Below, one piece after another: positions 1-64,000 of a DNA stretch of 64,000 bases. Made by a program: the position numbers and the translations under genes. The notes under the pieces were generated by a model. That model did no database searches and was not told the origin of the DNA. It saw only the letters and a list, made by a program, of their open reading frames with translations. The stretch spans positions 14,694,001-14,758,000 of the forward strand of contig NC_067205.1 of NCBI RefSeq assembly GCF_026262505.1. The letters run 5' to 3'. This DNA is from Trichomonas vaginalis G3 (taxonomy: Eukaryota; Parabasalia; Trichomonadida; Trichomonadidae). Position 1 is the stretch's first letter. Every line of letters starts with the position of its first letter.

Positions 1-1
1 T

Positions 2-679
2 GAGAATAAAATGTTTCTTGTACTTAATGAACTCAAGAATGTAGGTGAAGATAGACTCGCAAACTTCAACGCTTTGAAATCAATTATTACGGATAATGAG
101 ATAAGAATTAACGAAAAGAATCAACCCAGAAGAACTGCTCAGAATGTTGCAAACTTCATTTTCGTAACTAATAACGTTTACCCTGTCAAAATTGAAGTTG
201 GAGACAGAAGATACGTAGTTTTAAGAGTTAATGGTAAATTCAAGGGTCAATTTAATTACTTCAAGAATTTGATGAATTCATGCACAAAGGAATTTTATGA
301 TAATTTACTAACATATTTTATGCAATATGACCTTTCATCATTTAATGTACGAATCATTCCGATGACTGAAGCCAAACAAGATTTAATAGAATTATCAACA
401 AATCCTTTAGATGTATGGATAAATACACATTATGATGAATTGTGTGCGGGTATGACGTGTAAAAATGCTCTATTCTGCAAACCATCAGACATGAAAGACA
501 AAAACTTTCAAATGAGCATTAAAGATAAATGTGATAGGAAACGGAGAAGAATAGATGGTAAACAAACATGGTGTTATGTTTTGAAAGAAGAAATGAAAGG
601 ATTATATAAACAGGTTGAACCAAACGATAATGAGGATTCATTTACTGATGATGAAATACCTGTAAATGAAGCTTTATAA
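2..679 (+). CDS. SF3 helicase (D5-like), C-terminal part
   Basis: The frame is open to the left edge, so this is the 3' part of a gene truncated by the window. It aligns by eye with the C-terminal half of the complete helicase at 36523-37758. Shared features are the Walker B-like strand ending LNEL (CNEL in the paralog), the sensor motif NVANFIFVTNN, and the arginine-finger region VGDRRYVVLR. The Walker A loop lies outside the window. The protein would unwind DNA during replication of the element as a hexameric AAA+ ATPase. After the helicase core comes a charged tail of about 100 residues ending in acidic residues. It is the only large plus-strand gene of element A. Role is inferred from the family. 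Confidence 0.8.
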   Translation, partial: ENKMFLVLNELKNVGEDRLANFNALKSIITDNEIRINEKNQPRRTAQNVANFIFVTNNVYPVKIEVGDRRYVVLRVNGKFKGQFNYFKNLMNSCTKEFYDNLLTYFMQYDLSSFNVRIIPMTEAKQDLIELSTNPLDVWINTHYDELCAGMTCKNALFCKPSDMKDKNFQMSIKDKCDRKRRRIDGKQTWCYVLKEEMKGLYKQVEPNDNEDSFTDDEIPVNEAL

Positions 680-706
680 AGTATGATTTGAATTTATTTT
701 TGCATT

Positions 707-955
707 AATCCTGCTGTGTTGTCAAAATGTCATGTTGTCTCATTTTTTCAGAGAAGTTAATTAACCGAGTGACACATGGTGACGTAGTGACACCTTCAGT
801 TATTCAAAAATAATTAATTATTGAATGACCTAAATCCTGCTGTGTTGTCAAAATGTCATGTTGTCTCATTTTTTCAGAGAAGTTAATTAACCTGGTGACA
901 TGGTGACATAGTGACACCTTCAGTTATTCAAAAATAATTAATTATTGAATAACCT
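707..955. repeat. Tandem duplication, two copies of about 125 bp
   Basis: Two nearly identical copies, 707-831 and 833-955, lie between the helicase gene and the next small gene. Each contains TCATGTTGTCTCA, a GTGACA-rich stretch and the palindrome-like AATAATTAATTATT. The second copy lacks a few bases in the GTGACACATGGTGAC part. No ORF runs through them. They could be a 3' processing or recombination site; nothing in the sequence decides this. Confidence 0.85.
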
Positions 956-1006
956 AAAAACCATTAACGATAAAATAACTGATAACAAAATTTTATTTTT
1001 ATATAA

Positions 1007-1105
1007 ATGGATACCCCACAAGCTCAAAATTTACCACGAATCATAACAAGGGAGGAAACGATAAAAATGATGCGAGAACCCAGAAGGGTTCGGGAAGAGG
1101 AATAA
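1007..1105 (+). CDS. Small 32-aa charged protein of element A
   Basis: An ATG at 1007 opens a 32-codon ORF rich in Arg and Glu, ending REEE. It is called a gene because TTTTATTTTTATATAA, the same box that precedes the larger Maverick genes, sits directly upstream. It converges with the 106-aa gene, whose stop is 3 bp away. No family is recognised. It could also be the start of a gene broken by a frameshift. Confidence 0.4.
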   Translation: MDTPQAQNLPRIITREETIKMMREPRRVREEE

Positions 1106-1108
1106 AAA

Positions 1109-1429
1109 TTAAATTTGGATAGAGTTTAAAAATTCTTCTTTATTAAATTCATCTCTTCCAATCAATTTATTTATTCTATTAAATTCTTTTATTTTTGCTT
1201 CACTCAGTTTAAGGATTGAACGGTAAGTTTCTAACTTTTCAATTATTTCCTTCTTCTCTTTATCGTTTTCAATTACTTTAGTTTTATGGGCATCAACCCC
1301 ACCGCATTGCGGCTTCTTTTTGTAATAGCATATTTTTGATTTAATTCTGTTTAGTTTCTTTTTATATTCATCGTCTGGACTCTGAATCTTAATTAAATCA
1401 GGACTCTTGGCTGCTTTGTTGTCACTCAT
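1109..1429 (-). CDS. Hypothetical 106-aa charged protein
   Basis: A complete ORF with a Lys/Glu-rich, mostly helical composition. Around residues 33-43 it has a small KKKPQCGG patch; residues 50-85 look able to form a coiled coil. The ATG is preceded by TTTTTTTATTTCGTAAGA, the Maverick box, which supports the start. It lies 20 bp downstream of the integrase gene on the same strand and is probably transcribed on its own from that box. No family is recognised; a structural or DNA-binding role is only a guess. Confidence 0.6.
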   Translation of the reverse strand: MSDNKAAKSPDLIKIQSPDDEYKKKLNRIKSKICYYKKKPQCGGVDAHKTKVIENDKEKKEIIEKLETYRSILKLSEAKIKEFNRINKLIGRDEFNKEEFLNSIQI

Positions 1430-1448
1430 TTCTTACGAAATAAAAAAA

Positions 1449-2990
1449 TTAAATATTATTTAAATATAATGGAGTAATAAAATAAATCGGAATTTCTATT
1501 AATTTATTGTCAACTTCAACTAATGCATTGCCGTTAATATATCTAATAAATTCAGCTATTGTGTCAAATCTTCGTCTTCTTTTTGTCATTGATTTATTAG
1601 TTTTTCCATAATCGAGATGAATCAAAACTTTATCCCCTTGTTTAAAATTCATGAGCCCCGAATTAATTTGTTCACGTTTAACATCATTCAACCTTTCCAT
1701 TTGCTTTCTAATATATTCCCATTCTTTTGAAATATCATTTTTCATTTCCACTGGTTTCATGTTTATTGTTCTATGCCATGTATTATTGTAATAATATACT
1801 AACTGCTGTATGATGGAGTCATGATTTCCATCCCAGTATATCTGACCGTTAACCCCTAACGCATCTCTAAGAGTTCTCATTACCGCATCAATTATTTTAT
1901 TATGAAACGTATATGGAGAGGATGAAAAGAAAAAATTAATTTGTGGGAAATAATGAGCCATAGTTGCCTGAAATCCTTTATCACCATCACCCCTTATATT
2001 ATCTACTCTTTCATGATCTAGTAAGTATTGTATAGCTCTTCTTGTTTCCTGTTCTGTTTTCCCTTTCACCGGAATGCAATATAAATATCTGGTGTTAATG
2101 TTAATGGCAAATAAAAAAGTAACGTTTCCTTTTGAATATTCTAAATGATCGATTTCGTATGAATATGGATATGGTGCAAATGAAGGGCGACTAAATTTTT
2201 CCTTTAACGGTTGAATTTTTGGGTCAGTTGGTTTATTTAATATTTTGAAATCCTTTTTAAAATCTTTTTGCTTCTTTAATGTTTGAAATGGATATAATAA
2301 AGTGAATGATGAAGGATTAACTGAAGGAGGAGGCGGTACTGTCGTTGGAGGTTTTGGTGTTGCAAGTGGTTTAATTTTATCTGCTTTGATTTTGGAATTC
2401 ATTCCTCCCTTCATTAATTCTGGATGTATTCTATTCATTTGTTTTAAATATGCTGTATATAAAGGTTTGATATACTTTCCTGCTTCGAGTTTATGTTGAA
2501 GGATGAATTCCAAAAGTTGATCTTCATTTAAAAGTCGGGCTGAATATGGTTTAACTAATGAATCATAAATTAAAGCTTGTGCATCATTTATGGTCTGAAG
2601 AACCTGGGCGTTTTGTTCCTTTAGCTGTTGAACATTTGCTACTTTAGACCTCGGCTTTGGTTTTTGTGGCTCAGGATTATATAAATTATATAATTCATCA
2701 ATATCTTCTTCTGTTAATACTTTATTTTTGAAATCTTTCAACTGTTTAAGTTGTGATTTAGTTTTTCCCTTTGAATATTCATTATTTTTAATTTTGTCTT
2801 TAATTTCAGAAATTATTTTATTATGATATTTCAAAATTTCATTTTTATAATATGGATAATAATAATCCATATCATCACCCGTTATATTATTATTATATTT
2901 TTGGAGATATGATTTTAATTCATAATAACTAAGAAAATTTTGATTAAGTACTAAATCATCAATTAAAATTTTTAAATCTGTGTTATTCAT
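1449..2990 (-). CDS. Maverick integrase (retroviral-type rve fold), 513 aa
   Basis: The enzyme joins the element's 3' ends to target DNA. The core spans about residues 270-410. Candidate metal ligands are D281 in YEIDHLEY, D335 in RGDGDKGF and D368 in NKIIDAVMRTLRD. The last position is normally Glu in this family; here it is Asp, as in the second integrase of this window. The N-terminal 200 residues are helical and charged, followed by a proline linker at 204-226. Residues 445-513 (QGDKVLIHLDYGK onward) fit an SH3-like C-terminal DNA-binding domain. TTTTATTTTTATATAA directly before the ATG fixes the start. The ORF is uninterrupted, so the protein may be active if the DDD triad is functional. 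Confidence 0.85.
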   Translation of the reverse strand: MNNTDLKILIDDLVLNQNFLSYYELKSYLQKYNNNITGDDMDYYYPYYKNEILKYHNKIISEIKDKIKNNEYSKGKTKSQLKQLKDFKNKVLTEEDIDELYNLYNPEPQKPKPRSKVANVQQLKEQNAQVLQTINDAQALIYDSLVKPYSARLLNEDQLLEFILQHKLEAGKYIKPLYTAYLKQMNRIHPELMKGGMNSKIKADKIKPLATPKPPTTVPPPPSVNPSSFTLLYPFQTLKKQKDFKKDFKILNKPTDPKIQPLKEKFSRPSFAPYPYSYEIDHLEYSKGNVTFLFAININTRYLYCIPVKGKTEQETRRAIQYLLDHERVDNIRGDGDKGFQATMAHYFPQINFFFSSSPYTFHNKIIDAVMRTLRDALGVNGQIYWDGNHDSIIQQLVYYYNNTWHRTINMKPVEMKNDISKEWEYIRKQMERLNDVKREQINSGLMNFKQGDKVLIHLDYGKTNKSMTKRRRRFDTIAEFIRYINGNALVEVDNKLIEIPIYFITPLYLNNI

Positions 2991-3013
2991 TTATATAAAA
3001 ATAAAATAAATGT

Positions 3014-3092
3014 TTAAGGGTGCCCACCTCTTTGAATCATAGTATCAAAACCATCATTAACGGTTCCTTTTGTCTCTTCTGTGGCATTTCAT
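3014..3092 (-). CDS. Tiny ORF, about 25 aa, probably frameshifted
   Basis: Between the polymerase and integrase genes, a TTTTATTTTTAATG box is followed by two overlapping ATGs (3085-3087 and 3090-3092). Neither is in frame with the longest following stretch, which reads GTVNDGFDTMIQRGGHP and stops at 3014. A one-base indel after the ATG would join them. It is listed because of the promoter box; otherwise it would be ignored. No function can be suggested. Confidence 0.25.
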
Positions 3093-3115
3093 TAAAAATA
3101 AAATTTTAAATTGTA

Positions 3116-6100
3116 TTAAATAAATGGCATACAACATCCATTTTCACAACATACAGCCTTAGTGTGTGCTCCTGTTAATGCAGTCTTACCGATTGTTAAG
3201 CGAGTCATTGACCCGTTTTTAAGTTGTAAATTAATATTCTGACCATCAAATATCACTTTATCATTTATTATATCCAAATATTTTTTAGGTGTTAATTGCT
3301 TATTTTGTCTTAAACTAACACCCTTCATTTTTTGTGCAATCTTTTTAAAATCACTCCCATCAATTGAACCGTTGAATGATGTATAACATTTAGGACATAA
3401 CGCCACCATGTTATCACCTTGTTTCTCAATTGCTAAACCCAATAATTTTTTCTCATGTGCTTTTTCTTCAGCTTTATTCTTTAATTTAGGTTTAAATTTC
3501 TCATCAAAACAAAAGAAATCAAAAGGTGCGAATTTGAAAATGTTTTTATCATAAAATTGTTTATAGGTAACAATTGCTTGAAATGCTTGAGTGTTAGGAA
3601 GATTTGGGTCGCCAGCGATTGCCCAATAAGATGAATCAGTATCACCTTCAATGAAATGAAAACGATTAAGATTCATGCATTTATACATAAAATCATAAAT
3701 GAAAACCAAATACCAGTATTTAGCATTATCTAAAGTGAAGAATGCCTCTTGTAAACATGTATCACATCTATAAAATCTATCTTTGAGCATCACTTGATAC
3801 GTATCTTCACCTATTTCTCTTATGTTTTTAAACTTATTTGACATACATGCAACGCGTGCCTTCTGTGCATTCATTATTTTAGTCTTTGCGTAATTTTGTG
3901 TATTCATTGCATCGTAACCATATGATCCATTAAGCGAAATATTGCAAAATAAACTTTTTCCTTTATTTCCTTCTAATTCAGCCTTTTGTCTTTCGTTCAT
4001 AAATTTGTTCGCAAATTCATTAAAACAAGTGTTTTTCGTAAATGTTAAAATTGATTGAATATCATCGATGATAAAATGAAATCTGTCTATTAGATACCAA
4101 AGATAATAAGAAGAAAATGGTTGATATTGGTTGTGTGTTGATGCTAACTGAGTTAATTTCCTCTGTTTCTGGTCAACTGGTAGATTGTTTGATTTCATGT
4201 AATTATACATAAAACTGCCAATTGTTTTTTCATCTGTGATAATATCTAAGTTTCTTATTATCGGTAAAAAGTTTATGTAATCATTAATGTATTTTTCATC
4301 AATGTGACCCTTTACTTCAGCCACGAATAAAGTATTTTTCTTCTTAATAATTCCCAGTGCTTTTGCTTTCTTTGTTGCTGTATCACAAATGATAACACCA
4401 TTCAATCTTCCCGGCATATACATTTTATGGTCAGTATATTGAATGAAATCATGAGGATTAGATGAAAATGATGAAGGATATAATGAATTAAAGTCAACTC
4501 CAACGAAATGAGTCATAATGTTGGTGGTGTCCTCATTTGATACAGTTTTAGTTTCTGGATTATATGAAAGTTTATTAATGTGCGTGATTCCTTTAAGATT
4601 AACACGATGTTGAACATTTGATAGACCACCAGTAATTCCATTACGGAGAATGTGATAAGCTTCAACTGAATCTAAAGTCATTGGTAAATTATTTTTTAAT
4701 GCATAATTTCTTAAATTGATTCTTAAACGTTGAACATCTTCATCTTTATTTGATTTTACGACATTGCAATAACAACACATTAACTGACAATTTTCTTTAG
4801 TATGTGGTTTTTCATTATCGATTCTATCCAATGTTGGTTTATTTGCATATGTAAACGCTTTACCACACATTTTGCATTTAGATGAAAGGATTAAATCGTG
4901 ATAGTATTGAAAATCATCCATTGAAACATTATTTTTAATATCTCTTTCTGCTTTTTCATCTTGTTTCTTATATGATTCAATTTTATATTTCCAATACTTT
5001 TTCGTTAATTCAAAACTTGATTCTATCTCTTCCTCAGGATATTTTTCATTAGGATTAAAGTCTTTATATGCTAAAGCGTAACGAATCATTGAAGCATTCG
5101 ATGATAAAGAAAGATTATGAAGCGTGTCAATTTTATAAACAAATGTTTCTTCAATAATTTTATCAATTGGGTCAATCATAATTTCAACATCTTTATTGCA
5201 ATAATGAATAAAATATTCTAATCTATTCTTAAAGTTTTTAGCATCATTGAGATATATTTGATAATCACTATCTGATATAGTTTCTTGAGTTAATGCCGAA
5301 TAAAATGAATCTTTCGTGAATGGTTCCTCTTTATATAATTCTTCTTCGTAATTTTCCCACGTGATGAATTGATAAGGGAAAAAGGATTTAACACGTGATT
5401 TATTGTTTCCGAAATCTTGAGTGAATTGGTCTAATGTCCCACCCGCTATATAATTTCTGATGTCAATAAATCTCAATTCATATGGAACGTTTGTTTTCTT
5501 TACAATGATTTGCTTAAATTGTGAAGATGAACCCAGCATTGATTTTATTTTCCATTTTGCAGTGTTTAAATCACGAAGAATTAAATTTAAATCAAACTTT
5601 CCCGAATTAAAACCTATGATATTCACTTTATTGAATTCCTCATCTAGAAGTTCTTTAAATGCTTCCTTCTGTTTTTCATTTAATGTATGAGACAAAGTCC
5701 CCACCGTTTGGTCTGTTTGCGGCTTCAATAATTCTTCATATTGTTCAATATTTGATTTAGCAACTAATGAACAGGTTGAAGATAAAAACTCAATCCAATC
5801 AGAAATAAAAGAATCACTCGAAGTTAAGCAAAAATTCCTCGTATATGTTTTATCGTTTAATTTAACCGTTGATGATACCATGAATGGTTTTAAGTAAGCA
5901 TTCAAAGTTGCACACTCAGAAAGTTGTAATTCTTCTTTAGTCTCTAATGTTTCAAAGTCAAAAGTAATATAATATCTTGTCGGCTTATAATATTTCTGCA
6001 AATTGTGAGCTAATAACCACTGATATATCTTCTGTTTCGTAATATGTGGTGCATATGGTTGCTGGGTCTTTTGCAATTGAACGTCTTGAATTAATCTCCC

Positions 6101-6568
6101 ATTATTTTCTTTACATTTCTCACAATGCTTTAAAAATCTTCTTTGGTTTTTCCTTTCTGGATCATCACGGATAGAATAAACTTCTTCTTTACAATATGGA
6201 CAAACTCTATAGCCAGTGAGTGCTTCAACGTCTGTTATTCTGTCAGCGTGAAGTTTTCCACATGGACTCTGTGTTAATAAAATATTTATTGTTTCAAATT
6301 CTGGATCTATCATTATTGAATCCACTAATGGAAAGTCTACCTTATTTATGTCCACGTCTTCTGGTTGAGGATCACAATAATAGAAATCAATATTAACATT
6401 TAACATTCTCGCTAATCTCTCACTTTCTGATGAAATGTCAAACCCTTCATATGAATCTATTGCTTCATTTAAATAACTTCTACGAGTTTTAGGATTAACA
6501 CCATCAGGAATGTTATAGAAGCGTTTAAATAACCTTCTACCTTCTGCTCTAATTTGATTATCATTCAT
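3116..6568 (-). CDS. Family B DNA polymerase (Maverick PolB) with HNH insertion, 1150 aa
   Basis: This is the replicative polymerase of element A, probably protein-primed as in other Polintons. Exonuclease motifs: Exo I TFDFET at 202-207, Exo II IIGFNSGKFDLN around 317-328, Exo III YCNKDVEI at 456-463. Polymerase motifs: A VDFNSLYPSS (691-700), B NISLNGSYGY (876-885), C EGDTDSS (974-980). All key aspartates are present. A zinc ribbon-like cluster lies at 123-152 (CPYC...HCEKC). Between Exo III and motif A there is an insertion at about 565-608 (CKMC, LDRIDN, NCQLMCCYCN) resembling an HNH endonuclease. The C-terminus holds CPKC at 1058 and a Cys cluster. The ORF is intact; the ATG follows a TTTTTATTC box by about 25 bp. 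Confidence 0.92.
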   Translation of the reverse strand: MNDNQIRAEGRRLFKRFYNIPDGVNPKTRRSYLNEAIDSYEGFDISSESERLARMLNVNIDFYYCDPQPEDVDINKVDFPLVDSIMIDPEFETINILLTQSPCGKLHADRITDVEALTGYRVCPYCKEEVYSIRDDPERKNQRRFLKHCEKCKENNGRLIQDVQLQKTQQPYAPHITKQKIYQWLLAHNLQKYYKPTRYYITFDFETLETKEELQLSECATLNAYLKPFMVSSTVKLNDKTYTRNFCLTSSDSFISDWIEFLSSTCSLVAKSNIEQYEELLKPQTDQTVGTLSHTLNEKQKEAFKELLDEEFNKVNIIGFNSGKFDLNLILRDLNTAKWKIKSMLGSSSQFKQIIVKKTNVPYELRFIDIRNYIAGGTLDQFTQDFGNNKSRVKSFFPYQFITWENYEEELYKEEPFTKDSFYSALTQETISDSDYQIYLNDAKNFKNRLEYFIHYCNKDVEIMIDPIDKIIEETFVYKIDTLHNLSLSSNASMIRYALAYKDFNPNEKYPEEEIESSFELTKKYWKYKIESYKKQDEKAERDIKNNVSMDDFQYYHDLILSSKCKMCGKAFTYANKPTLDRIDNEKPHTKENCQLMCCYCNVVKSNKDEDVQRLRINLRNYALKNNLPMTLDSVEAYHILRNGITGGLSNVQHRVNLKGITHINKLSYNPETKTVSNEDTTNIMTHFVGVDFNSLYPSSFSSNPHDFIQYTDHKMYMPGRLNGVIICDTATKKAKALGIIKKKNTLFVAEVKGHIDEKYINDYINFLPIIRNLDIITDEKTIGSFMYNYMKSNNLPVDQKQRKLTQLASTHNQYQPFSSYYLWYLIDRFHFIIDDIQSILTFTKNTCFNEFANKFMNERQKAELEGNKGKSLFCNISLNGSYGYDAMNTQNYAKTKIMNAQKARVACMSNKFKNIREIGEDTYQVMLKDRFYRCDTCLQEAFFTLDNAKYWYLVFIYDFMYKCMNLNRFHFIEGDTDSSYWAIAGDPNLPNTQAFQAIVTYKQFYDKNIFKFAPFDFFCFDEKFKPKLKNKAEEKAHEKKLLGLAIEKQGDNMVALCPKCYTSFNGSIDGSDFKKIAQKMKGVSLRQNKQLTPKKYLDIINDKVIFDGQNINLQLKNGSMTRLTIGKTALTGAHTKAVCCENGCCMPFI

Positions 6569-6635
6569 TTTAGGTTCTGTTTTTGTTCATTATGTAAGAA
6601 TAAAAATTAAAATAAATAAAAATTAAGTTTATTTT

Positions 6636-7740
6636 TTAAAGCCCATAAAATGAATTAAGAACACATAAATTTTTATCATCTGCGACGTGACGAATACATT
6701 TTAATTTACTCAAGAATGCGTACCCTGATACATTAAATCTAATTCCTGTCTTATTTAATTTCACAACTTTGAAAAGGAATGTATGAATAGCTATAAAATG
6801 ATGAGAAGATGTTTTATGGGTTGCTTCCATTTTTTCTGAAATAAATGAATAAATATAATGTTATAAGTTTTCATATCTTTTATGTTCTTAATAACGAATG
6901 GTATAGACCTTTCAACTTCGTCTTCCTTCGGTGCTGTTCTTTCATATGAAACATTATTGGTATCTTCAATAATGAAACCACAATCACACAAAATTTTATA
7001 TGTTCCAATGGTTTCTTTTGATATTTTATCTAATAAATCAAAAACTTTATCAACACCTGTGCATTTATTTAAATAATAATTTGTGTAAATATCATGATCT
7101 TCTTTCTTAATCGTATTAGTTGCATATGTCACGTTTTTAAGAGCTTTTTTGAATTTTTCGGAATCTAAAGGTGGTGAAAGTAAGATACAGGGTATTCTTC
7201 ATTATCAATAAATTGTAACTTATGTTTACGAATAAATTTAGTACCTTCTTCTGAAAGTGTTTCGTCTATTTCACCATCTAATAAATTTTGTGTTGATTCT
7301 GAGACATAATTTTTATATCTTTCTTCATGAGATTTCTGAACTTCTGATTCCGAAGCTGGGATATTCATTAAATCCTCTACTTCATTTTCATTATATTTTT
7401 CAACTTCTCTTAATTCCTTAATTTTTTCATCTATTTCATCTCTTATTTTTTCCAGTCTTTCAATTTCATCGTATTCATCATCTTTAATCCGTTCTTCATA
7501 ATATTCAGGGAAAACATCAGGTTCTTTAGGTTTTTCTTCTTCAGATGTGGGATATAAGAAATTTATAACATCATCTTTATTCATTTTTCCATCATAATCT
7601 AAATCATTTAATAACTCGGCAAATTTTTGACAATTTCTTAAATAATATTTACTAACTTCATAACACATCTCATCTAATATATCCTTTATTTCCTCGTTTG
7701 TGAATCCTAATTTTTTAACGTTGTTAGTTTTGACGCTCAT
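6636..7740 (-). pseudogene. Broken gene of element A, acidic coiled-coil protein (about 360 codons)
   Basis: Three minus-strand frames follow each other: 7165-7740 (191 aa, very acidic with a coiled-coil stretch rich in Glu/Lys around 75-115), then a frame open from about 7186 down to 6791, then 6636-6830. Only the first has the Maverick box (TTTTTAATTCGTATGAA) before its ATG; the later frames start without a box, overlap the previous one and continue the same charged composition. I therefore read one gene with two frameshifts, near 7175 and 6830. The alternative is an intact 191-aa gene plus debris. No family is recognised. Its place next to the polymerase gives no clear clue. Confidence 0.5.
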
Positions 7741-7920
7741 TTCATACGAATTAAAAATAAATTATTCAAAAATGTAAGACATGAATTTTTAAAGTTTATT
7801 TTTTTATTTTTTTATTTTTTTATTTTTTATTTCATTATGTATGGGCTGAGTGTAAATGTCTTACATTTTAAAAATTTTTTAAATCTTGATTTTTAAATTG
7901 AAGTTTAACCCATTCAGGAT
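7741..7920. other. T-rich spacer with homopolymer-like run
   Basis: No gene of useful length. 7796-7835 is an almost pure T run broken by single A residues (TTTTTTTATTTTTTTATT). The words TGTAAGACAT and GTCTTACATTT flank it as a small inverted repeat (about 7772 and 7857). It may hold the promoter of the upstream minus-strand gene and the 3' end of the 35-aa gene. Confidence 0.5.
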
Positions 7921-8028
7921 TTAAACAATTCTATAATATTGCTTCCCTTTAAATCTTTGAATATAAACAGGAACACCATCCTCTAAAATTCGATAATCTA
8001 TTTTATCTGGTTTTACTTGTTGGGTCAT
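7921..8028 (-). CDS. Small 35-aa protein at the right end of element A
   Basis: The ORF begins MTQQVKPDKIDYRI and ends KQYYRIV. TTTTTTATTCTTACATAA stands directly before the ATG, matching the boxes of the polymerase and other element A genes, which is the reason to call it. It is the last gene before the element's end. The sequence looks like a small beta-rich domain (DGVPVYIQRFKGKQYY). No family is recognised. Confidence 0.5.
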   Translation of the reverse strand: MTQQVKPDKIDYRILEDGVPVYIQRFKGKQYYRIV

Positions 8029-8373
8029 TTATGTAAGAATAAAAAAATAAATTATTTTAAAATTAATATGTTAAAAAAATGATACAAAATCGCTCGATAT
8101 TGTATGAATTCTTACGTTTACAAAAAAAGTCACAAAGCCCATCCTATCCTACTACTTATTTTATTGTTTTTTAGTTTTTGATCATTTCTTATTGGTCTAT
8201 AGAGAATACTAACAACAATCAAAATCACCAATAGATTAGCTTCAATAATTTATTGGAATTTGTTACATAATAATTCTAACTAATTTACAGGATAGAAAGT
8301 CTGAAGTAATAATACATTCAGATGTTGTATATCAAGACTTACTTTAAAACAATAAAAATTTTATCAATTAAAT

Positions 8374-9057
8374 TTAGTCAAAAACAGGATCATTTTCAAC
8401 AATTGTTAATGGAGGTAAAGTCTTCTCTTTAACAAAACATAAGTGATGCCCATCTGAATAGAAGAAAGGTTCCCCGGTTATTGGATGATAAACCAAAATT
8501 TCATCTCTCAAACGGAAACATTTGGCGAATGCTTCGATGTCTTTAATAATGGCCTTATCTGCACCTTCCAGTTTGGCATATCTGTGCAAGATTCCTCCAA
8601 AAAGAAATCCAAACGCATTGAATGTATCCTTCGGGAGTACATCATCCGCAACATTGATCTGGTTAATAATCATCTTGATCAAAAGACTTCCTAATGTTTT
8701 GATGTCATCATCATCTAACTTAGCAAATTTGTTGTAGTATAAAAAGTCATGAAGAACATATATACCATAGCCTCTGAATTCCATTTTCTCTTCTTCACGG
8801 CTTAGAGGTTCTGTTTGTTCAGGGAAATGAGACTTAATATATTTCAGTAACCTGCATTCAGGATCGAACGAAAAGAAACGACCTCCTGAAAAGTCAGTTA
8901 TCCATTCTGGAAGATTTGGCAATTTACTTTTTTATTTGAATTCTTCGAGCTTCTTTGGTTTTATCTCTTCTATTGTTGAATGATGGCCTTTAATGAAGCA
9001 ACTGATTATCATAGAAATCCAATGAAAAAACAATACAAATGCATTCAATAACTTCAT
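8374..9057 (-). pseudogene. Signal-peptide protein gene with an in-frame stop
   Basis: From the ATG at 9057 a frame reads a hydrophobic leader (MKLLNAFVLFFHWISMIISC) and a charged stretch, meets TAA at 8932-8934 (codon 42), and then continues in the same frame for 182 codons to 8374. The downstream part has no plausible early ATG; the first Met is about 29 codons in. A single gene of about 227 residues with a nonsense mutation is the simplest reading. The encoded protein would be secreted or membrane-anchored; the body is mixed alpha/beta with no known motif. Alternatives are two genes or a sequencing error. It lies just outside Maverick A, so the insertion may have disturbed the locus. Confidence 0.5.
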
Positions 9058-9154
9058 TATATTAAATTGTCAAAACCGATGAAAAATTTTAAATTGATTT
9101 CACAAACGTTTTCATGAATAGTATATTATCTATATTGATAATATATTCAATTGA

Positions 9155-9310
9155 AAATTTGAGTTCAGAGACCTAAAAAAGACGATAGCAATCAAAATAA
9201 TCAACAACGAGAACTCAAAGATCGTTAAAACGGCAGATGAAGGATTCCAATACAACGCAATTGTTGGACTTGCTGCTACATTAGATTCTGTTCAATCTCT
9301 AATAGTTTAA
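9155..9310 (+). pseudogene. Coding relic, 51 codons, no start
   Basis: A frame open after TGA at 9152 runs to TAA at 9308 without a Met. It has protein-like composition (EFRDLKKTIAIKIINNENS, then GLAATLDSVQS). It looks like the C-terminal scrap of a host gene whose 5' part is gone. No family is identified. It could also be chance, given its length. Confidence 0.3.
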
Positions 9311-9614
9311 TTTTATCACTTTTTTTACAATTTCTTTTAAACAATTAACATTATTACAATATATTCCTATGTGCATATAGATTGATTAAGAACAATTATG
9401 CCTAATCCCAGCAACCCAACATAATTTATATAGATATTCCTGATTTATTAAAAATGTGATATGTAGGATGGTTGAATAGTTGTTATTATGACTCTTAATC
9501 ATTAGAAATGGAGTTGTTATTAAATCAAAATTGATAATTGGAGGTAGAACTAACATTTGGAAGATAGGATTTCCACATAATTTTTTGTCGAGTAAAGTGT
9601 CAAAAAGATATTTT

Positions 9615-10199
9615 ATGTTACCAATTTTAATTGTTACTATTTTATCCGCTGATCAACATGAAGAGTTACACAAGCAATTAGATTCAATTGAAAAGCAGTT
9701 ATCTGTTATTGAAAAGCTTCAAATTGAATTAAATGCGGCAAAAGTTCTTAAAGATCCCACATCTGGAAGTAAGTATGGCACTGAAAAGAAAGACATTTAT
9801 CTATCAGGTATTGATACTCAGAGAACCGTAGAATATAATAACCATCGAAAAGGATTATCTTCATCAATTGATGAAGATTCTTTTATAATAAAATCAAGAG
9901 CTCCAATTCTTCATTTCAAAGCAAGAACTCCTACATTTGCAAGTGAAATAAAAGTGAGCTTTAAAAAACAGTGTGACTGTAATATTAGGCAAGCAATATT
10001 CACTTTTATCAATCAATCAGAAATAAAATATAGAACGAATGTAATTGACTTTGATAATAAATGCGGATTGTCAAATGTGATAAATTTAAACACGGAAGTT
10101 GCTTTTACAGATATTGAAGTTGATATCCCATTAAACTGGGGCTCTGATCAAACATGTTTACCAGATATTATTGTCAAAGGTCCTATACACAAAATTTAA
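9615..10199 (+). CDS. Probable secreted protein, 194 aa
   Basis: The preferred start is the ATG at 9615, because it begins a signal peptide (MLPILIVTILSADQHEE); the frame is open further upstream to an ATG at 9531 but that part looks non-coding. After the leader comes a short coiled coil (about residues 15-45, HEELHKQLDSIEKQLSVIEK), then a Ser-rich linker and a C-terminal beta-rich domain with four Cys (CDCN, KCG, TC) that could pair. No family is recognised; a sandwich-type extracellular or lumenal domain is possible. It lies between a broken secreted-protein gene and a WD40 gene, with no evidence of linkage. Confidence 0.6.
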   Translation: MLPILIVTILSADQHEELHKQLDSIEKQLSVIEKLQIELNAAKVLKDPTSGSKYGTEKKDIYLSGIDTQRTVEYNNHRKGLSSSIDEDSFIIKSRAPILHFKARTPTFASEIKVSFKKQCDCNIRQAIFTFINQSEIKYRTNVIDFDNKCGLSNVINLNTEVAFTDIEVDIPLNWGSDQTCLPDIIVKGPIHKI

Positions 10200-10573
10200 T
10201 TTTGTTTCTCGTTGACACTTTTACGTTTGTTATCCAATAAAATGTGTATTTATTTCATTCTATATGGAATCTCATGTTTTTATTTATTAAATTCTTCATA
10301 ATTGAATGAGTTCAATTACTTTTTTTAGCTTTCATATCTCTTAATCATAGAACTAAAAAATTTATCAGCATGAAATATTACACGTCAATCAATGAACGTT
10401 ATTTTTTAGATTTAATATGAACACAATTTTTATAAGTGCGATCCATAGGGAGTATCAGCAACAAACAAAGTCTATGCATCATATTCATAATATAGCAGCT
10501 ATGATTATATATGAAATGATGAACAAATGAGAGATTTTGATGAAAAAGAAACACCAAAAAGTGACAATTCTAG

Positions 10574-11791
10574 ATGAATTTATCCTCTTATTTAGAGGAT
10601 AGAGATTTATTTATGACAGAGTTCAGATCGAGCAAATCACTATCATACGGATTTAAAGCGCGTACAAAATTAGAAGGCCACAAAGGATGCATAAATACAT
10701 GTCAATTTGACAATCCAGGCAAAAGATTACTGACAGGATGCGACGATGGCAGTGTGTGGATGTGGGAACCAGGGAGAACAGTAAAAGAACCAGTAGTTAG
10801 AACACGTCCTCACTACACAAATGTTTTTGGTGCTTCATTCTTAACAGATGATACATTTGTATCGGGTTCAAATGATGCAGAAGTATGCGTTACAAAAATA
10901 AATAACGATGGAACAACAACTACCACAAGATTTTCAGCACATCATGTTCAAAAAATTACAGCTGTTCAGCCAATTGATAGCACAACGTTTTTAAGCACAT
11001 CGTATGACGGAACACTCAGATTGTTCGATACTAGATTAGATTATAACGGAATTGTCGAAACAAAACCAATATTAACAGAAAAAGACTATCAATACGAAAG
11101 CTACGAGTTCCTTGTAAGCAATTTGGATAGACTTAACTTAGAACCACAAGGTGCCGGCGGTGGACCAATACAAAAACCTGCCAGTGACAATAGAACTTTG
11201 ATGTCAAGTTTTCCTGCTCCTCTTTACTCCATTTCAGTACACCCTTACGACAGACATACAATAGCCATGGGATGTGGCGATACATGCATAAGATTCGTTG
11301 ATTTAAGGAATAATTCAAAATCAATAAAATTTTCAATGCGTCATGAATACAAACGAAACGCTCCAGTGACAGGAGCTACATATGATTCAACAGGAAATAG
11401 GATCGCTGCGACTGTTCGTTATGGAGTTGCTCATATCATTGATATCCAAGCGAAAACTGCACTTTGTTTGACTTCTCATCGTAGTATTTCGACAGATAAA
11501 TACATAAACTGGCTTGGAGAATGGGTTGTTTCCGGAAGTGATGATGGAAAAGTTTATATTTACGATCCAACTGACGGAAAAGTCGTAGGAGGTGATTGTG
11601 GAGTCGAGAGAATGCACAAAGGCAATACAAATATTGTTGCAGTGCATCAACAATCCCTTCAACTCGCTACAAGTGGTGTTGATTATTATATCACATTATG
11701 GGGACCTACAACATTAACAGATTACCATGAAAAAGAGTTTGTCATGCAAGATGACCCAGCAAGTCGACTATTTCCTAATTTCTTATATTAA
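10574..11791 (+). CDS. WD40-repeat protein, DCAF8-like, 405 aa
   Basis: At least six WD-type repeats are visible. The first reads LEGHKGCINTCQFDNPGKR then TGCDDGSVWMWE; later ones include FLSTSYDGTLRLFDTR, MGCGDTCIRFVDLR, VSGSDDGKVYIYDP and LATSGVDYYITLWGPT. The opening GHKGCINT and the closing LATSGxDxxxxxWxPT resemble the DCAF5/DCAF8/WDTC1 group, substrate receptors of CUL4-DDB1 ubiquitin ligases; the VDLR and FDTR ends are DWD-box-like. By that analogy it would select proteins for ubiquitination. This is a host gene, intact, and the length fits a single seven-bladed propeller. No clear Inr is seen in the last 30 bp before the ATG. The assignment within the WD40 superfamily is moderately sure. 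Confidence 0.8.
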   Translation: MNLSSYLEDRDLFMTEFRSSKSLSYGFKARTKLEGHKGCINTCQFDNPGKRLLTGCDDGSVWMWEPGRTVKEPVVRTRPHYTNVFGASFLTDDTFVSGSNDAEVCVTKINNDGTTTTTRFSAHHVQKITAVQPIDSTTFLSTSYDGTLRLFDTRLDYNGIVETKPILTEKDYQYESYEFLVSNLDRLNLEPQGAGGGPIQKPASDNRTLMSSFPAPLYSISVHPYDRHTIAMGCGDTCIRFVDLRNNSKSIKFSMRHEYKRNAPVTGATYDSTGNRIAATVRYGVAHIIDIQAKTALCLTSHRSISTDKYINWLGEWVVSGSDDGKVYIYDPTDGKVVGGDCGVERMHKGNTNIVAVHQQSLQLATSGVDYYITLWGPTTLTDYHEKEFVMQDDPASRLFPNFLY

Positions 11792-11867
11792 TTTTATTGA
11801 GTTTAATAAAATTCTTTTGTTTATTTATGTTTGATGTTAAAAATTCGCATTTTTTCTCAATGGAATC

Positions 11868-13127
11868 ATGTATTCAGTCATTTTTTATAAAAACAAAATT
11901 TCAGATTTGATTTTTAGTTTTCCTTGCACTTACAAAAGCATAAGTTTGGCAGCAATTTTACTTCCAATTCCTATCCTATTGCTTTCACGAATTTGTAAGC
12001 GAATTCCCCAGCTTTCGAATCCAAATTCTTATTCCAATGAAATCAGATACGTATTTCCTCAATTAGTAATAAAGCAAGATCTACCATACAATACAAGTGT
12101 ACACATAATTCGAGGATTATATCAAGACTTTTCTATCTATTCACCTGAATATATTGGAAATGCAACTACAGCAGATTTATTTACCCTTGCCTTTGCAACT
12201 ATCTACTATGCAACATATGAGAATGTTATTTGCAGAACAGATCTTTCATTTTATTCTAACAACTCAATATACATGCAAAACGTTAATTGTAGGACAAGAT
12301 TTTATAATTACTCATCAAAAGAACACCCATATATAGATATTAAATATAATAGTTATGATAACGTAATTTGTATTGGCCACCAACACTCATCAGACTTTGG
12401 CCACTGGATGATAGAAACATTTCCACTCATGTGGTATATACCCAAGAGTGTTTTGAACCAAAGCGTCATTGCGATTCCGAGAATATCTCAATTTGTTGTT
12501 GATTGTTTAAGTATTCTTGGCGTTAAGAAGTCAAGCATCATATATGGTGATGACCTTTATTTCCATGCTAAAAAACTCCATACAGTTACTGCTCCATATT
12601 GCGATTATATTTCATATCAAGCAATCCTTAATCATAGAAAAAACATAGTGAACTCTCTTTCATTAGATAAGGTTAAGCCATCTCGCCTAGTGTTTTTTAA
12701 TAGAAAAAGAGGGATGTCGAGATATCTTGCAAACATTGAAATGTTAATAGAAGAAGCATCACGCAAGTACACGAACTCAACATTTGAATTAGGAATATTT
12801 TATGACAGAATCGTGGATCAGATAAAATATTTCAATGAAATTAAATTATTAATGGCTGTTCATGGATCTCTTATGGCAAATTTGATATTTATGCAGCCTG
12901 AAACTTATGTTATTGAAATTCAAATGGAACATATCTTTTTCTGCTTCTTGAGAACAGCAATCTTTACTGGAAAAAAGGTTACTGTAGTACGGGATCAGTC
13001 AATATCATATAGGTCTATCCAGGATAATATGGTGAATATAAGCATGGCCATGTCTGCCTTAGATATAGTAATGAAAAATATGTTGGGTACAAATACATTT
13101 AAGAGGATTAATTTTGATGATGACTAA
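11868..13127 (+). CDS. GT61-type glycosyltransferase (DUF563), 419 aa
   Basis: A type II membrane protein: a short cytoplasmic N-terminus, a hydrophobic anchor at about 25-42 (SLAAILLPIPILLLS) and a large lumenal domain. The GT61 signature is visible as HQHSSDFGHWMIETFPL near residues 167-183, and as LLMAVHGSLMANLIFMQPE near 325-343, matching the family's GAHGAxLxNxxF block. Such enzymes add xylose, GlcNAc or related sugars in the Golgi; substrate cannot be told. An out-of-frame ATG stands 7 bp upstream of the chosen start. It lies 76 bp after the WD40 gene on the same strand but is surely a separate transcription unit, as usual in this organism. Confidence 0.8.
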   Translation: MYSVIFYKNKISDLIFSFPCTYKSISLAAILLPIPILLLSRICKRIPQLSNPNSYSNEIRYVFPQLVIKQDLPYNTSVHIIRGLYQDFSIYSPEYIGNATTADLFTLAFATIYYATYENVICRTDLSFYSNNSIYMQNVNCRTRFYNYSSKEHPYIDIKYNSYDNVICIGHQHSSDFGHWMIETFPLMWYIPKSVLNQSVIAIPRISQFVVDCLSILGVKKSSIIYGDDLYFHAKKLHTVTAPYCDYISYQAILNHRKNIVNSLSLDKVKPSRLVFFNRKRGMSRYLANIEMLIEEASRKYTNSTFELGIFYDRIVDQIKYFNEIKLLMAVHGSLMANLIFMQPETYVIEIQMEHIFFCFLRTAIFTGKKVTVVRDQSISYRSIQDNMVNISMAMSALDIVMKNMLGTNTFKRINFDDD

Positions 13128-13825
13128 CAAGCTCATTGCTTGACCCTTCAAAAAAGAGAGTTATTAACAACAATTGATTAATCATCATCTAATTGAAGCT
13201 AAGAGAGTCAACCATAGAGCCTAGACATTAACAAATCAGAATTCATTTATAAGGACAAGAAATACATCGAATTCTTGCGAACAATTTATGGATTTTTACA
13301 TCTTCTACAGGATTATTTTATAATCTTATATCATAAACAATATATATTTTAGTTTATCTTCTAATGATGGAATAAACATTGTCATATAAGTCGCCGCATC
13401 AAATTTGTAATTTTAATTATTCATATAATTTAAATTCAGAATAAATTATGCCAACGTTTTAACACAGATTTTTACTGGCCTAAGAAATGGAATTTTATTT
13501 GGTGGTATTTTTAATTGTTTGGTGAATCTATCCAATGGCACATTTGATAGAGGCAAAACCTTTATCTTTTAGCATACATTCTTATAATTTTCTCATTGAA
13601 TATCAATAATAGAGTGATTCTTGATTATTCCTTATATTTAGAAAAATATCTTAATAAACATATGTTCTCTCAACACGAATATAAATTGTGAATGAAATTT
13701 GATAGACTCTATGCTTTAATACGTATTAAAAAGAAAAAAATATTTAGTATAGAGTAGGTATTCATGGGTACTTGAAAAAGGGAGTGAAAGACAAACAGTA
13801 AAATGTGGTGAAAATGTGAATGGGA
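13128..13825. other. Intergenic, nothing recognised
   Basis: AT-rich, no ORF of note on either strand and no repeat shared with other parts of the window. It separates the convergent glycosyltransferase and 170-aa genes. Confidence 0.6.
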
Positions 13826-14338
13826 TTAAAATTGAATGAGATCATTGACTTCATAAGGATGATTTGTTTGTGGTGTATTTGTTGAGATATCCACTGTAAA
13901 CTTGCTGGGAAGCTTGGTTTTTTGAATCGGGACAAAGTCACTCTTTGGTTCATTCAAGATTTTGATGAAATCGCCATTAGAATGTACGGTCGGTACTTCG
14001 GGCTCGTTATTTTCTGGTCGAAATTGAACAACAGTTCCACTCCTTTGAGAGCGACTGATCTTAAATTGAATATTCGATTTGGACGTAGTAGTTTTATCGA
14101 TTACAAATTTGTTGTTTTGACCATCATCTGGGGGCATCATGTGGACACCAGCAAATATTCTGACATCAAAAGAAAGTCTTCTATTAGCAAAACGCCCTTT
14201 ACCGTCTTTTTCAGTGTTTTTGGATATATTAAAGTCGGAAGCTGGAACGTTTTCTGTGGAATGAACAATGCTTGCTGATGGAATGATCCTTTCCATATTG
14301 CGACTAGATGGCGGTTCAATACATTCGCAAATCGACAT
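13826..14338 (-). CDS. Hypothetical 170-aa host protein
   Basis: An uninterrupted ORF with a low-complexity, polar composition (Ser, Asn, Lys, Thr, Pro), predicted by eye to be mostly disordered. It begins MSICECIEPPSSRNMER and has a basic patch near FANRRLSF that could be a phosphorylation site. No domain is recognised. The ATG at 14338 is preceded by TTTCATAAAATTCTGCA, only a weak match to an Inr. A small regulatory protein is possible but unsupported. Confidence 0.5.
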   Translation of the reverse strand: MSICECIEPPSSRNMERIIPSASIVHSTENVPASDFNISKNTEKDGKGRFANRRLSFDVRIFAGVHMMPPDDGQNNKFVIDKTTTSKSNIQFKISRSQRSGTVVQFRPENNEPEVPTVHSNGDFIKILNEPKSDFVPIQKTKLPSKFTVDISTNTPQTNHPYEVNDLIQF

Positions 14339-14515
14339 TGCAGAATTTTATGAAAAAATAAATCTTTTGTAAACATTTGAAAAATAATTGAAACGCATGA
14401 ATAATTTCATCAATTTGAAGCCCTTTTAATACATATATAAAGACTATTCACTATTTCAAAAAAATCAGAATTGAAAAGTGCGCAGTTTTTTCTGTCAAAT
14501 TTTTAAGGAAATAAT

Positions 14516-14826
14516 GGGGAGAAGCTTCCTAAACTTTTTAATCCCATAAATATGGTCATTATCTGGAATAAAGAGTTAAGCGTCATATGTCACTTTTTGT
14601 ACTAAGGAAACATCGACTTTATGCGTTATGACTTTTCGATGAGGAAACAAGTGTTCACGTATTATAAACTTCCTTATTCCAATAAACCGGCCCTAAACAT
14701 AATTAATTTTAAGCATTATAATGGTCTCTTTTCTATGATAACCAAATCAATTTGGTTATCATAGAAAAGCACCAAAAACTGGAATAGGAATAGCCGCGTT
14801 AAAACAGGAATAGGCAATATGGAAAC
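14516..14826 (+). repeat. Dispersed repeat family, copy 1
   Basis: About 310 bp from GGGGAGAAGCTTCC to GGCAATATGGAAAC. The same sequence recurs at 55424-55711 (minus), 55975-56280 (plus) and 57441-57728 (minus) with few differences. Near position 14735-14766 it holds the palindrome CTATGATAACCAAAT/ATTTGGTTATCATAG. It has no coding capacity and no terminal inverted repeats, so it may be a solo terminal repeat or a short non-autonomous element. Confidence 0.85.
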
Positions 14827-15293
14827 AAGGGTAGACTCAAACTCATACTCAAGGCAAGACTGATACAAGAATTACAACAAAATTTTACAAAATCTATTAT
14901 TTATCTCAATTTAATGGCAGGTTTTAGTACCCGAAGAGTTTGCATTCTACTTTTTGCTCTTATTTTACAAAAATATTCTAAAAATTTGTAACTTCTTTTA
15001 TAATATAATACTTTTTTTCAAATTTACTTTCCAAACGTTAATGTCTTGTTACGGCTATATCTTTGTACGGGGAAATAAAGAAATTTTATTATGCTATTAT
15101 ATTATTTTTTTTAAATCAATATCTAATCAATAGTAAGTTAGATTTTTTATTAAAAGAGCAAATAAAGATACGATCGAGCAATAGTTTATTTTAAATCTCA
15201 ATATTATAAAATAAATGTTCAAAATTTTTAAGTAATAATACTAAATACTTAAATAAGTAAAAGCACACAAGAAAAATATTCACTAACTAGGTC
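14827..15293. other. Left flank of Maverick B, nothing recognised
   Basis: AT-rich, non-coding on both strands. The last bases before the element read CTAACTAGGTC. They do not match the T-run that follows the other end at 49516, so no target duplication is visible. Confidence 0.5.
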
Positions 15294-15400
15294 AGGTAGG
15301 CGGGGCTTCCAGGCGCGTTGCGCCCTCTAGCCCATAAGAAATTTTGCCCAAGACCCAAGAGGAGGACCGAACCCCAGCCGACCAGCCGGTGACAAAACTG
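15294..15400. repeat. Left terminal inverted repeat of Maverick B
   Basis: Contains one inverted copy of the 40-bp core that is repeated in the satellite at the right end (CTAGAGGGCGCAACGCGCC in inverse), followed by an AAATTT step and a GC-rich block with CCAGCCGACCAGCCGG. The reverse complement of 44740-44798 shows the same order (GAGGACGA, GCCAGCCG, TTGAC). The perfect hairpin GGCGC-AAC-GCGCC is a likely protein-binding or cruciform site. Confidence 0.75.
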
Positions 15401-16650
15401 TAATAAACAGAAATTCATCAAAAGTGACAGCTCTCAATTTTTTGACATTTGTAAATTCTAAATTGAATGAGAAAAATGAAATAATACTAAGCATAATACA
15501 ATATTCTAGATTTAATTATAATTAGGAAAAAGTTAGTTTTGAGAGTACTTTTCATAGGCATATAGAATGAAATCTTCTGAAAAATAATATCACACAAACT
15601 CATATTATTTTCTAATATATAACTATTTTATATAAAAATCAAATTCAATGATCTTAAAAGCGAAGGATAAACCTCAAAATTTACGAATATAATGAGTGGG
15701 AATATAATGCTTATCTATCATAAAACCATATGAAATATTAATTTTTGCTTTACGCCTAATTTTTGACGACAATTAGCAAAAATGTTAAATGTGAACACTC
15801 AGTCCATTTGAATATGAAAAATAAAATTGACTTTGATTAAATGTTTTTATTTATCATGCAATTCTTCTTGCGACCAAAGTTTTGAATAAAATTTCAAAAA
15901 ATAAGATAGCTTAAAAAATAATATACGGTAGTGTTTACTAATAGATGAATAGTATATAAATTCTATTAAAATGGATTTGATCCAAAAAAATATATAAAAT
16001 TTGATCATAAATAAAATCGTTTTAAATTACTTCTTCATTTAAATTATAACAATTATTTTTGGTTTTATATTTTTTTGGATCAAATCCATTTTAATAGAAT
16101 TTATATACTATTCATCTATTAGTAAACACTACCGTATATTATTTTTTAAGCTATCTTATTTTTTTGAAATTTTATTCAAAACTTTGGTCGCAAGAAGAAT
16201 TGCATGATAAATAAAAACATTTAATCAAAGTCAATTTTATTTTTCATATTCAAATGGACTGAGTGTTAACATTTAACATTTTTTGCTAATTGTCGTCAAA
16301 AATTAGGCGTAAAGCAAAAATTAATATTTCATATGGTTTTATGATAGATAAGCATTATATTCCCACTCATTATATTCGTAAATTTTGAGGTTTATCCTTC
16401 GCTTTTAAGATCATTAAATTTGATTTTTATATAAAATAGTTATATATTAGAAAATAATATGAGTTTGTGTGATATTATTTTTCAGAAGATTTTGTGTTCT
16501 TCTTCAAAATTTTGTTTTTTATTAAAAAGAATCTTTACAAAATATACATTTACTTTAATTAATATTTAAAAACGTGCTCTATCAAAAGTTCCAAAAATTC
16601 AATATTTTAGCTTTTCTGAGGTGTCACTTTTGATGAATTTCTGTTTACAA
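15401..16650. repeat. Foldback (palindromic) repeat near the left end of Maverick B
   Basis: Two near-perfect inverted arms of about 430 bp (15570-15999 and 16063-16492) flank a 63-bp spacer. A second, outer pair lies at about 15408-15430 and 16621-16645 (AAACAGAAATTCATCAAAAG and its inverse). No coding capacity. It may be a non-autonomous foldback element inserted beside the terminal repeat. The transcript would form a long hairpin. Confidence 0.85.
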
Positions 16651-16803
16651 CAAAACCAAAACCGTTGTTATTTACATCATATTAATGGTGTCACTTTTTT
16701 AAATGCCACTTTTTATATCGCTTTTCACAAATTATATATGTTTTCATGTTTTGTCACTTTTCTGTCACTTTTCGGGTAAAAACATTTTTATTATTATATA
16801 TAA
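16651..16803. promoter_or_regulatory. Spacer with GTCACTTTT words and a Maverick box
   Basis: GTCACTTTT or a near variant occurs about five times between 16621 and 16770. The last part, TTTTTATTATTATATATAA, directly precedes the methyltransferase ATG and fits the element's general promoter box. Confidence 0.5.
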
Positions 16804-17621
16804 ATGAATTTTACAAAACCACCGTTACCGTTCTTTGGAAATAAGAGTAGATGTAAAGATATTATATTGAGAGAACTTAAGAAACTACCGAATGGTCTAA
16901 CATTTGTAGATTTGTTCGGTGGAAGTTTCTATATATCCCATTTATGTCATACAATATTCCCAGACTCAAAGATTATATGCAATAACTTCGACAACTATAT
17001 GGACCGTCTCAAACATATTCCAGACACAAATAATATATTGAAAGAGTTAAAAGAAAAGATACCTATAGGTAAGATGGAACGTATACCATTAGATAAGAAA
17101 AATATTGTGAGAGAGGTTTTGAAAAAAGCAGAATATATAGACTGGAATAGTATATCTGCTAGACTATTATATAGTGGTGCTATAAGAGTTCATGACATTG
17201 AAACACTTATGTCAAAAGTTTTATATCTTAACTATACAAATGTTTTCAAAGAGGACATAGAAAAATATATTGAGGGTATAGAGTTTGTGAGATGTCATTG
17301 GACAGAGTTGTATGAAAAATATAAAGACAAGGAAAATATTTTCTTTATAGTGGACCCGCCGTTCTATAACACATGGGATTTCAATACCAAGTAGACTGGA
17401 CTTTGAGAGACTCTTTAGAAACTTTAGACGTTATACATAACCATCCATGCTTTTACTTTACATCCGATAAAAGTGGTTTGGAAACCGTTATGAGATGGTT
17501 AGAGGACATACATGACTATGAGTTTATATATGACAAGATAGAATATGAGAGAGGTCCTATAAACTGGAGAAAGTGTCACAATAAAGAAATTTTATTAGTA
17601 AGTAAATGTGGTTTGAAATAG
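16804..17621 (+). pseudogene. D12-class N6-adenine DNA methyltransferase, frameshifted
   Basis: Motifs of the Dam/D12 class appear in order: PPLPFFGNKSR at the N-terminus (AdoMet loop), VDLFGGSFYISH (motif I) and VDPPFYNT (the DPPY-like catalytic motif IV, with Phe). The enzyme would transfer a methyl group from AdoMet to adenine N6. The frame closes just after motif IV at 17394; the C-terminal third continues in another frame from about 17373 to 17621, so one indel near 17385 separates them. Intact length would be about 272 aa, normal for the class. It is the first gene at the left end. Mavericks as a source of adenine methyltransferases in Trichomonas has been proposed in the literature as I recall it. 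Confidence 0.8.
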
Positions 17622-17737
17622 GACTACTTGTTTTAGGTTTTTTCCATTGTGTCATTTATTTATTTGACGTGGCAGAAAAGTACAGAGAATATGAAGATGA
17701 ACCAATGCCTGCAAATGTTCAGTATATGTACTCGTAA
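17606..17737 (+). CDS. Small single-pass membrane protein, 43 aa
   Basis: An ATG within the last codons of the methyltransferase gene opens a 43-codon ORF. Residues 2-20 are hydrophobic (WFEIGLLVLGFFHCVIYLF), followed by a charged, Glu/Tyr-rich tail ending QYMYS. This layout fits a minor membrane-associated virion or host-interaction protein. It has no Maverick box of its own, so it may be read from the methyltransferase transcript or be fortuitous. No family is recognised. Confidence 0.45.
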   Translation: MWFEIGLLVLGFFHCVIYLFDVAEKYREYEDEPMPANVQYMYS

Positions 17738-17760
17738 GAGATATTTTTATCTAATATTAA

Positions 17761-18123
17761 ATGGACGCACAGAACTTAGCGAATGCACAGCAACCTGGAC
17801 AACCAAACCCAGAGAATATTCCAAATGAAGTTAGAATACAAACTGCAATGGCAAACTATGGTCAAGTGCCAACAGATGTACAAATGCAAACTGCCATGTC
17901 AAATGACGCTGCGTTAGGTTTGCCACCATGGTATGCAAATATGAGATGGAAAGAGTTTTATACAAACCCTGAAGTGGGATATAAACAACTTTATGCAGAT
18001 GACGCGAACACAGGAGTTGACCCAGAATATGTTTTCTACCAGAGGAGAAACAGAATGTATGAGCTCCAGTTAAAGAATGCTATGGAACTCAACAGGAAAC
18101 GTAAGAGACTAGGTGGACATTAG
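17761..18123 (+). CDS. Hypothetical 120-aa protein of Maverick B
   Basis: Complete ORF with TTTTTATCTAATATTAA directly before the ATG. The N-terminus is Asn/Gln/Pro-rich with an imperfect internal repeat (IQTAMANYGQVPTD, then MQTAMSNDAALG). The C-terminus is basic (RRNRMYELQLKNAMELNRKRKRL), suggesting contact with DNA. It sits in a row of short genes ending in Gly-, Pro- or Arg-rich tails that look like minor virion proteins. Function is not known. Confidence 0.6.
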   Translation: MDAQNLANAQQPGQPNPENIPNEVRIQTAMANYGQVPTDVQMQTAMSNDAALGLPPWYANMRWKEFYTNPEVGYKQLYADDANTGVDPEYVFYQRRNRMYELQLKNAMELNRKRKRLGGH

Positions 18124-18141
18124 ATTTTTACTACTAGTAAA

Positions 18142-18384
18142 ATGGGTTTCTTCAGTAGTATTGGAAACTTCTTTCGAAATGTTGGAAGAGGTATATGGAA
18201 TGGAATAAAATCTGTCGGAAGAGGAGTATGGAACGGTGTCAAAAATATTGGTAAAAGAGTAGGTCAGTTCGTTGGTATTATACCTAAAGACCCTGAACCA
18301 GAAGAGCAAGCTCCTGTTATACAACAGCCTGAACCTGCACCACAGTCTAGTTGGCAACCAAATCCAACACCTCAACCGTATTAA
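18142..18384 (+). CDS. Amphipathic minor virion protein candidate, 80 aa
   Basis: Begins MGFFSSIGNFFRNVGRG and continues with repeated GIWNGIKSVGRGVWNGVK units, a strongly amphipathic Gly/aromatic/Lys helix, then a Pro/Gln-rich tail. TTTTTACTACTAGTAAA precedes the ATG. The layout is like membrane-active small capsid proteins of non-enveloped dsDNA viruses (for example adenovirus pVI-type peptides), but this is analogy, not homology. A second gene at about 21955 starts in a similar way. No antimicrobial or toxin claim is made. Confidence 0.6.
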   Translation: MGFFSSIGNFFRNVGRGIWNGIKSVGRGVWNGVKNIGKRVGQFVGIIPKDPEPEEQAPVIQQPEPAPQSSWQPNPTPQPY

Positions 18385-18388
18385 AAAA

Positions 18389-19236
18389 TTATATTTTTAT
18401 CGTTCGATAGTAATTGTATATGAAACTAAGTTCTAAGTAAAACGCATGGTATAATGGAATTATTCTTTTTTCTTCCATCTGTAGTAAACCATACTTGAAA
18501 GTCTGAAATACTTCCACTCGGCGGTTCATATAACTTTGTAGGTTTTTCGTAAAAGTCATTCATCAGACATAAGAAAGAGTTTGCGCACCAGAAAATGAAG
18601 CATGAACAATAATAGCATCTGGGTCGAAAATATTTTCATATGTTCCATTAGGTTTTTCGACTTCATAATAGTCCGGGTGTACTGGATATGCTGCAGGCTG
18701 ATTTAACATCCTCATAAATCTATACCATGCCAAGTTGTTATATTTTGTAGAAATATAAACGTTTTCTCCAAGGTCTTCTATTTTATTGATTTTAACAGTT
18801 GCATTTTTCCTGTCATAAATAATATCGAGATGGTATTCTCCTTCGTCAATGTTAAACTGGTTTGCATATTCAATATAGATATCGTTTATTTTTTCTTGAA
18901 AAGCTTGAAGAGTTGTTTCTAAGTTTATAAGCAAATTAACTTGTAAAAGTTTTCCTTGTTCAAATTTCTCATACATACGTTTTCTTTGTTATAGTATCGA
19001 ACTTCAAAACCGACCGTAAATGGGAAACCATGTATGGCTTCTGAAATGAACTTTATTCTTCGAAAGCCAATAGCTTTTGTGACAGATGGGTCTCTTAACC
19101 ATCTTAATGGGTAGTCAAAACGATAGCCTTCATGCTTTACGGTATCTGTCTCAAACTTTTGACCTACATTAGTAAAAAGTTCATCTAATGGTTTAGTTGT
19201 AGCAACTCTAGAATTTTCTTTTTCTATTGGAAGCAT
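18389..19236 (-). pseudogene. Structural-protein candidate, inverted paralog copy 1, frameshifted
   Basis: Three frames on the minus strand (18925-19236, 18563-18976, then 18389-18560) line up end to end with the gene at 25917-26777. Shared blocks are YRFDYPxRWLxxPSxxKAIGFRR near the start, the FxRxLNQ block in the middle, IFDPDAIIVHASFS later, and DFQVWFTT..IIPLY..FYLELSFIYNY at the end. Two indels (near 18940 and 18570) break it. The ATG follows a TTTTTATTATAGATAAAAT box shared with the divergent fibre gene. The C-terminal WFTT...FYLELSFI pattern looks like a beta-sandwich end strand; a capsid, penton or base protein is possible. Confidence 0.6.
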
Positions 19237-19254
19237 ATTTTATCTATAATAAAA
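19237..19254. promoter_or_regulatory. 18-bp divergent promoter
   Basis: The reading ATTTTATCTATAATAAAA lies between two divergent start codons. Each strand reads TTTTAT plus an A-rich stretch into its ATG, so the box serves both genes. This is one of three such compact divergent promoters in Maverick B. Confidence 0.6.
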
Positions 19255-20923
19255 ATGTCAAATGAAACAGCGTCTATGAGAGAAATACAACACAACCGAC
19301 AACTCATTATGCAAGCTCTAAATAAGAACACAACAAACTTTTCAAACTATTCTAAGATATCTGAGTCATTGAAAGGGGGTGACTTAAAACTGACATTAAA
19401 CCCTATAACAGATGAGTTTCTCTTTCAAGACAATAAGAACAATACTGTCTGTATAAATCCAACAAAAGGAACTTTAAACGAGAAACCTATAAATGAACTT
19501 CTTTTGAAAGCAGATGTTGACAACAAAGCTGACAAAGAATATGTAGACGATGCAATAGCAAAAGAAGAAGAAAGAGCTAACAATGCTTATGCAACAAAAG
19601 AACATACTCATCCTGAACTAGCAGACAAAACATATGTTGACAATAAAATGTCAAGTGAAGTGACAAGAGCTGAAAACGAATATTCTAAAAAGACTCATAT
19701 ACATTATATTAACCAAATACCAAGTCTTAAGGAAACATTAGAGACAAAAGCAGATAAGACTCATACACATACCATTGCAAATATTACAAACTTACAAGAA
19801 ACCTTAAACAGGAAAAGTGCCGTTGGACATACACATACATCTTCTGAAATAACAGACTTAAACGTTAGCCTTGAAAATAAAGCAGATAAAACATATGTCA
19901 ATGAAATATACCAAAGTTTGATAGGAACAAAAAATATTGAAACTATTGTTGGTGACTTTTCTGTCAATGAAGAAAATAAATATTTTAGATGGCAGTTGGT
20001 ACAGTCCTTAAAAAATGGTACACGGTATAAACTCATTCCGAAAAATAACAATGAAATGTATGTAAGCTATAAAAAGAATGATGGTACACAAGTTAAAGTT
20101 CCATTAGACAACAACTGCTACTTAAACTTATATGGAGACGAACAAAAGAAATATTTAAGAGTTTATGAAATGGTGGATATGATATTACCTGACCCAGCTC
20201 CGGCACCACATTATTATGACTATGGAGATGACGACAGAACACCACATGTAGATGAACAAAAGCTAACATTATATTTAGATTATTATAGATATAAAAGATA
20301 TAATGCAATAGAAAAAACGAGAATAGTATATTATTATACAGATGACAGAAATAAATATTATAGTCAAGACTGTACCTACCCTGAAAACATAAGATTATAT
20401 TATAAAAAATATTCTGACACAAACCAGAAGAAACCTGAAATAGTTGCACTATATTTTAAGTTCAAAAAGACAATCCTATAATATCTCATATGTTTGATTT
20501 AATGAACCCAGTAGGTTCTATTTATACATCTATGGATGCAAGAGGTCCTCAAGTAATGTTTGGTGTTGGTGCATGGGAACAAATAGTCGACAGGTTTTTG
20601 TATTGTGCAAACTCTTCAAAGGAAACAGGTGGAAGTAAAACGATTTCAGGTGAAAATTTACCTGCACACAGTCATTACATAGATTTAAGTACATCTCAAG
20701 CAGGTTGGCATAAGCATAGATATTGGGATTGGTCAGGAATGACAAAAGGTAAAGGATATGATGTTAAAGACGACGTTAAGTTTGCTATAAATTGTTACTG
20801 GGATGACACGCAGGAGAAGGAAACCATACACATTTCGTTTCAGGATATACGCAAACAACGGGACAAAGTAAAGAATACATGCCACCTTACATGACAGTTT
20901 ACGCATGGTATAGAATTGCTTAG
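19255..20923 (+). pseudogene. Phage-type tail-fibre / tail-collar protein, frameshifted
   Basis: N-terminal 408 codons (19255-20481): a shaft of repeats such as LADKTYVDNK, KADKTHTHT and GHTHTSSEITDL, typical of trimeric phage fibres. From 20490 a second frame reads NPVGSIYTSMDARGPQ, FGVGAWEQIVDRFLYC, GGSKTISGENLPAHSH and GWHKHRYWDW, the layout of the phage tail-collar/Gp10 C-terminal domain whose HxH residues bind metal. The expected family end, MPPYMTVYAWYRIA, is found in a third frame and stops at 20921-20923. So the gene is either one fibre with indels near 20480 and 20820 or two adjacent ones. Role: host-surface attachment, by analogy. Its stop overlaps that of the convergent integrase. 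Confidence 0.8.
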
Positions 20924-21825
20924 TCGTCATTTTCAACTTCTTTAGCATATTCGTCAGGAGTTGTCTTATATTTGTTAGGAACTGTCTTTGAAAGTATACC
21001 ACCTTGAACTTTGACAAGTTTGAAACGAGGTCTGACAATAGTAGTTTTATCTTCTGCTTGCAGTGTGTACATTTTGCCATGTTTGCCTAAAACTTCATAA
21101 TATTCTCTTGTATACTTTCTTCTATTTTTACGAACACGAATGTGAGTACCTGTCGAGTTCCCATTGTTTTCATAGTCAATAGTATTTTCATATGGGTCGC
21201 GTTTAGGTATTTCTATTTTTACTTTGTCACCTTTCTGAAGTTTGAAGCCCGGCATTCTTTCTTGTTTGTCTCTTTTGACTAAATTATTAAATATATGGTC
21301 TTTCTCTAAGTCAGGGTTGTTTTTCATTTCTTCAGGGGAGTGGTTTCCCAAACCTTTTTGTTTACGGTTATTGTAAATATTTAAAACTTGTCTCATCTTT
21401 GCCTGGGAGAAGTGTCTATATTTGTCGTCATATGACATTTCATTTGCTTCACCACCTTGTGGTTGGTTTAAGTCTCTTAACATTTTTATACATCCGTCAA
21501 TGACACCAAGAACAGAATGGTTTTGGTCGACAATGAAATATTGGTTTACATTTTTTGAACGCAGATAGTTTTTTACATCATCTGATTTGAAAGAACTTTC
21601 ACAGTCAGATGTCAGTTTTGTTGGATGGTATTTGTCAACGAATATTGTCAAAGCTGCTAAGATATCTAAAATAGCTTTGGACTGTAATGGTATGGCTTCA
21701 CAGTATCTTGTGTTTTGACCAACAAATATTAACCAGTATGGTGGTCCATCTTCTCTATACCTCGGAATGTTTTCCAAGATATCCATAAACCAAGCATTTG
21801 GTGTTGAACTAAAGATTTTTATCAT
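20920..21825 (-). CDS. Maverick B integrase, core and C-terminal domain (301 aa)
   Basis: The catalytic core shows D15 (WFMDILE), D74 (TSDCESSF) and D110 (GVIDGCIKMLRD), with 35 residues between the last two. The third residue is Asp instead of the usual Glu, as in the element A integrase. Residues about 195-275 (LQKGDKVKIEIPK...RPRFKLV) fit the SH3-like C-terminal domain. Compared with the 513-aa enzyme of element A it lacks the long N-terminal region; the frame is open upstream to about 21960 but without a box. An ATG at 21877 in another frame, reading MTNPNKDPMF, suggests that the true start is separated by an indel near 21830. Function may therefore be lost. Confidence 0.75.
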   Translation of the reverse strand: MIKIFSSTPNAWFMDILENIPRYREDGPPYWLIFVGQNTRYCEAIPLQSKAILDILAALTIFVDKYHPTKLTSDCESSFKSDDVKNYLRSKNVNQYFIVDQNHSVLGVIDGCIKMLRDLNQPQGGEANEMSYDDKYRHFSQAKMRQVLNIYNNRKQKGLGNHSPEEMKNNPDLEKDHIFNNLVKRDKQERMPGFKLQKGDKVKIEIPKRDPYENTIDYENNGNSTGTHIRVRKNRRKYTREYYEVLGKHGKMYTLQAEDKTTIVRPRFKLVKVQGGILSKTVPNKYKTTPDEYAKEVENDD

Positions 21826-21954
21826 GAGTGCTTTCTTTGTCGCTTTAGAAACATAGGGTCCTTGTTCGGATTCGTCATTTTTTACCCTATAAGAAATGGG
21901 TTTATTTGGCGCATTAGCAGGAGTCGCATCTAGATTTTTACCCGCAGTGGAACA

Positions 21955-22296
21955 ATAGCCAGAGGTGCATTTGGAATTGGAAGGAAGATTTTGAGTACAT
22001 TAGGTATACTTAAAGAGAAAGCACAACCTATTATACAAACTGTACAGAAAGGTTGGGATGTAGCACGAGATGCAACAAATCTTATTCCAAATCCTGAAAC
22101 AAGAGGAAAAGTTCAAGGATGGATAGACAATGTAGGAAGACAAGCAGGAAACTATTATAACAAAGCAAATGACTACTATAACCAAGCAGGACACTATATG
22201 GACCAAGGTGAAAGATTCTTTAACAGAGGATATAACCATGCACAACAATGGGTAAACAATAACCAACCTCAACCGCCTCAAACGTGGGGAATGTAA
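21955..22296 (+). CDS. Minor virion protein candidate, start codon decayed
   Basis: The frame is open from 21934 to the stop at 22296. A TTTTTAC box at about 21936 predicts a start near 21955, where the codon is ATA, not ATG; the encoded beginning would be ARGAFGIGRKILSTLGILK, like the amphipathic start of the 80-aa protein at 18142. The body has NYYNKANDYYNQAGHYMDQ repeats and a PQPPQ tail ending TWGM. Loss of the ATG by one G-to-A change is the likely reason why no start exists; TTG at 21991 is an alternative. Function is by analogy only: a small internal capsid protein. Confidence 0.5.
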   Translation: MARGAFGIGRKILSTLGILKEKAQPIIQTVQKGWDVARDATNLIPNPETRGKVQGWIDNVGRQAGNYYNKANDYYNQAGHYMDQGERFFNRGYNHAQQWVNNNQPQPPQTWGM

Positions 22297-22315
22297 AGTT
22301 TTTTATTGAGATGAA

Positions 22316-22480
22316 ATGAACAATGCAGCATTGAGACAAATGAGTTCAAGATGGATTTGTCGGCTTCCAGCATTTAAACCGATACCATATAGTCAGGCTC
22401 AGCATGTGAAACTGAATGATATTATTAAAGGAACCATCCCACCTCCACAACAACAACCAGTTGAAAACAAACCAAACTAA
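22316..22480 (+). CDS. Small 54-aa basic/proline-tailed protein
   Basis: A box TTTTTTATTGAGATGAA directly precedes ATG 22316. The ORF begins MNNAALRQMSSRWICRL and ends in a Pro/Gln tail (PPPQQQPVENKPN), the same kind of tail as its neighbours at 18142 and 21955. Its promoter is almost identical to that of the next gene (TTTTTTACTGAGATGAA). Probably another minor structural protein; no family is recognised. Confidence 0.5.
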   Translation: MNNAALRQMSSRWICRLPAFKPIPYSQAQHVKLNDIIKGTIPPPQQQPVENKPN

Positions 22481-22499
22481 AATTTTTTACTGAGATGAA

Positions 22500-23076
22500 A
22501 TGACCGAAGAAGTTGAAACGGTAGATTTGACACCAAAACAAAAAGTTCAGAACCATTGTCAAAACCTGTCAAAGAACTTACAGATGAAGAGAAAAATTCA
22601 ATAATAGAAAGTGCCAGGTCTGGAAATACAAACCCTAACTATAAAGTCACTTTTCATAGAAATGGAACGGCTAGTATCTCAAAAAAGAAACAGACTCTCA
22701 CAAATAAAATATTGAAGTCTGAAGGAGCTTTCGAGACAACAGATGGAAAAGTTTACTTCACTGACCAACAGTTCATTATAGAACATCTCATTGACTTAGA
22801 GTCGAAATATTCTAAACTTTACAACAAACACAAAAAGTTGAAAGGAAAACAAAAACAAATGGCATATGATATTTATGAAGATGTTGACGACACAACTGTT
22901 CCTGCAAGTGAAGTAAAGTCAGAGGAACCGAAAAGTGACAAAAACCGATAGAAGAAGAAAAACCAAAAACTGAAGATAAACCAAAACCAAAGTTTAGTTT
23001 CCAAACTAAACCAAGTCAACCTTCATTAGCTGGTATGGGTTGGCGTCAAAGACTTATGGCAGCAGGCGTTATGTAA
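22500..23076 (+). pseudogene. Coiled-coil virion protein candidate, two frameshifts
   Basis: The ATG at 22500 follows TTTTTTACTGAGATGAA and opens MTEEVETVDLTPKQK. Near 22550 the coding frame shifts into the 131-codon stretch 22556-22951 (helical, Lys/Glu-rich, with a coiled coil near IIEHLIDLESKYSKLYNK). It shifts again near 22945 into an ending that reads PSLAGMGWRQRLMAAGVM and stops at 23074-23076. The three pieces make one gene of about 192 codons. The short Gly/Met/Arg-rich tail may be a capsid-targeting peptide. No family is recognised. Confidence 0.55.
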
Positions 23077-23109
23077 AGTAAAAAAAAAAATTTTTTTATT
23101 TTTATAAAA

Positions 23110-25264
23110 ATGCCCCCATATAGAATGGATAGAAAGTCTGCTAGAATAAAAGCAGAGTTACAAAGATATGGTTGGAGAGTTTCGAAGAAGTTTAAATATA
23201 GGAAGGGAAGACCCATAAAAGTCTATGACAAATTGTCTGGTCTTCGCTACGAAATGGATTTGGAAACAGCACGTGCCAATTATCCAAACAGACTAGAGAG
23301 GTTAGAAGAAGAACGTCTTATGGACATGCCTTTCGATGTTAGTGAACCTCAAGTTGAAGGACACGACGGCTTTGCCAGATTCTACTGGAAACATGACGAA
23401 CAATTGCATCCTTTGAGAAGGAAAAAAAGGAAAAGGTGAAGACGCACATGCTCCCATGGAAAGAACAAGATATGCATATGAAAAGTATCGTGAAGTTAGA
23501 AGTCAAATTACATCTGGTCGAACCTTTACAGTAAACTTTAACGAAGGAAAGAACAAAAAAGGCTTCATGGGAGTACTTGCTGCAATTCAAGACGGAAATA
23601 AGAAAGGACACAATCTCAGATTGACCATAACAGATTTGGATGGTCACATTTACTATGCACATGGCAATGAACAAACAGCCGCAAAACTTCTTGACGCTTT
23701 CAAGACTACAAAGAGAGAACAAATGGTTGACTCCGACTCAGACATTTTGAATGCAATTGAAGGAATTGCAAGTGTCAAGTTCGAATGGTACCAACCTAAC
23801 CCTCAAGCAGTCAGACAACATGCTGGATACTTCCCGTTCATAAATAAGTCTGACATTGACTTGACAAGGTATGGAATTTACAATTCAATTGAAACAATTG
23901 TCAATGAACCTTGTATTCTTACATGTCTAAGGAACTCTGGTCTTGTTACAGATGAGAAGATGAAGTATCTTGAGTCATGTGTGAAGACAAGGTACATTCT
24001 CAGAGGTCAATTGGCAAAAATTGCACCGTTGGCAAATGTCAATATCCGAGTCAACATACCTACAGCTAAAGGTTCTTCACATGACGACTATGTTGTTGAC
24101 AAAGACTTACCATGGTTGAAGATTGTAATTGTCCACAACCACTTCATGTTGAACGAAAGTCTTACAAACCCATTCTTTGGTAAAAGTAAGTGCAACATTG
24201 TCAGAGCTGTAAACATTCTTTTCGAGAAAGGTTTGTTGGAACCAATTCCAGATGACAAGCTGACAGAAACTTTTGTACCAAAAGACGAAACAAACTTTTC
24301 ATTGTTAGCAAGACCAAAAGTTGTTCCAGACAAAGTTCTAGTACAAAAGAAGTACACAGTTCCACAAGGGGTTGGTATGTTCGGATACCAACCTGAACCA
24401 GAAGAACTTCCAATGAGGTTGCAAGAACTTCAAGATGCTATAAACAAACTTCCATTGAGACATCCAATTGACGTCAAATTGTATTGGAGAGCATCTGAGT
24501 TAGGTCAGAAGGTTTTATATGAAACAGGTTGCTTCGACGATGTTTATGAGATAACAGGAGAAGTTTCTCAGAAGATAAGAGACTCACTTGAATTTCCACA
24601 AACTGGACCAATTGGTTGCGACAAGTTCGACTCAGATGAAAAGATATACTATGTCGACCTTAACGCTGCATACATGAGGTTTGTCCAATATATTCCGACT
24701 GGAATTCCAAACGAAGATGGTGAGTTCCCGGGAAGGAACTATACAGTTGGAAAAGTCATACAACAACTGTATGATATTAGGAAAGCTTCAAACCCCAAAC
24801 TTGCAATGACACTCAAATTGCTTATGAATTCGACATGGGGATATTCCATTAAGAAACCTCAAGAGATGAAGAGTAAACATTATGAGAAGGTCGACAACTT
24901 TGTTGAAAGGTTTTCTCCTTTTGTTTTGAAGTACGAATTCACTCAAGGTCAAAGTGGCTTAGTAACCACATTAAAACCTATTGTCGAACATTGGTCTTAC
25001 CCTCAGTTCGCAAAGGCAGTCCTTGACAACTACAACAAATTCTTCTCCGAAGTCAAATCCAAAGTGAAGGTTTACTATGAGAGCATTGACGCACTCATGA
25101 CGAACGAAGAAGGATACAACAAACTCATTGAAATGGGAATGGTCGGTGAAAAGATGGGCTGTTTTAAGCTAGATAAGGTATTTTCCGAAGTTCATGTAAT
25201 ATCGAAAAGGAAATATTGGGGCATACTTGAAGACGGCACAGAAATAAAACATTGCATGAAATAA
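23110..25264 (+). pseudogene. Short family B DNA polymerase of Maverick B, one frameshift
   Basis: A promoter TTTTTTTATTTTTATAAAA stands before ATG 23110 (109 codons); the main frame 23456-25264 (602 codons) has no box, and a seven-A run near 23422-23428 between them is a natural slip site. Polymerase motifs in the 602-codon part: A YYVDLNAAYMRF (D401), B KLLMNSTWGY (454-463), C YYESIDALM (D545), and KxY in SKRKYWG (584-588). Motif C lacks the first Asp of the usual DTDS; the second is kept. No DxE exonuclease motifs are seen. It resembles organellar/viral DNA_pol_B_2-type enzymes rather than the 1150-aa polymerase of element A. Confidence 0.75.
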
Positions 25265-25307
25265 AAAATTTATTTTTAAAAAGTGACATTTTTTTATTTT
25301 ATTTGAA

Positions 25308-25891
25308 ATGTACGCTGAGTTTGTTGGAGAAGACCGTTGGGAAACTTGTTTGTTAGATGAGAAATATAAAATTCACTGTTGTGAGTCATTTGAAGTCAGA
25401 AACAAAAAGACAAAAAGAGTTTTAAGCGAATGGGAGCGAAATGACGGATATGCTATTATGAAGATGGTGGAAAACACTATCTTAAACATGTTGTCATTGC
25501 AACTCATTTTATACTGAATCCTAACAATTTACCTTTTGTAGACCATATAAACCATATAAGAAACGACAATAGACTTGAAAACTTACGTTGGGTCACTCGT
25601 TCTGAAAACAATAAGAACAAAGGCAAATTTGGAGATATTGTATTCGAATTTGTCGACGAACTAGAAGATGAAACAATTGAAATTACAGACTATGGCAAGC
25701 ATACGTTTGAGTTTTACTACTATAGCGAAGAACAAGACTCTTTCTACTTTTATACCGGCGTAAACTATAGGAAATTACAAGTATATTTTACTAAGGCGGG
25801 CTATGCTTATGTAAACACTAGAGATACAGATGGAAAATACGTTCAAATACTTCTTAACAAATTCAAGAAGCTATATGGCATACCATTTTAA
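25308..25891 (+). pseudogene. HNH homing-type endonuclease, frameshifted
   Basis: The ATG at 25308 follows TTTTTTTATTTTATTTGAA. The first frame ends at 25517; an indel near 25475 moves coding to a frame that reads FVDHINHIRNDNRLENLRWVTRSENNKN, the classic HNH core of phage homing endonucleases, and ends YGIPF at 25891. The N-terminal part with EVRNKKTKRVLSEW resembles the NUMOD-type element often found before such cores. These enzymes nick DNA and move their own gene. It lies 43 bp after the polymerase gene, a usual place for a freestanding homing endonuclease. Confidence 0.75.
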
Positions 25892-25916
25892 AACAATATA
25901 TTTTTACATATATTAA

Positions 25917-26777
25917 ATGCTTCAGGTTGAAAAACAAAGAACAAAAGTAGCAGATACAAAACCGTTAGACTATATCTTTACAAATGCTGGTAGGACTATT
26001 TCAGATGAAGAAATTTCATCCCGAGCATACAGGTTTGACTATCCAATTCGTTGGCTTCAAAGTCCTTCAGATGCAAAGGCAATAGGATTTAGAAGAGTTT
26101 TGTTTTCAAATAGAACTAACGCATTTATGTTCGCAGTATATTTTCATGGGCAGTATGAAGGTCCTGATGGTCTAATAGACAAATTTGACGAAATGAGAAT
26201 CTTTACAGTTCGTTCAGACGAAAGTCTTGAGAAAACTCTAGATGACTTTCAAACTCAAATGAACAAATATTATTGGGAATTTCAAGAAAAATACGACTCT
26301 TTACTAAATGGAACATACTAACTGAAACTAGAATATGACAAGATGAACTCCACCGTTTCATTTCAAAAGATTGAAATTAACCCTCCAAGAGATACAGAGT
26401 TTTTATTTTGGGAAGTAGACAAACGTTCTTGGGCACAATTTCTTCGGTTACTAAACCAGAACGAACCATTACCACCAGATGGTCCATTTAAATTTATACT
26501 TCCACCAGCAGATTTGATGGTTTATAGAAACGTGTTTGACCCTCAAAATGTTATGTGTCATGCAAGTTTCAGTTCAAGCAACAATAGTTTTCTATGTATT
26601 GGTAAGGACCTTTATGACTTTGCTTCTAAATTCTACGAACCACCTAGTAACAGTTTCTCTGACTTTCAAGTTTGGTTCACAACAAATGGTGTGCAACATA
26701 TTATTCCATTGTACTATTACTTTTATCTCGAATTGTCTTTCATATATAACTACGGAAAAGTGCTGAAAAAGTATTGA
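25917..26777 (+). pseudogene. Structural-protein candidate, paralog copy 2, in-frame stop
   Basis: Paralog of 18389-19236 in inverted orientation. The reading frame is the same from ATG 25917 to the stop at 26777 except for a TAA at 26319-26321; the stop falls where the paralog has a His codon, so it is a nonsense mutation. Conserved blocks: KPLDYIFTNAG, YRFDYPIRWLQ, KAIGFRRV, FLRLLNQ, VFDPQNVMCHASFS, DFQVWFTTNG, and LELSFIYNY at the end. Full length would be 286 aa. TTTTTACATATATTAA precedes the ATG. The repeated presence in one element suggests two related subunits or allelic variants of one virion protein. Confidence 0.6.
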
Positions 26778-26891
26778 ATGTGAAGATATTAGAAAATAAC
26801 ATTTTTTCTAACATCGTAGAAAACTCATGAAAACAATTTATTTTTGACACTTTCACAAAAAACATAAAAAAAGTGAGTTAAAATGAGATGT

Positions 26892-27266
26892 TTACTGAAC
26901 TGGCTGAATGTCGCCTTCTGTAGTTATAAAGAATGGTTGACCAGAAAAGTGGAACAGTGCTCTGAGAATTTGGTTCATTCTTGGGAAAGGGTTCTCTCTG
27001 TTTGGAAGTTGTATCCATGGGCGCTTGGCAAAGAACTTTATAATGACTTCTTTCTTCATCTCCTTTATGTCGTCTACAGGAGTGTTTTCTGGTATTTGAA
27101 TTGGAATTCCGGTTTCAATTTCGATTTTCAGCGCACCTCTTCCAGACAACCAACCGTTAACAAGCTTGCCTTTTACATTCTGCCTGAGGAAGTCTTTAAC
27201 AAGCTCGTTAAGTTCAATGAGGTAAATTGCCTCGTCAAGTCTTTCTTGCATTCCAAGTTCTTCCAT
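26892..27266 (-). CDS. Hypothetical 124-aa protein
   Basis: The start is taken at the ATG 27264-27266 (MEELGMQERLDEAIYL), because the sequence upstream is a low-complexity repeat. It is an intact ORF with a helical first third (LIELNELVKDFLRQNVKG), a middle strand-rich part (GALKIEIETGIPIQIPENT) and a C-terminal helix. It has no TTTTTAT box; the divergent region is made of GGAAAA/TTTTCC palindromes instead. No family is recognised. Confidence 0.5.
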   Translation of the reverse strand: MEELGMQERLDEAIYLIELNELVKDFLRQNVKGKLVNGWLSGRGALKIEIETGIPIQIPENTPVDDIKEMKKEVIIKFFAKRPWIQLPNRENPFPRMNQILRALFHFSGQPFFITTEGDIQPVQ

Positions 27267-27490
27267 CCGACAGGAAAATATTTTCCCGACAAAGGGAAAA
27301 TTTTTCCCGACGACAGGAAGAACTCTTTCAGTTGTCCGTCCGTAAACCATTCAAATTTTCGAAAATTGAGAACTTTTTGGTCGAACTTCAGAAAATGTTT
27401 TTCCTTCCGACAGAAAAAGTTTTTCCTTCCGACAGAAAAAGTTCCTCCATCCGACAGGAAAAATTTTTCCTTACGACAGGACACAAACGG
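27267..27490. repeat. Cluster of GGAAAA/TTTTCC palindromes with CCGACAG words
   Basis: About eight copies of a word close to CCGACAGGAAAAATTTTTCC fill the space between two divergent genes. Individual palindromes include GGAAAATATTTTCC, GGGAAAATTTTTCCC and GGAAAAATTTTTCC. Copies at about 27392-27440 are nearly identical in tandem. There is no promoter box of the usual type here. It could be a set of binding sites, an origin or a divergent promoter of another kind. Confidence 0.75.
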
Positions 27491-27853
27491 ATGACTGACG
27501 TTCCTCTTCCTGAATGCCTTCCAAAGCCAGAAGAACCGAAAGCTGCAGAACCACAACAGTCTCCTCAGCAACCTCAGTTCCAGCAAGTACCTCCGAATTA
27601 CTACCAATTTCCACCTCAAGGTTACTACCCACCACAAGGCTTCCCGAACTACCCTCCTCAGCCTATGCCTTACTTCCCCAACCCTTGGTTGTTCCAGCAA
27701 GCTCCACCCCAGCAATTCCAATTCCAATCTCAATCGAAGAGAGACCAAGACTTCGAAGAAGGTCTGAACCGCTTACGCAAAGAGTATGCTACAGCTCCAA
27801 TTGAGAGAAAGTTGTTCCCGGACCAAAAAATAATGTTTAGGGTAGATGGTTAG
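27491..27853 (+). CDS. Proline/glutamine-rich 120-aa protein
   Basis: From ATG 27491 (MTDVPLPECLPKPEEP) the protein is dominated by Pro, Gln, Tyr and Phe (PPNYYQFPPQGYYPPQG), with a charged C-terminal helix (RDQDFEEGLNRLRKEY). The frame is open upstream through the palindrome cluster but that part is repeat-derived. Its stop lies inside the palindromic repeat that closes the cassette genes here. Such PQ-rich proteins are often disordered scaffold or virion linkers; no function is assigned. Confidence 0.5.
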   Translation: MTDVPLPECLPKPEEPKAAEPQQSPQQPQFQQVPPNYYQFPPQGYYPPQGFPNYPPQPMPYFPNPWLFQQAPPQQFQFQSQSKRDQDFEEGLNRLRKEYATAPIERKLFPDQKIMFRVDG

Positions 27854-27888
27854 ATCTAACCTCATTTCTACCCTCATTTCTACCCTCA
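27838..27888. repeat. Palindromic 3' repeat, copy a
   Basis: Starts TAGGGTAGAT, contains the perfect 14-bp palindrome GGTTAGATCTAACC (27848-27861) and ends in CTACCCTCA, able to fold with the start. The gene stop lies inside it. Followed by TGAATTTTCATGAATTTCC, which is also shared with copy c. Confidence 0.85.
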
Positions 27889-28755
27889 TGAATTTTCATG
27901 AATTTCCTTAAGACAGAAAAAATAAAGTTAGTTTTATTTTGAGATATAAAAATTGCTCACATTTGCTCACATTTTGGCACTTTTTTTGTACGTTTGTCAA
28001 AAAATTGTGAGGAAGATCTCACAAAAATAGTCAAAATGTGAGCAAATTTTGAGAAGTGCTCACATTTTGACATACGATTATTTTCATACGTTTTTTTGAT
28101 GAATTCTAATAAAACTTCATTACCACTTTCAGAACGAAGCGTAACTTTTCAGCACGTAACGCTCTATCATGTGTAGTGACATATTATTCAAAAAAACTCA
28201 GATTGCTTATCTTATAATAACAATTTCATTAGAAAAAATGCACGATTTCACGCTAAAACTTTGAAGCAATTCTTAAATTCGGATAAAAAATCGATATGTA
28301 TTACACTTTAAACTTCAAAAAATGGTTCAAAATTTAGACTTAGTTATCTTAACAATATAGCAGATTTTAAGCCGAACAAGTAGGAGTAATAGAAATATCT
28401 CTTGAAAAATAATACAATTAGTAATATGTAAGTCAAAGTTCGAGTATTCTAATAAATAAACGTTCCGGATTTCTTTACTACAAGAATCAATACTTAATAT
28501 ATAGAAGCAACAGTAAAAACTTATTTAGAGATTCAAAAAGAAAGTTGACTAAAGAGAATCTTTTATATAAGTAATTTTATTTTTTGAAATACGAGATCGA
28601 ATAAACATGTATTTTATTTTATTACTATAATAATACGTTTTTACATAGTAAGAAAGTTTAGAGACTGAAATGAAATTAAAAATTGAGAAAAAAATAAAGC
28701 TTTTCTATAAAAATTCATATTAATATATAGTATAATGATATTACAATTTATTGAT

Positions 28756-31000
28756 CAAATAAAAAGAATATTTGTTGAATAATTTCTGTTCAAATTAAAA
28801 GTTCTTCAACTTACGGTAAATCTATCTGCCTTAAAAAGTATTACGATATTATGCAAAGTCAATTTTCTCCAAAAAAATATTTGAAGATGATACTTTAAGT
28901 ATACCAAAAATACAAGAATTTTGAGAGAACTCAATGAATTTTTGTGAAGGTGGAGTTAAATTGAGAAGATTTTTGGTCAGAGAAAAACAAAAATTACTAT
29001 CTGATAAAATGGTATTAAAATGAAAAAAGTTTAAACAAAGGAAATGAAGAATTTATATTATATTAGAATTTAAAGAGTAAATATAAAAGATTGAAAGAAA
29101 GAATAATAATAGGATTCTTGAATGCAACATTTGGAATGATGTTTCCAGTTGTAGATGTGTTAAGCAAAGAGAGATAATGATAGTTTCTTGAGTTTTGAGT
29201 TAAGCTTGTTGTAGATGAGAGAGAAATTTTGACGAGACTGAGGAACTTCATTTGGAATGATGTTTCCAGTTGTAGATGTGTTAAGCAAAGAGAGATAATG
29301 ATAGTTTCTTGAGTTTTTGCAATTAACCATCCTCAATGACTATTGTTTTAATATAATTTTTAAATTTTTTAAAACTGACATTTTAGTTGTATATTTTTTC
29401 TAACAAAGGTACATTCACTAGGCGATAACAGTAAAATGGGATGAAAATATGATAAATAGCATCCCTATATAGTGCCAAACAATATTTATACGGGCCAAAA
29501 AAATTGGCTAGAGATTTGGCGAGTTATAAAACTTAGAAAATTGAGAGGGATTTTTATTTTTGAATTTTTTTTGGAAAGTTAAAATTGCGATTAAAAATCG
29601 ATTTCCAGGAGAACTAAGCATCTCATCATATATTTAAATCGATAAAAATATTAAATAATAGTTGAATAGTATAACAACGTGAAATTATGGCTGAATCTAC
29701 AGAAAAAATGAACATATTTGACATTTTTGAAAATTCATACGTTAGATGGTGACAGACTCATAAACTATACTTTAGCTAAGATTGATATATGGTTTCAACA
29801 ACACATGGTTAAAATTGTAAAAATATTTTAGATTTCAAAAAGATATATATGGTAATATAATGGAACAAAGTCAACAAATAGCATGTTAAATATGTTATAA
29901 TTAACTTTTTATTAGATCCAATAGTAGATATCGAATGGTTTCCAGCTTTATGGTTAAATATTTTCTTTTCGAGCTTCTCTTTAACTGTTGTATTAAGGTT
30001 GTAAATTTTTGATGCTAGAAACTATGGAATCTTCTTTGCTGCTGCATTTTTCTTGAGAGTTCTTGCAATTTCGAATAGATCTGCGCATTGTATGAAATTG
30101 AGGCTTTAAAATATCTTGAAAACAGAATAGGACTGCTTTTCCAAAGGAATGCTTACTTGTAAATCAGAGAGTTTCAAAATTGAGAGCAAGATTATCATCA
30201 TAACTTTCGATTTTGCTGCGAAAAAGGAAGACAAGTAATTAACAAATCATTTACTGTTGTTCATCAAAAAAGAAAACTTTGATAACAACTAATGATGATA
30301 AAATCAAGCTATCTTTTAATATTTTAAATTGATAAGACATTCAAAATATTTGAATGGTTTAAAATATTTTCTTTTAATTTCTATAAGATATTATCATGAT
30401 TATATAATAAAATTTAAATTTTTATTCAAAAAGGCAATATTTCAAACTTTTAATTTCAAAAATCTTAATTCTGCAATAAGTGTATTTAATTGTAGCAAAT
30501 TTAATGATCCTTCGTCATGCTTAGCAATTTGGAACTCATAAATTAATGATTTCTTCAAGTAAAATTCTGCATTATTTCAAAAGTCAATAATTCTCTAGTA
30601 ACTTTTCTTCAAACCCTAACCATTATATTATATGTATAATGGAGAATAATTGCAAAGAAAGATAGCCGAATTTACTGGGTAGTTCTTGTGATGCGAAATA
30701 ATTGCAAATTAACACATAGTTTTAACAGCATCAATCTCTTTTTGCTCTCATTTAAATGCATTCGCACACTTTAATTTTGAAATATAAGAGTTTTGGAAAT
30801 TATCAAATTTATCTGCTCAAATACTATAGATCTTCATAAGTGTTAATAGAATCACCAGCCTTACATATAGTGTTTAATATAATGATGCACATCATACTGG
30901 GATTTATTCCTTATTCATCTAGTTATTATAAGATTTACAACCCCATAAAAATTTAAAATTTTGTCAAAAATAGTGAATGTACCTTTTTTCTAACACAACT
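28756..31000. other. Interior of the MULE, non-coding
   Basis: No ORF above 70 codons with protein-like composition. A 69-bp direct repeat lies at 29128-29196 and 29249-29317 (GGAATGATGTTTCCAGTTGT inside). GGTACATTCACTA at about 29405 recurs inverted at about 30972, next to the right arm, suggesting that the arms once reached further or that the interior was rearranged. Confidence 0.7.
29128..29317. repeat. 69-bp direct repeat inside the MULE
   Basis: Copies 29128-29196 and 29249-29317 are identical by eye and spaced 121 bp start to start. They hold TTGTAGATGTGTTAAGC and TGATAGTTTCTTGAG. No function is apparent. Confidence 0.85.
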
Positions 31001-31861
31001 ATCAATAAATTGTAATATCATTATACTATATATTAATATGAATTTTTATAGAAAAGCTTTATTTTTTTCTCAATTTTTAATTTCATTTCAGTCTCTAAAC
31101 TTTCTTACTATGTAAAAACGTATTATTATAGTAATAAAATAAAATACATGTTTATTCGATCTCGTATTTCAAAAAAATAAAATTACTTATATAAAAAGAT
31201 TCTCTTTAGTCAACTTTCTTTTTGAATCTCTAATAAGTTTTTACTGTTGCTTCTATATATTAAGTATTGATTCTTGTAGTAAAGAAAATCCGGAACGTTT
31301 ATTTATTAGAATACTCGAACTTTGACTTACATATTACTAATTGTAATTATTTTCAAGAGATATTTCTATTACTCCTACTTGTTCGGCTTAAAATCTGCTA
31401 TATTGTTAAGATAAACTAAGTCTAAATTTTGAACCATTTTTTGAAGTTTAAAGTGTAATACATATCGATTTTTTATCCGAATTTAAGAATTGCTTCAAAG
31501 TTTTAGCGTGAAATCGTGCATTTTTTCTAATGAAATTGTTATTATAAGATAAGCAATCTGAGTTTTTTTGAATAATATGTCACTACACATGATAGAGCGT
31601 TACGTGCTGAAAAGTTACGCTTCGTTCTGAAAGTGGTAATGAAGTTTTATTAGAATTCATCAAAAAAACGTATGAAAATAATCGTATGTCAAAATGTGAG
31701 CACTTCTCAAAATTTGCTCACATTTTGACTATTTTTGTGAGATCTTCCTCACAATTTTTTGACAAACGTACAAAAAAGTGCCAAAATGTGAGCAAATGTG
31801 AGCAATTTTTATATCTCTTTTATTTTTATTTATTTTTTTTATTTTGTATGTAAGAACAGTA

Positions 31862-32285
31862 ATGTCAGTCGAAGCAAAAACGTTCACGAACAAATCTAAT
31901 GGCGAAACATTCACAAAAGGCACTTATAACGGTATTGAAGTCTTACGTAGAGACAAGGATGGTTACATTAATGCAACAAATATGTGTCAGCAGTTTAGGA
32001 AAGACTTTAGAAAGTTGTTGGAAAATAAGTCCTGGGAAGAGTATTATAAGGCATTTTGTGAAGAATATAGCAACCGCCGGAATTCGGACTGTTGCTTTTT
32101 ATACAAAATTCATGCAGGAAATTCTTGAGTTTTGGATGAAAGAATACGGTCAAGCCAAAAGTGGCTCAACCTCAAAACAAGCATTTTATGAGCTTACTAA
32201 GGGCGTTATAAATGAATTCAAAGGTATTTACATACATCCTGACCTCATTCATTTTGTTGCTGAATTCAGCAAAAATAATTTTTAG
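31862..32285 (+). pseudogene. KilA-N domain protein, frameshifted
   Basis: The ATG at 31862 follows a TTTATTTTGTATGTAAGAACAGTA leader. The KilA-N core reads GIEVLRRDKDGYINATNMCQQFRK then WEEYYKAF. An indel near 32070 shifts coding to a frame with FYTKFMQEILEFW and the domain's end IYIHPDLIHFVAEFSK, stopping inside palindromic repeat b. KilA-N is a DNA-binding module of phages and large DNA viruses, often in regulators. This copy was separated from its neighbour by the MULE insertion immediately upstream. Full length would be about 140 aa. Confidence 0.75.
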
Positions 32286-32333
32286 GGTAGATGGTTAGAT
32301 CTAACCCGATATCTAACCCGATTTCTACCCTCA
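32283..32333. repeat. Palindromic 3' repeat, copy b
   Basis: TAGGGTAGAT start, palindrome GGTTAGATCTAACC at 32293-32306, a second CTAACCCGAT unit, CTACCCTCA end. The KilA-N stop codon is the first TAG region of the repeat. Confidence 0.85.
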
Positions 32334-32458
32334 GCCGCTAAGCGGCGAGACCCAAAGGTCTTGAATTTTCATGAATTTTATATATTAATGTTTTCGTTAA
32401 GCCACTTTGTGCCGTCAGTTAGTCAGTCAGTCAATGAAATTTACACCAAAAATAATGT

Positions 32459-32510
32459 TTAGGGTAGATGGTTAGATCTAACCCGATTTCTAACCCGATT
32501 TCTACCCTCA
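32459..32510. repeat. Palindromic 3' repeat, copy c
   Basis: Palindrome at 32470-32483; otherwise like copy b. The space between b and c (32334-32458) holds no gene apart from a GGCGAGACC stretch and a GTCAGTTAGTCAGTCAGTCA run. The sequence after copy c repeats 27889-27940 almost exactly. Confidence 0.85.
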
Positions 32511-32591
32511 TGAATTTTCATGAATTTCCTTAAGATAGAAAAAATAAAGTTAGTTTTATTTTTATTTATTTTTTTATTTTGTATAAAAGAT

Positions 32592-33530
32592 ATGATTTCA
32601 ACAATCGGCACAACAACAATTCAAACAACAGCACCAAACTCGTTAGTCATGAATCCAACATCTATGTTAGTAGAGATGAAAAGCTTCATTCCTTCTTCAT
32701 ATAGTTTTGTAACAGAAATACAAAGAATAAAGCAAGAACTTTTAACAAGTAATTTAGACTGTACCGCACAGGATGAAGAAAATGAAGAATATCTTTATGA
32801 CATGCAGGACATTATTGACCATTTACCCAAATTGCCTGAAATCCAACAACAAAAACTCACTATTCCTGAATTCGATGAAATAGAAGTGAAACCAACCGAC
32901 TCAGTAGAAATAAAGAAGTTCATACGAAAGGTAAATTATGAGTTTCTAGTGTATCATTGCAACCATAAAGTTATGGACAAAGATTGCGACATGGTATATA
33001 AGAACATCTCTGACATATATAAATCGGGGGAGTTTAAGACATACGACAACTTTGTTTCATTAGTTGCAAAATGTGTATGGCAGATAAGAGATAAAGATAG
33101 AAGAGGTAAAGTATGGAATGAACAGATAAAACCAGCAGCCTTTGAGTTAAAGAAAACCATTGACGCCTTGGTTGTTCTAGCTGGTTTTATTTCAATGTAT
33201 AACGCAAAAATGAATCCGCAATGTTCTAAATGTAAAGCAGCAATGAGGAAATATAACTACTCCGTCAAAGAGATAGAACGTATGCGAAACGACTATGCTG
33301 ACTTAAAGAAAGAAGCAGAGAAGCCGGTAGAAAATAAAATGGACATGCTGTCATTTCTGAACAAAAACTATCCAACTGCTGACGATTTCCTATTATCTGA
33401 CGTCAAGAAGAAGTATAAAGAAACCTTCGGCATTGTTAAAACTTTTGATATCCTCAGCGAAGAAATAGAAGCTACAAAACTGTTTAGAATCTCACGAATT
33501 CATAACGTTTACCATGTAAAACGGTTATAA
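32592..33530 (+). CDS. Hypothetical 312-aa protein of the cassette region
   Basis: The start is set at ATG 32592 (MISTIGTTTIQTTAP), directly after the TTTTATTTTTATTTATTTTTTTATTTT-type leader; an in-frame ATG at 32520 lies in the cassette border repeat and is rejected. The protein is mainly helical, with an acidic stretch (EENEEYLYDMQDIIDHL), a CSKCKAAM zinc-knuckle-like motif near residue 220 followed by a coiled coil (VKEIERMRNDYADLKKEAEK), and a short basic end (NVYHVKRL). The end is duplicated downstream at about 33681. No family is recognised. A regulatory role is suggested only by its KilA-N neighbours. Confidence 0.6.
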   Translation: MISTIGTTTIQTTAPNSLVMNPTSMLVEMKSFIPSSYSFVTEIQRIKQELLTSNLDCTAQDEENEEYLYDMQDIIDHLPKLPEIQQQKLTIPEFDEIEVKPTDSVEIKKFIRKVNYEFLVYHCNHKVMDKDCDMVYKNISDIYKSGEFKTYDNFVSLVAKCVWQIRDKDRRGKVWNEQIKPAAFELKKTIDALVVLAGFISMYNAKMNPQCSKCKAAMRKYNYSVKEIERMRNDYADLKKEAEKPVENKMDMLSFLNKNYPTADDFLLSDVKKKYKETFGIVKTFDILSEEIEATKLFRISRIHNVYHVKRL

Positions 33531-33790
33531 ATAATGAGGGTAGAACTGAGGTTAGATATCGGGTTAGATCTAACCATCTACCCTAAAATATATTTTTATT
33601 GAATTCAGCACAAAATTCTGAGTAAAATAATTTTAGGGCATGTGTCAAACCGTTGAGTTTTCACAAAATTCCAAAAACAACGTTTACCATGTAAAACGTT
33701 TATAAAATAACTGGGGTAGAAATGAGGTTAGATATCGGGTTAGATCTAACCATCTACCCTAAAATATATTTTTATTGAATTCAGCACAAA
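33506..33790. repeat. Tandem duplication of gene end plus palindromic repeats d and e
   Basis: The words AACGTTTACCATGTAAAACG and the inverted-orientation palindromic repeat that follows occur twice, about 175 bp apart. Copy d spans 33536-33585 (palindrome 33562-33575), copy e 33713-33761 (palindrome 33738-33751). In both the order is reversed relative to copies a-c. Each is followed by AAAATATATTTTTATTGAA. Confidence 0.85.
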
Positions 33791-33869
33791 AATAATGAAT
33801 TTCATTAGTTAGAAAAATAACGCTAATTTTTTTCTAAGAAAAATTTTTATTTTGTATGTAAAGACAGTA

Positions 33870-34676
33870 ATGTCAACATCAGAGAACACAACAACAGTTA
33901 TAGTCCATGAAGCTATAAATGAAGAATACGAATACATACAGTATAACAAACAATTGAGACTCATTCGTTCAGTCAAAGACGTTATGTACCAAATGCAAAG
34001 TATAATGAATGCTCTTCGTTCTACAAAGCAAGCATATCATTGGTTTGAAAACCAACAGACAAAAGAACTTTTAGAAGAATTTCCTCATATGATTGCTTCC
34101 CTCGGAAAACCGGGGGAAGAGATTCCGTACGAAAATCGCAAGAATTTGGCTCCTGGTTTGAAAGGTTATTATATTCATAGACTTTTAGTAAACGCTGTAG
34201 CAATATGGGCTTCACCTCGTTATGCTTGTTATATTTTCATGATGTTAGATGAACTATATAAAGCAGAACGTGGAGAGATGGAAAACAAGCTTGAAGTAAA
34301 AGACAAAAGCATTCAGAAAAGAATACCACGTTCGGTACCAAAAGGTAAGGAAAAGAGTTATAAGTATATGATTTACACTGAAGAGTTGGAGAAAGAAGAA
34401 GACAGTGACATGGTTATGTTGCATTTAGTCAGAAGAAACAACAAAAGCTTTTACGACCTTGCTAAGATTTACAAATCTGACAGAAATTGGTTCTATTGCG
34501 AAAACTTACCGATTTCAATGACCCCAAATGAAGATGTGAAACAAATAGTTCAAGATACGTTACCTCAAACACACTATGATATTAAAGGTTGTACAATACT
34601 TACATTCAAAGAAGACTTAACATTACTGAAAGAAAAAATAACAGAGTATTTTGACAACTTCAAACAAGTAGGGTAG
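33870..34676 (+). CDS. KilA-N / DUF3627-like protein, 268 aa
   Basis: The start is ATG 33870, just after the TTTTTATTTTGTATGTAAAGACAGTA leader shared with the first KilA-N gene. Residues about 85-125 read LAPGLKGYYIHRLLVNAVAIWASPRYA, the second half of the KilA-N fold; the first half is divergent. The C-terminal 100 residues (MLHLVRRNNKSFYDLAK to LLKEKITEYF) resemble the DUF3627 tail found after KilA-N in large DNA virus proteins. The linker is basic (KRIPRSVPKGKEKS). The ORF is intact. Its stop lies in TAGGGTAGATG, a short remnant of the palindromic repeat. Likely a DNA-binding regulator. Confidence 0.7.
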   Translation: MSTSENTTTVIVHEAINEEYEYIQYNKQLRLIRSVKDVMYQMQSIMNALRSTKQAYHWFENQQTKELLEEFPHMIASLGKPGEEIPYENRKNLAPGLKGYYIHRLLVNAVAIWASPRYACYIFMMLDELYKAERGEMENKLEVKDKSIQKRIPRSVPKGKEKSYKYMIYTEELEKEEDSDMVMLHLVRRNNKSFYDLAKIYKSDRNWFYCENLPISMTPNEDVKQIVQDTLPQTHYDIKGCTILTFKEDLTLLKEKITEYFDNFKQVG

Positions 34677-34706
34677 ATGAACTCTTTATTTTTCAAGCTT
34701 GACCAT

Positions 34707-35570
34707 TTACACAATTTGAACTTTGTTTGCGTAGATATGAATTCTGAAAGAAGTATGAGGGTCTTGTATGACTTTGTACTTCTCCCATAGTTCATGTCTG
34801 TCAAACTTACCTACCATGGACTCTTTCATAAGTTCCATGAAATCGTCTTCGGACAATCCGGGGAAAAGTATTATGTCAGTAAGTATTCTTTTAACATCCT
34901 TACTTAAACTCTTTGCTGTCTGTACACAAATGACAACTGAGATGTTAAAGTGTCTGAGCTTCTTAAGAATTCGACACATATCTTGTTCTCTATTCTTTAA
35001 CAAAGGATGAGAGGCGAAATCATCTAAGATAAGAAGACATCTATGAGGGTAAGTCTTCCAATCGTAAGATTGCAATTTCTTCGAAATGTATTCTATCTCT
35101 TTCTGTTTGTTTCTGAAGTGTTTCTTCTCTAATATTCTCTGCATTTCCTCATTTGGGTCTTTAAACTTAGAATTTATATACTCATTTATAGCATTATACT
35201 TCAAAACTCTTCTTTGGTACTTCTTTATCCAATCTAACAACTCAGTATCCTTTATACATACTAACTTAGACTTCTTTATAATATCTTTGAACGAATTGAC
35301 GGTTTGGTCAAATTGACCAGAAGTCGAACAAATAACAACTAACTCATAGAATGGGTTCTTCTCATCTAGTTCTTGTTGTTGTGCAGCCATTTTAAGATAA
35401 GTGAAAGTCTTACCAGACCCAGGTGGTGCAATTAGACCTGTTATACCATTCTGAGCAAATAAGAACTTGTTATGTATAGGCTTTATCTGAGCATTTTCTA
35501 ACTTCCTCTTGTTCTTATTTAAAACATTCTCAAATTTTTTGTCAATGTCAGCAAACTTTTTTTCTAACAT
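34707..35570 (-). CDS. A32-like genome-packaging ATPase, 287 aa
   Basis: The start is ATG 35568-35570 (MLEKKFADIDKK), because the box TTTTTAATTTTTCTAAAAAT precedes it; the frame is open further upstream but runs into the divergent gene. Walker A is GLIAPPGSGKTFTY, Walker B CLLILDDFASH, followed by a sensor-like VVICVQTAKS strand and a possible arginine finger region. This FtsK/HerA-type ATPase pumps the genome into the capsid in Polintons, virophages and poxvirus-like viruses. The ORF is intact. It is divergent from a 149-aa gene with 36 bp between. Identification is firm at the family level. Confidence 0.85.
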   Translation of the reverse strand: MLEKKFADIDKKFENVLNKNKRKLENAQIKPIHNKFLFAQNGITGLIAPPGSGKTFTYLKMAAQQQELDEKNPFYELVVICSTSGQFDQTVNSFKDIIKKSKLVCIKDTELLDWIKKYQRRVLKYNAINEYINSKFKDPNEEMQRILEKKHFRNKQKEIEYISKKLQSYDWKTYPHRCLLILDDFASHPLLKNREQDMCRILKKLRHFNISVVICVQTAKSLSKDVKRILTDIILFPGLSEDDFMELMKESMVGKFDRHELWEKYKVIQDPHTSFRIHIYANKVQIV

Positions 35571-35606
35571 ATTTTTAGAAAAATTAAAATTTTTATCTTT
35601 TAGAAA
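35571..35606. promoter_or_regulatory. 36-bp divergent promoter
   Basis: Both strands carry the Maverick box close to the start codon: TTTTTATCTTTTAGAAA on the plus strand into ATG 35607, and TTTTTAATTTTTCTAAAAAT on the minus strand into the ATPase. Confidence 0.6.
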
Positions 35607-36056
35607 ATGTCTAGCGATTTCGCTATCTATATTCGAGACAAGCTTTTCGACAGCAAAACATCTGTCGACCATAAAATCTTACATAGTGTAAACAAGAAAG
35701 GTGAATTTGTTCTAAAGTTCTGTTTCTGGGAATATGACAAGAACCATAAAACATTACAAAGAGCAGTCTTAAAATTTGTCAATGACAGACTTGTTGACAG
35801 AGATGACGCCGATTGGAAAGATGAAGTCCAACAAAAGTTCTTAGAATGCAAAGAAGACACATGCGCTGTTCTTGAAGATGAAATAGAAAACAGAATAGAT
35901 AAGCTATTAAAGGACAAAGAACTTTTACATAGATATGGTTCTGAGAAATTTGACATATCTCCACCAGAGAAGAAGAAGAAAGAAAAGAAAGAGAAAAAAG
36001 TTGAAGAGAAGAAAGAACCTGAACCAGTTCCAGAGAAAAAGAAATTTGACATGTAA
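35607..36056 (+). CDS. Hypothetical 149-aa protein with Lys/Glu tail
   Basis: Intact ORF from a boxed ATG. Residues 1-110 form a compact mixed domain (KKGEFVLKFCFWEYDKNHKT, then helices); residues 112-149 are an alternating Lys/Glu/Pro tail (PPEKKKKEKKEKKVEEKK) that is surely disordered. It lies between the ATPase and a 137-aa gene, in the replication/packaging block. No family is recognised. A nucleic-acid- or capsid-binding accessory is possible. Confidence 0.6.
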   Translation: MSSDFAIYIRDKLFDSKTSVDHKILHSVNKKGEFVLKFCFWEYDKNHKTLQRAVLKFVNDRLVDRDDADWKDEVQQKFLECKEDTCAVLEDEIENRIDKLLKDKELLHRYGSEKFDISPPEKKKKEKKEKKVEEKKEPEPVPEKKKFDM

Positions 36057-36072
36057 AAATAAAATTTTATTT

Positions 36073-36486
36073 TTAGAACATTTCTGGGTCAATGTTCTCT
36101 TCCTCTTTAGGAGTAAACACTAGCTTAGACTCTAAAATCTTTTTACCCAATTTACCTTGAACTTCTACAACCTTAGACTCATAATATTCATAGTCGTCTG
36201 TCTTCTTTGGTTCATAAGGTATAACAAGTTTGTATGCTTTGCCTTCTTTAAGGTTTGAGAACCTTCTGTCAAAACTTTCTTTGACTGTTAACAAACCTTC
36301 TATGTCTAAGTCTTCAAATTTCGCACCATTTTTAGTCACAATAGCAAACTTAACTGGTTCGATGTTCCAAACTTTGCTGAATGAAGACTTTTCAAAATGG
36401 TAGAAGTAAACATTCAAATATGTGAATGGGTCTAGTTCTTCTTTAAGTCCTGACATGTACTTGTTTACTGAAATATATTTCGTCAT
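36073..36486 (-). CDS. Hypothetical 137-aa protein next to the helicase
   Basis: Intact ORF with beta-rich composition: FTYLNVYFYHFEK, VKFAIVTKNGAKFEDL, KAYKLVIPYEP, VVEVQGKLG. The pattern of alternating strands would suit an OB-fold, so a single-strand DNA-binding protein is a reasonable but unproven idea given its place 36 bp downstream of the helicase. The upstream box reads TTTTTTTATCCGATAGAAAAG. The C-terminus is acidic (EEENIDPEMF), a feature also seen in viral SSBs. Confidence 0.55.
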   Translation of the reverse strand: MTKYISVNKYMSGLKEELDPFTYLNVYFYHFEKSSFSKVWNIEPVKFAIVTKNGAKFEDLDIEGLLTVKESFDRRFSNLKEGKAYKLVIPYEPKKTDDYEYYESKVVEVQGKLGKKILESKLVFTPKEEENIDPEMF

Positions 36487-36522
36487 CTTTTCTATCGGAT
36501 AAAAAAATATTTTTTTTAAAAT

Positions 36523-37758
36523 TTACTCAGAAAAAATTTTCTTTGTATATACACCATTCTGAACATCTAAAAGACTTTTGACATTTGCCAAGAATGTACG
36601 TTTAGAAGCTGCCATATAACCATATTCTTGACAATATTGTTTATATTCATCATATAAAGACTTTTCATCTAATGACACAAAGTCAGTTTCATCTATGAAC
36701 AGTTCATATACACTCTTGTTTGCTTCTAACAATGTTTGTCTCTCTTCGGTATGTGAAATTTGTCTTGGATTGAACTTAGAAATATCTAATGTCATGAAAT
36801 ATGAGAACAAGTGGTTGTAAAAGTCAGATGTCAAAGTTTCTGCTAAGTCGTCAAAATATTCTGTATCTTGCATATGAGAATCTGACGTTCTGACAACTAC
36901 ATATCTTCTGTCAGAACTTTCTAACTTCATCGGAACAGCATTGTTTGAAACCATAATGAAGTTTGCAACATTCTCACAAACTCTTTGGTCTTTATACTTT
37001 CTTTCAACAACTCCAACTTTGTCTGTTATAAGACTCTTCAAAGCATCTGAGTTCAAAACTTTTGTTGTATCTATACTTTGAAGTTCATTGCAAACTATAA
37101 GTTTCATATTCTCTATTGAGGAGTTAAACTTGCCACAGATGTTTTCTAAGTTTGTCATATTAGGGTTCGAATAACCTTCTAACAGTTTGCATAAGATATC
37201 TGTAAAGAATGTGTTCTTACCTGTTCCTTGTTTTCCAATTATAATGAGAGCAGTTTCATTTTTAGCACTTGGATGTTGTAAGATATTTGCAAACCAACAT
37301 AAGATATACTCATAAACCTTTTCGTTTCCATTGCATATAATTTCTTTGACATGGTCTAACCAAGCTTCTATAATATTTTCTTTCCATTCTACTTGTTCAT
37401 ATTTATATCCAGTGAAGATAGAATAGAAGTTTGGAGAAGGTGTATAAAACTTTATACCACGAACTGAAAAATCTTCAAGTTTTGACAATAAGATATCCCA
37501 AGCATCTAACATCTTCATGCCAACTTGTACGACTTTTATTTTCTTAAGTTTCTGTCTACATTCTTGTTCAGACACTATTGTTGCTCTTGGTTTGTTAAAG
37601 ACAACATCCCATTCTTTCATGACATAACATTCTGGGGCAGAGTCAACATAAATGACTAAACGTTTCAAATTCTCGACTGCTTTGTTATAGTCTCTAAATG
37701 GACACATATTTCTGAATGCTTGGAAGTCATAAAAATCTGAAACATCTATTCTGTACAT
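36523..37758 (-). CDS. SF3 helicase (D5-like), 411 aa
   Basis: Walker A is LIIIGKQGTGKNTFF at about 173-187, Walker B LIVCNELQSID at about 214-224, motif C NVANFIMVSNN around 259-269, and the arginine finger SSDRRYVVVR follows. These are the SF3 motifs in correct order and spacing. The N-terminal 160 residues lack a primase active site. The C-terminal 60 residues (SLYDEYKQYCQEYGY) resemble the winged-helix tail of D5/phage helicases. A box TTTTTTATTTTTATAAAA precedes the ATG. It unwinds the element's DNA for PolB. The paralog at 2-679 belongs to element A. The ORF is intact. Confidence 0.9.
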   Translation of the reverse strand: MYRIDVSDFYDFQAFRNMCPFRDYNKAVENLKRLVIYVDSAPECYVMKEWDVVFNKPRATIVSEQECRQKLKKIKVVQVGMKMLDAWDILLSKLEDFSVRGIKFYTPSPNFYSIFTGYKYEQVEWKENIIEAWLDHVKEIICNGNEKVYEYILCWFANILQHPSAKNETALIIIGKQGTGKNTFFTDILCKLLEGYSNPNMTNLENICGKFNSSIENMKLIVCNELQSIDTTKVLNSDALKSLITDKVGVVERKYKDQRVCENVANFIMVSNNAVPMKLESSDRRYVVVRTSDSHMQDTEYFDDLAETLTSDFYNHLFSYFMTLDISKFNPRQISHTEERQTLLEANKSVYELFIDETDFVSLDEKSLYDEYKQYCQEYGYMAASKRTFLANVKSLLDVQNGVYTKKIFSE

Positions 37759-37789
37759 TTTTATAAAAATAAAAAAAATATTATTTTTT

Positions 37790-38584
37790 TATTCTTGACT
37801 TTGTTGTTCCATTTGTTGCATTTGTTGTTCTTGAGCTATTTGTTGTTGAAGTTGTTCTTGTAATACAATACTTTCACCAGTTGCATCTTCCAATTCGAAA
37901 CTTTCTGCCGTCATTGACAAATACATAGGACATAAAAGTTTTACAGAACAAAGTTTGCGTCAACTAATGTCAACGTTATACTTGCCAAAGTGTTTGAGTT
38001 CACTAAGGTTGAAAATTCTGCATTCGAATGAACAATAGGCAAACCAGCAGAGAAAGTATTGTTTATACGCATAAGTATCTTTTGGTCATAATAGTTTCTG
38101 TCGACATTCGAATAACACTTTGAACCTAAGTTTGAAACAATATATAAGATTGGTGTGCTTAATGTCAATGGAATAGACATTCCTTGTATGACACCTTTTC
38201 CTGTTATAGGAAACTGTTGGTAGTAAAAACCAGAAATAAGTTTTGTATTATAGCTCATATCGTTTATAGTAAACTCAGTCGGACATCCAAACATAATGAA
38301 ACCTGCTCTAGTTGCAGCACATGTTACACCCGTACTTAAAGTATTAAATAAGTCAACAAAACCTGTTGGTGGTATATCTGAGTAAGTATTTCAAAGGAGT
38401 ATTTTTTACCATTCACAACAATAAAGTCTTCTGGTGTCAAAAGAACAAAACAGGCTTTAGTCGTCATTGTGTTTAAGGTTAGTTTACAATATCGTCCTTG
38501 AGGACTTTGTAAGTTTGTTGTTATAGAATTATATGACTCAGGGTTTTTAGTCGTAATAGTATAAACCATTATGTCTTCTGCCAT
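37790..38584 (-). pseudogene. Penton (minor capsid, single jelly-roll) candidate, frameshifted
   Basis: Three frames in series: 38336-38584 (MAEDIMVYTITTKNPESYNS), 37941-38294 (FTINDMSYNTKLISGFYYQQ; LTLSTPILYIVSNLGSKC), and an ending with MTAESFELEDATG and a Gln-rich tail to 37790. The composition is nearly all beta strand. PILYIVSNL and the closing LTLVDANF look like jelly-roll strands of Polinton pentons, which normally lie near the MCP as here. Indels near 38350 and 37945 break it. The assignment rests on position, length (about 264 codons) and strand pattern, not on a firm motif. Confidence 0.45.
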
Positions 38585-38588
38585 TTAC

Positions 38589-39167
38589 TTAGCAAATAAA
38601 TTTTAATGAAATGTTGTGGTCGTCAAATATTTTTATAACGTCTGGGAAACTATATTTTAAGTTCAACGTTTCACCTCCTTTCATAACGTATATCTTGTCA
38701 ATGACATTATATGAAACACCACAGCAACCAATGTCGGGTTCTATTTCTTTGATGTTTATATCGTCTGCCTCTGTCAAAAGTTTCAATAGTTCTTTCAAAA
38801 CTTCATGAGGTGCAATGACATATGAGTTCACTTTTACAGGGTTGTGTTCGACCAAGTTTAACATTATACTTAAAGCTTGACAAATCTTCTCCTGAGTTTG
38901 AAGTTTGTCTTTCAGTTGTTGGTAGTCGTTTCGAATATCTGCAACAGAACTTAAGTCTCTGTTAACTTCAGGATATGTTGGTTCTTTTACAGGAACAATT
39001 GTTATACCATCTTCGTCTTCGTATGGTTTCCCCACTTCAACATCTCTGTCTTTGACATTGACAACAACACTTTGACTGTTTGTTTGAGTTGGTGAATTTA
39101 ACTTCACATCTGCCACCGCCATTAAACCTTTTGAAACACTTACGCTTCTATTTTTCGGAAATGACAT
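38589..39167 (-). CDS. Hypothetical 192-aa protein between penton and MCP
   Basis: The start is ATG 39165-39167 (MSFPKNRSVSVSKGLMAVAD), because the box CTTTTTATTCTAAGTAAA ends there; an upstream in-frame ATG lies inside the divergent gene. The N-terminal third is low complexity, then a coiled coil (VADIRNDYQQLKDKLQTQEK) and an alpha/beta end (IGCCGVSYNVIDKIYVMKGGE). It stops 4 bp before the penton start, so the two may be translated from one unit or from separate boxes. No family is recognised. Confidence 0.55.
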   Translation of the reverse strand: MSFPKNRSVSVSKGLMAVADVKLNSPTQTNSQSVVVNVKDRDVEVGKPYEDEDGITIVPVKEPTYPEVNRDLSSVADIRNDYQQLKDKLQTQEKICQALSIMLNLVEHNPVKVNSYVIAPHEVLKELLKLLTEADDINIKEIEPDIGCCGVSYNVIDKIYVMKGGETLNLKYSFPDVIKIFDDHNISLKFIC

Positions 39168-39185
39168 TTTACTTAGAATAAAAAG
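39168..39185. promoter_or_regulatory. 18-bp divergent promoter
   Basis: TTTACTTAGAATAAAAAG separates two divergent ATGs. On the minus strand it reads CTTTTTATTCTAAGTAAA, a canonical Maverick box; on the plus strand it is a weaker TTTTAC version. Confidence 0.6.
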
Positions 39186-39605
39186 ATGGACGTATTCGGA
39201 TATCTTATTGAATTGAAGCAGAACAAAGTTTATACTCACAAACAATACAAATACATTAACAGAATAGTTCTTTACACAAACAATGGAAAATGTTATAGAA
39301 TAGCAGTCTTTGCTGAACCTAAATATTTTCATAAAGCAAAGAAAGTTGGTATAACTGGAATGGTGAAAGTTCTTGAAGCAGACAAAAATATAACTTCAAA
39401 ACTTACAGATATTACTAAAGGAAAGTTTATAATACAATATTATGTCAAAACTGGCGTACTGTCAATATTTGACGGAGAGAAGTCAGTTCAAGAACAACTT
39501 ACTGACCTGCTGCCAAAATCTGCTCGATGGAAGCTGTCGTTATGCCAATCTGAGGAGCCCCAGCAGGTTTCATCGAACGAATCTTCAAAAGAGCATCTTC
39601 CGTGA
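39186..39605 (+). CDS. Hypothetical protein, true end near 39500
   Basis: ATG 39186 opens a frame whose first about 105 residues look like a real beta-rich domain (KYINRIVLYTNNGKCYRIAV; TKGKFIIQYYVKTGVLSIFD). The last part, after QEQLTDLLPKSAR, overlaps the opposite-strand MCP gene by over 100 bp and is probably read-through: a TGA one frame away at about 39501 would end the gene exactly at the MCP stop. So a small indel near 39490 is likely. Function unknown; it may be a small virion or DNA-binding protein. Confidence 0.5.
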   Translation: MDVFGYLIELKQNKVYTHKQYKYINRIVLYTNNGKCYRIAVFAEPKYFHKAKKVGITGMVKVLEADKNITSKLTDITKGKFIIQYYVKTGVLSIFDGEKSVQEQLTDLLPKSARWKLSLCQSEEPQQVSSNESSKEHLP

Positions 39606-41104
39606 AAAGTGCTATTGGTTTTGTAAACTTCTTTGCTCTCAATTCATCTGGACCGTCTCTGTCACCAGTATATTGTATTTGTACAGTACCAACAGTTGAA
39701 ATACCACCCATAAAGTCTTCTGAGTCAGCAAATGGAATGCCAAGCCAAAAGTTTGAACGGTCTCCATTTGTATATTGAGTTTTTTGACCTCCTGTATGAG
39801 TCCATACTTTCACATATGGCATAATTAGAATTTTGCATTTCAGGGTTAATGGTTGTTGTGAAGTTGTTTGTTAAAGTTCATAGCATCTAATGTCAAGTTG
39901 TATGACCTCATATCCTCAACTGTAGAATATTCTTCTCTTGGATAATATTTGCCATCTATGTTTATATGATATTTAATACCAGGGTTGTAGAAACAAGAAT
40001 AGTCATTTATAGTTCGTCTGAACAGTACAAACATAGTATCTGCATGTTTCATTGCAGTTGTTAAAGCAATATCTGTTCTTGCACCTGCGGCTCCTGGATT
40101 TTTGGTTTCCAACTTCACCTGCAAAGTCTTTGACAGATATTTGGTGTATAGGGAACATAAGTGGAACTGCAATATATTTGGCAGCTAAAGCATTTGAAAT
40201 ATCTGGGTCCAACATATAGACTGCAAGTCTGCTTTCTATTCTCTTGCACAAACTATTCGCATGTGAACTTAACTGGGTCCCAAGCAGTTCCAGCAGCATT
40301 GAAATAATAGTTTACTTCATTGTTGAAGTTTGAGAAACCAAAGTCTAAGTCAACTTTGTCTTTGCAAAATTCGGCGAATGACGTTTGATTTGTTCCCTTT
40401 ACGTCTGTAATAGTGAATGGTCTTGTGTTGGTGCAATGACTAAGTTATTTTTGCTTGGAGTAAGTTCGATAGAAATTTTCCTGCCCAGTTTGGCAAGTAT
40501 CTTAAAAACCTGAAGATGAGGAAAGATGACAAAGGAACTCTAAGTTTCAGTTTTACTTTGGTTATGCTGCTGCAGTTTGTCCAGAAAGGTTAACATAAAC
40601 TCCTGGAACGTTAGGGTCAAGTCTTCTTATTTTCTCAATAGTTGCATACTGGTCTGTTTGTTCTCTAGCTTGTGGTTGTACTGAGTTTCTCAAAGCGAAC
40701 CATTCATAGTTTGCCCATGTTACTGTTTGAACTAAGTCAGAGTTAGAATATATCTTATATCCATGAAAACTTCTGGAGCATATTGGTATCCGACATAGAA
40801 AATTCCATTGCAACCTTTCTTGTCAGACAATTGCAGAAGGTTTTATTTCAATGTCTTGTTCCACGTATAAGAATGAGTTGTCAATAGAAATAATATGAAA
40901 CCTGTCGCAAGCAATATCTACTGTTGTTGAAGAACCTTCTCCAAACTCACCTACGTTTCCATAAGAAACAGCAGTTGTATATTCGTAAGTTCCAAGAACT
41001 ATTTCTGACCTTCTAATGGCATTGTCGCATTCGTTATACCATTCGGAAACATTTCCGTTCATGGCATCCAAAACTGTTGGCGTTATATTCTGAGCGGCGT
41101 ACAT
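39499..41104 (-). pseudogene. Probable double-jelly-roll major capsid protein, several frameshifts
   Basis: Five frame segments in order (40823-41104, 40562-40813, about 40310-40560, 39846-40299, 39499-39822) make one gene of about 535 codons. Diagnostic-looking parts: the start MYAAQNITPTVLDAMNGN, the mid stretch with RVPLSSFL followed by GRKISIEL (the PLxxxF...KxEIxL pattern between the two jelly rolls), YHINIDGKYYPREEY and LTLDAMNFN in the second jelly roll, and the end IEQILAAGQ. Order and position beside penton and ATPase agree. At least four indels mean no capsid can be made from this copy. Box AGTTTTACCCATATGAA precedes the ATG. Confidence 0.6.
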
Positions 41105-41136
41105 TTCATATGGGTAAAACTATAGAATAGTTGGAT

Positions 41137-42787
41137 TTATATGTCATAATAGAACCCACTCGGACCAAGCTTTACTTTCTTCCTGACTGAGTTTTTAACT
41201 GAGTTTTTAACTCTTCTTTTTCCTTCATTGCCACTACTTTCACTAGATGAAGTTACTTCTTCACTACTTTCACTTTGTTCTACTCTTCTCTTCTTCTTTG
41301 GTGTCGCTTTTGGTAACTTGCCCTCTGCTTCAAGTTGTTGCATCTTTGCCTCATGTTCACCTAGTATGTTGTAAATTTCCCATGTCTTTTTTGCCTTTGG
41401 GCTCTGGTCGCCCATCTCAGGTAACCTATATCCTAGAAAGATTTTGTCATAGTTTGTATTTGAGTCTTCGCGTATTGTTTGCATGACTCTTCCTGAGTTT
41501 CCGGTTCAAGCTCTTCAAACAGAGCTTGTCCATATGGAATAAGCTCGTTTCCAATATATGTTTTTGTAGCCATTCTGGTTTTCTTTCCATGTAACCAATA
41601 ATATCTTTTGTGAATGGGAAAGCTTTTACCCAACGTTTCAGTCTTGCGTCATTTATTTCTGTAGTTGGTTTTATTTTGTCATGGAACATGTTTTTCAATA
41701 CTAACATTTCATTTGGTACTGTCCATTTGAGTTTTCTTAAATATTCATCCCTTCTCAGTTCATTGTCTGCAAAATAAGTTTTTATGACATTTTGCAAACT
41801 TTCGTTTGCAAGGTCATGTACAATAGGTTCTCTTCCTTCTCTCTCCCTAACTCTCTTTCTAAACTCTTCACCAAAATACCATCTCTATGGTTCTGTGTAG
41901 TTCTTTGAGATAAATGTTCTAGAACGTCAGGTGTTATATTTCCCTCAGCCATGTTCATTTCATACTGGTCCAAAATATCTGCATCTTTCATATCTTTCAA
42001 TGGCATTAAAGCCGCGCTGAAATACCCGTTATATCTGGTTCACCATTCACTTCCATTGCGTCTACAACTTCTTGGAATTGAGGTTGTAAGTTTATGAACC
42101 ACCTATCCGGATTAGCTTTAATGACCCATCTCATTGTAGTTCCATAGTCTGCAGAAACAAAAGTAGGTTTGTTTCCATATTGGTTAGGTTCTGAATGAAC
42201 TTTAAACAATGTTTCATTTCTATATGTTTTGTTGAAATTAAACCTTTTATTTCACCGAGTTCAGCCAAAGATTGAACGTTATATGGTCGTAAGTAAAAAG
42301 GATTATTGTATTTGCGTACATTTTCTTTCAGTACTTCCATTCTATGCTGAATATTTTCATCTGATGTTGGAGTCTTTTGTATGTCGGTGAACATTTTTCG
42401 AATATTCTTCTACTATGTCAGCCGAATTTTTCTTAGACTCTTGGAAAGATTCCATATTCCTCATACTCTTGTTGAGGGTCAAGATTTTTCGGCTGTTCCA
42501 AATCTTCATCTAGTTCTGTGAAGTTAGTTTCCAAAGGAGGGACTTGTTCGTTTCCTTCAGGCTCTTCTAGCTGTTGTTGCTGAACTATTTCTTCATGTCT
42601 GGTTGTATCTGAACTTCTTCCTGTTGAGTTTCTTGTACCTCATCTGCTGGCATTTCATATATTCCGAGACCGTTTTTAACAAGTTCCCTATCTAAGTCAT
42701 CCGGACTCATAACCTTTCTTCTTTCGTTCCGTCTCTATTTTTTACGCGTTTCATGAAGAGAGTTGAATTATCATTTATCTCTGACAT
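41137..42787 (-). pseudogene. Large virion-protein candidate 1, multiple frameshifts
   Basis: The start is placed at ATG 42785-42787, where ATTTACTCCGAGATATTG resembles the TTTTTACTGAGATGAA boxes. Coding pieces then follow in changing frames (around 42650, 42131-42394, 42006-42209, 41782-42006, 41447-41797, 41137-41484), none with a box, making one gene of about 550 codons. Parts visible: an acidic Gln/Glu region, helical stretches, and a Ser/Lys-rich end (SEEVTSSSESSGNEGKRR) closing SGFYYDI. It lies directly upstream of the MCP gene on the same strand. No family is recognised. Confidence 0.5.
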
Positions 42788-42809
42788 CAATATCTCGGAG
42801 TAAATTCAT

Positions 42810-44522
42810 TCATGTCATTTGATGATATGCTATTAAATCATATCCCTTAGCGAGCTTGTATTTTCCACGTTTGAGATTATATCCGATTTGATGCTGAACC
42901 ATAAAGCTAAATAGTTCGGGTCAGTATTTCCTTCCTTGAACTTTCTAATAGCTTCTTTATATCTGTCACTAAAGTCAAGAGTATCTGGGTAACCATAATC
43001 TTCCTTAAGCATTTTTAAGAATTCTTGGTTTCCTTTTTCTCTACTTCTTTATGTCCTTGCTCTGTTTGTGGTTGTTGTTGTGCAGGGTTTTGAACTGTTG
43101 GTTGGTTGTTGTTGTTGTGCTGGTTTTGAACTGTTGGTTTTGTGTTGGTTGTTGTTGTTGTGCGGATTTTGAACTGTTGGTTGTTTGTGCAGGGTTTTGA
43201 ACTGTTGGTTTTGGTTGTTGTTGTTGTGCTGGATTTTGAACTGTTGGTTGTTGTGTTGGTTTTGGTGCATGCCTGTGTCTGTGTCCATGTGACGATGTAA
43301 ATGTTTTAGGTAGTCCTGGTGCAGGTGCATCTCTTGGAGGGTTTGGTGGTATATAAGTTCCACCCTGGCACATATGTTTCCATCTGCAGCATAATGTCCT
43401 ACCTGACTTTTCGTTTTTAAGAAAGCATTACTAGGTCTGTTTTGGTCTGTTGTAACTCTTTTTTCTTGACTTTCCACAACAGTTGCTCTAACGGCGTCAT
43501 AGGCACTTTGAACTGCCTGTCTCGTTGCTGCATCTGTTATTTTCGTCATATTTTGTGCTACTTCTCTTAACTCTTTGTCGAACCTTCAGACTTCAGTTTC
43601 TTTCCAGATGAGAAGTCGTTCACTAGTTTCACCTTACTATGAAGAGCTTCGAAGGCATTCTTAAAGTCAGCATTCATTAAAGCTTCATTTGAACTGTCTT
43701 CATCCGCTTGTATTTTTGTCCTTATTGACCCTATAAGTTGGGCTGCTTTAGCGTTGGCTTGGGCATCTAACCAGTCATTATTAGCTTTTTATATTCTGCG
43801 CTTTTCATTGCCTTTTGCATGGCTGCGTCGTTATTTTTACTTTCTTGTGCTAAGTTTTCATACTGTACGGTTTGGTTTTGCAACTGTAAAAGTTTTTCTG
43901 CCTTTACATTTGCTTCAACTTCTTTTTTATACTCATCGCTATCCATATATGTCTTCATGGCTTTTTGTTTTATCTCTTCATCTTTCAGTACTTTATATTG
44001 AGTAGTATGGTTTTTCAAATTTATAACATCTTGTTCCATTTTTGCTACTTCTGCTGCTTTTTCTGACACTTTTTTCGCATATTCCTCTGTACTTAGTTCT
44101 TTCAGTTGTTCTTCTTTCTTCTTTTTCTCTACGTTTAACTCATTGAGTTTCTTTGTGTGTCTGTCATATTCTAGTTTCTTTTCGTTTTCACTTATTTGTT
44201 TCTGTATGTCTATGTTTGACTTTTTGACATCTGTTATTTGATTTTTGAGTGAACTCAAATTCATTTGACTTTGAGGGTTATAAGCTGTTCCGTCTGCAGC
44301 TCCACCATAGCCTGCCATTTTCGCTAAAAGTGCCGCTCTTAAACCTCCACTCTGTGCACCAATAACTCGGTTTAAAAGCATAGGGTTGCTTGACATTTGT
44401 TGCAACATAGTGGGGTCATTCATCATTTGTTGTTGCAACTGTTGTTGTGGTGTCAGTTTTACTATTGGATGTTTCAATGCTCCCTTCCTCTTACGTATAT
44501 TCTTACGTAGCTTACGTGGCAT
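42810..44522 (-). pseudogene. Large virion-protein candidate 2 (coiled coil plus PTVQNPAQ repeats), frameshifted
   Basis: ATG 44520-44522 (MPRKLRKNIRKRKGALK) follows CGTTTTTTACTTCACTTAAA. The first 250 codons are intact: a basic start, then a long coiled coil (about 100-245). After a frameshift near 43790 the coil goes on to NMTKITDAATRQAVQSAYDA, then a HRHRH patch and a low-complexity part built of PTVQNPAQQQQ repeats in shifting frames (43041-43260), and finally an end reading KGYDLIAYHQMT that stops at 42810-42812. Total about 571 codons. A scaffold or tail-like role is possible. It is the last gene before the right end. Confidence 0.55.
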
Positions 44523-44798
44523 TTTAAGTGAAGTAAAAAACGGTTTTTGACAGATGTTTATATGACACTTTTTGTTCAGCACAAAAAACTACTCGGTCAA
44601 AGTGTTGTCAGTTTTGTAAAATAACCGTCCGATCTCATTCTATAAGGGGAAAAGGCTTCTCAAAGTATACTTCCTTGGAACGCCTGTAACTTTTCCTGTA
44701 GCGACGAGAGACCATTACTTGTCCGGACAAAGTTATACTATTTCGAGTGCTCTACAAAAAAGTCAACGGCTGGCTCGTCCTCAGAAATTTTTTATGGG
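44523..44798. other. Right subterminal region of Maverick B
   Basis: No gene. GGCTGGCTCGTCCTCAG (about 44768-44785) mirrors the GC-rich block of the left terminal repeat. The stretch is richer in GC than most of the element. Confidence 0.6.
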
Positions 44799-47700
44799 CT
44801 AGAGGGCGCAACGCGCCTGGAAGCCCTCCGAATAAAAACTTCATTTATACTAAACATCTTCGGGGCTAGAGGGCGCAACGCGCCTGGAAGCCCTCCGAAT
44901 AAAAACTTCATTTATACTAAACATCTTCGGGGCTAGAGGGCGCAACGCGCCTGGAAGCCCTCCGAATAAAAACTTCATTTATACTAAACATCTTCGGGGC
45001 TAGAGGGCGCAACGCGCCTGGAAGCCCTCCGAATAAAAACTTCATTTATACTAAACATCTTCGGGGCTAGAGGGCGCAACGCGCCTGGAAGCCCTCCGAA
45101 TAAAAACTTCATTTATACTAAACATCTTCGGGGCTAGAGGGCGCAACGCGCCTGGAAGCCCTCCGAATAAAAACTTCATTTATACTAAACATCTTCGGGG
45201 CTAGAGGGCGCAACGCGCCTGGAAGCCCTCCGAATAAAAACTTCATTTATACTAAACATCTTCGGGGCTAGAGGGCGCAACGCGCCTGGAAGCCCTCCGA
45301 ATAAAAACTTCATTTATACTAAACATCTTCGGGGCTAGAGGGCGCAACGCGCCTGGAAGCCCTCCGAATAAAAACTTCATTTATACTAAACATCTTCGGG
45401 GCTAGAGGGCGCAACGCGCCTGGAAGCCCTCCGAATAAAAACTTCATTTATACTAAACATCTTCGGGCTAGAGGGCGCAACGCGCCTGGAAGCCCTCCGA
45501 ATAAAAACTTCATTTATACTAAACATCTTCGGGGCTAGAGGGCGCAACGCGCCTGGAAGCCCTCCGAATAAAAACTTCATTTATACTAAACATCTTCGGG
45601 CTAGAGGGCGCAACGCGCCTGGAAGCCCTCCGAATAAAAACTTCATTTATACTAAACATCTTCGGGGCTAGAGGGCGCAACGCGCCTGGAAGCCCTCCGA
45701 ATAAAAACTTCATTTATACTAAACATCTTCGGGGCTAGAGGGCGCAACGCGCCTGGAAGCCCTCCGAATAAAAACTTCATTTATACTAAACATCTTCGGG
45801 GCTAGAGGGCGCAACGCGCCTGGAAGCCCTCCGAATAAAAACTTCATTTATACTAAACATCTTCGGGGCTAGAGGGCGCAACGCGCCTGGAAGCCCTCCG
45901 AATAAAAACTTCATTTATACTAAACATCTTCGGGGCTAGAGGGCGCAACGCGCCTGGAAGCCCTCCGAATAAAAACTTCATTTATACTAAACATCTTCGG
46001 GGCTAGAGGGCGCAACGCGCCTGGAAGCCCTCCGAATAAAAACTTCATTTATACTAAACATCTTCGGGGCTAGAGGGCGCAACGCGCCTGGAAGCCCCCG
46101 AATAAAAACTTCATTTATACTAAACATCTTCGGGGCTAGAGGGCGCAACGCGCCTGGAAGCCCTCCGAATAAAAACTTCATTTATACTAAACATCTTCGG
46201 GGCTAGAGGGCGCAACGCGCCTGGAAGCCCTCCGAATAAAAACTTCATTTATACTAAACATCTTCGGGGCTAGAGGGCGCAACGCGCCTGGAAGCCCTCC
46301 GAATAAAAACTTCATTTATACTAAACATCTTCGGGGCTAGAGGGCGCAACGCGCCTGGAAGCCCTCCGAATAAAAACTTCATTTATACTAAACATCTTCG
46401 GGGCTAGAGGGCGCAACGCGCCTGGAAGCCCTCCGAATAAAAACTTCATTTATACTAAACATCTTCGGGGCTAGAGGGCGCAACGCGCCTGGAAGCCCTC
46501 CGAATAAAAACTTCATTTATACTAAACATCTTCGGGGCTAGAGGGCGCAACGCGCCTGGAAGCCCTCCGAATAAAAACTTCATTTATACTAAACATCTTC
46601 GGGGCTAGAGGGCGCAACGCGCCTGGAAGCCCTCCGAATAAAAACTTCATTTATACTAAACATCTTCGGGGCTAGAGGGCGCAACGCGCCTGGAAGCCCT
46701 CCGAATAAAAACTTCATTTATACTAAACATCTTCGGGGCTAGAGGGCGCAACGCGCCTGGAAGCCCTCCGAATAAAACTTCATTTATACTAAACATCTTC
46801 GGGGCTAGAGGGCGCAACGCGCCTGGAAGCCCTCCGAATAAAACTTCATTTATACTAAACATCTTCGGGGCTAGAGGGCGCAACGCGCCTGGAAGCCCTC
46901 CGAATAAAAACTTCATTTATACTAAACATCTTCGGGGCTAGAGGGCGCAACGCGCCTGGAAGCCCTCCGAATAAAAACTTCATTTATACTAAACATCTTC
47001 GGGGCTAGAGGGCGCAACGCGCCTGGAAGCCCTCCGAATAAAAACTTCATTTATACTAAACATCTTCGGGCTAGAGGGCGCAACGCGCCTGGAAGCCCTC
47101 CGAATAAAACTTCATTTATACTAAACATCTTCGGGGCTAGAGGCGCAACGCGCCTGGAAGCCCTCCGAATAAAAACTTCATTTATACTAAACATCTTCGG
47201 GGCTAGAGGGCGCAACGCGCCTGGAAGCCCTCCGAATAAAAACTTCATTTATACTAAACATCTTCGGGGCTAGAGGGCGCAACGCGCCTGGAAGCCCTCC
47301 GAATAAAAACTTCATTTATACTAAACATCTTCGGGGCTAGAGGGCGCAACGCGCCTGGAAGCCCTCCGAATAAAAACTTCATTTATACTAAACATCTTCG
47401 GGGCTAGAGGGCGCAACGCGCCTGGAAGCCCTCCGAATAAAAACTTCATTTATACTAAACATCTTCGGGGCTAGAGGGCGCAACGCGCCTGGAAGCCCTC
47501 CGAATAAAAACTTCATTTATACTAAACATCTTCGGGGCTAGAGGGCGCAACGCGCCTGGAAGCCCTCCGAATAAAAACTTCATTTATACTAAACATCTTC
47601 GGGGCTAGAGGGCGCAACGCGCCTGGAAGCCCTCCGAATAAAAACTTCATTTATACTAAACATCTTCGGGGCTAGAGGGCGCAACGCGCCTGGAAGCCCT

Positions 47701-49507
47701 CCGAATAAAAACTTCATTTATACTAAACATCTTCGGGGCTAGAGGGCGCAACGCGCCTGGAAGCCCTCCGAATAAAAACTTCATTTATACTAAACATCTT
47801 CGGGGCTAGAGGGCGCAACGCGCCTGGAAGCCCTCCGAATAAAAACTTCATTTATACTAAACATCTTCGGGGCTAGAGGGCGCAACGCGCCTGGAAGCCC
47901 TCCGAATAAAAACTTCATTTATACTAAACATCTTCGGGCTAGAGGGCGCAACGCGCCTGGAAGCCCTCCGAATAAAAACTTCATTTATACTAAACATCTT
48001 CGGGGCTAGAGGGCGCAACGCGCCTGGAAGCCCTCCGAATAAAAACTTCATTTATACTAAACATCTTCGGGGCTAGAGGGCGCAACGCGCCTGGAAGCCC
48101 TCCGAATAAAAACTTCATTTATACTAAACATCTTCGGGGCTAGAGGGCGCAACGCGCCTGGAAGCCCTCCGAATAAAAACTTCATTTATACTAAACATCT
48201 TCGGGGCTAGAGGGCGCAACGCGCCTGGAAGCCCTCCGAATAAAAACTTCATTTATACTAAACATCTTCGGGGCTAGAGGGCGCAACGCGCCTGGAAGCC
48301 CTCCGAATAAAAACTTCATTTATACTAAACATCTTCGGGGCTAGAGGGCGCAACGCGCCTGGAAGCCCTCCGAATAAAAACTTCATTTATACTAAACATC
48401 TTCGGGGCTAGAGGGCGCAACGCGCCTGGAAGCCCTCCGAATAAAAACTTCATTTATACTAAACATCTTCGGGGCTAGAGGGCGCAACGCGCCTGGAAGC
48501 CCTCCGAATAAAAACTTCATTTATACTAAACATCTTCGGGGCTAGAGGGCGCAACGCGCCTGGAAGCCCTCCGAATAAAAACTTCATTTATACTAAACAT
48601 CTTCGGGGCTAGAGGGCGCAACGCGCCTGGAAGCCCTCCGAATAAAAACTTCATTTATACTAAACATCTTCGGGGCTAGAGGGCGCAACGCGCCTGGAAG
48701 CCCTCCGAATAAAAACTTCATTTATACTAAACATCTTCGGGGCTAGAGGGCGCAACGCGCCTGGAAGCCCTCCGAATAAAAACTTCATTTATACTAAACA
48801 TCTTCGGGGCTAGAGGGCGCAACGCGCCTGGAAGCCCTCCGAATAAAAACTTCATTTATACTAAACATCTTCGGGGCTAGAGGGCGCAACGCGCCTGGAA
48901 GCCCTCCGAATAAAAACTTCATTTATACTAAACATCTTCGGGGCTAGAGGGCGCAACGCGCCTGGAAGCCCTCCGAATAAAAACTTCATTTATACTAAAC
49001 ATCTTCGGGGCTAGAGGGCGCAACGCGCCTGGAAGCCCTCCGAATAAAAACTTCATTTATACTAAACATCTTCGGGGCTAGAGGGCGCAACGCGCCTGGA
49101 AGCCCTCCGAATAAAAACTTCATTTATACTAAACATCTTCGGGGCTAGAGGGCGCAACGCGCCTGGAAGCCCTCCGAATAAAAACTTCATTTATACTAAA
49201 CATCTTCGGGGCTAGAGGGCGCAACGCGCCTGGAAGCCCTCCGAATAAAAACTTCATTTATACTAAACATCTTCGGGGCTAGAGGGCGCAACGCGCCTGG
49301 AAGCCCTCCGAATAAAAACTTCATTTATACTAAACATCTTCGGGGCTAGAGGGCGCAACGCGCCTGGAAGCCCTCCGAATAAAAACTTCATTTATACTAA
49401 ACATCTTCGGGGCTAGAGGGCGCAACGCGCCTGGAAGCCCTCCGAATAAAAACTTCATTTATACTAAACATCTTCGGGGCTAGAGGGCGCAACGCGCCTG
49501 GAAGCCC
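44799..49507. repeat. 67-bp satellite, about 70 tandem copies
   Basis: Start-to-start distance is 67 bp; a few units are 66 bp by loss of one G or A, and one has lost two bases of CCCTCCG. Each unit is GGGCTAGAGGGCGCAACGCG + CCTGGAAGCCC + an AT-rich part with ATAAAAACTTCATTTATAC. The GC-rich half equals the inverted terminal repeat of Maverick B at its left end. The array is thus an expansion inside the right terminal repeat; units are nearly identical, so it is recent or homogenised. Open frames across it are by-products of the period. Confidence 0.97.
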
Positions 49508-49592
49508 CACTACCTTTTTTTTTAACTTAAGAAAAAATCATATTTTTAGAGAATTATCCCTTATAATAAGATTAAAAAAAATTAAACTGTTT

Positions 49593-49724
49593 TCAATCAT
49601 CATCATCACCAGCTCCATAGAACTTGTGTTTGCGATAGATGACACATTTTGCAAGCCATTTGACACCACCAAGATATGACCACAAATCGCTGCCAACATC
49701 TCCACCTTGAAGACCTTTGATTAA
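49593..49724 (-). pseudogene. Cut-off 3' end of the transposase-USP gene
   Basis: Reading minus from the TTAA at 49721, the frame continues with LIKGLQGGDVGSDLWSYLGG and ends in GAGDDDD and a stop at 49593-49595. It has no start. It is the last 42 codons of the gene at 52137-54110, separated from it by the Kolobok-like element; with one TTAA removed, phase and sense are kept (695 codons in all). Confidence 0.85.
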
Positions 49725-50162
49725 GGATGGGCACTCATAGGCTCCTGACAGCATAAAAATGTTATTATCTCACAATATAAAAGGAATCATAGGAATCTAC
49801 AACTATATCTATATTGTTGGAAGACTTCTTAATGTATCATGCATATAAGTTATATCAATAACTCCATTATGTTATATGATTGTAATCATATTTTCGTTTC
49901 ATGTTCAAAAACATTAAAATCATACTAACTATATGAGTATTATATTTAGGAAGCTGATATATAGATATGATAAAATGCTAGGTTTTGTTATTAAGAATAT
50001 ATACTTATCTTTTAGAAAATAATACTTTTATAAAAAATTATATCTTATATAATCTAAAAATTTTGGACAATTAAAAAACATTAATTAAAAATAGAAGGTG
50101 AAAGTGTTTATTCAAAGAAGGTGCAAGATTATGATGTTTTGAGGGTGAAATAAATTTAATAA

Positions 50163-51389
50163 TTATTTATGTGATTTAAGAGTAATACGATCATCGGTAG
50201 CTTGAAGACCTCTCTTTATAGCTCTTAATGCCGCAAACTTTTTTTGAACTTGCTTTGAATTTTTGAATGCTTTGATTAAATCTTTTGTTGTATCATACAT
50301 TCTGAAATATCTGTTCATCATTTCTGGCATTGTTGGTAAATTTAACCTGTATCTTATTGCTACAATCGTTTCAAACATACTTTCATTGAAATGCAATATT
50401 GTGACTGCCATCCTAATTGGCCAAGAAGCATGCCAATTAATATTTTTATTAGCAAGCATTGCTTTGATATGGTTTATCGATTCAACTACTTGAGTTGAAT
50501 GAATCTTTTTTACCATATCAAAGATTTTTACGGTATCTTCGAGGAATTTTTTAAGTGTTTTTATAGCAGTTTTATTTTTTGCATATTTCCATGGTTTAAT
50601 CATCTTGCATTTTTCAGGATCTGGACAAAATTTATGATTTCCGGCATAATGTTTAGCGGAATTCAACCATAAAAACTTCTTTGTTTTAATTGACATATGT
50701 GTGTCATTGAGAAGTTGCCTAAGCCAACGCAATAAATTCTTTGAAATGCTAGATAAGATTCTGAATTCTGGCAGTTTGAGCTTTTTCTGTATATTGTTAA
50801 GAAAATGTCCAGGATCTCTGTATTCTCTGATACCTTTGAACGTATTTTTGATTGTAGAAACAATTTTGACATCGCCATCATGCACAAAAAAATTTACACG
50901 TTTTTCATTATTCCAACGCTTCAGCATTCTTTTTAAGCCTTCAAATTCCATTTCATTTGATTTTCCGTTGAAATTACCTTTGAAATTTTTAAAAGATTTA
51001 GATATCACTTCCCAATCTACAATTTTTTTGAGTTTCTCTTCTACAAATTGTACATAGCAAAACATTGCATTTCTTCTCTGACTCCAAGAACCGTCAAACA
51101 AAAGTCCCGAACATTTTCTCATTCGAGATTTCCAATAATTAACAGATTCTCTGGCAACTTCTATGATAACACGACCAACCTTTTCTTGGACTCGATGAAA
51201 TGTAGCTTCTGACGGAACTTTGATGTTATTCAGCATGAATTGAAATTCTGATTGGCAAAATGTAGCGCCGCTCAATAATACAGATAGCACAAATTCAACA
51301 GTGTTGACGACATATGGCTCTACCCTATTTTTCGCGCTTTGAACTAAGTTCTTTATACGCTTTGCAACTGCTTTTGTTCGCCGCGGCAT
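50163..51389 (-). CDS. Kolobok/Mutator-type DDE transposase, 408 aa
   Basis: The start is set at the ATG 51387-51389 (MPRRTKAVAKRIKN), because an Inr-like TCATTTTTCATG overlaps it; an in-frame ATG 16 codons upstream is less likely. Candidate catalytic residues: first D in GLLFDGSWSQRR, second D in FFVHDGDVKIV, and E in STQVVESINHIKAML, followed by HASWPIRMAVTILHFNE. A His/Cys patch HKFCPDPEKC lies between. The ORF is intact, so the enzyme may be functional and the element autonomous. It catalyses excision and insertion at TTAA. The family call rests on the motif layout plus the TTAA ends. Confidence 0.75.
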   Translation of the reverse strand: MPRRTKAVAKRIKNLVQSAKNRVEPYVVNTVEFVLSVLLSGATFCQSEFQFMLNNIKVPSEATFHRVQEKVGRVIIEVARESVNYWKSRMRKCSGLLFDGSWSQRRNAMFCYVQFVEEKLKKIVDWEVISKSFKNFKGNFNGKSNEMEFEGLKRMLKRWNNEKRVNFFVHDGDVKIVSTIKNTFKGIREYRDPGHFLNNIQKKLKLPEFRILSSISKNLLRWLRQLLNDTHMSIKTKKFLWLNSAKHYAGNHKFCPDPEKCKMIKPWKYAKNKTAIKTLKKFLEDTVKIFDMVKKIHSTQVVESINHIKAMLANKNINWHASWPIRMAVTILHFNESMFETIVAIRYRLNLPTMPEMMNRYFRMYDTTKDLIKAFKNSKQVQKKFAALRAIKRGLQATDDRITLKSHK

Positions 51390-51398
51390 GAAAAATGA
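51387..51398 (-). promoter_or_regulatory. Inr-like element of the transposase gene
   Basis: On the minus strand TCATTTTTCATG matches the trichomonad initiator (TCA followed by a pyrimidine-rich stretch and TCAT) and includes the start codon. The start A would lie 7 bp upstream of the ATG. Confidence 0.5.
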
Positions 51399-51439
51399 AG
51401 AATAACTTGACGGTTTCTTGAACAAATGGTCGCACATTC

Positions 51440-52136
51440 AAATATTGTGATGTACGATCAGGATAAAAGAATGTTGTTGCCGTGAATTTAGAAAATAGCA
51501 AAATTTCAATTTACGCAATCGAGATATAACTTGATCGTTTGAGCGATAACCATGGCACCCATAGTATTAATGAAAGTACTCATACTTACAATTATTTTCT
51601 CCCATAGGAATATTGTTCAATATACTTCACCTATAGAGGAAATCTCGAAATAAAATCGAATTTTTTCAAAAATTACAAAAATCAATTTTTTACAAAGATG
51701 TTCGAAAAATAACATTATATACGCATCAAATCAAAGCATTATATGGAGCATTATAATTCTATATATGATTGTCCATCTTGCTGTTGTGCTATTTTTTTTA
51801 AACAATAATTTCATTGTTGAAATTAAATTTGCAATTTCAGTAAAAATTGCGACCCATCATTTTGAATATAATTGAATTAATACATTTATTGTAAGAATAT
51901 TATATACCAAATATTAGACTTCCACATGAATCCTGGTATGATATTATAAGTATTGCAAAATTAGAAAAAAATTTGCTCATGATATACTAAAATTCATGTT
52001 TCAAGGTTAACTTATAAATAAAATAAGTTCGAGAAATGCATCACTAAATATTTGAGCTTGTGCACTATAATGCTATATAATAGTCTTCACTGTTTTTAAT
52101 ATATTGACTTTGCTAGACTTGATTTTTTTCATCACC
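51440..52136. other. Left non-coding part of the Kolobok-like element
   Basis: AT-rich with no ORF. It probably holds upstream regulatory and subterminal sequences of the element. The corresponding part on the other side is 49739-50162, also non-coding. Confidence 0.6.
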
Positions 52137-54110
52137 CTAATGAGTGCCCATCCTTAAACCATCAGGAACAATGTAAGTAATTTCATCGTCGAGCATGAAC
52201 CAAACTCTTCCTTTGTTGACGAAGGCAACGAAATGACCTTGATGATAAGCAATAATGGAATGTATCTTAAATACATACGTTCCATCACTGAGTTGAGTTT
52301 TGTAGTTCTTCTTGATCTCAAATTTGTCAAAGAAGACATTTGGATCAGACCAATTCCTCTGAACGTCGACCCAGAGGAATGTTGAGATTTCATTGATATG
52401 AGAATCATCTGTGCACATCTGTTTAATTCCTTGATCAATACCTGCTGCACCAAGAGGAATGTGAAGCGAAACCGAATAGAAGCTTTCATCAGGAGTCTCA
52501 GTTTGATATTGGAATGTAACGGCAATATCTGGTTTGTTTGCTGATTCCGTAACATCATGTACAATCTTTTGAAATGTGTCATCGGCATCTTGCTGCTGGA
52601 AGTATTGCTTGCCGAGTGTTGTGATGAATTGTGAGCATGAAATTGTGTATTCCTTGTGGCGGTAGTGCAACATCTGATCATAAATTTCGGCAAGTGCTTT
52701 CACTGGCGTATATTCGACATCTCCCAAATGCTCCATTACATCTTTTCTGAAAGTATTTACGTAGAACAAAACTTGCAAAACGGCATTGACATGGCAGGTA
52801 GCTCCCTCATTATGTAATCCTGGAATTGACATTTTTGTTTCGATGTTGTAGATTGCATTTTGTGTTCTTTTAACAAGTATCTTATCAATCTTTTCATATC
52901 CAGCTAGTGGAGATGGAATCTTCATTGGAGTTTCTGGAGTTTGGAGATAAAGATCTTTTGGAACACATCTTGGCTTTGGCATTGGGCTTCCTGAACCATT
53001 TGGTTCTGGTGTTGCTGCAGCTTCTTTTTCATCTTTTGGAGTGCAAGGAAAATCGCAGTTATCCTTCTCACTGAGAGGTGTGGAATCGATGTGATAGTTA
53101 TCTAAAGCAAACAATCCTTGAACAATAAGTGGAAGATTGCCTTTTTCACCACGATATCCTATTGCCAAGACACTCCAATTACTTTTATCGCGTGCAAAGC
53201 GGCGTTCGACAATTTGGCGATCATGTGCAATCGCATTATTGCGTTTTGTAACTTCTTCGTCATCACCTCTTTGCATAATGACGGCTGTTGGATGGTATTT
53301 CTGAATACCGATGTAACCTCTATCTGCAAGAAGTCCTAATGCAACAGATTCAACTCCACGTTGGACATGTAAAAAATCTGAAGCTCCTGATAAATCAAAT
53401 ACTTTCTTATCGTGAACTGAAGCTAAAAAACTTGTATTCATGTGAATTACCTGTCCTAAAGGATTAACAAGAACTTGAACCTTCATACCATTGCAATGGT
53501 TTTTAGCATCCCATGAACTTTTACGCTCAGCAAGATCAAGAGGAACGGTAAAAGGAATAGTAGAGCTATCAACTGCAGCAACACATGTTGGAAAGTTATC
53601 GAACTCCTTGTCACAGGGAGAATATTGTTTTGGAATGAATTCAGCAATGAAAATTGGGAACATCCTGTTTGTTGTTTTGTTAATGATTTTGCTGAGGTAA
53701 CTCTGTTTCAAACTAACAATTCCTGACATTTTTTGCAATGGAAGATAAGTGCAATAGTAAGTTAATGTTAGGAATAACGCATCTAATGGATCACAACCGT
53801 TTTTCCGACCGCGTCTGGATGAAAACTCATGCTCGCGAACAACATCAACTAAATACAAGAGTTGATCCAAAGAAAAGTTACAAAGGTCTTTGACATTTAA
53901 GATTGGGTGTGCCTCAAGGAATTTTTGTAAGCTAAACTTTCTGACAACTTTAAATTCTTCGGCATTAGCTGGTGCTTGATTTTCATCTTCACTTGCGGGC
54001 TCTGATTCATCAAGATAAGCTAAGTGCATTTGCATTCTCACGATTTCCTTGGATCGGGTTTTGGACTTCTGGATATCATCCAAGAACTCGGAATCATCCT
54101 TGTACTCCAT
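52137..54110 (-). CDS. Transposase-ubiquitin protease (USP, C19) fusion, 3' end replaced by transposon
   Basis: The start is ATG 54108-54110, directly after the Inr TCACTTTCATTA; numbering from there gives 657 aa. N-terminal half: helix-turn-helix region, then a HARBI1/DDE_Tnp_4-type core with D181 (AAVDSST), D263 (LLADRGYIG) and E302 (IVERRFA), all three kept. After a Pro-rich linker (about 345-410) comes a USP domain: Cys box PGLHNEGATCHVNAVLQVLF with C439, His box IIAYHQGHFVAFV with H626, and LDDE at 641-643. The last five codons come from the inserted element. Such a protease removes ubiquitin; with the DDE domain it may be targeted to chromatin. A host gene by its Inr. Confidence 0.85.
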   Translation of the reverse strand: MEYKDDSEFLDDIQKSKTRSKEIVRMQMHLAYLDESEPASEDENQAPANAEEFKVVRKFSLQKFLEAHPILNVKDLCNFSLDQLLYLVDVVREHEFSSRRGRKNGCDPLDALFLTLTYYCTYLPLQKMSGIVSLKQSYLSKIINKTTNRMFPIFIAEFIPKQYSPCDKEFDNFPTCVAAVDSSTIPFTVPLDLAERKSSWDAKNHCNGMKVQVLVNPLGQVIHMNTSFLASVHDKKVFDLSGASDFLHVQRGVESVALGLLADRGYIGIQKYHPTAVIMQRGDDEEVTKRNNAIAHDRQIVERRFARDKSNWSVLAIGYRGEKGNLPLIVQGLFALDNYHIDSTPLSEKDNCDFPCTPKDEKEAAATPEPNGSGSPMPKPRCVPKDLYLQTPETPMKIPSPLAGYEKIDKILVKRTQNAIYNIETKMSIPGLHNEGATCHVNAVLQVLFYVNTFRKDVMEHLGDVEYTPVKALAEIYDQMLHYRHKEYTISCSQFITTLGKQYFQQQDADDTFQKIVHDVTESANKPDIAVTFQYQTETPDESFYSVSLHIPLGAAGIDQGIKQMCTDDSHINEISTFLWVDVQRNWSDPNVFFDKFEIKKNYKTQLSDGTYVFKIHSIIAYHQGHFVAFVNKGRVWFMLDDEITYIVPDGLRMGTH

Positions 54111-54122
54111 TAATGAAAGTGA
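54111..54122 (-). promoter_or_regulatory. Inr of the fusion gene
   Basis: The minus strand reads TCACTTTCATTA directly before the ATG, a near-perfect trichomonad initiator. It shows that the gene starts at MEYKDDSEF, not at the ATG 21 bp upstream, and that it is (or was) a normal host transcription unit. Confidence 0.75.
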
Positions 54123-55423
54123 TATGAACATTTCTTCTAAGAGTTTTCATTCAATTCATGTTTTTAAGAAGTTAGTGAATTAATTTTCATATCTCAGAAA
54201 TTCGAAAAATAGTTGTTTAACACAAAAATTGATCAAATGCTTCTCTAATTATCTAAATAGCTAAAATTGTAAATTCAAGATATTTGACACAAATTCAATT
54301 TTGACGGTTTGAAACAGTGCGTTTATTCTTCCGTTTATTTCTAAAAGCATAGCATTTTTATTAAATATGATTCTAATAATATTTTTGGATTAAACAGATA
54401 TCTGTGGTCAATTCTATTGATTTTTTTTCCACTCGGAATACATTTTTAAGATATGTAATTTGATCCCACTACTATCAAATGATTAATGCATATAAAAAAA
54501 GCAATTACATTTAAAAAAACGAACTATTGAAAAATTGACAGTTGACGGTATAGTTTCAATTTTTTGAATTGATATCGACTATTTTAAAAATGAAACTCTT
54601 TTGGAGTTTTTTATGCATCAAAAGGTATTAGTACACACATATATATAAGATCTAGTAATTCGGTTAAGCATTGAAGGTAATTCAAAGGTTTAGATTTTGA
54701 TATTTGTTTTGTTTGAATACTCTACATGTATATTTAGACTTCATACAAAGTTCCAAAGGTCTATAAACATAGAAAAAATTTAGGATATGGTAATAAATTT
54801 GGTTCGTAAAATTGAAAGGAAAATTTTATCTATTCATATATTTAGAACCATCATGTTAAATATATCTATTAATGACTAATATTGCCAAAGGAGAAGGGAA
54901 AATTTTATAAAATTTTATCATATTAAGGTATAAAACTATTATTTCCTATATATTTATGAATCAAATAGTAAGATAATCACTCTTTGTTAGACTAAATTAA
55001 ATGAAAAAAGTCTAAATTGTATGATCGTCTAAACTCAGTATAACCTATACCAAAGCTTATTAATGGCTTATGCAAATATACAGCTGATGTTAGCTTAGTT
55101 TTTGACCAAAATACAAAAAAAAATTATGAGTACAATATGATCAAATTTTTATAAAAGCAGCCGAAAACAGCATTCAATTGGAATGGTATTATCAATGATA
55201 ATCATTCAAGACACTTTTATCAAAAAATTTACATAAATCTTTTTCAAAACAGAGTATTTTTGCAAAAATTTCATCGAAAAGATAGCTTTGTCTAATAAAA
55301 ATGATATGGTACGGAAAATCTATTGAAAATAATCTGAGGAATTTGAAATTCATTAAAAAGTCTTGAAAAAAGTGAATGCATTCATGAATGTCCCATATCC
55401 ATTTTATCCTAGTTGTTTCATAA
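54123..55423. other. Intergenic, nothing recognised
   Basis: AT-rich, no protein-like ORF on either strand, no repeat shared with the rest of the window. Confidence 0.6.
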
Positions 55424-55711
55424 TTCCATATTGCCGATTCCTATTCCTGTTTTTGGTGCTTTACTATGATAACCAAATTGATTTGGTTATCATAGTAAAG
55501 AGACCATTATCATGCTTAGAATTAATTATGTTTAGGGTCGGTTTATTGGAATAAGGAAGTTTATAATACGTGAACACTTGTTTCCTCATCGAAAAGTCAT
55601 AACGCATAAAGTCGATGTTTCCTTAGTACAAAAAGTGACATATGACGCTTAACTCTTTATTCCAGATAATGACCATATTTATGGGATTAAAAGTTTAGGA
55701 AGCTTCTCCCC
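55424..55711 (-). repeat. Dispersed repeat family, copy 2
   Basis: Inverted relative to copy 1, from TTCCATATTGCCGATTCC to AGCTTCTCCCC. The palindrome CTATGATAACCAAATTG/ATTTGGTTATCATAG is at about 55466-55497. Lies 263 bp from copy 3, facing it. Confidence 0.85.
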
Positions 55712-55974
55712 AATTCCTTATTGAGTATATCTAAAAATATCAATACATGTGTAACGTATAAAATAATGTGACCCATTCAATTTTAAAAATATTTTCAAAA
55801 GTAAAATCGGTTGTTCTTTTCGTTAGTCGATTCAATATAGATCATTTTATTATTCAAAACAATTCATTTTATCATAATTATTCGACCAAGTTTTTAATTT
55901 GTGAGGAAGCTTATTGTTTTTCGATTCGTCTAATTTTTAATATTTATTTCACATTTTATTGATTCATCAGCATT

Positions 55975-56280
55975 GGGGAGAAGCTTCCTAAACTTTTAAT
56001 CCCATAAATATGGTCATTATCTGGAATAAAGAGTTAAGCGTCATATGTCACTTTTTGTACTAAGGAAACATCGACTTTATGCGTTATGACTTTTCGATGA
56101 GGAAACAAGTGTTCACGTATTATAAACTTCCTTATTCCAATAAACCGACCCTAAACATAATTCTAAGCATGATAATGGTCTCTTTTCTATGATAACCAAA
56201 TCAATTTGGTTATCATAGTAAAGCACCAAAAACTGGAATAGGAATAACCGCAATTAAACAGGAATAGGCAGTGTGGAAAC
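55975..56280 (+). repeat. Dispersed repeat family, copy 3
   Basis: Same orientation and extent as copy 1 (GGGGAGAAGCTTCC to GTGTGGAAAC), with a few substitutions. Together with copy 4 it brackets 1.16 kb that contains a gene relic. Confidence 0.85.
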
Positions 56281-57440
56281 TAGAGAAGACTCAACTGATT
56301 TTTTAAGCAACTCTTCTTGCCGATTCAAATCTGCTTTGCTAATCATTGTATATTACTATATTCTGATTAGGATACTTTAACGCTTGATGCATGCACATCA
56401 TTCTTTTAGCTGATTTCTAAAATACAATCTTCTATTAATTTTGAAATTTCTTCAAAAGTTATAGTAATTCCATAGTTCATTCGTAAAATGTTATTAAATA
56501 GCTCTGACTATTCCTTTGCACGCAAAATGAGGTAGTATTTTTTGAATTTTTTACTCAAAATAAAACAAAATCTACCCAATTTTATACCACTAAAGCCTAT
56601 ATTGACACACACATATATAAATCTTTATTGTTATAAGATAAATTTGAAAAAATAAATTTTTTTCCTAAAATGTAAAATTATACTTGTATTCAAAGAAAGT
56701 AGATTGTTTATAAGGAAGGTATTATATATTTGGGGAGAAAATCCCTTACAATATACAAAAATATGAAAGAATATTCAATCATCAGGAAAGAGCTTAGTAC
56801 TAACCATTTGTGAGACGTTCATATAATATCTTTTTCCTTTTTGGGGTTTTTAATCGGATTATCCATTTCCCTGCATTGACTTTAATTCATTCTTGATGAT
56901 CTGAGTATACATGATCATTATCGAACGTTTGCCATACTCTTCCACAGTTAATGATTGCTGAAAAATGAATAGTACTGAATAACAGCTGGAATTTCATAAG
57001 TATTTTGCGTATTTATACTGATTTAAACATGAAATACTCATACAAAATGCAAAGTTTTTAAAAACAATCAATAAAAGATTTTAAATTAGATAAAATATCA
57101 TATGTCACTTCTTTTTTCATCTGGATAATAAAATTGATAAATTTTTTTCTAATTAAAGATAAAGATGCATTTATAGTAGTCGAAAATTAATTTCTAGACT
57201 AAAGCTTGTTTATTGTAACCGTTTTAAGTCTAAATTTATAGGAAATGGTTATTTTATTATGCATTAAAAGTTCTTCTATAAAATTAACATTAAAATCATC
57301 TTTCGCCTAAGAGTAATAACAAGGTTATGCAAATTTTATTGAAAATAGTACGAGAATTTTGTTTGAAAATATAATATGGTTAAAAATAGGGAATGGATGT
57401 ATGAATGTTCCATATTTATTTTATCCGAGTTGCTTCATGA
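56281..57440. other. Segment between inverted repeat copies 3 and 4
   Basis: Mostly non-coding AT-rich DNA. It contains the short USP-like relic described separately. The inverted flanking copies could have moved it as a unit; no target duplication was found. Confidence 0.4.
56887..56997 (-). pseudogene. Relic of a USP-like C-terminus
   Basis: A 36-codon frame on the minus strand reads HFSAIINCGRVWQTFDNDHV and then stops. This matches the His box of ubiquitin-specific proteases, HFVAFVNKGRVWFMLDDE in the fusion protein at 52137-54110: His, the GRVW core and the acidic pair are kept. No upstream exon-like sequence remains. Too short for certainty. Confidence 0.4.
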
Positions 57441-57728
57441 TTCCATATTGCCGATTCCTATTCCTGTTTTTGGTGCTTTACTATGATAACCAAATTGATT
57501 TGGTTATCATAGAAAAGAGACCATTATCATGCTTAGAATTAATTATGTTTAGGGTCGGTTTATTGGAATAAGGAAGTTTATAATACGTGAACACTTGTTT
57601 CCTCATCGAAAAGTCATAACGCATAAAGTCGATGTTTCCTTAGTACAAAAAGTGACATATGACGCTTAACTCTTTATTCCAGATAATGACCATATTTATG
57701 GGATTAAAAGTTTAGGAAGCTTCTCCCC
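57441..57728 (-). repeat. Dispersed repeat family, copy 4
   Basis: Inverted relative to copies 1 and 3. Extent TTCCATATTG to CTTCTCCCC. The flanks just outside also resemble copy 2 (CATGAATGT/ATGAATGTTCCATAT upstream), so copies 2 and 4 share a little more than the core. Confidence 0.85.
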
Positions 57729-58359
57729 ATTCTACTTTTTAAGATCGGCTATGCATTGAAAAGAAAGAAATTCATTAGTACAAAAAAGGTTCCATATTTC
57801 ACTTTAATGACCGATCAAATATATAACACTTCAGGGAAATATGCGTTTTCAAAACAATACCATTACACACCATCGTTTTTGGAGATAAGATGAAATAAAT
57901 CTCTTTTTTCAAGCTATAATTTTTATCTATTTTTGTAAATAAGATGTGTAAGTGAGTTTTTGCAAAAATTTAGACCGAACATTCATTATCTTTTTCCATC
58001 TCATGTTTTGAAATCTTTTTAGACTTATTTCTACATATCTATCAAACTACATAATCGGTACTTATATCATGTTTCTTTTAAATAAACTGTAATCGGTATG
58101 TAAAAGTTTTACGATTAATATTAGGGAGCAAAGCCGAAGAATATGTAGTTTGTACATATATAAGATGATTTCCAAATAAGTACTGGTTATTAACACATGT
58201 ATAATGTTTAACTTCTCATATATATTGTCAATTATTAAGTATTTAATTGAGATTCATGCCAAATTTCATAATATTTTACGACAGATGTGCAATTAAAATA
58301 AAAAGTAAATTTCAATATTTCAATATTTACAAAAAAATATAAAAGAATAAAAATTAGAA
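57729..58359. other. Intergenic, nothing recognised
   Basis: AT-rich, non-coding; probably the 3' flank of the large coiled-coil gene. Confidence 0.6.
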
Positions 58360-61300
58360 TCAATTGTCGCCTTCATTTAATATTTCATTAAGTATTGCGA
58401 TTCTTCTAGACAAATCTGCTTGTTTCTCAATGATATTTGCTGTTGCAATTCTTGTATTTCTCTTCATTTTGTCAGCGATGTTATTAGTATTTACTTCAGA
58501 GAATTTCTTGACCATTTCTCTTGAATCTCCAACACGTAATAACTCGTCGACATGAGCTTCAACAGCCTCTCTTGTACTTGACGGGAACAAGCCAGGAGTG
58601 TGGCAATACTTTGCAATAATTGGAGGCAACCTTGATTGTTTCATTGATGGAATAACTGTTGTTTGAGAAGAATCATTTGTTTCTTGAACGAAGTTTTCTT
58701 CATTCTTCTTCTTTTCTTCAGGAATTTCGTATGGACTTAATGAATTCAAGTGTCTTGTCATCTCTTCTCTCAAGTTCTCTGTACTTATTGTGTATTTCTT
58801 GCTCATTTCTTCAATTGATTCTTGTCTTCCTCTGAATTCTTGTCCCAAATGAAGAGAAATCTCTTCTCCGACTCTGAGACTTTCCAGTTCTTTCTTGAGT
58901 TCTTGCAATAGATTCTTCTTGCGTTCAACACGTTCTGAAACAACTTTCTGACGTGCTTCAAGTCCGCAGAATTCCATGCAATCACTCCTTAATTCACTCA
59001 CTTCATCAACAGTTTCTTCGTATTTTTTACTTAGTTGTTGCAAATCTTGATGCCATTTCGTGATGTTTTCACGTAATTGCTTACGAAGATTTGTCTGTCT
59101 ACGCTCTTGCTGTAATACACTGTTCTGTAATTGTTGTAATTCGTGAAGTGAAGTCGAATTTGGAATGTCTCTTTTTTCATCATTTGACAAATTATTTTGA
59201 CTAAGATTTTGGAGAGATTTCTCTTCAATCAAAGCCTGTGCGATGTCATTCTGGATATCCAGAGAAAGCAATTCTTTCGGTGCACTGATATCTGATTGCG
59301 AAATCTCGTAATTTTCATCCAAAATCTTTTCAACGACACTTTTTTGAGAAGAAATGCAGAAATTGATGTAATCATCATTGGAATACTCAATTGCAGACTG
59401 CATAGGAAGTGTCGGAGGACGGACAGAGCGAGAGAGAACCAAATAATCAGGGATTATTACAAAAGGAGATGAAAGAGGTACGAAATTGAAGCTCAAAGTG
59501 AAAGTTGACAAGAAACTGTTGACATCTGATGAAATGTTCTGGTAAATCATGAACGTGTTCAGAGTGGATATGATTTGGACATAGAATGGATAAACATTCT
59601 GTGATTTCAACTTTTCTTTCAAAAGATTTGACAAATTTATGAATTTTTCTTTGTCAAATGTCTCAGGATTGGCCAATTCATCGAATTTCTGTATCAACTC
59701 TCCATTCTTTTCATCTTCTTCAAGAACTAATGACACCGCTGTCGATAAAATAGTTTTTGATTTTTTGATGAAGAAGGAAGGATCAGTTCTGTTAAGAATA
59801 TCAATGATATTGAGGAAAGAGACCTTAACTTTGTCGAAATCTTCGTCATTCATGTTGAAATTAATTTCATCATTCAGAAATCTCTTGATAGAAATGATTT
59901 CATGAGCAACAACGTTGTTATCTCCAAAGACACCACATGTATTCATGTAAAGCATCTCTGAACAGAAGAAATCCATGAATTGTTTGTAATTAAACGCTTT
60001 CAATGTTGATGATTTCCTCTCCAACGTGTTTATGTTGGTCGATATCAAGTTAATGAGGCCAAGGAACAAGAAACAAAGTATTGAATTTGATATATCTTTT
60101 TTGATTTGTCCGAAATCAACGTCGGGGTGGTCAATCGATAGGTTACATACTTCTATGCATATGTTATGTAACACATCCAGTGAAAATCCACCTCTTACGA
60201 GTTGATCGAATAATTTATTCAAATCTTGACCGTTTTCTTTAACATTTCCCAAGATTTGGCGGATCTGGACATTCATATCATCAAAGATCTGTTCAGATTT
60301 GAAAACAAAGCTATTTCTGAACGAATCAAATTCTTCAATTTTAATTTCCTCAAAATCTGTTTGAATTAAACCCAACTCATGTTTCAAGGGCTTCAAGAAC
60401 TTATTGAGGTTCTCAAGAGTTTTATCCAATGTCACTTTGTTCTTTTCTAAATCGAAATCAAAGAAATTTCTTAAATATTTGACACTTTTTGCCATTCTTT
60501 CTTCTTCTTCAGATCTTTTGTTCATTCTCTCGATAGAAGACTTCAAATTATCAAAATCTTTGAGATATATTGAGGAAATGTCTATACACTTGACCTGGCC
60601 GAGATTTGAACATAATATCCAATCTAAAATGGTAGAAAAATCTTTGATGTCACTTTTGTTTTTAAGGTTAAATAAATAATCGATAATTTTCAAAGTATTA
60701 TCGAATGACAACTGCAGAATTGATTTGAATTCTTCGTTGTCGAAAAATTGATGAAATTCCGAAATTTTTTCTGTTACTTTTTGGAATTTTTCAATTTTAT
60801 CAAATAATTTTGCGTTTGACATCAAATCTTCCTTGAAACAGATGTGTGAGTATGTTCTTATGTACATGAGGTGCATGGCAGCAGTGTAATCTATCACTCC
60901 GCAGAAATCTAGAACGGAAATCCAGTTGTAAGCGTTGGAAATCATATTTAATGATTCGTAAATTTTTCTTGGTTGGTTTTCTCCGAAGAATTCGCAACTT
61001 AAAACGATTCTGGAGCATTCGTGTAGGCATTTACGGAATACTGATAAAGAACTGGGACTCCTCAATATGGCATTCAAGTTGAAATAGAAGTTGTTTGAGA
61101 AAATTTTCGTAAAATCTGGTTTTCTCATTTCTTCCAAAAGAAAAGTGAACTCTTTATAGAGATCTGGCACGATTAAGTCCTTCTCAGTGATATGGTATCC
61201 ATCTCCAACTTCATCTACAACACCTTCTGATGGTAATCTCGTCAAAATAGTGTTTAATAAGTCTGATGTGTTCTTATCAATGTTTTCCATGTTGAGTTGG

Positions 61301-62640
61301 CCGAAATTAGCATGTGCAAGTGATGTAATGATAGGATTCATTACAATTGGAAGCGTTGTTTTAAGTGGCTCGGTTAATAATTTATTAAGTTGGGAAATGA
61401 AGTCAAAAGCATGGTCCAATGACTCGTATAATAGGTCTATCTTCTCAAGGCATGCATGGATAAGGTCTCTGTGTGCAAATGCTTTGGTTGTATGCGATCC
61501 AAAATTGATTGTATCTGTAGACTTGATCAGGGACTTGATTTGAGCCTGGTTTTGGCGTATTTGGGCGGAGTTTACGGTCGAATTCTTCGGATCGAAGTAC
61601 GAAACAATGAAAGAAGACAAGTTACTGTAATATTCTCTCATTTCTGAGGAAGTAATACGATTTGTAAGTAGTATTTCGATTCTGTTGGAGAAATTGGCCA
61701 ATCTGAGCATCTCAAAGTAGATGTCGAGTATACGATATGTCATTGTATATTTTGAATTTTTTCGAAACTCCTCGGAAATGGTCTGTACTTCCTCGTTCGT
61801 ATGAGCATTTTGGAAGATCGCGAGAATAGTTTCCGGTATCTCTACTTGCTGTTTGATTTTGACAATGGATTCTGCTGGAGATCCAATGATCTCGTTTGCA
61901 AGTTCGACCGAAAAGGCTTCTAGTATGAAGAAAGCACGGACTTGAATTGTTTTACGTATCATGTCGTTGAAAATAAGCTCGATTTTCTCTTTGATTTCAT
62001 CGGAATAATTTTCTGTTGATTGTAAGAAGACAACAGCGATGTCATGCATTTGTCCGAGGTTGTTTATGAGTTTATCAACATCAGAAATCTGTCTTTGGTT
62101 GATTAAAGTACGAATAACTTGCTTACATTCTTTCCTTTTGTCTAAGTACTGCTTAAGTGATTTTTCATCGATCGATTGACTTGTTTTCATGATATTGATT
62201 ACTTCGTTTTTGCCGAAAAAGTACTCAGCGAGATTTTCTGCGTTAAAATGCGAAGAAACACGAGTAATTTCGGTTACATTGTCTCTGTAATATTGAATCA
62301 ACTCATTAGAGGTTATTTCTTTTGCTTTCAACTTTGTAATTAAGTTATCAATTTCATCAAATTTTGCAAAGAAAGAATCCATTTGCGTTTTAGCGAAGCT
62401 GTGATTATAATATAGGATATCTTTGTAATTATGAATAAATTCTGAATAGTTAGCTATCATATCGCATAAAACTGATGATTGTTCAGTAATTATCGATGAG
62501 ATAGGCTTATTTGTTGTTAGATACTCTGTAATAGAATTCTGCGAGAGTTCTCTCATAGATTTTTCCGAATCCGTAAGTGGATTCCCATCTTGAGCGAGAT
62601 AACTCATTCTATTAAAAGTGACAAAATTATAAGAACTCAT
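58360..62640 (-). CDS. Large helical/coiled-coil host protein, 1426 aa
   Basis: One uninterrupted ORF. Almost the whole chain is helical: repeated short Leu/Ile/Phe helices in residues 1-1100 without obvious register, then clear coiled coils at about 1180-1300 (ELQQLQNSVLQQERRQTNLR; LQELKKELESLRVGEE) and an end with RRIAILNEILNEGDN. No transmembrane segment or catalytic motif is seen. Such proteins in trichomonads may be cytoskeletal or tethering factors, but nothing in the sequence decides that. The ATG at 62640 is preceded by TCATTGTTGTAACAAAACA, a partial Inr match. It is flanked by non-coding DNA on both sides. Confidence 0.75.
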   Translation of the reverse strand: MSSYNFVTFNRMSYLAQDGNPLTDSEKSMRELSQNSITEYLTTNKPISSIITEQSSVLCDMIANYSEFIHNYKDILYYNHSFAKTQMDSFFAKFDEIDNLITKLKAKEITSNELIQYYRDNVTEITRVSSHFNAENLAEYFFGKNEVINIMKTSQSIDEKSLKQYLDKRKECKQVIRTLINQRQISDVDKLINNLGQMHDIAVVFLQSTENYSDEIKEKIELIFNDMIRKTIQVRAFFILEAFSVELANEIIGSPAESIVKIKQQVEIPETILAIFQNAHTNEEVQTISEEFRKNSKYTMTYRILDIYFEMLRLANFSNRIEILLTNRITSSEMREYYSNLSSFIVSYFDPKNSTVNSAQIRQNQAQIKSLIKSTDTINFGSHTTKAFAHRDLIHACLEKIDLLYESLDHAFDFISQLNKLLTEPLKTTLPIVMNPIITSLAHANFGQLNMENIDKNTSDLLNTILTRLPSEGVVDEVGDGYHITEKDLIVPDLYKEFTFLLEEMRKPDFTKIFSNNFYFNLNAILRSPSSLSVFRKCLHECSRIVLSCEFFGENQPRKIYESLNMISNAYNWISVLDFCGVIDYTAAMHLMYIRTYSHICFKEDLMSNAKLFDKIEKFQKVTEKISEFHQFFDNEEFKSILQLSFDNTLKIIDYLFNLKNKSDIKDFSTILDWILCSNLGQVKCIDISSIYLKDFDNLKSSIERMNKRSEEEERMAKSVKYLRNFFDFDLEKNKVTLDKTLENLNKFLKPLKHELGLIQTDFEEIKIEEFDSFRNSFVFKSEQIFDDMNVQIRQILGNVKENGQDLNKLFDQLVRGGFSLDVLHNICIEVCNLSIDHPDVDFGQIKKDISNSILCFLFLGLINLISTNINTLERKSSTLKAFNYKQFMDFFCSEMLYMNTCGVFGDNNVVAHEIISIKRFLNDEINFNMNDEDFDKVKVSFLNIIDILNRTDPSFFIKKSKTILSTAVSLVLEEDEKNGELIQKFDELANPETFDKEKFINLSNLLKEKLKSQNVYPFYVQIISTLNTFMIYQNISSDVNSFLSTFTLSFNFVPLSSPFVIIPDYLVLSRSVRPPTLPMQSAIEYSNDDYINFCISSQKSVVEKILDENYEISQSDISAPKELLSLDIQNDIAQALIEEKSLQNLSQNNLSNDEKRDIPNSTSLHELQQLQNSVLQQERRQTNLRKQLRENITKWHQDLQQLSKKYEETVDEVSELRSDCMEFCGLEARQKVVSERVERKKNLLQELKKELESLRVGEEISLHLGQEFRGRQESIEEMSKKYTISTENLREEMTRHLNSLSPYEIPEEKKKNEENFVQETNDSSQTTVIPSMKQSRLPPIIAKYCHTPGLFPSSTREAVEAHVDELLRVGDSREMVKKFSEVNTNNIADKMKRNTRIATANIIEKQADLSRRIAILNEILNEGDN

Positions 62641-63410
62641 TGTTTTGTTACAACAATGACAGTAACTGAGGCTATTGGCGATTGATTACACAGTAAAGTC
62701 TAACAATAGATCATTTTTTCGATTTAAAATCTCATTAAGAGCATATTTTTGAAATAGCCAAAAAATTTCAACTGCATTCTAAGATATTGAGTAATAGCTA
62801 TTTGACATATAATTTAAATGTATAAATTAAGAAGAAATATTCCCTTTGTTAAACCAATTGCTCTTATTTATTGGGTAATTTAGAAATTCTAGAATTAAAA
62901 TAGTTTTTTCTCATGTATGATACATACGTTTGGTACTAATATTCAACGCTGTCAGTGATATTCTAGAATATATGTGCTATTTATTGATATTTAGAAGATA
63001 AAATTTTTAAAATTTCAAATTCCTTCTGATTATTGCTATACATGAGAAATGCTGAAATTTTTATGATATACTTATTTCTAATAAATTGTTAAATCATGCT
63101 AATTTTAAAAATGATTTTCTTACAGCAGCTATAATTGAACATGATGTGCATAATTCCATTCGAACATTTACGTTTTAGCGATATGGAATCATGGTTACTC
63201 TCAAAACTTGAGATGAAATTTATTCGAAATATTCAAACTCTATTAATTCGCTGGTATATTAGTATTCGCTTGAACCCTACATATATGATTAAGAGCAGAT
63301 ACTGTGTAGGTAATCGGAGATAAAATGCCAATAAATTCGTAACCGGAGAAGAGATAAAAAAAATTGAAAGAAATCATAAAACTATTGAAATAAAATTTTT
63401 GACAATTTCA
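62641..63410. other. Intergenic between divergent host genes
   Basis: No convincing gene. A 62-codon frame at 63135-63323 has an ordinary-looking composition but no Inr and no known motif, and is left out. Confidence 0.5.
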
Positions 63411-64000
63411 ATGAGCACAAAAAACGAAGTTTTAGGGCAAAATATTGATAGCAAACACAAGAAAATCAGCGATTCGGAAATTTTACCTGAATTCAAACAT
63501 GCTCATCAAATTTCTGAGCTAATTTGGAAAGATAACGAAAATGAAAATGATAATTTCGACGAAATATCAAAGGAAATTGATGCTAAAATGGTTTCTATCG
63601 AATTTGTATTACGAACAATTGATTATGCAGCTACAAAAAGACCAAAAGCAATATCAAGATATGCAAAACTCTGTTTGGAGTTATTAAACAAATACGGACA
63701 AAATCTCGACATCAAAAATACCGATATCCGCGTTATGCTTAGTGTTAAAGGCTTCTACAAGGATGAGAAATTTTCAAAAAAAGGTTCCGACGTGACTGGA
63801 ATCTTCAAAGATGGAACTCCACAGTACTACATATGTTGGGATAGACTTGAAGACTTGAAAAAAGTCATTGATAATCAAAAAGTTGAATTAGATCCATCAT
63901 TAACAACAAATACTTTGATAGATATCGCTGCAAAGTATGGTTCAAGTAAATGTTTCAAGTACTTGCTTGAAAACAAGTATAAAATTACACAAAGCACACA
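63411..64000 (+). CDS. DUF3447/ankyrin-type protein, 5' part
   Basis: ATG 63411 (MSTKNEVLGQNIDSKHKK) opens a frame that runs off the window's right edge after about 196 codons. The order of features is that of the abundant trichomonad DUF3447 proteins: an N-terminal helical part with ISRYAKLCLELLNKYG, then MLSVKGFYKDEKF, and the first ankyrin-like unit IDIAAKYGSSKCFKYLLENK. These proteins go on with many ankyrin repeats. Function is unknown; probably protein binding. TTGACAATTTCA directly before the ATG is a partial Inr. Confidence 0.75.
   Translation, partial: MSTKNEVLGQNIDSKHKKISDSEILPEFKHAHQISELIWKDNENENDNFDEISKEIDAKMVSIEFVLRTIDYAATKRPKAISRYAKLCLELLNKYGQNLDIKNTDIRVMLSVKGFYKDEKFSKKGSDVTGIFKDGTPQYYICWDRLEDLKKVIDNQKVELDPSLTTNTLIDIAAKYGSSKCFKYLLENKYKITQST

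What the first reader, a model, noticed from the sequence alone, without database searches (positions are those of the whole stretch)
19255..20923. Phage-type tail fibre and collar domain in a eukaryotic Maverick
GHTHTSSEI shaft repeats, a GSIYxS...WExIxDRFL segment, NLPAHSH, HKHR and an MPPY...VYAWYRIA end are in the order seen in phage fibre/collar proteins. A receptor-binding fibre implies particles that attach to cells, supporting the view that this Maverick is (or was) a virus with an extracellular stage, and shows gene flow from phages, perhaps from vaginal or gut bacteria sharing the protist's niche.
Basis: partly seen in the sequence, partly recalled or inferred. Interest (0 to 1): 0.85.

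Follow-up and report, generated by a model that had tools for sequence, protein, structure and literature searches.

The report
Broken virus fibre gene in Trichomonas
This stretch is a broken copy of a virus attachment-fibre gene carried by a virus-like element that is very common in the genome of the human parasite Trichomonas vaginalis; better kept copies elsewhere in the same genome mix and match their outer tips between different element families, much as bacterial viruses do with their fibres.

Summary
ORF 19255-20481 carries the Pfam phage-tail repeat (PTR, 1.8e-31) and ORF 20490-20894 an incomplete Gp10 C-terminal domain (1.1e-14); the MPPY...YAWYRIA end is in a third frame, so this copy is broken. 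It is not contamination: the 150 copies scored include all six large contigs, and all 120 listed protein hits are Trichomonas vaginalis G3. The fibre belongs to a Maverick: in 6 of 7 close pairs the capsid gene (DUF4106) lies 18-20 kb downstream on the opposite strand, and the window keeps a capsid remnant near the matching place. A PTR fibre in these elements is already in print (PMC12220804), and public annotation already says 'tail fiber'. Added here: three dissimilar N-terminal anchors share one C-terminal tip domain; tips and middle modules are recombined between anchor types (up to 94% DNA identity where the anchors have no DNA match); type B fibres are under purifying selection (omega 0.29), type A tips not clearly. 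The phage link is homology: 22-39% identity over most of the domain in listed rows, and one Trichomonas clade on a long stem, which speaks for one old acquisition rather than recent uptake from vaginal bacteria. An extracellular stage is supported, not shown.

The parts
19255..20481 (+). first part of the broken fibre gene: type A N-terminal anchor, coiled shaft and PTR repeat, then the A3 middle module
   Evidence: PF12789 1.8e-31; 92% DNA identity to L033 over the first 584 nt, 93% to L045 from nt 508 to nt 1422 of the window gene
19678..19857 (+). PTR phage tail repeat, residues 142-201
20490..20894 (+). second part: Gp10_C tip domain (GSIYTS...WEQIVDRFL, NLPAHSH, HKHR), tip-1 allele, incomplete
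   Evidence: PF21939 1.1e-14; 90% DNA identity to the L033 tip over 410 nt
20879..20923 (+). last 14 codons of the tip (MPPYMTVYAWYRIA) and stop, in a third frame
20920..21825 (-). retroviral-type integrase (rve), convergent with the fibre
   Evidence: PF00665 2e-07, 31.6 bits, one bit under the cut-off of 32.6; same order in L033
18563..19236 (-). DUF7777 gene, broken into two ORFs
   Evidence: PF24992 3e-53 and, under the cut-off, 3.2e-05; one ORF of 279 aa in L033
16804..17621 (+). upstream gene, broken into two ORFs (one ORF of 272 aa in L033); Dam-type DNA methylase by its DPPF motif, recalled
   Evidence: no Pfam match (16804-17391; L033)
34707..35672 (-). A32-type packaging ATPase; assigned to this element by position only
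   Evidence: PF04665 27.6 bits, cut-off 22.8
36523..37758 (-). D5/VapE-type helicase gene (DUF5906); assigned to this element by position only
   Evidence: PF19263 3.2e-24
43041..43549 (-). remnant of the major capsid protein gene (DUF4106), in two frames
   Evidence: PF13388 1.5e-28 and 1.3e-22
27941..31817 (.). 3.9 kb stretch bounded by long inverted repeats, probably a later insertion (inferred)
   Evidence: arms I1, I3, I4, I11, I14, I15
15303..15344 (+). candidate left terminal inverted repeat (42 nt)
   Evidence: 98% complementary to 44785-44826
44785..44826 (-). candidate right terminal inverted repeat; runs into a 67-nt minisatellite

Best explanation
The stretch is a dead copy of the attachment-fibre gene of a Trichomonas vaginalis Maverick virus. 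Better kept copies encode a modular fibre: an N-terminal anchor specific to the element family (inferred to sit on the capsid vertex), a shaft of coiled and PTR repeats of variable length, a middle module, and a C-terminal Gp10_C tip with HxH clusters around a variable loop. It most likely works like a phage tail fibre, as a trimer whose tip binds the surface of a trichomonad cell. Recombination swaps middle modules and tips between element families. Shown: domains, open frames, co-location with the capsid gene in type A, module swapping, purifying selection in type B. Inferred: trimer, capsid attachment, receptor binding, extracellular particles.
For: PTR and Gp10_C matches in the window and in relatives. 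Fibre and capsid: 7 PTR-capsid pairs within 30 kb, 6 of them at +18.2 to +20.3 kb on the opposite strand. The window's capsid remnant lies about 23 kb downstream of its PTR, about 19.5 kb if the 3.9 kb inverted-repeat stretch is left out. Three anchor types end in one tip domain. Swapping: A_L036 and C_L032 share 92.5% DNA identity over their last 708 nt, with no other blastn match at 1e-5; C_L023 and B_L021 share 91% over the last 429 nt only. Synonymous third positions: L019-L020 fibre 852 of 895 identical, integrase 133 of 244. Tip-3 is a discrete allele: 17 full-length matches of 93-100% identity and two partial ones of 90-92%, the remaining rows at 61% or less. All four combinations of middle A3/X with tip-1/tip-3 were seen. 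Codon-bootstrap omega: four type B fibres 0.29 (0.23-0.36), six type B tips 0.23 (0.14-0.39).
Against: There is no particle, protein or binding evidence. Type A, the window's own type: tip omega 0.61 (0.40-1.08), not clearly below 1. The Gp10_C hit list shows no excess of capsid genes nearby (0, 1, 3 pairs within 10, 20, 30 kb; 1.5, 3.1, 4.8 expected), and no capsid gene was identified beside type B or C fibres. The closest solved relative, T4 gp10, is a baseplate protein, not itself a receptor binder (recalled), so the tip might only trimerise. The A3 + tip-1 class rests on the window copy alone (0 of 120 public tip-1 proteins have A3). The structure model was unusable (mean pLDDT 38). Of 27 loci, 9 have no ORF from anchor to tip.
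Confidence: 0.75

Rival explanations
1. The fibre is a passenger in elements that now spread only inside the nucleus. Mosaic tips come from ectopic gene conversion among many genomic copies, not from viruses meeting in a cell, and the protein has no present attachment role.
For: Thousands of first-look candidates (4413; 5618); many broken copies, the window among them; type A tip omega not clearly below 1.
Against: Type B fibres have omega 0.23-0.29 across lineages. In L019-L020 the fibre is near identical while the integrase beside it has diverged. In type A the capsid gene keeps its place. Conversion in the genome and recombination in an infected cell cannot be told apart with these data.
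Confidence: 0.17
2. The C-terminal Gp10_C part is only a trimerisation and capping domain; specificity lies in the middle modules. (Compatible in part with the best explanation, so the odds overlap.)
For: Closest solved relative is the T4 gp10 C-terminal domain; middle modules also vary and swap.
Against: The tip has a variable loop between conserved ends, with at least three alleles seen.
Confidence: 0.25
3. The gene is a host adhesin derived from a Maverick and used by the parasite.
For: None direct; the parasite lives by adhesion (recalled).
Against: Integrase genes stand beside type A and type B fibres, and in type A the capsid gene at a set distance; copies are numerous and often decayed.
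Confidence: 0.03
4. Bacterial or phage contamination of the assembly.
For: Phage-like domains.
Against: The 150 scored copies include all six large contigs; the 120 listed proteins are annotated in T. vaginalis G3; composition is like the neighbourhood (33% GC); no close relative was seen in the phage set.
Confidence: 0.005

Closest known systems
PTR fibres of T. vaginalis Polinton-like viruses (PMC12220804, section 13 part 1 read)
   Same: same organism, same PF12789 repeats, same proposed role in attachment
   Different: that paper reports a collagen-like domain fused to up to seven PTR in 20 elements, and its main text does not hold the term Gp10; no collagen domain was matched in the five fibre ORFs scanned here (L033, L021, L023 and, lacking their anchor in frame, L045 and L024), and each ends in Gp10_C
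Public T. vaginalis G3 annotation 'Baseplate structural protein' / 'tail fiber protein, putative' / 'phage tail repeat-like family'
   Same: the same genes: P0001 is letter for letter the L033 protein
   Different: names only; no element context, module exchange or selection
Antireceptors of Lactobacillus delbrueckii phages (Ld3, c5, LL-Ku)
   Same: C-terminal Gp10_C domain (Ld3; c5 and LL-Ku), 32-35% identity over tip-1
   Different: Ld3 has a prophage-tail domain N-terminally and no PTR match; phage LL-H, whose antireceptor has host-range mutants (PMC3870949, passages), lacks Gp10_C and so lends no support
T4 gp10 C-terminal domain (2fkk, 5hx2)
   Same: a Trichomonas-only profile matches 2fkk end to end, 8.8e-06
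   Different: a baseplate wedge protein, not a fibre tip (recalled)
Fibres of other Polinton-like viruses (PMC12220804)
   Same: modular, phage-like, in small eukaryotic DNA viruses
   Different: according to that paper they often end in Peptidase_S74 chaperone domains, though not in parabasalids

Membership tests
PF12789 phage tail repeat (PTR) | profile score over the curated cut-off | tested here: met
   108.4 bits against 27; 185.4 in L033
PF21939 Gp10 C-terminal domain | profile score over cut-off, full length | tested here: met
   over the cut-off; the window matches positions 1-109 of 139 only; L033, L021, L024, L023 match 1-139 and L045 2-139
PF07484 tail collar | profile match | tested here: not met
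   no match at E<=0.1 in the window ORFs or in five fibre ORFs
Maverick/Polinton | retroviral-type integrase | tested here: met
   rve 2e-07 in the window, one bit under the cut-off; 32.1 bits, also under it, in L033; 40.1 bits, over it, in L021
Maverick/Polinton | major capsid protein gene | tested here: met
   DUF4106 remnant only; DUF4106 is named as the T. vaginalis capsid protein in PMC10120064 (passages); the fold was not tested here
Maverick/Polinton | A32-type ATPase | tested here: met
   27.6 bits against 22.8; placed in the element by position only
Maverick/Polinton | protein-primed DNA polymerase B | tested here: inconclusive
   ORFs at 23456-25264 and 3119-6568 look like it by eye; no Pfam polymerase match
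Maverick/Polinton | terminal inverted repeats | tested here: inconclusive
   42-nt arms 29.4 kb apart, but they include a minisatellite unit
Functional receptor-binding fibre | trimer, particle association, binding | not testable with these tools
   monomer model unusable

The most novel reading that the evidence does not exclude
Three families of Maverick viruses living in one protist genome trade receptor-binding tips and middle modules, so different Mavericks have repeatedly met in the same cell as active viruses. Tip choice is then under selection by trichomonad surface receptors: a phage-like arms race frozen in a eukaryotic genome.
Probability: 0.4. Interest if true: 0.8.

Novelty: new variant of a known kind. 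Interest (0 to 1): 0.58.

Why it matters
Mavericks make up about a third of the T. vaginalis genome, and the lack of capsid genes there long supported the view that they are transposons (PMC10120064, passages). A selected fibre with exchangeable tips, standing at a fixed place beside the capsid gene in one family, is hard to explain without particles that meet cells. It also gives concrete proteins (tip alleles, anchors) with which an extracellular stage can be tested.

Tried and rejected
Structure: AlphaFold on a public fibre protein (P0001) with 31 sequences gave mean pLDDT 38, so no fold search was run. Relatives in viral contigs: of 14 stretches matching patterns from the tip alignment, one encoded a relative (L046); a type B tip (5 stretches) and a window polymerase-like ORF (3 stretches) gave none; genome contigs gave none of 22. 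Eukaryotic viruses outside Trichomonas were therefore not surveyed, and the tree has no row known to come from one. The LL-H host-range mutants were considered as functional support and dropped, because its Gp71 has no Gp10_C. The type C middle region of L022 and L024 had no Pfam or PDB match better than E 0.07 outside the tip; L023 has a sub-threshold DUF4795 match (6.8e-05) in its coiled part. Gp10_C hits against capsid hits showed no excess; the spacing result comes from the PTR list only, and the single Gp10_C pair within 20 kb is the L033 locus again.

Rows dropped: the spacing test used 122 of the 163 PTR matches (one per array, listed rows, large contigs), 146 of 150 Gp10_C matches (large contigs) and 97 capsid places from 102 matches. 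Selection tests left out L042 (frame lost near its end); one search also left out L037, whose DNA is identical to L035; L045 was left out of the type A tip set, and L038, L041 and L045 out of the anchor set. With all six type B fibres, dissimilar anchors included, the ratio was 0.51. The tree used 31 of 120 proteins (75% similarity filter, at least 110 residues) and 6 of 8 other loci; L049 and L051 gave no profile match. Its bootstrap had not settled. The shaft-unit count used a strict pattern that found none in 18 of 79 proteins, so it is a lower bound.

Novelty in print was checked by searches of the open PMC library only; of the papers listed I read only what is cited here (PMC12220804: passages and section 13 part 1; PMC10120064 and PMC3870949: passages).

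Full report
What is there. The window lies in a 180.9 Mb, 86-contig genome. The protein search names the organism as Trichomonas vaginalis G3: all 120 listed hits of an intact relative carry that name. At 19255-20923 there are two ORFs in different frames and a third-frame end. The first has a full PTR match, the second an incomplete Gp10_C match, and both match phage tail families in PHROGs. This copy is broken: a stop ends the first part, the second part is in another frame, and its last 14 codons are in a third. Neighbours are broken too: DUF7777 is in two ORFs, the methylase-like gene in two, and the capsid gene survives as DUF4106 fragments.

Relatives. L033 has the same gene order with open frames: upstream gene 272 aa, DUF7777 279 aa, fibre 443 aa, integrase 319 aa. 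Of 27 loci fetched around PTR or Gp10_C hits (L019-L045), 18 have one ORF from a typed anchor to the tip: 10 type A, 6 type B, 2 type C; two of the type A loci have identical fibre DNA. Type A has REIQHN near its start and is the window type. Type B is 955-999 aa with an integrase just downstream. Type C starts MIKQQQ. A and B anchors have no BLAST match; A and C match only in a coiled stretch (best E 1.6e-04); the two kinds of type B anchor are 31% identical over 121 residues. The tips share conserved ends and a variable middle.

Number of copies. The genome search scored 150 of 4413 first-look candidates for Gp10_C, and all 150 are over the cut-off; for PTR it scored 150 of 5618 candidates, giving 163 matches. 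Counts are lower bounds, and the scored set favours well-kept copies.

The fibre is part of the Maverick. DUF4106 is the T. vaginalis capsid protein according to PMC10120064 (passages). Of 7 PTR-capsid pairs within 30 kb, 6 have the capsid gene 18.2-20.3 kb downstream on the opposite strand; the seventh is 5.3 kb upstream. The number of pairs is only modestly above chance (7 observed, 3.8 expected); the fixed place and orientation are what tell. In the window, the DUF4106 remnant at 43041-43549 is about 23 kb from the PTR, or about 19.5 kb if the 3.9 kb inverted-repeat stretch at 27941-31817 is a later insertion, as I infer. The Gp10_C list shows no excess of capsid genes, so the link is shown for type A only.

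Modules are swapped. Type C L032 and type A L036 share 92.5% DNA identity over their last 708 nt and no other blastn match; L032 and L033 share 94.2% over 668 nt. Type C L023 and type B L021 share 91% over the last 429 nt only. Among 120 public proteins with tip-1, 79 carry the type A anchor and 12 the type C anchor by a strict pattern, 29 being truncated or other; a looser pattern gives 83, 14 and 23. Within type B, the first 600 alignment columns of L025 and L031 are 38-53% identical in DNA to the other four, yet columns 700-900 are 85-98% identical, and their integrases are 91-99% identical to those of L020, L021 and L026. L019 is 93-100% identical to L020 and L026 in the ten inner of twelve fibre windows (75-91% in the two end windows) but 65-77% in the integrase. 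On synonymous third positions L019-L020 share 852 of 895 in the fibre but 133 of 244 in the integrase. Tip-3 is a discrete allele among the 150 rows scored: 17 full-length matches of 93-100%, two partial ones of 90-92%, the others at 61% or less. It occurs with middle module A3 in 8 of 12 loci examined (one of them the L045 locus again) and with module X in 2; in 2 no middle was seen. A type A anchor was seen in 8 of the 12. With tip-1 + X (L033 and others) and tip-1 + A3 (the window) all four combinations exist, which needs recombination or conversion. The last class rests on the window copy alone: 0 of 120 public tip-1 proteins carry A3.

Selection. With a codon bootstrap, omega is 0.29 (0.23-0.36) for four type B fibres with alike anchors, 0.23 (0.14-0.39) for six type B tips, 0.07 (0.04-0.14) for six and 0.15 (0.10-0.25) for five type B integrases. 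For type A it is 0.44 (0.23-0.85) in the anchor and 0.61 (0.40-1.08) in the tip. So type B fibres have been kept by selection in replicating lineages, less strictly than the integrase. For the type A tip, the window's own type, neutrality is not excluded. Only open copies were used, which may lower the values.

Where it came from. By tblastn 610, 370 and 20 of 50,697 phage records match tips 1, 2 and 3. In the listed rows identity over most of the domain is 22-39%; higher values are short pieces, up to 53% over a third of the tip and 69% over 26 residues (one of 5 records counted at 60-80%; the other four were not listed). For the conserved first 50 residues of a type B tip, the 14 best-ranked rows are 13 from Lactobacillus delbrueckii phages and one faecal phage, at 49-54%. 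Ten Trichomonas tips form one clade (99/100) on a stem of 2.3 changes per column among 37 other rows from phages and metagenomes, in which Ld3 is not their sister. Within the clade, type C tips fall in two places, one beside type A and one inside type B. That fits one old acquisition followed by exchange inside Trichomonas. No known eukaryotic virus was in the sample, so the donor may have been another eukaryotic virus rather than a phage. Ld3 carries Gp10_C, but the functional data in PMC3870949 (passages) are on phage LL-H, whose Gp71 lacks it.

Structure. A Trichomonas-only tip profile matches the T4 gp10 C-terminal domain over its whole length (8.8e-06); a profile with phage tips added gives 2.2e-13. 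The T4 long tail fibre protein gp37 appears at 0.014 over the HxH part, which is weak. Single sequences from the window found nothing of the kind in solved structures. The model of an intact fibre was unusable.

What is known. PMC12220804 (section 13 part 1 read) reports PTR repeats fused to a collagen-like domain in 20 T. vaginalis elements and proposes attachment. Its main text does not hold the term Gp10. Public annotation already names these proteins as tail fibre or baseplate proteins. I saw no paper on tip exchange in these elements in searches of the open library, which misses most subscription journals.

Verdict. The added interest lies in the better kept copies: exchange of tips and middle modules between element families, and selection on the fibre in type B. 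Together they make a cell-meeting stage, present or recent, likely, but do not show it.

Noticed in passing
27941-31817: A 3.9 kb stretch with inverted arms of roughly 860 bp (pieces 92-100% complementary) and no ORF over 70 aa among those lying wholly inside, apparently inserted in the Maverick.
   Followed up: partly
15570-16492: A second large inverted repeat (arms about 430 bp, pieces 96-100% complementary) near the left end of the element.
   Followed up: no
44796-49507: About 70 copies of a 67-nt minisatellite whose unit is also part of the candidate inverted-repeat end of the Maverick (near 15303 on the other side); the array may have grown from the element end.
   Followed up: partly
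L022, L023, L024 (type C fibres): Between anchor and tip, a module of about 300 aa with repeated S.DG..W-like motifs, propeller-like by eye; no profile match in L022 or L024 outside the tip.
   Followed up: partly
window 32520-34676: A KilA-N gene and its neighbour look alike to genes beside type B fibres (L020, L021), so gene blocks may also move between element families.
   Followed up: no
window 1449-6568: A second Maverick-like element with a 1150 aa polymerase-like ORF and a 513 aa ORF; similar ORFs lie beside the fibre in L024.
   Followed up: no
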